In this document: one piece after another, positions 1 through 36,944 of the stretch | How the letters are laid out: the number at the start of each line of letters is the position of its first letter | Position numbering within the stretch: position 1 is the stretch's first letter | Source of the DNA: Gemmatimonadota bacterium | GTDB lineage: Bacteria; Gemmatimonadota; Gemmatimonadetes; Longimicrobiales; Gaopeijiaceae | Assembly (NCBI GenBank): GCA_028873825.1 | Contig: JAPPNM010000088.1 | Coordinates: 1-36,944 of the forward strand | Length of the DNA stretch: 36,944 nucleotides | Direction of reading: 5' to 3' | Made by a program: the position numbers and the translations under genes | Notes under the pieces: generated by a model | What the model saw: the letters and a program-made list of their open reading frames with translations, nothing else | What the model was told of the DNA's origin: nothing | Database searches by the model: none

Positions 1-138
1 GCCGGGGGACCAGCCGACGCCGCCGTATCCGGGGGCGGGCTCGCCGACGGTGCCGCTCGCGGGCGGATCGCAGGGGGCGCCGGTCAGCACCTCGCAGATC
101 AGGCGTTCGAGACCCTGTTCGGACGTGTCCGTGGTCAT
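1..138 (-). CDS. hsdR: Type I restriction endonuclease subunit R (HsdR), N-terminus only, truncated by window edge
   Basis: ATG at 138 on minus; translation MTTDTSEQGLERLICEVLTGAPCDPPASGTVGEPAPGYGGVGWSPG resembles HsdR N-termini; directly downstream of hsdM/hsdS. Not in ORF track because it runs off the edge. Confidence 0.75.
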   Translation of the reverse strand, partial: MTTDTSEQGLERLICEVLTGAPCDPPASGTVGEPAPGYGGVGWSPG

Positions 139-139
139 G

Positions 140-469
140 TCACCGGGCAAATGGGATCGGCACCTCGACGGCTTGGCCCGGACGAACCGCCTCGATGGCC
201 TTGGCGGTCTCCTCGGTGCGGAGGCGAATCTGGTTCCAATCCGTGGACAGCAGCACGACGAGCCCGATTCGCCACCGGGTCAGATTCTGTTGGTGGGGCA
301 GGCTCTGGTCGGTCGTCACCAAGACCTCGTATCCTTCCCGCTCGGCAAGATCGAGCAACTCGCCGTTGCCCTTCCCGGACCACCCCTTCTCCGCCAGCGT
401 GTCCACGGAGTGGCCCGGCAGGCGTCTACGCAACGGCGCGGGCGTACCTTGATCGAACAGCAGCTTCAA
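140..469 (-). CDS. DUF5615-family PIN-like toxin
   Basis: LKLLFDQGTPAPLRRRLPGHSVDTLAEKGWSGKGNGELLDLAEREGYEVLVTTDQSLPHQQNL; TTG start inferred, 4-bp overlap with upstream DUF433 gene. Confidence 0.8.
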   Translation of the reverse strand: MKLLFDQGTPAPLRRRLPGHSVDTLAEKGWSGKGNGELLDLAEREGYEVLVTTDQSLPHQQNLTRWRIGLVVLLSTDWNQIRLRTEETAKAIEAVRPGQAVEVPIPFAR

Positions 470-693
470 CGGGCCAACGCCGTTCTCAGCGTGTTCGCCT
501 CGTGTTCGAGCACCGCCCTGACCTGCCGTTCCTCGACCCCCGGAAACCACTCGACGAACTCTTCGACGGTGGCTCCGCTGGCCAGATTCTCGTAGAGCGC
601 GAAGAGGGGAATCCGCGTGCCCGAAAAAACCCAGGCTCCGCTCACCTTGCCCGGCGTCCGCTCTACGGCCGGGCACTCGTTCCAATCCGTCAT
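466..693 (-). CDS. DUF433-family antitoxin
   Basis: MTDWNECPAVERTPGKVSGAWVFSGTRIPLFALYENLASGATVEEFVEWFPGVEERQVRAVLEHEANTL; ATGA overlap with hsdS stop. Confidence 0.85.
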   Translation of the reverse strand: MTDWNECPAVERTPGKVSGAWVFSGTRIPLFALYENLASGATVEEFVEWFPGVEERQVRAVLEHEANTLRTALAR

Positions 694-2123
694 GGTACGG
701 CCTCCTTCATCATGTCGCTTTCGGTCGAATGTGGGTTCGATTCGGTGGGGATGGTGCCGGCCCGGTCGCGGTCGGCCGCGAGCAGGGCCGTCTCGGGTAG
801 CTTGGCCGCCGCCTCGCGCACGTCGAGCTTGCCGGTCACGACATCGGCGATCAGGCGGGTGCGGTACTCTCGGAGCAAGGCGATCTGGCGCGCGACCGTC
901 GTTCGGCGCGCTGACAGGCGGCGCTCCGCCGCTGCGAGGAAGCGGGCTATGGCCGTCTGCTCGGTCAGTGGTGGCAGTGGGACAGCCAAGTACTTGAGGC
1001 CGCTGGAGTAAATGTGCATCACCGTAATGCCTCGCCCCATACGAGCCTTCTGGGAAGCTGCTCGTCGGCAATCGGTGCTCCAACCCATGAACTCGGCGTC
1101 AACGCCGATGGTGGGCCGAAAGACGATCACGTCGCCGCCGCAAACCGTCGATCCCCTAATGAGATTGACCGCCGATTTCCCGATTTCCTCCAAGGTCTCG
1201 CCCGACCCGGCGAACAGAACGTCACCGTAGCGAACGGGCGTGTATGCCCCTGCTCGGTGAGTGGCGACGCAAGCCTTGCTCTCGGTGATTCGGAACTGGT
1301 GTCTCGTATAGAGATCGCCGTAGCGGACGCAAGGCACCCCCTGCGCGGTTACGTCAGCCTTGGTTCCTCCGCTTCCCTTGAAGAACCGTCCAAACGTCCC
1401 TAGCGATCGCACCTCCCAATGCTCCGGCACCTCCCCCAGCCACTCCACCCCGGAGTCCTTGTAGGCCGGATAGGGCTGGCCGGTTCGGACATCGATCCGG
1501 CCCGTGACGGCCTCGTGGATGGTCGTCCGCCTCTCCTCCTCCAGAAGCTCGATCAGCCGCTCCTTCGCACGGATGTACCGCCGGATCCGATGGTCGGCGT
1601 CGTCCAGGAAGCGGGTGATGGCAGTTTGCTCCCGAGCCGGTGGAAGCGGAAGGCGGGAGCGAGCTAGCTTCGCGTAGTCGATGTTCTGTCCTTGGCGAAT
1701 ACCAGTGACGAAGAGCGACAGGTTCTCGACATACGGAGCCGACTTGAACAAGTGTGAGAGATATCCATGATCTTCGGGATGCACGGGGAAGAGCACCGTG
1801 TAGGCTGGACTGATGATACCTTGCTCGCGTGCGAATTCGATCCCGCCCTGAAACGACCGAAGGCTGATTACGAAGTCGCCAACCCGCACCAGCTTCAGCA
1901 GGTGTAGGTCCTTCAACGCGAGAACCGTGCGGTTCTCGTACTGCTCCTTCCGCACGACGCCCTTCGTCTGAGTCGCGGCTAGCAGAGGTTCATCCGGGAA
2001 CCCCTTCTCAGTACGCTGCTTCAACAGAGTCTTGGTTCGCCGCAGTTCCCAATGCTCCGGCACATCGCCCAGCCACTCCACACCGGAGTCCTTGTAGGCC
2101 GGATAGGATTGCAGCGCGGTCAT
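690..2123 (-). CDS. hsdS: Type I restriction-modification specificity subunit HsdS
   Basis: Two TRD halves, each starting YPAYKDSGVEWLG[DE]VPEHWE; LPLPPxxEQTAIxRFL motifs. Confidence 0.95.
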   Translation of the reverse strand: MTALQSYPAYKDSGVEWLGDVPEHWELRRTKTLLKQRTEKGFPDEPLLAATQTKGVVRKEQYENRTVLALKDLHLLKLVRVGDFVISLRSFQGGIEFAREQGIISPAYTVLFPVHPEDHGYLSHLFKSAPYVENLSLFVTGIRQGQNIDYAKLARSRLPLPPAREQTAITRFLDDADHRIRRYIRAKERLIELLEEERRTTIHEAVTGRIDVRTGQPYPAYKDSGVEWLGEVPEHWEVRSLGTFGRFFKGSGGTKADVTAQGVPCVRYGDLYTRHQFRITESKACVATHRAGAYTPVRYGDVLFAGSGETLEEIGKSAVNLIRGSTVCGGDVIVFRPTIGVDAEFMGWSTDCRRAASQKARMGRGITVMHIYSSGLKYLAVPLPPLTEQTAIARFLAAAERRLSARRTTVARQIALLREYRTRLIADVVTGKLDVREAAAKLPETALLAADRDRAGTIPTESNPHSTESDMMKEAVP

Positions 2124-2142
2124 GGTCGGCAGGCCTACGGCC

Positions 2143-2379
2143 TCAAGACGGGAAGGCTGCGCCACGCCGACCGGCGACCGGAGCCAAGCCTCGGTCGCCC
2201 GTCGGCGCTTCGCGGCTATCGAACAGTTCCGCCAGAAACGGATCCGTCGGCCGCCGGTCCTCGAACCAACGCACCAGTTCCTCTTGGGACATGTCCCGGA
2301 TCTCTGCGCTGATGCGGTCACGGGTACGGCGCGTCCACTTCACGCAGTCGAACGCCTTCTCTCCTGCCTCAGTCTTCAT
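2143..2379 (-). CDS. Small hypothetical protein between PIN domain and hsdS, possible antitoxin
   Basis: MKTEAGEKAFDCVKWTRRTRDRISAEIRDMSQEELVRWFEDRRPTDPFLAELF; overlaps the 3' end of the hsdM-PIN ORF. Confidence 0.55.
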   Translation of the reverse strand: MKTEAGEKAFDCVKWTRRTRDRISAEIRDMSQEELVRWFEDRRPTDPFLAELFDSREAPTGDRGLAPVAGRRGAAFPS

Positions 2380-2821
2380 TCTCAAGCTCCTTCGGGCTCC
2401 GGATCTCCACCGGAAGATACCCCATCCGGCGGTTCACGTCGGCGTATTGCCGGATCCGACTCAGGTTTACCATGTGGCGGAAGTTCCAGCTCGCCAGCAC
2501 GTCCACCCCGGACACGGTCGCGGCGGCGATGTGCTGGGCATCGGCGCGCATTCCCTTGCCGAGCGCTCCGCTCTCGACGTAGCGGTCCGCGAGTTCCCTG
2601 ATCTCGCCCGTGATGGCGACCACCTCCACGTTGTCGGCCCCCACGGCCCGGAGCACATCCCGGACCGCTTGGGGCGCACGTTCCAGTTCCTGAAGCGTAA
2701 CCGCCGACAAGACCAGGGTCACCTCGCCCCGCGCACACCGCTCCATCAGCCTCCGGGACGACTCCCGGAACTCGTCGTCCTCGCAGCCGCCGATCACGGA
2801 TGTGTCGGCGTAGACGCGCAT
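2369..2821 (-). other. PIN-like nuclease domain portion of the HsdM fusion
   Basis: Starts with its own ATG (2819-2821): MRVYADTSVIGGCEDDEFRESSRRLMERCARGEVTLVLSAVTLQELERAP...ADAQHIAAATVSGVDVLASWNFRHMVN. Confidence 0.8.
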
Positions 2822-4975
2822 CTTCGGGTAGACGGGAACCGGCTCACGCCCCGGCAATCCCTCCAGCAGTCCCTCCGCCTCGCGCTCGACGGCCGCGATC
2901 TCGGCCCGGATCTCATCAAGCGTCCGCATCGGCTCGGGCTTGTGGAAGTAACGATTGAAGCTGATCTCGTAGCCGGTCTTCACGCTCTTCGCGACGTACC
3001 AGGCGTCCCCGGCGTAGGGGAGCACCTCGCGCCGCAGGAACCCCTCGATCCCGTTCGCTTCCTTCAGAGGGATCTGCTCGGTGTCCCTGAGCGCCGTGTC
3101 CGGTTCGTATTCGACTACGCGAGTCTTCGGGCCATCGCGCGACTGGAACAGCCCCCGGATCGGGTCGGGCGCGGCACCTCGCCGCTGGACCTTCTTGACC
3201 ACCGGATCGCCCTCCTCGTCCCGCTCGGCCAGCGCGGTCTGCAACAACTTCCTGCGCTTGGCGGTGAGCTTGACGCGGCGACCGGACATGTCGGCCTTGA
3301 GCATGTCGAGAAAGGCGTTGAAGTCGAAGTGAGGCCCCCGGCCGAGCGTTTCGGCCACCCGCTCGACGGCATCCGCGAGTGGCTCCTCCCCGGCACCGCT
3401 GCACGTCTCGGAGAACGCGGCGCGTCGCTCGGGCGACAGGTCCACCTTCAGCCGGAGCGGTCGCTCGACCGTCACCTTCCAATACCCGAACTCCTCGTTG
3501 TCGAAGATCCTGCTCTCCTCCGACTGCTCGAAGTCGAGGAACCCCCGGCAGATCCGCTCGATGTTGTCTGGACCGAGTTCGCAGTTCTTCTGCCCCAGGT
3601 TCTTCCTGAGCGGACGGAACCACTTGGTTGCGTCGATCAACTGAACCTTGCCCCGCCGGTGCTCGGGCTTCCGGTTCGTGAGCACCCAGACGTAGGTGGC
3701 GATTCCCGTGTTGTAGAACATGTTGAGCGGCAGGGCGACGATGGCCTCCAGCCAGTCGCTCTCGATGATCCACCGCCGGATGTTGCTCTCGCCTTGGCCA
3801 GCCGAGCCGGTGAACAGCGAACTGCCGTTGTGGACCTCGGCGATCCGGCTGCCGAGCGGCGTGTCCCGCTTCATCTTCGAGAGCTTGTTGGCCAGAAAGA
3901 GCATCTGGCCGTCGCTGGATCGGGTGACCAGCGAGTATTCGGGATCGCCCGCGTGCTCGATCACGAAGCGCGGATCACGCATGTCCTTCTTGCCGCCCAT
4001 CCGTTCGAGGTCCGTCTTCCAACTCTTGCCGTACGGCGGGTTAGAGAGCATGAAGTCGAACTCCCGCGTCGGAAACGCATCGTTCGAAAGCGTCGAGTAC
4101 TCCGGGCCGCCCACGATGTTGTCGGCGGCCTCGCCCTCGCCCTTGAGTAGCAGGTCGGCCTTGCAGATCGCGTAGGTCTCGGCGTTGATCTCCTGACCCC
4201 AGAGGTGTGTGGACACCTGCTTCCCCCGCTCCTCCGCGAACCCATGCAGCACGTCCTCCGCCACGGTCAGCATCCCGCCGGTCCCGCACGCACCGTCGTA
4301 GAGCATGTAGGTGCCGGACTCGATCCGGTCGGCGATCGGCTCGAACACGAGCCTTGCCATAAGCGTCACGGCGTCGCGCGGGGTGAAGTGCTCGCCCGCC
4401 TCCTCGTTGTTCTCCTCGTTGAAGCGCCGGATCAGTTCCTCGAAGACCGTGCCCATGCCGTGGTTGTCGAGGCCGGCGTGACGGACCGTGCCATCGGTCT
4501 CCATCACCGGATCGGGACTGAGGTTGATCTCAGGCGATGTCAGCTTCTCGATCAGCGAACCCAAGGCATCCGCCCGGTCGAGGCGCGGGATCTGGTTGCG
4601 GAACTCGAAGTTGCGGAGGATGTCCTGGACGTTGGAAGAGAACCCGTCCAGATAGTCCGCGAAGTCGGCCCGGAGCTGCTGCCGTCCGGCCCGCGCCCGG
4701 AGGTCGCGGAGCGTGAACTGCGAGGTGTTGTGAAAGGCCTGTCCAGCCGCTTGCCGGAGCGCGGCGTCCTGGTTCGCGACTCCGGCGGCGTCCAGCGTGG
4801 CCTTCATGTCGAGGACGGCCCGCTTGGAGGGCTCCAGCACCGCGTCCAGCCGCCGGAGCACCGTCATCGGCAGGATCACGTCGCGGTACTTGCCGCGCAC
4901 GTAGACATCCCGGAGCACGTCGTCCGCGATGCCCCAGATGTAGTTGGCGATCCAGTTCAGGTTGGGTGCGGTCAT
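2369..4975 (-). CDS. hsdM: Type I R-M methyltransferase HsdM with C-terminal PIN-like domain fused in frame
   Basis: HsdM N-terminal region, DGACGTGGML, SNPPYGKSW motifs; ORF continues without stop into MRVYADTSVIGGCEDDEF...VLASWNFRHMVN. Confidence 0.95.
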   Translation of the reverse strand: MTAPNLNWIANYIWGIADDVLRDVYVRGKYRDVILPMTVLRRLDAVLEPSKRAVLDMKATLDAAGVANQDAALRQAAGQAFHNTSQFTLRDLRARAGRQQLRADFADYLDGFSSNVQDILRNFEFRNQIPRLDRADALGSLIEKLTSPEINLSPDPVMETDGTVRHAGLDNHGMGTVFEELIRRFNEENNEEAGEHFTPRDAVTLMARLVFEPIADRIESGTYMLYDGACGTGGMLTVAEDVLHGFAEERGKQVSTHLWGQEINAETYAICKADLLLKGEGEAADNIVGGPEYSTLSNDAFPTREFDFMLSNPPYGKSWKTDLERMGGKKDMRDPRFVIEHAGDPEYSLVTRSSDGQMLFLANKLSKMKRDTPLGSRIAEVHNGSSLFTGSAGQGESNIRRWIIESDWLEAIVALPLNMFYNTGIATYVWVLTNRKPEHRRGKVQLIDATKWFRPLRKNLGQKNCELGPDNIERICRGFLDFEQSEESRIFDNEEFGYWKVTVERPLRLKVDLSPERRAAFSETCSGAGEEPLADAVERVAETLGRGPHFDFNAFLDMLKADMSGRRVKLTAKRRKLLQTALAERDEEGDPVVKKVQRRGAAPDPIRGLFQSRDGPKTRVVEYEPDTALRDTEQIPLKEANGIEGFLRREVLPYAGDAWYVAKSVKTGYEISFNRYFHKPEPMRTLDEIRAEIAAVEREAEGLLEGLPGREPVPVYPKMRVYADTSVIGGCEDDEFRESSRRLMERCARGEVTLVLSAVTLQELERAPQAVRDVLRAVGADNVEVVAITGEIRELADRYVESGALGKGMRADAQHIAAATVSGVDVLASWNFRHMVNLSRIRQYADVNRRMGYLPVEIRSPKELENED

Positions 4976-5303
4976 GTCGAGGAATCGTTAGTGGCTTTCA
5001 GGAAGGGCTTCCGCCTAGGTCGCCGAGGAAACCCCGTTACGATAACGTACCGACCACGGAGGGGCCTTGGTAGCGGGCTGCGGGAGCGACGTTTGTCACG
5101 AGAGGGAGAACCGGTCGCGCGGTGTTGCCGACGGTTCGTCGTTGAGACACGGCCAACGACATCCCACTCCTTCAAGGCTGATCCTCGGGCGCGAATCCCG
5201 TTCTAGCTCCATAGTGTGTTGTCCTCATCGGGCGCTCTTCGCATCTTTCACATCCGGTTCCTCCTACCCTCTGAAGGATGCCCTTAAAGCACCGGTCACC
5301 GAC

Positions 5304-6737
5304 ATGCTAGAGTTCCAGCCACCGCGGGTCCTAAGTCTCCGCCAGCAATGGTGTGTCGGGGAACAGGTGGGATCCGGCGGCTTTGGCCGCGTCCACGTGA
5401 TTGAGTCGGAGGGCGTGGCCCCCCATGTAGCCAAGTTCATCCCGAAGGACCCAGGCGCTGATCGGGAGCTTCTGTTTCCACGATTCCCAGGTATCCGGAA
5501 TGTCGTACCCGTTGCCGATACCGGAGAGTGGGAAGCCTACTGGATCATCGTCATGCCGAAGGCCGAAATGTCCTTGGCTGACCTCCTATCCAATGCCGGA
5601 GGCCCCCTGCCCGAGGACCAAGCGACGCCCATCCTTCTCGACATGGCCGAGGCATTGGCATCCATGAAGGACCACGTCGTGCATCGTGACGTCAAGCCAG
5701 CCAACATCCTCTTCCTGGACGGTCGCTGGCGTTTGGCGGACTTCGGTATTTCCCGCTACGCCGAGGCAACCACCGCCAAGAATACACGGAAGTTCGCTTG
5801 GACCCCTCCGTACGCGGCACCGGAACGGTGGAGAGAGGAAAGGGCGACTAGCGCGACCGATGTCTACGCGTTTGGCTGTGTAGCATACCATCTCTTGGCG
5901 GGCCACCCTCCATTCGGCGGGCCGGAGTCCCATGACTATCGGAGGCAACACTTGGACGACGCGCCTGCACCGATCCCGAACGTCGCCCCCGAAATGGCTT
6001 CTCTCGTAGACGAGTGCCTCACGAAAGCACCGTGGGCACGACCGGATCCCGAGAGCATACTGTCCAGACTGAAGCGGGTTGGCGGCTCGCAAACTGAAGG
6101 CGCACGCAGACTTCAGGAAGCCAATTCCCAAGTAGTTCGGCAGCAGGTGGAACGAGCCAGCATCGAATCGGCAGCCCAGTCCGAGCGAGAGCGCAAGGGC
6201 GGGCTGAGGGAAGCCGCTGAGAAGTCGCTTATGCGGATTGTGACGATGCTCCACGACCAGATTCGGAGTCTGGCGTCGGCGAGCGTTGCCGACAGGCCAA
6301 GTACGAACGGGTGGCGGGCCAGTTTGGGTAGGGCAGCCCTCAGCGTCGCGGCTTTTTCTCAAGCGGACGAGGTGTTCGCGCCTCTCGGCGATGTCAAGTG
6401 GGAGATTCTCGCATCCTCGACCATCGCCTTACGCACTCCCAGTGATCGAGATGGGTATGAAGGGATGGCTCATTCTCTTTGGTATTTCCGACAGAGCGAA
6501 AATGACCCCTATCGGTGGTACGAGTTGGCGTTCAAGGTCAACGCACTGTATCGCTACCGAAGTACCGTCAACCCATTTTCCCTGCCTCCGGGTAATGGTG
6601 ATGCGGAGTTCGCGCTTTCTCCGGGCATGCACAGGATTGACGTGGCAAGGCACCCAAGTCCAGTCGACCAGGGAGCGGAGGAGAACTTCGTTGAGGAGTG
6701 GATTAGCCGACTTGCAGACGCCGTTGCCGGGGCCTGA
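5304..6737 (+). CDS. Hanks-type Ser/Thr protein kinase with uncharacterised C-terminal extension
   Basis: GSGGFGRVHV glycine loop, VHRDVKPANILF, DFG, YAAPERW, DVYAFGCVAYHLLAG. Confidence 0.92.
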   Translation: MLEFQPPRVLSLRQQWCVGEQVGSGGFGRVHVIESEGVAPHVAKFIPKDPGADRELLFPRFPGIRNVVPVADTGEWEAYWIIVMPKAEMSLADLLSNAGGPLPEDQATPILLDMAEALASMKDHVVHRDVKPANILFLDGRWRLADFGISRYAEATTAKNTRKFAWTPPYAAPERWREERATSATDVYAFGCVAYHLLAGHPPFGGPESHDYRRQHLDDAPAPIPNVAPEMASLVDECLTKAPWARPDPESILSRLKRVGGSQTEGARRLQEANSQVVRQQVERASIESAAQSERERKGGLREAAEKSLMRIVTMLHDQIRSLASASVADRPSTNGWRASLGRAALSVAAFSQADEVFAPLGDVKWEILASSTIALRTPSDRDGYEGMAHSLWYFRQSENDPYRWYELAFKVNALYRYRSTVNPFSLPPGNGDAEFALSPGMHRIDVARHPSPVDQGAEENFVEEWISRLADAVAGA

Positions 6738-7002
6738 AGACAGAGGGAACCGCGACGTGTCCCTGTCTGCCTCCCCGGTGCGGTGGGGTCGTCCTACATG
6801 CCGGGAGGATCGGTTGCGATGCCCGGCGTTTCCCGCCAAATGACGGCGATTCTCCCGCTATCGGCCCACGGTGCAGTCAGAAATGAGTCAACAGCAGGAG
6901 TGGCGGATCATGCAGTCCTGATTGAACTTACGTGACCTCCTGCCGTGATTTGAGCCTCGGGTGATCCGCATACCCCCTCGATCTCGTCAACTGTACCATA
7001 CA

Positions 7003-7266
7003 TTATGTAAGCCAGACCTTACTTTCCCCGGCTCCTGCCGTTGGCGGCGCCCCGATGGAACACAGGGAGCATGCGCATTGGAAGCTCCAGCTCCGGCACC
7101 TCAGCCGATGCCGCGGGCTCGCACCGAACGACCTTATTCGGTGTTCCCGTTTCCGTGCCTGGGCGAGATCGTAGGTGGCCTGCCTGCGCACACGCGAGAG
7201 GGTGTGACGGGCGACGTCGAACACCCTTGCCGCCTCGGTCACGTTCGGCCAGCCGCCGGGGTGCAT
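7003..7266 (-). pseudogene. Decayed HigA-type antitoxin copy with 27-codon in-frame deletion
   Basis: [36 protein letters not shown] matches HigA at 12093-12395 minus [27 protein letters not shown]. Confidence 0.8.
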
Positions 7267-7324
7267 CAGGCTGCGATCCCGCGCTCGGGGTCGGGGGGTC
7301 CGCTACCGTACTGCCGTTGCTCGC

Positions 7325-7942
7325 TCATTCGTCCACCCCAGTTCCCAGTTGCGGCCGTCGCGCATAGCGATTGATCCACCGGACTAGGGCAGCGCGCCGG
7401 GTGCGGGTGCCGTGAAGCGCCCGGGCCATCTCGTAGAGGGACACGCCGCCGTCTGTGCGGAGGCGGTAGAAGCCTGGGGCGGAGATGGCCCCGAAAAGAT
7501 GACGCATGGTGTCGAGGTCAGCATCCAAGGGGTCGGTGGATCGGAAGAGCTGGGCGAGGTATGGGCCGGTGGGTCGGTTGAGAACGCCCGCGAGGTGGAC
7601 GCGGCAGAGATCGTCGAGGTAGCCATCGGCGGCGGATGGGCCGCCGGGTGGTAGGATGCGGAGCCGGGCGCGAGGATAGTCCCACCAGGCGAGCGGCAAA
7701 GGATCGAGGAGGGTAGTGCGTTCCGGGGTGGTGGAGTGAACGGTGGTAGGCTTGCCCGGGCCACCGATCATGGAGCCGTGTGGCCCGAGGCCTTCGGCGA
7801 CGGGATCCCCGCCCCGGAGGATGCAGTCGTCGTAGCGGTCGCGCTCGTACCGTGCGATGAGCTCCTCGTCGCTGGGAACGCGGTGCGGGTGGGAAATGGG
7901 AGGGTCGTAGTAGTAGGTGCGAACCAGGTCGTAGTTGATCAT
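7325..7942 (-). CDS. Hypothetical protein linked to AbiEii-like gene
   Basis: MINYDLVRTYYYDPPISHPHRVPSDEELIARYERDRYDDCILRGGDP...; 19 bp downstream of the NTase gene. Confidence 0.7.
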   Translation of the reverse strand: MINYDLVRTYYYDPPISHPHRVPSDEELIARYERDRYDDCILRGGDPVAEGLGPHGSMIGGPGKPTTVHSTTPERTTLLDPLPLAWWDYPRARLRILPPGGPSAADGYLDDLCRVHLAGVLNRPTGPYLAQLFRSTDPLDADLDTMRHLFGAISAPGFYRLRTDGGVSLYEMARALHGTRTRRAALVRWINRYARRPQLGTGVDE

Positions 7943-7961
7943 CGTGGAATTCCCGGGCGGG

Positions 7962-8690
7962 TCAGCGAGTGGGCTCGAAAGCGGGTCCGCGTTGGAGACC
8001 AGGAGGCGGTCGGTGGTGGGATTCGCGTTGGATGAGCTGATGGATGATGGCGGGAGCGTCGCGCTCCAGTTGCGGATCGGCTGGATCAACGAGGGGTTCG
8101 AGGGAGCGTCCGGATGCGGCGTGGTCGTCGAAGGCTACAAGGATTCGGCGAAGGTGCTCGGGGTTGGCTGCGTCGAGCGCGGTGCGAAGGGCGGCCGGGT
8201 CGCGGCGCTGGGCGAAGGCGAGGTCGTAAAGGTCCTGGGAAATGATCGTGTGTTCCTGGGCCATGCGGTAGAGGAGCTTCTTGCTGAGGATTTCGGCGGT
8301 GGTCTCGAATGGGACGGCGGTGCCGCGAGGGGTGTCGGAGGAGCGCGGGTCGGCACCGTAAAGGCCGCGAGCGCAAGCGATGCTGACGTGTCCGTCGCGG
8401 CCGTGGAAGGAGATCGACGTGGCGACGCGGTCGATGTTGACGCGCGTCATGGGATGGGTGGTCCACAGATCGAGGAGGAAGCGGCCGCCGGTGGCCTGGT
8501 GAAAGCGGCGGTAGGGTTCCTCGTCGACGAAGAAGTCCACGTAAACGCTGTGGCGGTGCGCCCAGCGGGCGGCCAGAGCGGTGCCGCCGCCGAAGCGAAG
8601 GTGCTCCTCGCCGCCGAAGGCCTTGGCGAGAGGGCGGCGGACGGCGTGAAAGAGTTCCCGGGGGCCTCGGGGAAGATCGAGCTCGGCCAT
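7962..8690 (-). CDS. AbiEii / nucleotidyltransferase toxin family protein
   Basis: LRFGGGTALAARWAHRHSVYVDFFVDEEPYRRF ... ILSKKLLYRMAQEHTIISQDLYDLA. Confidence 0.85.
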   Translation of the reverse strand: MAELDLPRGPRELFHAVRRPLAKAFGGEEHLRFGGGTALAARWAHRHSVYVDFFVDEEPYRRFHQATGGRFLLDLWTTHPMTRVNIDRVATSISFHGRDGHVSIACARGLYGADPRSSDTPRGTAVPFETTAEILSKKLLYRMAQEHTIISQDLYDLAFAQRRDPAALRTALDAANPEHLRRILVAFDDHAASGRSLEPLVDPADPQLERDAPAIIHQLIQRESHHRPPPGLQRGPAFEPTR

Positions 8691-8693
8691 CGG

Positions 8694-9061
8694 TCAGACG
8701 GAAATCCGTTCGACGATGTTGCGGATGACCTTCTTTGCGCGCCGGTCGTAGCCGCGCTTCTCGCGGACCAGAAGGTGCGAAACGAGCCGTGGTCGCGGAG
8801 GTCCTGGAGGCGGAGGTTGGTGACGGCTCCGACGAGCACGTCGAAGAAGCGCCGGAGCGCCGCGAGGGCGAGGCGTTGGTTCGAGACGGCGGGGGCCAGC
8901 TCGTCGATGAAGCGGGCGGCGATCCCAGGGGTGATGTTGGCCAGGTCTACGGTGTAGTGGTGGTCGCACCAGGTCAGGAAACGGTGGACCCAGCGGGTGT
9001 GGGAAAGCCGGGTGTGAGGGTTGCCGAGCCGGGCGGAGACGGGCACGGGAAGGTTCGTCAT
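8694..9061 (-). pseudogene. Frameshifted ORF resembling a tyrosine-recombinase N-terminal SAM-like (core-binding) domain
   Basis: MTNLPVPVSARLGNPHTRLSHTRWVHRFLTWCDHHYTVDLANITPGIAARFIDELAPAVSNQRLALAALRRFFDVLVGAV; the other frame supplies LVSHLLVREKRGYDRRAKKVIRNIVERISV* just before the NTase gene. Confidence 0.55.
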
Positions 9062-9150
9062 GCCCCTACGATAGTCCTTTTTGTCGAAGGGGCATAGGCG
9101 CCGCCGCCGGTCGGTCGGGAGGGGACCGAAGGTGGAGAGGAGGGACCGAC

Positions 9151-9360
9151 GCACTGCACGCGCGACATACGCAGGACGGCGCCACGCCACGTAGGACAGA
9201 CATGACAACCGGAGTTGTCACTATGTAAGGTGAAGTGTACATCTCTTCGCCCCTTTGCCACGCTCGGTTCACGGCTCGTCCCGCATGCCCGCCTCGTTCG
9301 ATAAGGGCGACACGGTGTCACCCTTCGTTTCGGGAACTTCGCGGACGCCTGCCGCGAGCG
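9151..9360. repeat. Dispersed intergenic element, copy A
   Basis: CTGCACGCGCGACATACGCAGGACGG...TGACAACCGGAGTTGTCA...AAGGGCGACACGGTGTCACCCTT...GCGGACGCCTGCCGCGA. Confidence 0.85.
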
Positions 9361-9585
9361 ATCCTGCCACCTCCTCGCCTGTCTTCCCTTCCGTGCCCAA
9401 TATCGCGCCCGGGCCGCGCCAACCATGAAGATCCGTCGCTGGTATCGCATCGTGTCCGGTGGGGCTACCCTTCCTCTGGGACAGCAATGAGGATGAGTTG
9501 TTCGTCAGGCGGGGCCATCCGGTCCTTTGGGCAAGTCGAACTGAACTGAACCCACTACGCCGCAAGGAGCCAAGGGAGACGACCG

Positions 9586-10776
9586 GTGCAAATGCCGACA
9601 ATCGTGGCGAGAGGCGCCGGGGCCGTGCTGTCGGCGGCGCTGCTGACGGCGTGTGCGGGGGATCCGAGCGCCGGGGACCGAAGCGCCGGCGACGTCGGAG
9701 CGGTGCCGCTGGGCGAGGCGGATGCCGCGTGGGACGAAGGGTTCTCGGTGCTCTCCGCCGTGCGCGAGCTGCCCGGAGGCCGGGTCTTGGTGGCCGATCC
9801 GCTCAGCCAGATCGTCGTTGCGCTGGACTTGGACGCGGGTGTGGCCGACACGATCGGGGGGGTGGGCTCGGGTCCCGCCGAGTACCGCCAACCCGATGCG
9901 GTCTGGCCGCTGCCGGAAGGCCGGACGCTGCTGGTTGACTTGGGCAACGGACGCCTAACGGTGCTGAGCCCGGACTTGGAGTTCGGCGACACCCGCCTCT
10001 TCGCCACGGTCGATCCCAGAGAGGGCACGGTGCTTAGGGCCATCCCGCACGCAGTGGACGGGGCAGGCCGCGTCTACTTCGGGGGACTTCGGGGATCTGC
10101 GGCCAGTCCCGATTCGATGACCATCCTCCGACTGGACTTGGACACCGACGCGGTCGACTCGGTTGGGGCGTTCAAGCGGGCCGCCATCACGATGGAATTC
10201 AGCGGCCGGGGCGTCAGGACGCGTCCGGTTCCGCTTTCGCCGGTCGATGCGTGGGGCGTTGCCGCGGACGGCAGGGTCGTCGTGGCGCGGGCCGGGGACT
10301 ACAGCGTGGAGTGGATCGCCACGGACGGGACGGTCACGAGCGGAGCGCCTGTGCCCTACGCGCGACGGCGGATAGGGCGGGCCGAAAAGATGGCGTGGCG
10401 CGATTCGCAGGCCGAGACCGGAGGCGGACTCACCGTGAGGCAGGAGCGTGTGAACGGCGAAATGCGGACGACGGTGCTACGCCCCGGATCCCGTGAAGAC
10501 GAGGCCGAACTGGACAGCTACGAGTGGCCCGCTTTTCTGCCGCCCTTCTCAGACCGCCCGATCCTGGTGGACGGCACGGGCCGCGCATGGGTCCGCCGCC
10601 ACCGCGAAGCGGACGGGACCCTGCGGTACGACCTCTTCGACGGCACCGGCGCGGTCGTGCTCAAGGTCGAACTGGACTCGCAAAGGCGAGTGGTCGGGTT
10701 CGGCGACGGGACGCTGTACGCAGTGCGGACGGACGGACAGGGACTACAGTGCTTGGAGCGCTACGTGCTTCCTTGA
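9586..10776 (+). CDS. 6-bladed beta-propeller lipoprotein
   Basis: Signal peptide with lipobox LLTAC; repeated propeller-like blades (VLVADPLSQIVVALDLD, LLVDLGNGRLTVLSPD). Confidence 0.7.
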   Translation: MQMPTIVARGAGAVLSAALLTACAGDPSAGDRSAGDVGAVPLGEADAAWDEGFSVLSAVRELPGGRVLVADPLSQIVVALDLDAGVADTIGGVGSGPAEYRQPDAVWPLPEGRTLLVDLGNGRLTVLSPDLEFGDTRLFATVDPREGTVLRAIPHAVDGAGRVYFGGLRGSAASPDSMTILRLDLDTDAVDSVGAFKRAAITMEFSGRGVRTRPVPLSPVDAWGVAADGRVVVARAGDYSVEWIATDGTVTSGAPVPYARRRIGRAEKMAWRDSQAETGGGLTVRQERVNGEMRTTVLRPGSREDEAELDSYEWPAFLPPFSDRPILVDGTGRAWVRRHREADGTLRYDLFDGTGAVVLKVELDSQRRVVGFGDGTLYAVRTDGQGLQCLERYVLP

Positions 10777-10911
10777 CGTCCTCTGGGCCAAAACGCTCGG
10801 GGCGGAACCGGGCGACGCGGGAGGGAGTGCCTCCGTCGCGCCGGAGAGGTGTTTGCGAGGACGTCCCAGGGCTGGCTTGAGCCACGCTAGGCTAGGCTAG
10901 GCTACGGTGGC

Positions 10912-11136
10912 TCAGCCGTCTTCGCGCCCCCGCGTGCGGGCGATGTCGTAGGACGACTGCATCCGCATCAGCGTGTCCATCCTGACCCCGAAGGCCTTCT
11001 CGATGCGCAGCGCCATCATCCCGGACAGGCCCGACCGGCCACTAAGAAAGGTGGAGAGCGCCGGCCGAGACACGCCGAGTACCTTGGCAGCGGTGGCTAC
11101 GGTCAGACCCTGCGGCTCGATCACCTCGGTCCTCAC
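10912..11136 (-). pseudogene. Orphan HigA-type antitoxin copy, frameshifted at N-terminus, toxin missing
   Basis: Near-identical to 16944-17261 (VIEPQGLTVATAAKVLGVSRPALSTFLSGRSGLSGMMALRIEKAFGVRMDTLMRMQSSYDIARTRGRED); GGGG to GGG in the start region. Confidence 0.8.
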
Positions 11137-11216
11137 GAACGCACCGGGTGTGGAGGATTCAGCATGCGCATGTCGTGCTCCGGTCTAATGTTCGTGGCAA
11201 GATTGATCCTCCTCTG

Positions 11217-11783
11217 CTATTCGTCCGGTTCCTCGAACCCGACCTCCCGCAGCCGGACCTCGCGCTCCTCCCGCTCGCGGTCGATCCCTTCCCGACAACC
11301 CTCCGAAGCAAAGGAGCGCCACGCAGCGCCCAGGAGGCCGGTGAAGTCCTCCAGATCGCCCTCGATCTCCCGCTCTCCGGGTGACTCGTATGCGAAGGAG
11401 AATCCGCGGTCCGGTGAAAGGCCTCCGGCGATGTCGATGTCGACGGTGAGCGTCCTGCCTGCGTGGTGCCACTCCAGGAGAACGCCGCCGGAGGACTGCG
11501 GGCCGACGTCGGGGCGGGAGAAGCCGATGTCGGACATGATCGCCGCAATGGCGACCGCCGCCTCCACGACGCTCTTCGGCACGGGACCGGCGCCGTACGA
11601 ATCCCGGTCGTCGGGAAGCTCGGCAAAGCCCCTGATCCGGTGCTCGACGTCCGCAAGCCACGAGTCTTCTTGGACAGGGGCGGCGGGTCGGATGGATTGC
11701 GGCGCCGTCGACGGCGTCCCGGACTCCCGACGCCCGAAGACCGAACGCGGGCGCCTCGACGGTGGGCAGGTGGTGTCGGGCAT
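11217..11783 (-). CDS. Hypothetical protein
   Basis: Internally consistent ORF ...DVEHRIRGFAELPDDRDSYGAGPVPKSVVEAAVAIAAIMSDIGFSRPDVGPQSSGGVLLEWHHAGRTLTVDIDI...; C-terminal tail REREEREVRLREVGF recurs near 22501. Confidence 0.6.
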   Translation of the reverse strand: MPDTTCPPSRRPRSVFGRRESGTPSTAPQSIRPAAPVQEDSWLADVEHRIRGFAELPDDRDSYGAGPVPKSVVEAAVAIAAIMSDIGFSRPDVGPQSSGGVLLEWHHAGRTLTVDIDIAGGLSPDRGFSFAYESPGEREIEGDLEDFTGLLGAAWRSFASEGCREGIDREREEREVRLREVGFEEPDE

Positions 11784-12092
11784 GCAGGGAATCTAGCCGC
11801 TATCCCGGTGCGTGTCTCGGCACTTATCTCGGACAGATTCCCGGCGGGGAGTACGCCCGCTCCCCGCCCTCGAGAAGATCGTCAGGAAGGCGCACCGTTT
11901 GTGGCGCAGCCATCGCCGGGACGTTCGGATCGAAGCCGTGACCCGACTGGTGGACGAGCATACCCCCCTCAAAGTCGTCAACTGTACCATACATTAAGTA
12001 AACCAAACCTTACTTTCCCCGACTTCTGCCGTCGTCGGCGCCCCGATGGAGCACATGGAGCATGCGCATTGGGGGCTGCGGGCTCCGGCATC

Positions 12093-12395
12093 TCAGCCAG
12101 ATGCCGCCGGACGCGGCCCGTACCGAACGACCTTTATTCGGTGTTCCCGTTTCCGTGCCTGGGCGAGATCGTAGGTGGCCTGCCTGCGCAGCCAGAACTC
12201 CGCGTTGGACCACCCCGCCTTTTCCAGGCGAATCGCCATCTCCGGAGAGATGGCTGCACGGCCGTTCAGAACACGCGAGAGGGTGTGACGGGCGACATCG
12301 AGCACCCTTGCCGCCTCGGTCACGTTCAGGCCGAGCGGCACCAGGCAATTCTCCCTGATGCTGCGGCCGGGGTGCGGGGGACTCTCCATGGCCAT
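12093..12395 (-). CDS. higA: HigA-family antitoxin (XRE HTH)
   Basis: [61 protein letters not shown]; paired with HigB. Confidence 0.93.
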
Positions 12396-12417
12396 GGTGT
12401 CTCTCTCCTGCTGAAAG

Positions 12418-12696
12418 CTAGTGGTAGTCGACCAGGTCGACATCGTAGACATCGCGTTCGTCGAAGCGGAAAAGGATCCGCCAGTTGCCGGAAATCGAAA
12501 TGCTCCAGAGCGGCTTCAGATCGCCCTTTAGGGGATGAAGCCGGTATCCGGGCAGGTCGAGGTCCGATGGTTTGCGGGCGTCGTCGAGGTCCGCGAGAGC
12601 AATCGCGAGGCGGCCGGCCTGATCGGCGCGCACTCGGCTACGGTCATTTCGCTCGTACAGGCGCTTGAGACCCCGGTGACGGAAGCTGCGTATCAT
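12418..12696 (-). CDS. higB: HigB/RelE-family toxin
   Basis: [92 protein letters not shown]. Confidence 0.95.
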
Positions 12697-13170
12697 TGAG
12701 GAGTGTACCGCATACCGGTACGCGTGTCAATCGCTGCCACCCCGCTCGCCGCCGAACCCGAAGCGCGTTCGCTGGACGACCGGGACTATGCGGCGGTCTG
12801 CTTCGAGTGACCCGGAGCCTCTGATGCCGAAAGACACGGAGCGGAACACCGAGCCAGTCCGGACCATTCGCCACACCGAGAGTGGCCATTCGGTCGATCG
12901 CGCGGAGCTGCTTCGCAGTGAGCGGGTTCGCAAGGTCATTTCCGAGGTCGCGGACAAGCTGAAGGTCACCCGGGCGGTGGAATCCCGGCGCACGACCTCG
13001 GAATCCACTTCGTAAAACGAATACAGATACAGCATCCGGCTCCATCTGGCCACAGCGGCAACGCTATCTGGGAATCCACGTGCCCACCGCTGCGCGGCCT
13101 ACCATGGACCGTCTGATCGTCACCCGTCCATCCCCATAACCGGCCTTGATCGTCTCTTGAACGCCCCTCC

Positions 13171-13420
13171 GAGCGAGCGCTGCACGCGCGACATACGCAG
13201 GACGGCACAACGCCACATATGACAAACATGACAACCGGAGTTGTCATTATGTAAGGTGAAGTGTACATCTCGTCGCTCCTTCGCCAGGTTCGGTTCACGG
13301 CTCGTCCCGCACGGCCGCCTCGTTCGATAAGGGTGACACCGTGTCACCCTTTGCTTCGGGAACCCCGTGGACGCCTGCCGCGACGAGCGGATCGACGGGG
13401 CAGGCGCCGATCCCACCGCC
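13171..13420. repeat. Dispersed intergenic element, copy B
   Basis: GAGCGAGCGCTGCACGCGCGACATACGCAGGACGG...TGACAACCGGAGTTGTCATTATGTAAGGTGAAGTGTACATC...AAGGGTGACACCGTGTCACCCTT. Confidence 0.88.
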
Positions 13421-13436
13421 GTGGACCCGGCATATG

Positions 13437-13625
13437 ACGCCACCGAGAGCCGAGATCCCACGCGGCTACTCCGTGGTTCGGGTCAGCGTGGACGACCATC
13501 ACGGCCGGACCGTGCCGGTCGGGTCGTCGCTTGGGACGCCACCGAGGCGTGGCACAGGCGGCGGTGGCTGGCGCGCGACGAGAAGGTAGGCGGCGCGGAC
13601 GCCCACACGGCGCGGACGCCGATGC
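13437..13625 (+). pseudogene. Fragment of the 33270-34121 gene family, 1-nt frameshift
   Basis: RGYSVVRVSVDDHHGRTVPVG / VVAWDATEAWHRRRWLARDEKVGG, split between two frames. Confidence 0.75.
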
Positions 13626-13819
13626 GGTGTCACCGGGGGATCCGGGTGTCGTCCCCGGACGGCGCCACCCGCCAAAGGAAGACGAGATGTCGGGACCCGT
13701 TCAGAAGCCGGGGGAGGAGCATGGCAGTCTCGCCATCCGGCCCTTCCTTGACGTGCACGGTAATGTTCACTACGATGTATACGGATTTGTCCATTCTGAC
13801 TCCTACAGAGGATCGAAAG

Positions 13820-14186
13820 ATGTCCGAACCCAGTAGACGGCCCCTACGGCTCATGCGGGACGACCTAGTCTCTCGAGGCATGAGATCAGGCAGCTTTTCC
13901 AGATACCGGAAGCTGATAGGGCTGACCACTACCTGGAGACGTGGCTTCGTCCGGCGAGCGACCGAGCGACGCTCGCAACCCGCCTGATTCCGAAGCTGCT
14001 GAAGCAACGCGAACGCCTTGATCGGTGGCGTGAAAGCCTCGGCGAGCTTCGCGTCCGTGACCGTGCCAAGGCACCTTCGCTTTCCGCAATACCGGCTCGC
14101 AAGCGCATTCGGCGGCCGGGTGTTGGCACCACCGTCACCTCAAGCCCAGTGGCACTTGTAAAGGAGGACCCGTGGCAACAGCTGTA
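13820..14186 (+). pseudogene. Frameshifted hypothetical gene upstream of DUF2384-like antitoxin
   Basis: MSEPSRRPLRLMRDDLVSR then, in another frame, HEIRQLFQIPEADRADHYLETWLRPASDRATLATRLIPKLLKQRERLDRWRESLGELRVRD... ending inside the next gene. Confidence 0.4.
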
Positions 14187-14510
14187 GCTCAGAAGCTCGA
14201 CAGCATCAGGAAGTCCGGTGGCATCAAGGGTCGAGAGATCGCGCAGCTTCTCGAGACTACCCCACAGACCGTTTCGCGTTGGCGGAACGGCAGGTCCACG
14301 CCCCGGCCGAACAGCCTCAACCGGCTTCTTCGCCTGGAGTGGTTGGCTGGCCAGCTCGCCGTGGTGTATCCACCGGATGACGCACGAGTCTGGCTATTCA
14401 GTCCGCACAGTGACTTGGATGGAGAACGACCGGTCGACCTCATTGCGAACGATAGGATGGACGAGGTCCTCGTGATCATCGATCACTTGCAGTCGGCCGC
14501 GTATACCTGA
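14172..14510 (+). CDS. Xre/MbcA/ParS-type (DUF2384-like) antitoxin
   Basis: GTG start preceded by AAAGGAGGA; HTH REIAQLLETTPQTVSRWRNGRSTPRPNSLNRLLRLEWL; C-terminal VWLFSPHSDLDGERPVDLIANDRMDEVLVIIDHL. Confidence 0.75.
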   Translation: MATAVAQKLDSIRKSGGIKGREIAQLLETTPQTVSRWRNGRSTPRPNSLNRLLRLEWLAGQLAVVYPPDDARVWLFSPHSDLDGERPVDLIANDRMDEVLVIIDHLQSAAYT

Positions 14511-14583
14511 CCCAGGAAGGCCGCATGAAGCCGCATCGGCCCTTCGATCCCGATTCGGCTCCACGTTCGGTCACCCGACGCAA

Positions 14584-16038
14584 TCAGCGCACCAGCGGGT
14601 AGACCTCGACCAGCTCCTCGTCGTGGGCACCCCAGCCCCTGGCGAGTACCCGATCCTCCGCAATGTCCACGACAGGCATGCCCACCGGCACCGTGATCCG
14701 CTTCTTCCGTTCCCACGCTTCGCTGAAACCGACCCAGACCACTTCCTCCTGAAGCGGGTTAGGGTACTCCCGGATCCACAAAAGGCCGTCGGCGCCGCCC
14801 AGCATGGCGGAAAAGGCGGGGAGGGTGGGGCGGGCCGGCAGGTCCTCCAGCAGGCGGAGGCCACACTCCGATATGAACTCGTTCGCCCGCAAGGTATCGA
14901 TGACGAACCGCGCCCAGTCTGCCTCGGCGCTCTCTCGGGGCTGCTCCAACGAAACTTCCACGGCGGTCCCGGCCTCGTCGTAGCGCGTGATCGTGATCGA
15001 GTCGGTATCCGCCAGGTAGGCGTAGCGATCGGTGACTGCAGACACGGCAGTCCGTCCGAAGACCACGGATTCCCCGCAGTAAGCCATATTGCCGGCATCG
15101 TTATAGACCTCCCTCAACGCCCACTGCTCTTGACCGGGAAGCGTGCCCTCGAAGACGACCTCCCCGTCAGAAAGACGAACGATCTCATATGTCACCGGCT
15201 GCCGGATCTCCATCGGCCCGGCGGGCGAGGAACCCCGCCATCCTCTCTCCGAGCTTTCGAGCAGCACGCCGTTTCCGAAGGCTCCAACGATCCTGGGCAT
15301 CTGATAAGCGTACGATCTGTGTTTCGTCTGCCCGATGTACCTCCCAGACGCGTCGAGCCGGGTTACTCGCATGTGGTATGCGTCCGAGGTGACCAGTCCG
15401 TCCGCGTGGCGAGCGATCCCAGCTAGGTACACATACTCGCCGGGACCCTCTCCACGCCTGCCTTGCCGATAGAGCAGCCGTCCCGCAGCATCCAGGACCA
15501 GGACCTCGTACGACTGGAGATCGGCGATAGCGATGCCGTCGCCGAAGAAGACCGCTCCGGAGACCCTGCCGAGCGGGAGAGACTCGTCCGATCCGACCAC
15601 TAGCAGCCCGTGGACAAAATCCCCCCGGCATTCGACCGGCGATGCATCCGGGCTGGCCGCTTCGCTTCACCCGTCCACGCTGTAACGTATACATTACACT
15701 ATGTAATGCCTGCTATACATTTTGCCACTCCAAGGCTGCGCTCTGCGTTGCTCCTCTGGCGAATAGCGCTGCTATTCCCCCTTCGTCGCGCCTTGCCAGC
15801 CCGGCGCCTCGCCGCTCTCGGTGCTCGGGCGGCTTTATCCACGGACCACTAGGCTTGGTTTCGCAGCGATCCGGAACGACTCGTCCCCGGGCCACGCGGT
15901 GAACAGGTCCGCAGCCGCCGGGCAACCCGTGGCCCCCGGGTCCGATGGCTCGTCCCGGCAGGCGGCGCAGAGCACCACACAGGAAACGGCGAGCATCGGT
16001 GTCGCCAGCGTGACCCCCAGTGCATCTCCGTGTCTCAT
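14584..16038 (-). pseudogene. 6-bladed beta-propeller lipoprotein interrupted by a 240-bp insertion
   Basis: MRHGDALGVTLATPMLAVSCVVLCAACRDEPSD...FRIAAKPSLVV | insertion | GSDESLPLGRVSGAVFFGDGIAIADLQSYEVLVLDAAGRLLYRQGRRGEGPGEY. Confidence 0.88.
15604..15843. mobile_element. MITE-like non-autonomous insertion (240 bp) flanked by 9-bp direct repeats GACCACTAG
   Basis: GACCACTAG at 15595-15603 and 15844-15852; imperfect terminal inverted repeats (CGTGGACAAAAtCCcCCCG near left end; CGTGGATAAAGCCGCCCG on the complement of the right end); no ORF of substance. Confidence 0.85.
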
Positions 16039-16066
16039 GTCTTTCGCCGGCGTTTCGGCATCCGCC

Positions 16067-16336
16067 ATGCTGGTCCGTCTCGGGCAGGTCGGCGTCCTGC
16101 AGCCCGCCACCGTCGCACGTGCCTTCCGTACCTTCGCCCGCTCCTGGCGCAAATCCGAACCAGAACCCATCCGCGACGATAAGGGATTCGGCGCATTCGA
16201 AACCCCTCGCCGGTTCAAGCAGCTCGTCTGGCGCGCCGTCGGGGAAGAGCTGATCTCGCCCGTCCGCGCGGCGGCTCTTCTCAATGAGCCCCTCGCCGCG
16301 GTCGAGCGGCAGATCAGTGGCCCGGCTACCCGGTGA
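16067..16336 (+). pseudogene. C-terminal remnant of an XRE/ImmA-IrrE-type regulator
   Basis: PRRFKQLVWRAVGEELISPVRAAALLNEPLAAVERQISGPATR*. Confidence 0.45.
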
Positions 16337-16484
16337 CTCGCGTCATCGTGCTCGCGGCCGCCGATGCCTGCCCCACGTCCCAGCTGATCGACGCCCTGAC
16401 GCGCTGGCAGAGCGACAATACCGTCTTCCTCCCTCGACAGGAAATCGCCAAGCGGCTCGGGTCCCTTTGAAGGCATGAACAGGA

Positions 16485-16585
16485 GCGGCCACCTCAAGGG
16501 CTTAATGAGGTTGCATCTGGAAGCGCGACGACGACCGCTTCATATCGGTCGCCATGCAGGCAGTTGCCCACAAAGCAAGGCTGGA
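16485..16585 (+). pseudogene. Degenerate N-terminal fragment of the AAA+ ATPase family (fourth copy)
   Basis: GCCACCTCAAGGGCTTAATGAGGTTGCATCTGGAAGCG...GACCGCTTCATATCGGTCGCCATGCAGGCAGTTGCCCAC aligns to 18019-18121. Confidence 0.8.
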
Positions 16586-16599
16586 TCACGTTCCCGCGG

Positions 16600-16790
16600 G
16601 TCTCCGCTGCAGGAGCTGGCCAGGAAGCGCGGCCCGAAGCCCTCGGCCGGGAAGCGGGACGGGAAAAAGCTGCGAAAGCTCGAGCGGAAGAACGCGCGGC
16701 TGCGTGAGGAGCTCCGCAAGCCGCGTATAGTCACCGAGGTCCAGGGAAAAGTATCGGGGCGTGGGGTTGAGCCCCGGAGACGGGAAGTCC
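16600..16790 (+). pseudogene. Transposase remnant (coiled-coil region typical of IS OrfA-like proteins)
   Basis: LQELARKRGPKPSAGKRDGKKLRKLERKNARLREELRKPRIVTEVQGKVS. Confidence 0.55.
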
Positions 16791-16943
16791 TCTTGAGGGC
16801 TCCGGCGGTCGGGGGGGAAGGGGGGCGATGGCGACGGCGAGGCGGCCGCGAGCGACGGCGCGCTGCGGGCGACACTCGGACGGATGCTGGGGGGGATAGG
16901 ATCCCCGATGTCAACCGAAAACAGCCGGAACCACGTCCGCCCG

Positions 16944-17261
16944 CTATGTCCCCGTTCCCGTCGACCCCGGGCCGGCGCCCGCCCGATACGGCTCGATGTC
17001 GAGCTCGTCTTCGCGCCCTCGCGTGCGGGCGATGTCGTAGGACGACTGCATCCGCATCAGCGTGTCCATCCTGACCCCGAAGGCCTTCTCGATGCGCAGC
17101 GCCATCATCCCGGACAGGCCCGACCGGCCGTTCAGAAAGGTGGAGAGCGCCGGCCGGGACACGCCGAGCACTTCGGCGGCAGCGGCTACGGTCAGACCCT
17201 GGGGCTCGATCACCTCGGTCCTCACGAACGCACCGGGGTGTGGAGGACTCAGCATGCGCAT
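16944..17261 (-). CDS. higA: HigA-family antitoxin (second locus)
   Basis: MRMLSPPHPGAFVRTEVIEPQGLTVAAAAEVLGVSRPALSTFLNGRSGLSGMMALRIEKAFGVRMDTLMRMQSSYDIARTRGRE. Confidence 0.93.
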   Translation of the reverse strand: MRMLSPPHPGAFVRTEVIEPQGLTVAAAAEVLGVSRPALSTFLNGRSGLSGMMALRIEKAFGVRMDTLMRMQSSYDIARTRGREDELDIEPYRAGAGPGSTGTGT

Positions 17262-17274
17262 GTCGTGCTCCGGT

Positions 17275-17556
17275 CTAATGGTAGTCCTCGATTTTCAGGT
17301 CCACGATCTCGTTGCCGGCGACGTAGAACGTCAGCCGCCAGTTCCGCGTCACGTGGAGGCTCCAGAAGTCCCTGCGATCCCCGGCCAGGCGATGTGCTCG
17401 CCATATCCCGAGCGCCCGCAGTTCGTTCGGGTGCTCCATGTCCTGCAGGAAGGCCAGCATCTTCCGCAGCTTGTCCACTGCCGATGGCGCAACTCCTCGC
17501 GGATCGTCCCTTAGGAACAGGCGGCGCAAACCCCCGTGGGGAACGTTTCGGATCTT
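17275..17556 (-). CDS. higB: HigB-family toxin (second locus), start codon unclear
   Basis: KIRNVPHGGLRRLFLRDDPRGVAPSAVDKLRKMLAFLQDMEHPNELRALGIWRAHRLAGDRRDFWSLHVTRNWRLTFYVAGNEIVDLKIEDYH; expected Met position is AAG; the ORF stays open upstream to 17724. Confidence 0.8.
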   Translation of the reverse strand, partial: KIRNVPHGGLRRLFLRDDPRGVAPSAVDKLRKMLAFLQDMEHPNELRALGIWRAHRLAGDRRDFWSLHVTRNWRLTFYVAGNEIVDLKIEDYH

Positions 17557-17918
17557 CGCCGTATAGTGTTGGAACCGCTTTACGGATGTCAAGATGGACT
17601 CGGAGGATTCCGCCTCAAGATCAGTTCGGCCGATCATTGCTTCGTCAATCCGCGCGGGATTTCGCAGCTCGCCCCCGAAGTCGAGGATCTGATTCCCGCG
17701 GACCGTGGGTCGGGAGACTCGCACGATGCGGGCGTGTACGGCACGGCGCCAATCGGGGTGCCCGGACGCTGCGTGACCCGTATCCGGATATCCTCACGGT
17801 CGACCTGCTGGGGCTGGAGCCACCGCCGGCGCCCACCCTAAGCACGACGAGAGCGACCACGGATTCCGCCAAGCACTCACCCCCACGCGCCGCTTGGGCC
17901 ACCCAAACGCCCTAGAAA

Positions 17919-17936
17919 TGACAACTGTAGTTGTCT
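17919..17936. promoter_or_regulatory. Palindrome TGACAACTGTAGTTGTC upstream of intact AAA+ ATPase
   Basis: 6-7 bp arms identical to the palindrome of the dispersed element (TGACAAC-4-GTTGTCA). Confidence 0.7.
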
Positions 17937-18006
17937 ATTTGGAAAGTACAGATTACATTTCGGCCTCGCCGCCCCGACCAGCAACACCCCCCGCCCGGAC
18001 CCCACC

Positions 18007-18996
18007 ATGGCCAGCGCCGAACACCTCAAGGCACTACTGAGGTCGCACCTGGACGGCGACCACGACCGCTTCATGTCGGTCGCCATGCAGGTGGCCGCCC
18101 ACGAAGCGAGGCTGGGCCACGGCAAGCTGGCCACCGATCTGCGCGACATCGTCGATCAGGCGAAGAGCCGCAGCAACGCGAACTCGCCGGTCCCGATCGG
18201 CCGGCCGCGCGGAGAGCTCGCCGGCCTGCTCGAGGCTTCCTATCCCAGGTCGCGACTGGGAGACATGATCCTCGGGAAGACGCTCGCGGACCGGATCGGG
18301 CGCGTCATTCGCGGGCAGCGCCACGCCGGGCGGATTCTCGACCACGGCCTTTCCCCGAGGCGGAAGCTCCTGTTCGTCGGCCCTCCGGGCACCGGGAAGA
18401 CGCTCGCCGCTTCGGTCCTGGCGGGCGAACTCGGTCTTCCTCTGCTTCAGGTCCGGCTCGACGGCCTCATCACGAGATTCATGGGCGAGACCGCGGCCAA
18501 GCTGCGGCAGATCTTCGACGCCACCGGCCGGACCAGGGGGGTGTACTTCTTCGACGAGTTCGACGCGATCGGCTCGGAACGCGCGATCGCCAACGACGCG
18601 GGCGAGATCCGGCGGGTGCTGAACAGCTTCCTCCGGATGATCGAGCAGGACCGATCCCACAGCATGGTGACGGCGGCGACCAACCACCCCGGGATGCTCG
18701 ACCGCGCGCTCTTCCGCCGATTCGACGACATACTCCGCTTCGAGCTGCCCGACGAGTCGCAGATCGCCGAGCTGCTGAAGATGCGGCTCGCCGGGACGGC
18801 GCGGCGCCCGGTCGCGTGGAGCGACCTTGCGAGCCGGGCCGCCGGGCTGAGCTACGCGGAGGTGGCGCGGGCCGCGGACGACGTGATCAAGGACGCGCTG
18901 GTTTCTGGCCGGGCCCGGGTCGGGCAGGAGGAGATTCGTGCGACGCTCGAGGAATTGAAGGCGGCCGGGGAGCGGTTCGGGAGGGCGCGGGCGTAG
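18007..18996 (+). CDS. AAA+ ATPase, IetA-like (ATPase of ATPase/subtilase pair), apparently intact
   Basis: FVGPPGTGKT Walker A, GVYFFDEFDAIGSER Walker B, ATNHPGMLDRALFRRFD sensor/arginine finger. Confidence 0.92.
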   Translation: MASAEHLKALLRSHLDGDHDRFMSVAMQVAAHEARLGHGKLATDLRDIVDQAKSRSNANSPVPIGRPRGELAGLLEASYPRSRLGDMILGKTLADRIGRVIRGQRHAGRILDHGLSPRRKLLFVGPPGTGKTLAASVLAGELGLPLLQVRLDGLITRFMGETAAKLRQIFDATGRTRGVYFFDEFDAIGSERAIANDAGEIRRVLNSFLRMIEQDRSHSMVTAATNHPGMLDRALFRRFDDILRFELPDESQIAELLKMRLAGTARRPVAWSDLASRAAGLSYAEVARAADDVIKDALVSGRARVGQEEIRATLEELKAAGERFGRARA

Positions 18997-19014
18997 TCGG
19001 CGCTCGATCTCGAC

Positions 19015-19080
19015 ATGGCCAACGGGGGCGAGGGGAAGGATGCACACTTCATGCTCGAAGGCGTCACTGAGACTGAGACG
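19015..19080 (+). pseudogene. N-terminal stub of S8 subtilase (IetS-like) fused in frame to sce7726 ORF
   Basis: MANGGEGKDAHFMLEGVTETE parallels MANGGEGRNRHFILQGVTATEAYRYPGGG at 35024, then diverges. Confidence 0.75.
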
Positions 19081-19158
19081 TGCGGTTTCGTTCAGGACGG
19101 AGGTTCGATCGTTGCCGCCGTCAGCCCGGGTTCAGCCCGGGAGTCCGTAGACCGGGAC

Positions 19159-19728
19159 ATGGGGGTGCGGCCGGTACTTCGGAGGTATCTGGACCAACAG
19201 CAGTTGGCTTGCCCGGACACGGTACTGATCGAGGAATTGGGGCTGTGCCAAGGGCTGGCTCGGATCGACCTCGCGACGGTTAGCAGCGTACTTCATGGCT
19301 ACGAGATCAAGTCGAATCGGGACCGGTTGAGTCGATTGGCCTCCCAAGCCGAGACGTACAGCCGCGTCTTCGACCGCGTCACCCTTGTTGTTGGCACCAA
19401 GCATATCAAAGCTGCCCTCAAGCTCGTTCCCCGGTGGTGGGGTCTGCTCCTAGTTCGCGGTGATGTCGAGGGAGTCTTGCTCGATCCGTTCCGTCCTGCC
19501 GATGAGAATCCCGGCCAGGATCCGCGTGCGCTGGTCGAGCTGCTTTGGCGCGACGAGGCCTTGGAACTACTTGCGCGCCACAATGCTGCGGGGGGTGTGC
19601 GCAGCAAACCGAGACCGGCGGTGTGGGACCGCGTGTGCGAGGCACTCGATCTGACTCAGATCCGGTCAGCGGTGCGGTACCGGCTCAGGACCCGGGCAGA
19701 GACCTCAACGTCCGCATCACTTCGGTGA
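19159..19728 (+). CDS. sce7726 family protein
   Basis: EELGLCQGLARIDLATVSSVLHGYEIKSNRDRLSRLASQAETYSRVFDRVTLVVGTKHIKAALKLVPRWWGLLLV. Confidence 0.85.
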   Translation: MGVRPVLRRYLDQQQLACPDTVLIEELGLCQGLARIDLATVSSVLHGYEIKSNRDRLSRLASQAETYSRVFDRVTLVVGTKHIKAALKLVPRWWGLLLVRGDVEGVLLDPFRPADENPGQDPRALVELLWRDEALELLARHNAAGGVRSKPRPAVWDRVCEALDLTQIRSAVRYRLRTRAETSTSASLR

Positions 19729-20749
19729 TGTGATGCACGGTTCCGATTCGTCGCCACACCTCTGGTGATCCGAGGCGCGGTTGGCCGTCCGCGGCTCGTT
19801 TGATCGAGGCGCAACCCTCGCAATGGGCTTCCCCGCGGAAGTGATCACAGAGATACCCGTAAGCCAACCGCTTCGCCAACTGGGGGAATTGCATACGAGC
19901 CGGGTGTCTGCGAGTGCCCTTCCCCTTGATCAAGAGCCAGCTGTCGGCAAGCGCGTACCGCACGCTGGCAGACACCTGCATCATCCGAGGATCGAATCCC
20001 TCGACTCCCGAAGGATGCTGGATTGCACAGTCGCTGTATGTGGGAACGCGCGAAAACCGGCCGCCGTCGCGCAGGCGCTTCCAGGCCAACCACTCGACAC
20101 GCGTAACCACGGCGTGGGAGTCGCGGTCGACCACGCCCATGCTCTTTGGAAACGCTGAGGCCGAGACGATGAGCGTTCTCCATCGATTGCGGTCGGGAAC
20201 ATCCCCGAGGAACTGACTGGCGAGCCGGGCTACTCCTTCTGTGACCATGTCCTCCACCGGGCCCAAGTCCAGGATGAGGTCGGCATCCTCGCGCTCGATC
20301 CCGTGGCGAGCCATGAAGGCAGATAGGCCGGATGAGAGGTCGCCGGCCTCGAAATCGTCGCGAGTTAGCCGGATGGCCAATCCACGCTCCTGATTGCGCA
20401 CCGCCGCGGAAGCGTCCGCCCTTTTCGTGATGCCGGTTACGGGAATGAACGGGATTCCAGCGTCAGCGGCCCTATTGAAGATCTGTTCAGCTGCCGATGG
20501 ACCCTGGCGTGCCAGTTCTCGAGCATCCAGGAAGCACCGGGGGTACCATCGCAGGCTCTTGGCCAAGTCCTTGAACGCTGTATCCAAGTGACTGCGTAGG
20601 GTGGGCTTGTCCTGGCGCTTGCGCCACTCCACGATCTCAAGGAGCGGGGTGACATGTTCTCGAAGGGTCAGGGCGACGAGCTGAAGGGCACTCTTCTCCG
20701 CGCGCTTGACCTTCAGAACCGGAACGTAGTGCCTGGAACCGAATGTCAT
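19685..20749 (-). CDS. Beta family protein (T4 beta-protein-like)
   Basis: YVPVLKVKRAEKSALQLVALTLREHVTPLLEIVEW...ADLILDLGPVED...; neighbour of sce7726 gene. Confidence 0.75.
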   Translation of the reverse strand: MTFGSRHYVPVLKVKRAEKSALQLVALTLREHVTPLLEIVEWRKRQDKPTLRSHLDTAFKDLAKSLRWYPRCFLDARELARQGPSAAEQIFNRAADAGIPFIPVTGITKRADASAAVRNQERGLAIRLTRDDFEAGDLSSGLSAFMARHGIEREDADLILDLGPVEDMVTEGVARLASQFLGDVPDRNRWRTLIVSASAFPKSMGVVDRDSHAVVTRVEWLAWKRLRDGGRFSRVPTYSDCAIQHPSGVEGFDPRMMQVSASVRYALADSWLLIKGKGTRRHPARMQFPQLAKRLAYGYLCDHFRGEAHCEGCASIKRAADGQPRLGSPEVWRRIGTVHHITEVMRTLRSLPGS

Positions 20750-21354
20750 TACTTCTCCTCATACGCGCCCCAGAGGACCAAGGGCGCAAGCTCGTTCTCT
20801 CGGTCGCGAAGATACGAACGCAACCCCTGCTCCGGGTCCTGTACGCTAGGAGAGAAACAGATCCGCATGACGGTGTCAGCCTGCCGAACCGGTTCGATTC
20901 TGTCTCGCACTGCTGCGGCTCCGAGTTCACGGCAAAGCGCAAGCAGCACGGCTTCGACGAGGACGATCCGGCCTGAAAGGGCTTCCGGGAATCGGTCCAG
21001 ACGCTTGAGGGCGCGGAGTGCTCTCAGGTCGCCTGACAAGACCGGAAGCTGAAGATCCGCAGCCGTCGCAAAGAGGATGGCTTCTCCCGGATCGATGGCG
21101 GGAATGGGGGCAAGCTGTTCCAGCCATGGAGCGGGTGCATGCCGGACGGGCGGCATGCTCTCAGCCAGGGGGATCAAGCGCTCACAAACGGCCGCTCCGT
21201 ATGTCCGGTGCAGTCCCCCACGCCGTAGCATGTAGGGGAGCGCGGGGAGCCGACGACACTCCTGGAGTCTCACGCCAAGGCACTCAGCAGCATCCGACAG
21301 AAGGTCGGACGCCGCCAGTTTGCAGAACGCGTCGCTATCAACCAGCAGGCGCAT
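20749..21354 (-). CDS. PIN-like (VapC-like) domain protein
   Basis: MRLLVDSDAFCKLAASDLL...IDPGEAILFATAADLQLPVLSGDLRALRAL; stop/start overlap TAATG with the beta gene. Confidence 0.7.
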   Translation of the reverse strand: MRLLVDSDAFCKLAASDLLSDAAECLGVRLQECRRLPALPYMLRRGGLHRTYGAAVCERLIPLAESMPPVRHAPAPWLEQLAPIPAIDPGEAILFATAADLQLPVLSGDLRALRALKRLDRFPEALSGRIVLVEAVLLALCRELGAAAVRDRIEPVRQADTVMRICFSPSVQDPEQGLRSYLRDRENELAPLVLWGAYEEK

Positions 21355-22357
21355 CGTAAGTCACGGACGCAGGAACGACCACCCTCATGAGCTCTCGGTC
21401 GCTCAGAGAAGCGCCCTCGACGTCTACGAACATCCTGAAGTACTTCCTGAGGGTTCGGCCGGCCCCGGTCGACAGGTACAACGCCTTGGTCGCCATGGTG
21501 GCGGTCGCATAGTCACCGCTGGTACGCGCCCACGTAAAGATGATCGCCCCCGCATCAATGCCTGTTTGCTGCTCTATCTCTACCGCGCGATTTGCCAACG
21601 TCCGGAAGTCATCGAAAGCACCGGGGTCGAGTTCAGGAATCGTGTGTTCGCCCATGACCACCCGCATCGCGTACCGGTCCGCGAATCTCTCCATCTCGTC
21701 ATCCGAGACGATCTCCTCATCCTTGTCGACCACCGGTGCACCAGGCATGCAGTCTCCCCTTGCGATGTGGCCGGCCTCATGCGAGATGCGAAACGCTGCG
21801 CGACCGGGCTCATCATGCCTGTGTCCCAACACGACCACGGGCCGGTCCTCTACCACTGCAGCGAGCCCCTGGAAGCTCGGGGCCGGTAGCAGCTGGGTAG
21901 GAACAACGGGAATCCCGCGAGCCCAAAGGTCCTTGAGAATGGTGTCCAGATCCACGCTGCCGCCCAAGTCCGGGAGTTCCTGGCGCCATGCGAGTCCGTT
22001 CGGAGGAGGCGGCGCAGGAGCAGGCACCGATTCGTTCAGGTTCCGCACCACGGCTCCCGCGATCCCCGTCGCGGCGTGGATCGCCGGCGTCAGGCGGTCA
22101 CGGTCGACATCACGGACGCACCGAAGCCGGGCCTTCGGGTAGCCCGGAGCAGCCAGCATTGATTCCGGGTCGGTCACCACCGACATGGGGACTCCCAGGA
22201 AACGGCCTACCCGGATCTCGATTTCGGGGAGGAGGTCCGGCTCGCTCCGACAACTCTGATCCCACCAATCGGGCAGGATCGCCCGACGGACGAATTCCCT
22301 CTCGAAGCCGGCTTCACGGAGCCGACGAGTCAGCGTCGATATGGATCGCTTTGCCAC
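21338..22357 (-). CDS. ImmA/IrrE family metallo-endopeptidase
   Basis: FRISHEAGHIARGD zinc motif; GTG start with AGGGAGG upstream. Confidence 0.88.
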   Translation of the reverse strand: MAKRSISTLTRRLREAGFEREFVRRAILPDWWDQSCRSEPDLLPEIEIRVGRFLGVPMSVVTDPESMLAAPGYPKARLRCVRDVDRDRLTPAIHAATGIAGAVVRNLNESVPAPAPPPPNGLAWRQELPDLGGSVDLDTILKDLWARGIPVVPTQLLPAPSFQGLAAVVEDRPVVVLGHRHDEPGRAAFRISHEAGHIARGDCMPGAPVVDKDEEIVSDDEMERFADRYAMRVVMGEHTIPELDPGAFDDFRTLANRAVEIEQQTGIDAGAIIFTWARTSGDYATATMATKALYLSTGAGRTLRKYFRMFVDVEGASLSDRELMRVVVPASVTYDAPAG

Positions 22358-22500
22358 TTTGTCCCTCCCTTCGATGGGCTCGCGGAGACGATTGACCGTC
22401 GCCGCGGTAGCTTCGGGTGCCGGGTGAGCACGGAATGTAACACCGACACGGTGACCGAATATATACCGAACATTGAAGTGAGTCCATCCGCGGGGACTCC

Positions 22501-22640
22501 TTGAACCCGGCCTCCCGCAGCCGGGCCTCGCGTTCCTCCCGCTCCGCATTGATCGCATCGCCCAACGCCTTCGCCTCTCGAAGGAGGTTCAGCGCGGCCG
22601 CTTCGTCACCCGTCTTCTCGGCCAGGAGATCGAGCATGGG
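22501..22640 (-). pseudogene. Fragment related to 3' end of the 11217-11783 gene
   Basis: MLDLLAEKTGDEAAALNLLREAKALGDAINAEREEREARLREAGFKE versus REGIDREREEREVRLREVGFEE. Confidence 0.5.
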
Positions 22641-22906
22641 TCGGCCACCGGACTCCAATGCTCCGGGGTCAGGCTACGCGGCCGAGGCAGGTGGCAGCTC
22701 CCGGTCTCCCATTCAAGCACGGTGGGAGCCGCATCTCCGACGCTTCCACCGGTCCGGGTGCCGGCGCGCTGATGCTCGTAGTAGTCCGAGTACTCCGAGA
22801 ACGAGAGGGAGCGACGGGCGGCGGCACTTCGTCCCGGAACCGCAGGTCCCGGGCTGACCTCCGAAACGGGCGGACTCTTGAAGATCCGTCGTCGGCGCCG
22901 GTGCGC

Positions 22907-23354
22907 ATGATCCTCGGGAAGACGCTCGCGAATCGGATCGGGCGCGTCATTCGCGAGCAGCGCCACGCCGGGCGGATTCTCGACCACGGCCTTTCCCCGA
23001 GGCGGAAGCTCCTGTTCGTCGGCCCTCCGGGCACCGGGAAGACGCTCGCCGCTTCGGTCCTGGCGGGCGAACTCGGTCTTCCTCTGCTTCAGGTCCGGCT
23101 CGACGGCCTCATCACGAGATTCATGGGCGAGACCGCGGCCAAGCTGCGGCAGATCTTCGACGCCACCGGCCGGACCAGGGGGGTGTACTTCTTCGACGAG
23201 TTCGACGCGATCGGCTCGGAACGCGCGGTCGTCAACGACGTGGGCGAGATTCGGCGGGTGCTGAACAGCTTCCTCCAGATGATCGAGCAGGACCGCTCCC
23301 ACAGCATGGTGACGGCGGCGACCAACCATCCCGGCATGCTCGACCGCGCGCTCT
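22907..23354 (+). pseudogene. Internal fragment of IetA-like AAA+ ATPase (copy 2)
   Basis: MILGKTLANRIGRVIREQRHAGRILDHGLSPRRKLLFVGPPGTGKT...ATNHPGMLDRAL then abrupt loss of homology. Confidence 0.93.
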
Positions 23355-23384
23355 GGAGCGTCGCCAATTCGCTGACCATGGTCG

Positions 23385-23978
23385 TTGAGGAGACCCTGGT
23401 TGCATTCGAGCGACGGGATGTCCGGCAACATCGCGGCGCGCGAGATGCATATCCACGGCCTGCCGTGGCCGTGGGAAGCTCTCAGAGACCTGGGGGAGCC
23501 GCAGGTGGAGATGCGAGTCACCCTCTCCTACTTCATCGAGCCCAACCCTTCACGTCGAGGAACCTCGCGATATCGCTATGAGTCGCACGGTCTCCGCTTC
23601 GACGTCAAGCGACCGCTGGAAACGACGGACGGATTCCGCGGTCGAATCAGCGCGGCGGCCCGTGACGACGAATACAAGCGCGGTGGAGGCGGTATCGATC
23701 CGTCATGGCTCATCGGTACCCAGGGCCGCCATCGCGGATCGATTCATGGCGACATTTGGCGTGGGAGCGCGGCCGACCTCGCCAGCCGGGGGTCGATTGC
23801 CGTCTATCCTACCTCGGGGTGGTGGAAGACGCGCCGGGCACTACGGCAGTACGACCGGGCCGTGCGCTATTCCCTGGCGGTGAGCATCCGGGCGCGGGAA
23901 GTTGACGTGGATCTGTACACCGAGGTGGCGAATCGGATTGCCGTCGAGGCGCCGGTGGAGATCGAAACGGGTCCGTAG
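23385..23978 (+). pseudogene. C-terminal portion of S8 subtilase (IetS-like) joined to ATPase fragment by deletion
   Basis: NIAAREMHIHGLPWPWEALRDLGEPQVEMRVTLSYFIEPNPSRRGTSRYRYESHGLRFDVKRPLE...GSIHGDIWRGSAADLASRGSIAVYPTSGWWKTR; no catalytic D/H/S region. Confidence 0.75.
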
Positions 23979-24039
23979 CGGTCGCGGCGCGCGCCATGAG
24001 TCCGCGACCTGTTGGACGCGTGGCACTGAGGCCGAAACC

Positions 24040-24501
24040 TCACGGGCTGCGGCTCGATCGGGTTCCCCACGCTCTATCCATGCGCTCGACAACGGCTCGG
24101 AGTGTCCACCATCCGAGATCGTCTCTCGAACACCCCTCGATTTCCAGGACCCGAAACCAGACCTGACGCCAAACCCGGTCGTCGCCGACCCTGCAAAGAT
24201 ACTCGCCGCCAACCTTGACTTGCCGCCGGGCGTTGGCTTCCGATGTATGGAGCCAGTGAGCCCGCAAACGACCATCCGCGCCCTCGCCGTCGAACATACC
24301 CCATGGCGTGCCGGGTTGTCCGTACTCCGGGTCACCCTCCGTGGGCTCGTCACGCTCGATCTTCTCGAAGTCGCGATAGAGCTGCCGACGCTCGGCCTCC
24401 GGCAACCTGCGAATGACGGATTCCATATCATTGGGTCGCGTGCGCGAGTAGAGCCATGCCGCGACCCAGACACCTGCGACGATTACGATGATCCAACCCA
24501 T
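24040..24501 (-). CDS. Hypothetical membrane-anchored protein
   Basis: N-terminal TM segment MGWIIVIVAGVWVAAWLYSR then soluble domain. Confidence 0.65.
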   Translation of the reverse strand: MGWIIVIVAGVWVAAWLYSRTRPNDMESVIRRLPEAERRQLYRDFEKIERDEPTEGDPEYGQPGTPWGMFDGEGADGRLRAHWLHTSEANARRQVKVGGEYLCRVGDDRVWRQVWFRVLEIEGCSRDDLGWWTLRAVVERMDRAWGTRSSRSP

Positions 24502-24546
24502 GCTTCAGCTATCGTCGAGCGCCATGGCGCAGAAGAACGGGAACGG

Positions 24547-25038
24547 TCATGTCGCGCCGCGCGCCTGCCCAGGGAATGCCAGCATTCGGTCGTAGCGACG
24601 TTCGGCCTTGATGATCGCAAGCGCCAGCTCTACCTCCCGAACTGGATGGTCGAGAAAGACCGGACCGCCGGCCTGAACGCCCCTCTTCATCGAGACTACC
24701 GAGATTTCGGGGTTCCCGGCCCAAGCGTGGACCTGGTAGGTGCTGACATCGGTCAGGAACAGATCCCGTGACAGGCCCACGCACAGGCTGTGGAGATCGG
24801 GGTACTTCATCCTGACCGGGCCCGCGAGGTGGATCGGGTGATACTCGCCATCGGGACCCTCGACGGACAGCTCTCCGTAGTCTCCGGTCGGCGGGTGGAG
24901 TCTGATACCTTCGACGATCTCGTCTCCGCCGGGGAACCCGAAGGCGCACGGCTGGCCCGTGATCTCGTGACCGATGGCGTCCGCCTCCAGGGTAGCGAAC
25001 ACTCCGGCTCTGAGCACGCTCGCCAACTTGTCCTTCAT
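24547..25038 (-). CDS. Hypothetical protein
   Basis: MKDKLASVLRAGVFATLEADAIGHEITGQPCAFGFPGGDEIVEGIRLHPPTGDYGELSVEG...; purine-rich RBS upstream of ATG. Confidence 0.65.
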   Translation of the reverse strand: MKDKLASVLRAGVFATLEADAIGHEITGQPCAFGFPGGDEIVEGIRLHPPTGDYGELSVEGPDGEYHPIHLAGPVRMKYPDLHSLCVGLSRDLFLTDVSTYQVHAWAGNPEISVVSMKRGVQAGGPVFLDHPVREVELALAIIKAERRYDRMLAFPGQARGAT

Positions 25039-25212
25039 CCTCGGGCTCCTCTCCAAGACGGAAACGGACCTAGGCTCGCCGGATCCGGCTCTTCCCACAA
25101 GGTGCCAGCGCCGAAACGCGCCGAAACGCGGGATCCCATTCGCGGCCTGGTGCGCTGCGCGCACGCCACGTACGACGTTCCCGATCCCGTCGCGGCGCTG
25201 AGGCTACTTCCG

Positions 25213-26088
25213 TCACTCCGCCAACAGCCCGGCTACGACCTCCAGAGTGATCGTCGCGAGACGGATCGCGAACAGGGCCTCGACGCGTGTGTACTCACGA
25301 GCCCCGGCGCGGTGCGCGGTGATGTTGCCCATGTCCTTCGCGCGCTTGACGATCCCTCCGTACAGATTCGCATGTCGCGCGTCGATCCTGTCCGTCAGCG
25401 CGGCCTTGAGGTCTTTTCCGGTCGCCGCCCTCACCGATTCCTCCATGAGGCCGACGGCCTTTCGCGCCTGCAGGACCGCGCGGCCGAAGTCGCCTCGGTC
25501 CGCCGCATCTCGCGCGAGACGGAGCTCCGCGAGGCTTGACCTGTAACGATCCGCGTGCAGTAGGTGGTAGCGGACCTCGAGGACATCGATCTGATCCCCG
25601 GTGAGTGCGCCCAGGACCGCGAGCCAGTCGTCGCGCGGGACCTGCATCCTGATTCCCTCGATTCGCGCATCGGCCGTGGTCCCGCCCATTTCGACGCGGG
25701 CCCACAGCCGCATTTCCATTGTGAGAGCACCGCCAGCCCGGCACTCTTCAAGCCGCTCCAACCGGCGGCTGCCCAGGTCGAGGGCGACGGACGCTGCCTG
25801 GGTATCGACATAGCCGAGTGAACGGAGCGGGAGTCTCGATCCGTCACGCACGAGGGTGCCGACAACGAGATCGTCCGCCCCCACTCGCAGCTCGCCCCCG
25901 AAGTCGAGGATCTGATACTCCTCCTGCGGTTGCCCTTCCTGCGAGCGGTGCCGGTGCCCCAAGGTCCACGAAAGCTCAAAGCGGATTCGTGGCCTCAGCG
26001 CCGGGACGGCCGCGACCTTGGCCACCGCTACACGGCCTACCATCGACCGCCCGATCGTCACCTGTCCGTCGCCATAACCGGCCGCCAT
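25213..26088 (-). CDS. Hypothetical protein, alpha-helical C-terminal half (possibly HEPN-like)
   Basis: ...QILDFGGELRVGADDLVVGTLVRDG...RKAVGLMEESVRAATGKDLKAALTDRIDARHANLYGGIVKRAKDMGNITAHRAGAREYTRVEALFAIRLATI. Confidence 0.65.
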   Translation of the reverse strand: MAAGYGDGQVTIGRSMVGRVAVAKVAAVPALRPRIRFELSWTLGHRHRSQEGQPQEEYQILDFGGELRVGADDLVVGTLVRDGSRLPLRSLGYVDTQAASVALDLGSRRLERLEECRAGGALTMEMRLWARVEMGGTTADARIEGIRMQVPRDDWLAVLGALTGDQIDVLEVRYHLLHADRYRSSLAELRLARDAADRGDFGRAVLQARKAVGLMEESVRAATGKDLKAALTDRIDARHANLYGGIVKRAKDMGNITAHRAGAREYTRVEALFAIRLATITLEVVAGLLAE

Positions 26089-26216
26089 CCTGGAGCTCCT
26101 TCGGTCGGGTTGACACTGGCTTCACCGGCGTCGGCTTGAGCCGGGCTCCGCACGTTCCATCCATTCTCTCCACAATCGCGCGAAGCGTCCACCATTCGAG
26201 ATCGCCGAACGCCGCT

Positions 26217-26562
26217 CCGAGCGAGCGCTGCACGCGCGACATACGCAGGACGGCGCCACGCCACGTAGGACGACATGACAACCGGAGTTGTCATTATGTA
26301 AGGTGAAGTGTACATCTCGTCGCTCCTTCGCCAGGTTCGGTTCACGGCTCGTCCCGCACGGCCGCCTCGTTCGATAAGGGCGACACGGTGTCACCCTTCT
26401 TTTCGGGAACTTCGCGGACGCCTGCCGCGAAGAGTGGATCGACGAGGCTGGCGTGGATCCCGCCGCCGTGAGAGGTCGCTCGAGCATCCGGACGGATGCC
26501 CGCGACGCATCGGCTCGCAGGAAGCACCGGGCGGGAATCGCCTCAATCCGACGCAGGAGGCC
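26217..26562. repeat. Dispersed intergenic element, copy C
   Basis: Same core as copies A/B/D including both palindromes (26274-26291, 26376-26398). Confidence 0.88.
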
Positions 26563-26565
26563 GGC

Positions 26566-26801
26566 ATGGACCGGAATCTGACGCCACCGAGTACGGAGAT
26601 CCTACGCGGCTACTCCGTGGTCCGGGTCAGCATGGACGACCATCATGGCCCGGATCGTGCCAGTCGGGGTCGTTGCCTGGGATGCCGCCGAGGCGTGGCA
26701 CGGGTGGTGGTGGCTGGCACGCGACGAGAAGGTAGACGGCGTGGACGCCACGGCGCGGACGCTGATACGGATCACCCGGGACCAGATCCGGCGGTGGGCC
26801 G
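26566..26801 (+). pseudogene. 5' part of 33270-34121 family gene, frameshifted, interrupted at 26802
   Basis: MDRNLTPPSTEILRGYSVVRVSMDDHHG / RIVPVGVVAWDAAEAWHGWWWLARDEKVDGVDATARTLIRITRDQIRRWA. Confidence 0.82.
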
Positions 26802-26837
26802 GCGAGTTTCCCGCCGACGAGGCTCGCAAGCTCGCCC

Positions 26838-27257
26838 TCGCCCCTGGGGCCTCGATTTGGAGCGCGACATCATCACGAGGAATCGCCTTCTCAAGAAGAA
26901 GGGAGCCAGCGTAGAACTTCTGGGCCCGCCAGGCCGCCGAGGACGCGGCCGCGTGGATCCAGACTCGGATGTCTTCCACCAGTGGATCGACGCCACGCAC
27001 ACTGCCATGCTGCTGTACGACGAGGAAGGGTCGCGGGCCACGGAGATGTTCCTCAAGCGGAGCCGACTGCTCGAGGAGCCACCTTCAAGTCCCTGCTCCG
27101 TGCCCTCGTCAACGCGATTCCTCGGGTGAAGAAGAACGGCAAGCTCATTCGGCCCGAAGCGAGATCCCTTGACGGCCTGCGCCTCGCGTTCTTCGCGGAG
27201 ATCGGGGCGCCGCCGGACCCCGAACCCGTCGTGGAGCAGGGTGACCTGCGGATCTGA
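26838..27257 (+). pseudogene. C-terminal fragment resembling DUF1156-type DNA methylase, frameshifted
   Basis: DVFHQWIDATHTAMLLYDEEGSRATEMFLKRSRLLEE / TFKSLLRALVNAIPRVKKNGKLIRPEARSLDGLRLAFFAEIGAPPDPEP. Confidence 0.55.
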
Positions 27258-27377
27258 GCTTGACGGCGCCGTCTGGCTGCCCGACGTTGAGGTGCCCCGA
27301 GCCGCCGCTCGTGCCGTCTTGCGTATCTGGAGCCAAACCGCCGAGCACCGATCACACCAGTGAAATGGAGAGACGAG

Positions 27378-28370
27378 ATGGTCTACCCCGCACCTCGCAA
27401 CCGTCCCGGAGAGTCAAGTTGGCGGTCCCGCCCGGTCAAGTACTGGGACGGCGACTGGGACACAATCAAGAGTCTCATCCCAGTCTTCGACCTCCGCCCA
27501 TTCACGATCGTACCGGAAGTGGCCGATCGAGCGCCGTTCGAGCCGGGGTTGGAGGCGCTCGCCAACCCGTTTCTTCAAGTCGTCATGCGGCGTCCAGGAC
27601 CTGACTCGGACTTGCCCATGCCGGTTGGCGTTGTGTCGCGCACCTACACGCTCGTCCAGTACCTCACAATCGCCGCACTCTGTCGTGACGTACTCCTACA
27701 GGCTGGGATCGGACCCGGTGGACTGAAGTATGAACTTGCGTTGTCGGAATTAGGCGAATGGATGAACCTCCGGATTCAGCTCCCGGAATCCTACAAGTTC
27801 GTGGACAAACGCGACGAAGAATCTCATCTGAGACTGGAGTGCTTCAACTCGGTTGACGGCTCGTCGCCGCTCGAACTCTTCTTCCGGTGGTATCGCTTGG
27901 TGTGTGAGAACGGCCAAGTCACCGAAGACAAGATCAAAATCAGGAGGCGTCACGGGCAGGGGTTGCGACTTTACCCGATTCGATCAGCCCTCCAGAAAGC
28001 GTTGAACTCTGTGAGGTCGGATCGAGAGAGGATGCGGAAATGGGAACAGGTGAAGATTGGTGACATCGAGGCTTGGACGTGGGAACATGTCGCACCCAAA
28101 TGGAACAAAACGGCTGCAGCGAGAGTCTTTTACATCTGCACAGAAGGCCGCGACGTAGAGATCGCTCACCCATTCAGGAAGCCTTCCAAGTACCTGCCCC
28201 GGGTTCCTGGTTCTCCAGAGCATGCGGAGAGCATCTACGATGTCTCTCAGGCCTTGTCATTCGTCGCGACCAGGCGAAGAGACGTTGAGGAACGTGTCAA
28301 ATGGCAGGAGGACATCCCTCCGCTGCTTGAGGAGCTCCCGGCCACCAGGGAAGTTGAGTTGTGGGAATGA
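27378..28370 (+). CDS. DUF932 domain-containing protein
   Basis: PVGVVSRTYTLVQYLTIAALCRDVLLQAGI...LECFNSVDGSSPLELFFRWYRLVCENGQV. Confidence 0.75.
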   Translation: MVYPAPRNRPGESSWRSRPVKYWDGDWDTIKSLIPVFDLRPFTIVPEVADRAPFEPGLEALANPFLQVVMRRPGPDSDLPMPVGVVSRTYTLVQYLTIAALCRDVLLQAGIGPGGLKYELALSELGEWMNLRIQLPESYKFVDKRDEESHLRLECFNSVDGSSPLELFFRWYRLVCENGQVTEDKIKIRRRHGQGLRLYPIRSALQKALNSVRSDRERMRKWEQVKIGDIEAWTWEHVAPKWNKTAAARVFYICTEGRDVEIAHPFRKPSKYLPRVPGSPEHAESIYDVSQALSFVATRRRDVEERVKWQEDIPPLLEELPATREVELWE

Positions 28371-28875
28371 TGAAGGTGCAGTCAGCCGTCGACCGGGTCC
28401 TACGGGGTTGTGCGGGCGGGCCGCGTGTACAATTCGCCGAGCTCACCCCAGCCCGGGCCCCTCGGGACTCGCAGGGCGAGGCGATGGTTTCCGTTTCGCT
28501 GCACTGGTCCTCCTCGGGTTTACAGGTCGGTTTACACTGGGGGTGCTCGGGGGAGGTGGATTGGTTGGTTCTGGGGGCAAGTAGGAGTCTGCTTTCCGCT
28601 CTCGACACGGAGGCGGCGTCGGCCAGGCTAGTGACCTCGTCCGGTGCGCCGTGGAGGTCTCGCCGCAGGAAGAATCGAAGGCCCTTGCCGGCACGTGGGG
28701 AGTGTCGTCCTCGTCTCCTTCTCGTGGTGCGCTCTCCCGCAGATGGGCAACGCTTGCGGTTGACGCCTCGGCCGCCTCGAGCAACATTGGCGACCCAGAC
28801 CACGCGCCCAGGCCCTCACGAGCAGTCAGGGAACCGGGAGCCGTTTCTCGAAGCGTCTGCATGAGAGGAGTTGCG

Positions 28876-29793
28876 ATGACAGCAAACTTGGGCGAACTGA
28901 AGAGCGTAGACGTGCGCAAAGCGTGGCGGTATGAGGCACACAACTTCACGCCGTGGCTCGCGGACAACCTGGAGTGGCTGGGCGAAGCCGTGGGCATTCC
29001 AAACTTGACGCTTGTGGACCAGGAAGCGCAGGTCGGGCCATTCCGGGCAGACATCATTGCGTCCGCAGCGAACGGGGACAGCGTACTCATCGAGAATCAG
29101 TTGGAGGCTGCCAACCTTCAGCATCTCGGCCAGGTGCTGGCATATTTGGCGGGACTCGACAGCAAGATCGTAATCTGGGTTGCAACCGAATTCCACGAAT
29201 CCTACTTATCGGCCATCCGCTGGCTCAACGAACACACGCCAGACCATATCGCGTTCTTCGCGGTTCGCGTGGGGCTCGTCCAGATCGAGGATTCCAAGCT
29301 CGCACCCGTGCTGGAAGTACTGGAACGGCCCAGCGAATGGACACCGCCCCCCGTCCCCGGTGAAGCGAAGGAAAGCGAGAGGACACGCTTCCGACGCGAG
29401 TTCTGGGAACACTACCGATCGACGAGACCAGATGCGGGCATACGCGAGGGGTTCAAGGGGCTCTATCACTACCACACCATTAGGCAACCGAGCGGTCTGA
29501 GGGTGGCTCAGGTCGTCAATTTCGACGGGGTCCTGGTGTACCTGGTAGCCAAGAGAGGAACCGACGAGGACTTGGTGAAGGCGAAGTGCCACCACTACGC
29601 CAACGCGCTTGAGGAGCATGGTATCTCAGTACGCTGGCCCAGTTGGGCAGGCACCTATAAGCACTTCGATACCCGGGATCCCGACAATTGGGACGACATG
29701 GTCCAGTGGCTCGATAAGCGCCGCGAAGTGTACGAACGCGTCTTGCGAAATGTCGTCCCGCCCGAAGAGATGGAAACTCCGGCAGAGGAATGA
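28876..29793 (+). CDS. PD-(D/E)XK-like nuclease with DUF4268-type C-terminus
   Basis: FRADIIASAANGDSVLIENQLEAANLQHLGQVLAYLAGLDSKIVIWVATEF; C-terminal FWEHYRSTRPDAG...WPSWAGTYKHFDTRDPDNWDDMVQWLDKRREVYERV. Confidence 0.82.
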   Translation: MTANLGELKSVDVRKAWRYEAHNFTPWLADNLEWLGEAVGIPNLTLVDQEAQVGPFRADIIASAANGDSVLIENQLEAANLQHLGQVLAYLAGLDSKIVIWVATEFHESYLSAIRWLNEHTPDHIAFFAVRVGLVQIEDSKLAPVLEVLERPSEWTPPPVPGEAKESERTRFRREFWEHYRSTRPDAGIREGFKGLYHYHTIRQPSGLRVAQVVNFDGVLVYLVAKRGTDEDLVKAKCHHYANALEEHGISVRWPSWAGTYKHFDTRDPDNWDDMVQWLDKRREVYERVLRNVVPPEEMETPAEE

Positions 29794-29826
29794 GGGTTCC
29801 CAACGCTTGGGTTGGAATCTGCACAA

Positions 29827-29990
29827 ATCCGGCGGTGGGCCGACCCTCGGAAAGTCCCTTACGAGCCCGGTTCGGCGCGACCGGCGAGCGCCCGCTTCTG
29901 GAGGGCCGTTTCCGAGATTCTCACCTCCGGCGTTCTCCTCGACCCTCCCAGGGCGATGGCGCCGATGGCCGACCGCTCGCGCCGGAATGC
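29827..29990 (+). pseudogene. Middle part of 33270-34121 family gene, continuation of the 26566-26801 fragment
   Basis: QIRRWADPRKVPYEPGSARPASARFWRAVSEILTSGVLLDPPRAMAPMAD versus QIRRWAKNRRVPYEPGSVEPTSDRFWRAASEILTTGVRLDRPKAMDPMAE. Confidence 0.85.
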
Positions 29991-30080
29991 AGACTCTCTT
30001 CATTCAAGCATTTCCAGAGACCGCTCCGATACCAGTGTCGCGAGTCGTTCGTTCGGTCCGGTCATGATCCCACGCCCGAG

Positions 30081-32540
30081 TCAAAGCGTCTCTGCGATGG
30101 CCTGCAGCCGATCCGCCTGGTCCTTGATCCACCTCGCGGCTTCCAACCATCCGTCCTGGTCGTCTCGGTTCCATGCCCGCCGGACCGTGATGCTTCTTCC
30201 TTCCCTGCTCCGTGACTCCTCGTTCCCGTCGAATTCCTGGTCGCCCATCAGCTCCCGGACCTTCCGTGAGTGCTGGAGCATGCGACCGGCCCTGCTGGGC
30301 GTATCCTGGTACTCGGACGCCCTCAGGTATAGTCCCATCCATGCGTCGGCAACACTCACGCCGATCTTGTCACCCGCTTCGTTGAGTTCCGTCGTCCAAC
30401 AGTTCCAGCTGCGCCACTCGTCGGACTGACCGGGCAGGCCACCCGTCTCTTCCTTGAGAAACGCCCAGAATGCCGCGGTCGTATCTGGCTTCTTCGGAAA
30501 CTCGACCTCGACAAGGAGGCCGCACCGGTTCCCCATGTCTCGACACGACGCGGCACTCGCCGGGTAGTCCCCTCGATACGGATACATCACGTACGAATCG
30601 TGCCCCGGTACGGCCCGCATGGTGAGAGTTCCCGCCTTGCTGCCGGGCGGATACTGGCTGGCCGGATGGAGGTTCGATGAGAGCGCGTCGCCCGTCAGTC
30701 GGTCAGCATTCATCGGGTCCCGGGTGAGAAGCGCGCCGGCAACGTTGAGCACCATCTGACTGGCAGCCTGTTCCTCATGCCAGTCGCCTCCCTCGATGCG
30801 CCATTTCATCCGCCAGCTCTCCGCCCGTGGTCCGTGCGTGTCCGCGTCGGGATCGGACCACGGCCAGAGTCTGAGCGCCGAGTCCGCGAGATCTTCGGCA
30901 CGGCGCTCGAGCGCGGCTTCATTCCAGGCACCTTCCCCGGCTATGCTTCTGGTCAACCCGACGCCGCTGCGTTCCATGATCGGCCGCTTCTCCTCGAACG
31001 GCTTAGCACCGAGTTCCGCGTTGACGCCGCTCAGCGTGAGGTTCGCGAGTCGGTCGCGGTACCACCCATGGATCCGCTCGGCGTCGTCTCCGAGCGCCAG
31101 CCTCCAGTCGTCAGTCAGCTTCTGAGGCAGGACGTGCTCGACCGTAAGGTGGTCGCGCGCAGGAGAGTCCCCGCGCTGCTCCGCCTCCATCATCGCGCAT
31201 AGAACCGCCTTGGTGGCCCGCGTGGCGCCCGCCCCGTAGGCCTTGCGGGTGCGGATTCCCTCCCGCACCGCCTCGTCGTCGGGCACCTCGACACGCGAGT
31301 TGCGGAACCTGCGGATCCGTCCAAGCCAGAACTCCGCGGGATCTTCGTCGCCCTTCGGGCCGGCCCGGTGAGAGAGTTCCGCGAACGCCTTGTTCATCCC
31401 GGCCATGGGACGGCCCGAGAGCCAGAACCGCGTGACCCAGGTCGCGATTCCTGCGAACACCCTGGCCAGCGTCGCGCCGGTCCATTCGACGCCTCCGGTC
31501 GTCGCCGCTTCGTGAAGGAGACGAAGCGTCAGCGGTCGATGAGTGTCGAGTCCCATCGCCCGCAGATGACGGAGCTCGCGCTCGACGTTCCTGTACCGGT
31601 GGGGTTGGGTGGTACCCATGAGGACGCCGTAGTGTGCGGCGATGTCCGCCAGATCGGAGCACAGGGACGAACGATTCTCGGCCCTGCCGTTGCGCACGGC
31701 CCACCGCCGCAGGTCTTCGTAGACGTGCCGGACACCCCGCAGCTCCCCGGTCTTCCAACGGAGGAAGTCCCGAAGAAAGGTGTCGATCCGGTCCGTGTCG
31801 TACTCCGCCTCGAGCGACGCCTCTATCCGCTTCCAGTGGCGGTCGTGGAGCTCCTGCTGTTCCGCGTCCGGCAGACCCATGAGAAGCCAGTTCTTGAGCT
31901 TTTCGCTCTCGGTCAGCGGTCGTCCCGTCGCGTTCAGACTCTCGAAGATCTGCTGGGGATCGTCGCGCTCCCCGAGCCCGATGCTGACCACGCGAAGTCG
32001 CTCGAGTCCGGCGAGGAGCTGAACGATGTCTTTGCGCCGGACTAGCCTGCGCGCGATTCTCCACGCCTGGGCCACCGCGCCCGGCCCCTGAAGGTTGCCT
32101 TCGAGGCCACTCCGGTATTCCTCCTCGTCGCCGTCCTGCAACCGCAGCTTCCGGAACTTGTTGGGGGGCTTTTCCGGATTCGTTAGCCAGTCGTTCCTGA
32201 TGGTCCGTGCCGTCCAGTCCCCGGATTGCCCCTCGGGGCCGAGCGCTTCGGCGATGCAGGCGAGAAGGATGCTCACCGTCGTGAGCCTCTGCTGCCCGTC
32301 GACGACGCGGTGGACGGTCACCGGCTGCACCGCGCGGGATTCGCGGAAGGTCAGCATCGTACCGCCGTAATGTGCGGCCTGGGAGCCCTCCGGCGTTTCC
32401 GCCACGGTCAGGAGGTCGTCGACCAGCCTCTCGATGTCGGACTGGTCCCAGCAGTACCGGCGCTGCCAGCGGGGGACCACGTACTGCACCTGCGAGTTGA
32501 ACAGCTCCAGAAACGCGATGTGCTGAGTATCCAATGGCAT
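30081..32540 (-). CDS. DUF262/DUF1524 (GmrSD-like type IV restriction) protein with DUF4268-like C-terminus
   Basis: VVDGQQRLTT, IFESLNATGRPLTESEKLKNWLL, HLTVEHVLPQ; C-terminal WNRDDQDGWLEAARWIKDQADRL. Confidence 0.92.
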   Translation of the reverse strand: MPLDTQHIAFLELFNSQVQYVVPRWQRRYCWDQSDIERLVDDLLTVAETPEGSQAAHYGGTMLTFRESRAVQPVTVHRVVDGQQRLTTVSILLACIAEALGPEGQSGDWTARTIRNDWLTNPEKPPNKFRKLRLQDGDEEEYRSGLEGNLQGPGAVAQAWRIARRLVRRKDIVQLLAGLERLRVVSIGLGERDDPQQIFESLNATGRPLTESEKLKNWLLMGLPDAEQQELHDRHWKRIEASLEAEYDTDRIDTFLRDFLRWKTGELRGVRHVYEDLRRWAVRNGRAENRSSLCSDLADIAAHYGVLMGTTQPHRYRNVERELRHLRAMGLDTHRPLTLRLLHEAATTGGVEWTGATLARVFAGIATWVTRFWLSGRPMAGMNKAFAELSHRAGPKGDEDPAEFWLGRIRRFRNSRVEVPDDEAVREGIRTRKAYGAGATRATKAVLCAMMEAEQRGDSPARDHLTVEHVLPQKLTDDWRLALGDDAERIHGWYRDRLANLTLSGVNAELGAKPFEEKRPIMERSGVGLTRSIAGEGAWNEAALERRAEDLADSALRLWPWSDPDADTHGPRAESWRMKWRIEGGDWHEEQAASQMVLNVAGALLTRDPMNADRLTGDALSSNLHPASQYPPGSKAGTLTMRAVPGHDSYVMYPYRGDYPASAASCRDMGNRCGLLVEVEFPKKPDTTAAFWAFLKEETGGLPGQSDEWRSWNCWTTELNEAGDKIGVSVADAWMGLYLRASEYQDTPSRAGRMLQHSRKVRELMGDQEFDGNEESRSREGRSITVRRAWNRDDQDGWLEAARWIKDQADRLQAIAETL

Positions 32541-32686
32541 TCCTGTTCGGGGTCATCCGGGTGGGCCGCGCGCCTCGCCCATGAAAACGAATACAGATAC
32601 AGCATCCGGCTCCATCTGGCCACTGGGGGGGACAGGAGGGCGAGCGTCCGCCATCCCGGGATCGCCTCTCGAACTCCCCCGCCGAG

Positions 32687-33024
32687 CGAACGCTGCACCG
32701 CGACATACGCGGGAGGGCACCGCACCACATAGGACAGGAATGACAATCAGAGTTGTCATTATGTAAAGTGAAGTGTACATCTCGTCGCTCCTTCGCCAGG
32801 TTCGGTTCACGGCTCGTCCCGCACGGCAGCCTCGTTCGATAAGGGTGACACCGTGTCACCCTTTGCTTCGGGAACTCCGTGGACGCCTGCCGCGACGAGT
32901 GGATCGACGGGGCTGGCGCCGATCCCGCCGTCGTGAGAGGTCCCTCGAACATCGGATGGATGCGCCCGACACATCGGCTCGCAGGTAGCACCGGGTGGGA
33001 ATCGCCTCGAGCGACGCAAGGAGG
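32687..33024. repeat. Dispersed intergenic element, copy D
   Basis: TGACAATCAGAGTTGTCA (32741-32758), AAGGGTGACACCGTGTCACCCTT (32841-32863); extended homology to copy C through GGGAATCGCCTC. Confidence 0.88.
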
Positions 33025-33269
33025 TCGGCGGCGTGGTCGCAACGGCGCGGACGCTCAATGCGGACCCCGGCAACGTGCTCCTCGCCCACAGCGCCTCGGG
33101 GATCGCGTGGGGGACTTTCTGGATGCCAGTCATCACGAATGGCTCGATCGGGCATCGCTGGCTCCCGACGAACTGGAAGGATTCCTCGAACACCGGGTAG
33201 ACACCCTGGAGACCTTGGCGCAGAAGGACCATTGGCTGGGAGTCGCTTCCGTTGACACAGGAGGGCAGC

Positions 33270-34121
33270 ATGTACTCTCAATCGGATAGTCGGATTCGAC
33301 ATGGGTACTCCGTGATCCGGGTCAGTCTGGACGACCATCGCGACCGCACCGTCCCGGTCGGTGTCGTCGCATGGCAGACCCCGAAGCCCTGGTACGGATG
33401 GCGGTGGCTGGAACGCGACGAAAGGGTGCGCGGCGTCGATCCGGCGACTCGAAGGCTCATGCGCGTGGCGAGGGGTCAGATCCGGCGCTGGGCGAAGAAC
33501 CGTAGGGTACCCTACGAGCCGGGATCCGTGGAACCGACAAGCGACCGCTTCTGGAGGGCCGCATCCGAGATCCTCACGACCGGCGTCCGACTCGACCGCC
33601 CCAAGGCGATGGATCCGATGGCTGAACCCGGCGAGGAGATCGAGGCGCTTTTCGAGGCGGTGGTTCAGCCCGGGCAGACGGGCAGGCGGAGGACGGAGCG
33701 CATCGACTCAGCGCTCAAGCGGGCCCTCGGCGAGTGGGCGGAACGCATTCCCCCGAAGGGGAGCGTGTCCGCGTTCGGCGGGGCCAGCGAGCAGGTTCAG
33801 AGAGGCTTGGAGACCAACCGGGGCGTCCTGCTGGTCGAAGGCGTCAACCTGGCCGCTCGGAGAGCCCGTAGGGAGGCGGATGCCCTCGTCTCGCGCTTCA
33901 TGAGAATCCAGGCAGCGCACCCGAACAGGAGCATTAGAGTGATCGTGGGCTACTCGTCTTCTCCCGGTGGCCTGAACGGCGAGGCTCACATGCGCGAGTG
34001 GATTCGTGAGAAGGTGACCGAAGAGGTGTTCGACATGGTTGCCCAGAACGCGGAGTTCCGGGAGGCGGCCTCGGAGGCGTGGAGGCGGATCACGTCGGAG
34101 CCGCAGATGCGGTTGACCTAA
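33270..34121 (+). CDS. Hypothetical protein, full-length member of the repeated family (possibly DUF3037-like)
   Basis: ATG preceded by GGAGGG; HGYSVIRVSLDDHRDRTVPVGVVAWQTPKPWYGWRWLERDERVRGVD... Confidence 0.75.
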   Translation: MYSQSDSRIRHGYSVIRVSLDDHRDRTVPVGVVAWQTPKPWYGWRWLERDERVRGVDPATRRLMRVARGQIRRWAKNRRVPYEPGSVEPTSDRFWRAASEILTTGVRLDRPKAMDPMAEPGEEIEALFEAVVQPGQTGRRRTERIDSALKRALGEWAERIPPKGSVSAFGGASEQVQRGLETNRGVLLVEGVNLAARRARREADALVSRFMRIQAAHPNRSIRVIVGYSSSPGGLNGEAHMREWIREKVTEEVFDMVAQNAEFREAASEAWRRITSEPQMRLT

Positions 34122-34274
34122 TGCTGCGGTGGCAAGCTGGCCACCGAACTGCGCGACATCGTCGATCAGGCGAAGAGCCGCGGCGGCGCGAACTCGCCGG
34201 TCCCGATCGGCCGGCCGCGCGGAGAGCTCGCCGGCCTGCTCGAGGCTTCCTATCCCAGGTCGCGACTGGGAGAC

Positions 34275-35075
34275 ATGATCCTCGGGAAGACGCTCGCGGA
34301 CCGGATCGGGCGCGTCATTCGCGGGCAGCGCCACGCCGGGCGGATTCTCGACCACGGCCTTTCCCCGAGGCGGAAGCTCCTGTTCGTCGGCCCTCCGGGC
34401 ACCGGGAAGACGCTCGCCGCTTCGGTCCTGGCGGGCGAACTCGGTCTTCCTCTGCTTCAGGTCCGGCTCGACGGCCTCATCACGAGATTCATGGGCAAGA
34501 CCGCGGCCAAGCTGCGGCAGATCTTCGACGCCACCGGCAGGACCAGGGGGGCGTACTTCTTCGACGAGTTCGACGCGATCGGCTCGGAACGCGCGATCGC
34601 CGACGACGCGGGCGAGATCCGGCGGGTGCTGAACAGCTTCCTCCAGATGATCGAGCAGGACCGCTCCCACAGCATGGTGATGGCGGCGACCAACCATCCC
34701 GGCATGCTCGACCGCGCGCTCTTCCGCCGATTCGACGACATACTCCGCTTCGAGATGCCCGACGAGTCGCAGATCGCCGAGCTGCTGAAGATGCGGCTCG
34801 CCGGGACGGCGCGGGGGCCGGTCGCGTGGAGCGACCTCGCGAGCCGGGCCGCCGGGCTAAGCTACGCGGAGGTGGCGCGGGCCGCGGACGACGTGATCGA
34901 GGACGCGCTGGTTTCTGGCCGGGCCCGGGTTCGACAGGAGGAAATCGGTGCGATGCTTGAGGAGCTGAAGGCGACCGGGGAGCGGTTCGGGAGGCGCGGG
35001 CGTAGTCGGCGCTCGATCTCGACATGGCCAACGGGGGCGAGGGGAGGAATCGGCACTTCATTCTCCAGGGTGTGA
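34275..35075 (+). pseudogene. IetA-like AAA+ ATPase copy 3, N-terminus missing, C-terminal frameshift
   Basis: Near-identical to 18268-18996 at DNA level; homology begins about 34131; GGAGGGCGCG to GGAGGCGCG shifts the end. Confidence 0.9.
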
Positions 35076-35367
35076 CGGCGACCGAGGCGTACCGCTATCC
35101 GGGAGGCGGCGGCGATGGTCCCAGTGTTCCCCAACGGAATCGGCCCGAACACGCCGCGGCTTTACGAGGGCAGCTGGACGCCGGGATGGAAGAGGGATTG
35201 GGGCTTCAGGTCGAGTTCGAGAGTTTCCCCGATGTGTGCAGCTGGCCTTCGAGAGCCTCGCACGGGATCGCTCCGGAATCGAGCTGCTGAACGTCTGCCA
35301 CGAGGACAAGACTACCCTGGCGACCGGCTTCGCGCCCGACGGCAAGCTCGGTCAATTGAGAGCGTAG
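35024..35367 (+). pseudogene. N-terminal remnant of S8 subtilase (IetS-like), frameshifted, catalytic domain absent
   Basis: MANGGEGRNRHFILQGVTATEAYRYPGGGGDGPSVPQRNRPEHAAALRGQLDA...LGLQVEFESFPDV / LAFESLARDRSGIELLNVCHEDKTTLATGFAPDGKLGQLRA*. Confidence 0.8.
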
Positions 35368-35802
35368 CGTAGATAGATAGAGTCGAGCAGCCGCCTGTTG
35401 TCTCGGGGGCGAGTGCTGCTATCCTCCGGGTGCTCCAGATAGACGACGATCAGTTTCTCGAATCAGGAGTTCGAGCAGCTGAAGGATGCGATTCCATTCG
35501 AAGCCGAGAAGCCGCCGAACGCGCCTGCGACACGTCGCGCTCCGAATCAGTGGCCATTGCCGCCTTGACGAGCGGGCATGGCAGAGCAGCAGGGCCCGTA
35601 TGATTGCCTTCGTCCGGGCCGTGGAGGACGCTTGGCGCGCACGAGCGGAGGCTGGAGGATGAACCCAGAGAGTAGGGCGTCTTGTGGCTGACTACCTGGA
35701 GGACGGTGGAACGACTTAGACATTGAGCATCTGGCGTAGCCCGGCCGATACCTCATGCCTCCGTGGTCCTCCGCTTGTGATGGGCCTACTTCTACAGGCC
35801 GA

Positions 35803-36944
35803 TCAGCGAAACATGTCCGTTTGCTCAACCTCATCTTCCTTCGCTAGTGTCTCTGGAAGAAACGCAGGAATCTCCAGCCGTGGGTTCCGGGTGACTGTTA
35901 ACCGCCCTGGCTCAGTGAGGTTCCGCACTACCCCACGACCAATGGCACGGCGCAGGATCTCATGCGCATGTTTTCGCCGACACAGAGAGGCATCAACCAC
36001 GGGGTAGACATCATCTTTGAGCCATACTGTCTTGCCCCCAAAGTGGTTCTCGATCAGCTCGGTGATCGCTCGGTCAGGAGATCGCGTTACAGAAATCAGA
36101 ATCCCCTGCTCGGGCCGATCTCGCTCGTAAGCGGTGAAGCTGCCGTCCGGAAGTTCATGCCACAATGCGCGTTTCATCACCTGCCATCCCTTCAAGCTGT
36201 TGGTCGCGTGAAAGAGAACATACTTGATCGCGCCGGAGTCACCTCGCATGACAACCCAAAAAATATGCTCAGCCTTCAATTGGTCAGAAAAGAGCTTCAC
36301 GGTGGCTTCGAAACGCTTTTCGTGGTTGTTGATCGAGGTCAGCGAACGCCATTCGCCAGTGCCAAACAGCTCATCCAGTATGGTGGACTTGTCTGGAACA
36401 CGGAGAGCCATGTCCACGTACCGATACATGAAGTTGATCAAGGCCTCCGTCTTTCCGGCTGTAAGTAGTCGGTTCATAAACGGCATTGAGAGTTTAAATC
36501 CGAACGGATCGATGAATGCGAAAGATGGTGGCAATTCCGTACCGGCGCGTTCCAATCCGTCCAGAGCCTGCGATAGGGCTGACTCATAGTCGGTTCGATG
36601 CACATGTGTGCTGATCCGAGAAGGCAAGGGTCCGATCCTGGTGATCTCTTGACACAGCAGATTGGCATTCAAATCATTTAGCTCAAAGAAGTGGCAAGCG
36701 ATGGCGACACGATCAAGAATCCGAGAAAGATGTTGGTGACCAAGTAGCTTCTCCAAGACCAGAATGGGCGATCCGGCGTCACCGCTAGCGTGTCTACCTC
36801 TCCCCGCATGACAGTCCAAATAGAGGAGTTGGCCCTTGAAGGCGGAGAGAATAGGGAACCAACCGTTTAGGTACCTTGCTAGGATACGGTGGGGGATTAT
36901 GCCCTTGAGTTGACGCGGGCGGGTTCCTGCTCCACCTTTTCGGG
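35803..36944 (-). CDS. Three-Cys-motif partner protein TcmP-like, 5' end beyond window
   Basis: IIPHRILARYLNGWFPILSAFKGQLLYLDCHAGRGRHASGDAGSPILVLEKLL...SFAFIDPFGFKLSMPFMNRLL; open frame to window end. Confidence 0.8.
   Translation of the reverse strand, partial: RKGGAGTRPRQLKGIIPHRILARYLNGWFPILSAFKGQLLYLDCHAGRGRHASGDAGSPILVLEKLLGHQHLSRILDRVAIACHFFELNDLNANLLCQEITRIGPLPSRISTHVHRTDYESALSQALDGLERAGTELPPSFAFIDPFGFKLSMPFMNRLLTAGKTEALINFMYRYVDMALRVPDKSTILDELFGTGEWRSLTSINNHEKRFEATVKLFSDQLKAEHIFWVVMRGDSGAIKYVLFHATNSLKGWQVMKRALWHELPDGSFTAYERDRPEQGILISVTRSPDRAITELIENHFGGKTVWLKDDVYPVVDASLCRRKHAHEILRRAIGRGVVRNLTEPGRLTVTRNPRLEIPAFLPETLAKEDEVEQTDMFR

What the first reader, a model, noticed from the sequence alone, without database searches (positions are those of the whole stretch)
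19015..22357. sce7726 / beta-family / PIN-like / ImmA-IrrE module sits inside a disrupted subtilase gene
A + strand sce7726 gene converges (44-bp 3' overlap) on a compact minus-strand operon ImmA/IrrE - PIN-like - beta with overlapping starts and stops. The package replaces the subtilase right after its N-terminus. It is a candidate defence or TA-like system of four proteins whose joint function, as far as I know, is not established.
Basis: partly seen in the sequence, partly recalled or inferred. Interest (0 to 1): 0.7.

Follow-up and report, generated by a model that had tools for sequence, protein, structure and literature searches.

The report
Four-gene P4-beta-type phage-defence cassette
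A compact set of four genes (a protease, a probable RNA-cutting toxin, a 'beta' protein and a probable DNA-cutting enzyme) recurs in the same order in several groups of bacteria and looks like a new build of two experimentally known phage-defence systems; that it lies in a broken protease gene here is an accident of this genome.

Summary
In detail: sce7726 (+, 19015-19728) converges with a 44-bp 3' overlap on a minus-strand operon ImmA/IrrE > PIN-like > beta (22357-19685). The four genes are a real unit. Genomes found with the PIN gene alone (Gemmatimonadota, Acidobacteriota, and MAG bins labelled Proteobacteria and Bacillota) carry all four in the same order and orientation in 7 of 8 cases; the eighth is a decayed remnant. 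The 17-bp ImmA/PIN and 4-bp PIN/beta overlaps are nearly invariant.

The module is built from two separable halves. Beta >< sce7726 is the beta/cII pair of satellite phage P4 (gop-beta-cII), found alone in other phages and plasmids. ImmA > PIN is a TA-like pair, found without beta in Acidobacteriota-group genomes. Relative to PD-lambda-2 (HigB, Xre-ImmA, beta), a PIN protein stands in for HigB and sce7726 is always present. Neighbours are often defence genes (IetAS, type I/IIG RM, Hma). I infer an abortive-infection, toxin-antitoxin-like defence module; function is untested. The IetS (subtilase) setting is incidental: the nearest relative of the cassette is not next to IetAS.

The parts
18007..18996 (+). 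IetA (AAA ATPase of the IetAS defence system), complete copy; context, not part of the cassette
   Evidence: PADLOC IetA E 2e-70
19015..19081 (+). First 22 codons of IetS (subtilase), all that remains of this copy; fused in frame to sce7726
   Evidence: DNA 95% identical to 34131-35090 up to 19081, then divergence
19094..22487 (.). Extent of the cassette as DNA homology to the same cassette in G128 (L006 11962-8577, 81%)
   Evidence: blastn
19015..19728 (+). sce7726-family / P4 cII homologue; probable PD-(D/E)XK nuclease (conserved E, D, ExK, Q); conserved domain begins about 19159
   Evidence: NF033832 E 7e-43, PADLOC cll E 3e-22, alignment A4
19685..19728 (.). 44-bp convergent 3' overlap of sce7726 and beta, conserved elsewhere (35/44 bp, one 155 bp)
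19685..20749 (-). Beta-family protein (PD-lambda-2 C / P4 beta homologue)
   Evidence: PF14350 E 3e-61; PD-Lambda-2_C E 8e-38, beta E 1e-5
20749..21354 (-). PIN-like protein, probable ribonuclease toxin; D6, E91, D109 invariant
   Evidence: phrog_15597 E 5e-18; A2; AF2 pLDDT 91.6; Foldseek top hits PIN/VapC/FitB
21338..21354 (-). 17-bp ImmA/PIN overlap, same length in 7 of 8 cassettes
21338..22357 (-). ImmA/IrrE (M78) metalloprotease with a PDWW-motif N-terminal domain; HExxH plus downstream E intact
   Evidence: phrog_18577 E 8e-30; A5; hhalign to PD-lambda-2 B-type proteins, probability 97% over the protease region
22454..22470 (-). TTCGGTATATATTCGGT direct-repeat element upstream of immA, kept in G128; candidate operator/promoter, not seen in the more distant cassettes
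   Evidence: inference
22906..23354 (+). Truncated second IetA copy (97.5% to 18264-18712), context
23385..23978 (+). IetS C-terminal remnant, context
   Evidence: PADLOC IetS E 1e-6, profile 705-850

Best explanation
The cassette is a mobile, four-gene anti-phage module of toxin-antitoxin (abortive-infection) type, made by joining two two-gene units that also exist apart. Shown here: ImmA > PIN is one unit and beta >< sce7726 (P4 beta/cII) is the other; the four travel together with near-fixed overlaps and under purifying selection. Inferred: the PIN protein is an RNase whose activity harms the cell; the ImmA/IrrE metalloprotease, translated just before it and overlapping it, keeps it in check or controls the operon, as Xre-ImmA proteins do in RosmerTA-type systems; beta holds the toxin arm back until infection, as P4 beta does for Gop; sce7726 acts as a PD-(D/E)XK-type nuclease that attacks or senses phage DNA and so triggers or reinforces the response. 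Phage infection would upset the ImmA/beta control, release the PIN RNase and stop the cell before phage progeny are made.
For: Found by PIN alone, 7 of 8 other genomes have all four genes in identical order and orientation, the eighth is a decayed remnant. ImmA/PIN overlap 17 bp in 7/8; PIN/beta overlap 4 bp in 7/8; beta/sce7726 3' overlap in all 8. pN/pS 0.29-0.39 for each gene between window and G128, so the genes are kept by purifying selection. Homology to proven anti-phage systems: PD-Lambda-2_C 8e-38, PD-Lambda-2_B 3e-5, P4 cII 3e-22; PD-lambda-2 and gop-beta-cII protect E. coli (PMC9519451, PMC9122126). Defence neighbours in window, L009, L013, L014; mobile-element genes beside L006, L010, L011. 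ImmA-PIN pairs without beta and beta-sce7726 pairs without ImmA/PIN in phages, plasmids and viral contigs show the two halves. COG2856-PIN operons were predicted as TA systems (PMC2701414).
Against: No activity is shown for any protein of this cassette. PIN assignment rests on a confident model but weak Foldseek E-values (best 0.09, TM 0.42-0.45) and no Pfam PIN hit. The nuclease reading of sce7726 rests on motif conservation; no PDB relative was found. The beta model was poor (pLDDT 62), so its role is by analogy only. In PD-lambda-2 the Xre-peptidase itself was toxic and the HigB-like protein neutralised it, so which component is the toxin here cannot be assigned by analogy alone.
Confidence: 0.6

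Rival explanations
1. The cassette is mainly an addiction/maintenance module of mobile elements (ImmA-PIN TA pair) that has captured beta and sce7726; stabilising islands is its job and phage defence is incidental.
For: ImmA-PIN occurs alone; integrases or phage-type replication genes lie beside L006, L010, L011; sporadic distribution, 3 of 395 genomes in the phylum.
Against: Defence-island neighbours in four loci and membership of beta and cII in two systems with proven anti-phage activity; a fixed four-gene architecture is more than a TA pair needs.
Confidence: 0.2
2. The PIN and ImmA genes are a regulator pair for a nuclease system: ImmA cleaves a repressor on DNA damage or infection and switches on sce7726/beta, which do the killing; PIN is not the main effector.
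For: ImmA is an anti-repressor protease in ICEBs1 and IrrE a stress regulator in Deinococcus (discussed in PMC2701414); beta >< sce7726 stands alone in many phages, so it can exist without PIN.
Against: sce7726 is transcribed from the opposite strand; no shared operator was found in the distant cassettes; PIN catalytic-type residues are invariant.
Confidence: 0.15
3. The four genes are neighbours by chance within a defence island.
For: Defence islands bring unrelated systems together; the window copy does lie in one.
Against: Same order, orientation and overlap lengths in eight genomes under several phylum labels.
Confidence: 0.01

Closest known systems
PD-lambda-2 (Vassallo et al. 2022, PMC9519451)
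   Same: Homologous beta (C) and homologous ImmA/IrrE protease region (B); toxin-like gene plus ImmA plus beta in one operon; TA-like.
   Different: HigB-like A is absent, a PIN-like protein takes its place; order is ImmA-PIN-beta instead of HigB-ImmA-beta; the ImmA N-terminus is not recognised as Xre; sce7726 is always present here, but absent next to the closest PD-lambda-2 B/C loci examined (L065, L074) and present in rhizobial ones.
gop-beta-cII of satellite phage P4 (Rousset et al. 2022, PMC9122126)
   Same: beta and cII (annotated sce7726 family) in convergent orientation, with a toxin-type gene upstream of beta.
   Different: gop is absent; ImmA and PIN stand in its place; P4 beta and cII do not overlap (27-bp gap), here they always do; the window beta is much closer to PD-lambda-2 C than to P4 beta.
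ImmA/IrrE (COG2856)-PIN toxin-antitoxin operons (Makarova et al. 2009, PMC2701414; NetFlax D25-PIN, PMC10440598)
   Same: Adjacent ImmA and PIN genes with overlapping ends; also found here without beta in six loci of five genomes of the group around L014.
   Different: Those are two- or three-gene TA predictions; here the pair forms an operon with beta and is paired with convergent sce7726.
RosmerTA (RmrA/RmrT)
   Same: ImmA-protease antitoxin with a neighbouring toxin.
   Different: Only weak RmrA hits (best E 4e-4), no Xre domain found, no RmrT found.

Membership tests
PD-lambda-2 | Beta-family third component (C) | tested here: met
   PD-Lambda-2_C E 8e-38 over nearly full length; PF14350 E 3e-61
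PD-lambda-2 | Xre HTH fused to ImmA/IrrE peptidase (B) | tested here: inconclusive
   Peptidase region matches (PD-Lambda-2_B E 3e-5; hhalign 97%) but no HTH family hit at E 0.1; the N-terminus is a PDWW-type domain
PD-lambda-2 | HigB-like first component (A) | tested here: not met
   No HigB gene in the cassette; PIN-like gene instead, in a different position
PD-lambda-2 | Abortive anti-phage activity | not testable with these tools
   Needs phage challenge
gop-beta-cII | cII (sce7726) gene | tested here: met
   PADLOC cll E 3e-22; P4 cII found by the cassette's sce7726 profile at E 5e-21
gop-beta-cII | beta gene, convergent with cII | tested here: met
   Convergent in window and P4; homology to P4 beta is weak (E 1e-5)
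gop-beta-cII | gop toxin gene upstream of beta | tested here: not met
   No gop hit; PIN profile against P4 Gop: hhalign probability 0.1%
PIN-domain nucleases | PIN fold with conserved acidic residues | tested here: inconclusive
   Model pLDDT 91.6; most top PDB matches are PIN/VapC/FitB, probability up to 0.99 but E at best 0.09 and TM 0.42-0.45; D6, E91, D109 invariant
ImmA/IrrE (M78) metalloproteases | HExxH zinc motif and downstream acidic ligand | tested here: met
   H193-E194-x-x-H197 and E223 invariant in eight sequences; distant PDB relatives CapP and IrrE at E 0.09-0.4
PD-(D/E)XK nucleases (sce7726) | E...D...ExK...Q active-site pattern | tested here: inconclusive
   E26, D37, E49, K51, Q63 invariant in 14 diverse sequences; no solved relative found by sequence
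COG2856-PIN toxin-antitoxin operons | ImmA directly upstream of PIN | tested here: met
   17-bp overlap; also in six loci of five genomes without beta/sce7726

The most novel reading that the evidence does not exclude
Beta and cII/sce7726 are a shared two-gene core of a large class of phage-defence systems, whose convergent 3' overlap is itself functional (sense-antisense coupling of the toxin operon with the nuclease gene), and to which different toxin arms are attached: Gop, HigB-XreImmA, DUF6932-XreImmA, or ImmA-PIN as here.
Probability: 0.2. Interest if true: 0.7.

Novelty: new variant of a known kind. Interest (0 to 1): 0.52.

Why it matters
It links three things described separately (P4 gop-beta-cII, PD-lambda-2 and the predicted ImmA-PIN toxin-antitoxin pairs) into one modular scheme, and it gives sce7726 and beta, two recurrent 'hypothetical' families, a concrete testable role. 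Two published systems share beta, yet in the papers I could search nobody asks whether PD-lambda-2-type loci have an overlooked partner in sce7726; the rhizobial loci and this cassette say they sometimes do.

Tried and rejected
Chance neighbourhood: rejected. Subtilase (IetS) as a functional part or preferred insertion site: rejected, G128 and L014 have the cassette elsewhere. PIN as a divergent Gop: rejected. PIN-like proteins in GenBank phages, plasmids and IMG/VR by single-sequence or pattern search: none found, so the phage origin implied by the PHROG families could not be traced. A common operator upstream of immA: only shared by window and G128. Tree congruence of the four genes: distance matrices correlate (r 0.74-0.91, p at most 0.01), but without the close window/G128 pair the PIN correlations drop to r 0.35-0.48, p 0.07-0.14, so congruence is only suggestive with seven sequences. 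Beta structure prediction was too poor to search. PDB profile searches with sce7726 and PIN gave only chance hits.

Full report
WHAT IS THERE. The four genes lie as described. sce7726 runs 19015-19728 on the plus strand; beta 19685-20749, PIN-like 20749-21354 and ImmA/IrrE 21338-22357 run on the minus strand. NCBIfam names sce7726 (E 7e-43), Pfam names beta (PF14350, E 3e-61). The PIN-like protein has no Pfam hit and matches only phrog_15597 (E 5e-18); ImmA matches phrog_18577 (E 8e-30) and carries an intact HEAGH motif. PADLOC places beta nearest PD-Lambda-2_C (8e-38), sce7726 nearest P4 cII ('cll', 3e-22) and ImmA weakly nearest PD-Lambda-2_B (3e-5).

THE SUBTILASE. The disrupted gene is IetS of the IetAS defence system, behind a complete IetA. 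IetA plus the first 22 IetS codons (18121-19081) are 95% identical to a second degenerate copy at 34131-35090; homology to the cassette in another genome begins at 19094. The join is in frame, so the annotated sce7726 start (19015) is the old IetS start and sce7726 now sits behind IetA. In G128 the homology begins just after an in-frame ATG, which suggests that only the start region of sce7726 was exchanged; this is inference. The rest of this IetS is not on the far side: there one finds a separate truncated IetA (22906-23354, 97.5% identical to 18264-18712) joined to an IetS C-terminal remnant. A divergent intact IetS exists elsewhere in the genome (C19:29199-31802). The window copies of IetAS are therefore decaying, and the cassette either landed in, or was joined by recombination to, this debris.

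THE FOUR GENES ARE A UNIT. A PHROG profile of the PIN family found 3 of 395 genomes of the phylum; the two besides the window, G128 (same genus) and G116 (same family), have all four genes in the same arrangement. A scan of 84,980 species genomes with the PIN alignment alone gave seven loci: one is G128 again, and the other six come from MAGs labelled Acidobacteria, Vicinamibacterales, Proteobacteria and Bacillota. Five of these six have ImmA > PIN > beta >< sce7726 (in L012 ImmA is cut by the contig start), and the sixth, L013, is a remnant with truncated PIN, no beta and truncated sce7726. The Bacillota label rests on a 5-kb, low-coverage contig and may be a binning error. ImmA and PIN overlap by 17 bp in seven of eight cassettes, PIN and beta by 4 bp in seven of eight (1 bp in the window), and beta and sce7726 overlap by 35 or 44 bp (155 bp in L012). 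pN/pS between window and G128 is 0.29-0.39 for all four genes. In the phylum, beta occurs in 13 of 249 genomes and sce7726 in 12 of 200, so the joint presence is not a matter of abundance.

TWO HALVES. Beta >< sce7726 without ImmA or PIN is found in Escherichia phage Rac-SA53, Gordonia phages Powerball and DumpsterDude, Mycolicibacterium phage Mycofy1, five IMG/VR contigs and Rhodococcus and E. coli plasmids. P4 has gop > beta > < cII. The length of the convergent overlap is 2 modulo 3 in all pairs measured except P4 (no overlap) and G217 (28 bp), as expected if the overlap is ancestral; a general frame bias of convergent overlaps was not tested. Rhizobial plasmids have DUF6932 > Xre-ImmA (PD-Lambda-2_B E 2e-75 and 2e-77) > beta >< sce7726. 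The PD-Lambda-2_B homologues L065 and L074 have ImmA > beta without sce7726. Conversely, distant PIN relatives in the group around L014 (six loci of five genomes) lie directly behind an ImmA of the same type and have no beta or sce7726 within the 3.4-3.6 kb held. So the cassette joins an ImmA-PIN pair to a beta-sce7726 pair; which came first was not resolved.

NEIGHBOURS. The window holds type I RM genes (HsdM 2369-4975, HsdS 690-2321), a large Orf5/SspE/GmrSD-like protein (30081-32540), a PDC-M30A protein (35803-36819) and IetAS copies. In L014 the cassette lies between hmaB and hmaC; in L009 it adjoins an HmaA/BrxH-like helicase and an hmaB fragment; in L013 a type IIG RM enzyme. L011 has an integrase directly upstream, L006 one about 7 kb away, and L010 phage- or satellite-type primase and RepA-like genes. 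L007 has ordinary metabolic neighbours. This is the setting of mobile defence cargo.

MECHANISM. Shown: intact conserved motifs (HExxH plus E in ImmA; D6/E91/D109 in PIN; E-D-ExK-Q in sce7726), tight gene overlaps, purifying selection, defence context. The PIN model is confident (pLDDT 91.6) and its best PDB matches are PIN nucleases, though with weak E-values. Inferred from relatives: P4 Gop is toxic without beta, and gop-beta-cII protects against lambda and P1 (PMC9122126); in PD-lambda-2 B is toxic, A neutralises it and C is needed for defence (PMC9519451); ImmA-domain proteins are antitoxins in RosmerTA (PMC10440598); COG2856-PIN operons were predicted as TA systems (PMC2701414). From these I propose PIN as the toxic RNase, ImmA and beta as its controls, and sce7726 as a nuclease arm or trigger. 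The order of action is not known.

KNOWN OR NEW. Neither PD-lambda-2 nor gop-beta-cII membership holds, since HigB and Gop, respectively, are absent; by its shared parts it probably works like them. Four papers in the held library mention sce7726; judged by title and abstract none is about its function, and searches for the combination found nothing further; subscription literature and most preprints are not covered. I rate it a new variant of a known kind.

Noticed in passing
window 18121-19081, 22906-23354, 34131-35090: Three IetA copies at 95-97.5% DNA identity, only the first complete, all IetS partners broken; recombination between them may shape the island.
   Followed up: partly
window 9151-9357, 13148-13423, 26184-26565, 32643-33029; also 10917-11190 and 17006-17280: Families of 200-390-bp repeats at 86-95% identity scattered through the window; nature not determined.
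   Followed up: no
window 16944-17261 and 17275-17724: An HTH (HigA-like by eye) gene and a HigB-like toxin gene (PF05015, E 2e-10), a separate type II TA pair; the HTH gene lies in the 10917/17006 repeat.
   Followed up: partly
window 30081-32540: 819-aa Orf5/HEC-06/SspE-like protein (PADLOC Orf5 E 2e-95, HEC-06 E 7e-54).
   Followed up: no
L022, L023, L024 (rhizobial plasmids), position 1-1440: A reverse transcriptase gene lies directly upstream of the DUF6932 > Xre-ImmA > beta >< sce7726 operon in three plasmids; possibly a further component.
   Followed up: no
L046 (G046:C37) 4103-5894 and L013 2336-3864: Decayed cassettes: G046 keeps sce7726 and the 3' third of beta; L013 keeps ImmA, half of PIN and a piece of sce7726.
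   Followed up: partly
L103/L108 (G193), L102 (G141): sce7726 genes split over two frames or broken by a stop in relatives of the window genome.
   Followed up: no
L014 4929-8340: Cassette embedded between hmaB and hmaC of an Hma-type defence operon, the second case of nesting within another defence system.
   Followed up: partly

Follow-up and report, generated by a model that had tools for sequence, protein, structure and literature searches.

The HipA-DUF3037 defence system (HipAD/DS-6/PDC-M66) is supported by experiments, and in HipAD the DUF3037 protein is the antitoxin which neutralises the HipA kinase (PMC12548924, PMC13092281). The split gene described here resembles the antitoxin half of such a HipAD-type pair more than anything else. 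It is located in a window of 36,944 nucleotides (the whole stretch of DNA that was analysed), which is an entire contig of an uncultured Gemmatimonadota bacterium and which is dense in defence genes and, as a self-BLAST showed, in partial duplications, including pieces of HigBA. The likeness to HipAD comes from genomes G001 and G014, where an intact homologue lies directly 3' of a gene that belongs to one family in both cases; the G014 copy of this neighbouring gene gave a weak match to PDC-M66A (HipA-type, E=0.0019). In contrast to HipAD, the intact copy in the window matches Pfam DUF3037 weakly (E=0.017, 15.7 bits, under the cut-off of 22.6), and the protein is therefore named "DUF3037-like" here. 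PADLOC gave no match for any of the DUF3037-like proteins. Also, the partner gene survives in the window only as a remnant, and the single intact DUF3037-like gene is accompanied by broken copies.

The left (5') half of the split gene was identified by alignment at 26566..26801 (+). It comprises codons ~1-74 and carries a frameshift near 26650. The right half, likewise delimited by alignment, is a remnant at 29824..29982 (+) covering ~codons 64-119 of 280, with its end at ~29969-29982. Both halves are pseudogene pieces. As yardstick we used the uninterrupted paralogue at 33279..34121 (+; 280 aa; homologues in G001, G014, G007 and G021), whose identity is 73% with the left and 79% with the right half. 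A preliminary description of this DNA had proposed a gene interrupted at a 16-bp direct repeat, with a full-length copy at 33270-34121. The interruption at the repeat stands as the best reading and the full-length copy is indeed intact, but both halves of the split gene are decayed and the copy begins at 33279, not at 33270.

The two halves complement one another and lie at similar distances from each of five homologous genes (left/right identity 73.1/79.3, 68.5/75.2, 73.4/73.8, 71.8/71.9 and 69.0/72.8%). Within the genus, only 5 of 22 other genomes have homologues of the interrupted gene; a search of 126 genomes of the family gave none outside the genus. The preliminary description had suggested comparing the junctions with an uninterrupted gene in a relative; this search was run and neither an uninterrupted orthologue nor an empty site was found in these limited collections (genus and 126 family genomes). 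Within the window at least four pieces of the DUF3037-like gene family are present. One of them, a further 5' fragment at 13416..13645 (+), shares 89% identity with the left half; it ends at GATCCGG, which is the left end of the same 16-bp site. The leader-linked fragments ending at 13645, 26801 and 33070 all stop within 22 bp (26779, 26791 and 26801 in left-half coordinates). This common stop may go back to a truncation in their ancestor or to a hotspot of breakage; that two other fragments end so close to the same site is unexplained by a single insertion.

In alignments with the five homologous genes, homology of the left half is lost at 26801/26802 and homology of the right half resumes at 29824-29827, so that the overlap equals the 16-bp repeat or, if one mismatch is allowed, 19 bp (CA[G/A]ATCC...). 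Exact copies of the 16-mer ATCCGGCGGTGGGCCG are found at 26786-26801 (+) and 29827-29842 (+). It occurs twice in the whole genome (3,308,417 bases), both times at the junctions of the split gene, and in single copy in each of two other species within the genus. When the flanks were joined by script they read ...RITRDQIRRWADPRKVPYEPGSARPASARFWRAVSEIL... in a single frame, giving one read-through protein segment. The exact repeat, the rejoining of the flanks in one frame and the position of the boundaries at the repeat had all been proposed in the preliminary description, and all three hold. Controls with matched base composition contained ~0.1 16-bp direct repeats (<=5 kb apart) per window vs 20 in the real window, nearly all of which lie within recognisable duplications. 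Between homologous genes, identical 16-mers make up only 2.4% of windows, which speaks for one gene. On the other side, an exact 17-mer is common to distinct paralogues in the window (29892-29908 vs 33545), so that identity over 16-17 bp alone is no proof of one gene.

The left joint is a 6-bp microhomology, GGGCCG, which forms the last 6 bp of the left 16-bp copy and at the same time the start of homology to a methylase gene (26796). A distant intact methylase reads CGGGCCGAGGAG at the matching joint position. Beginning at 26796, the DNA shares 73% identity with the 3' end of a gene that is intact in G008 and encodes a 960-aa DUF1156 methylase, which itself scores HmaB at E=1e-86. The segment 26796..27257 (+) is, by this DNA homology, a C-terminal remnant of a DUF1156 (HmaB-like) DNA methylase, with protein pieces at 26848-27081 and 27075-27254, a frameshift near 27080 and a stop at 27255-27257. 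The likeness to Hma extends to the C-terminus of the methylase; in contrast to a DUF1156 methylase with its catalytic domain, ~136 residues in two frames are left here, and neither HmaC nor a helicase was seen beside the remnant.

Downstream lies an intact DUF932 gene (27378..28370, +, 330 aa; Pfam PF06067 E=2.4e-11, 44.3 bits over a cut-off of 23). In Zwartia hollandica (L083) the operon order is HmaB-DUF932-HmaC, where HmaC is a DUF499 ATPase, and because DUF932 is placed between the two Hma genes there, methylase remnant and DUF932 gene in the window are, by analogy, probably the tail of one operon. DUF932 would then probably be a leftover accessory of a methylase operon. Relatives of the DUF932 protein were found at 32 loci, many of them in other phyla; among the relatives of this genome they occur in G043 and G075 (family and order relatives). 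About 10 of the 32 loci have a defence gene adjoining or near. These neighbours are HmaB/HmaC (L083), HmaC (L081), a type I methylase (L080, L093), a type I restriction subunit (L074), PglX (L078), PglZ (L075), HEC-07 (L073, probably L082) and a DpdF-like helicase (L101). As a lead and not an established enrichment, the subfamily (L071-L101) recurs in several phyla next to Hma, BREX and type I restriction genes, and also next to HEC-07 and DpdF-like ones. The protein shares the DUF932 domain with the phage-plasmid-like family TIGR03299, to which it gave a weak match far under the cut-off, but it belongs to the subfamily adjoining these defence genes. Plasmid and phage collections contained no match to it, and a Foldseek search with its AF2 model (pLDDT 84.2) found no match in the PDB. 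Among the papers searched, none joined DUF932 with DUF1156, and the ten that mention DUF932 give it no defence role in their titles or abstracts. We tentatively suggest, at somewhat less than even odds, that the DUF932 protein here belongs to an as yet undescribed family of accessories to defence operons that are methyltransferase-based or related to these (Hma, BREX, type I restriction, HEC-07, DpdF-like helicases) and that occur across several phyla. Its fold would lack a solved counterpart, and in this window the gene would have outlived a destroyed Hma-like operon intact. The presence of the subfamily beside unrelated defence genes makes it testable as a common accessory factor.

The second intact gene of the insert (28876..29793, +, 305 aa) encodes a DUF4268-type PD-(D/E)XK nuclease. 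The PADLOC model PDC-S11, a single-gene candidate, matches at full length (residues 1-294, E=3.1e-73), and the nuclease motif D59...E73-N-Q75 is invariant in 15 sequences. Its AF2 model (pLDDT 78.5) matched EndoMS/NucS (EndoMS E=8e-5) and SfsA in Foldseek. By full-length match and intact motif it is an ordinary member of PDC-S11 with no notable difference. Relatives are present in 11 other genomes. The protein probably acts alone as a single-gene nuclease, and the two intact genes of the insert probably function independently of each other. The ~500 bp between them contain further debris. An antisense remnant of a TIGR04255-family gene at 28494..28698 (-) is scrambled and frameshifted, with a promoter/start piece at 28494-28581 and codons ~142-179 at 28585-28698; several other genomes in the genus carry pieces of such a gene. 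The spacer 28371-28875 was also considered as a promoter or an IS end and rejected, being debris of the TIGR04255 gene.

The 3-kb segment is accordingly a mosaic of two intact genes (DUF932, DUF4268) and two decayed remnants (methylase, TIGR04255). All three protein identities given in the preliminary description were borne out, by the Pfam score for DUF932, by the PDC-S11 match, the invariant motif and the PD-(D/E)XK fold for DUF4268, and by DNA homology for the C-terminal DUF1156 methylase fragment, with the correction that the latter is frameshifted. Its term "cassette" is not supported. A discrete mobile defence cassette, be it transposon-like, integron-like or integrase-borne, with the 16 bp as target duplication or attachment core, would be a new mobile defence unit. 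The exact direct repeats flanking both ends are what one expects of a mobile element, and the two intact genes are of lower G+C (57.7 and 59.2%) than the window mean of 64.5%. Yet the segment contains neither a transposase nor a recombinase, since its intact ORFs are DUF932 and PDC-S11 and the rest are gene remnants. There are no terminal inverted repeats, the ends sharing an inverted match of 8 bp only, and no second integration site, as the 16-mer is present at no other locus of the 3.3-Mb genome. A hairpin after 29793 does not, by eye, fit the core of an integron attC site. The segment begins within a broken methylase gene and contains debris of a type found in the genus. The search for the DUF932+DUF4268 pair in other contexts, which the preliminary description had called for, found it nowhere else: DUF4268 is near none of the 32 other DUF932 loci (flanks up to 4 kb per side), and in the relatives, too, the two genes occur apart. 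No relative in the limited collections carries the 3-kb segment as a unit. The separate occurrence of the two genes, the lack of a recombinase, of terminal inverted repeats and of another 16-mer, and the start in a broken gene fit a capture event better than a defined unit, and we regard a cassette as very unlikely.

Our analysis favours a single DUF3037-like gene split by ~3 kb of captured defence-island DNA through illegitimate joining and now a decayed pseudogene, for which we estimate a probability of roughly 0.6. This figure, like our placing of the two-copy scenario below, is a judgement and not a computed value. The insert contents of mixed age and origin (frameshifted, intact and scrambled genes) argue for such a capture, as do the many other partial duplications in the window. 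That the two halves were once one gene is suggested by sequence with about the same confidence. They could instead derive from two different copies of the family, the left one fused to the methylase remnant and the right one being a separate 3' fragment past PDC-S11, with the common 16 bp simply conserved coding sequence. The number of family pieces in the window speaks for this, as do the fragment at 13416-13645 ending at the same place, the 17-mer exactly shared by distinct paralogues and the decay of both halves. Such a scenario, however, requires that two independent breaks in a gene of 840 bp fall within ~20 bp of each other, and the halves have identical third-codon positions that are matched by none of the five homologues; we consider it unlikely. 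An assembly artefact, in which the contig misjoins repeats of a duplicated region, would be conceivable, since the assembly is fragmented (183 contigs) and this contig has several duplications (200-960 bp, 86-97% identity). But the 16-bp repeat alone is too short for a misjoin, and the right-junction DNA and the two insert genes are each present once in the genome, which makes an artefact highly improbable.

Under the preferred scenario of one gene split by captured DNA, ~3 kb of DNA from a defence island would have broken into the DUF3037-like gene at its QIRRWA codons. The incoming DNA would have started partway through a DUF1156 methylase gene, and its left end would have joined the target at the microhomology GGGCCG. 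About 16 bp of target would have been duplicated to both sides, either by illegitimate end joining plus fill-in or by a template switch returning slightly upstream. The locus looks like an ordinary defence-island rearrangement and not like a neat mobile cassette, and it provides a readable example of defence-island turnover, in which intact newcomers stand alongside broken genes and a joint at a microhomology.

The split gene and its insert are one more product of the turnover of this island. A leader block is present in four direct copies (9144-9361, 13148-13423, 26180-26565 and 32640-33029), identified by self-BLAST, alignment and a search of the own genome. The copies precede different genes, and the one at 26180..26565 (+) lies upstream of the left half. 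The block is a promoter-like stretch with an inverted repeat, TGACAACCGGAGTTGTCA, and a remnant of a ParB-like ORF, where "ParB-like" is a reading from the sequence and not a database match; a 72-bp part of it (26250-26320) is also found upstream of the homologous gene in G021. The palindrome AAGGGYGACACSGTGTCACCCTT was considered as an operator or terminator and rejected, since ParB-like ORFs throughout the genus have it as coding sequence (KGDTVSPLS). A 23-bp near-perfect palindrome in this coding sequence, AAGGGTGACACNGTGTCACCCTT, is conserved at the DNA level across the genus. It was found in G018 (8 copies), G000, G003, G007, G013 and G021 and in the window at 9303, 13329, 26376 and 32841, and it was absent from the reversed control.

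Elsewhere in the window an IetA-like ATPase is represented by one full gene and two partial copies (18007-18996, 22906-23354, 34131-35090) at 95-97% DNA identity; as a duplicated stretch in the self-BLAST, the first of these spans 18121-19081. An IetS protease to go with them was not noticed. At 19685-22357 (-), a 201-aa gene separates a B and a C gene that are PD-Lambda-2-like. At 2369-4975 (-) the window encodes a type I HsdM with a long C-terminal extension, which by eye resembles a PIN-type domain.
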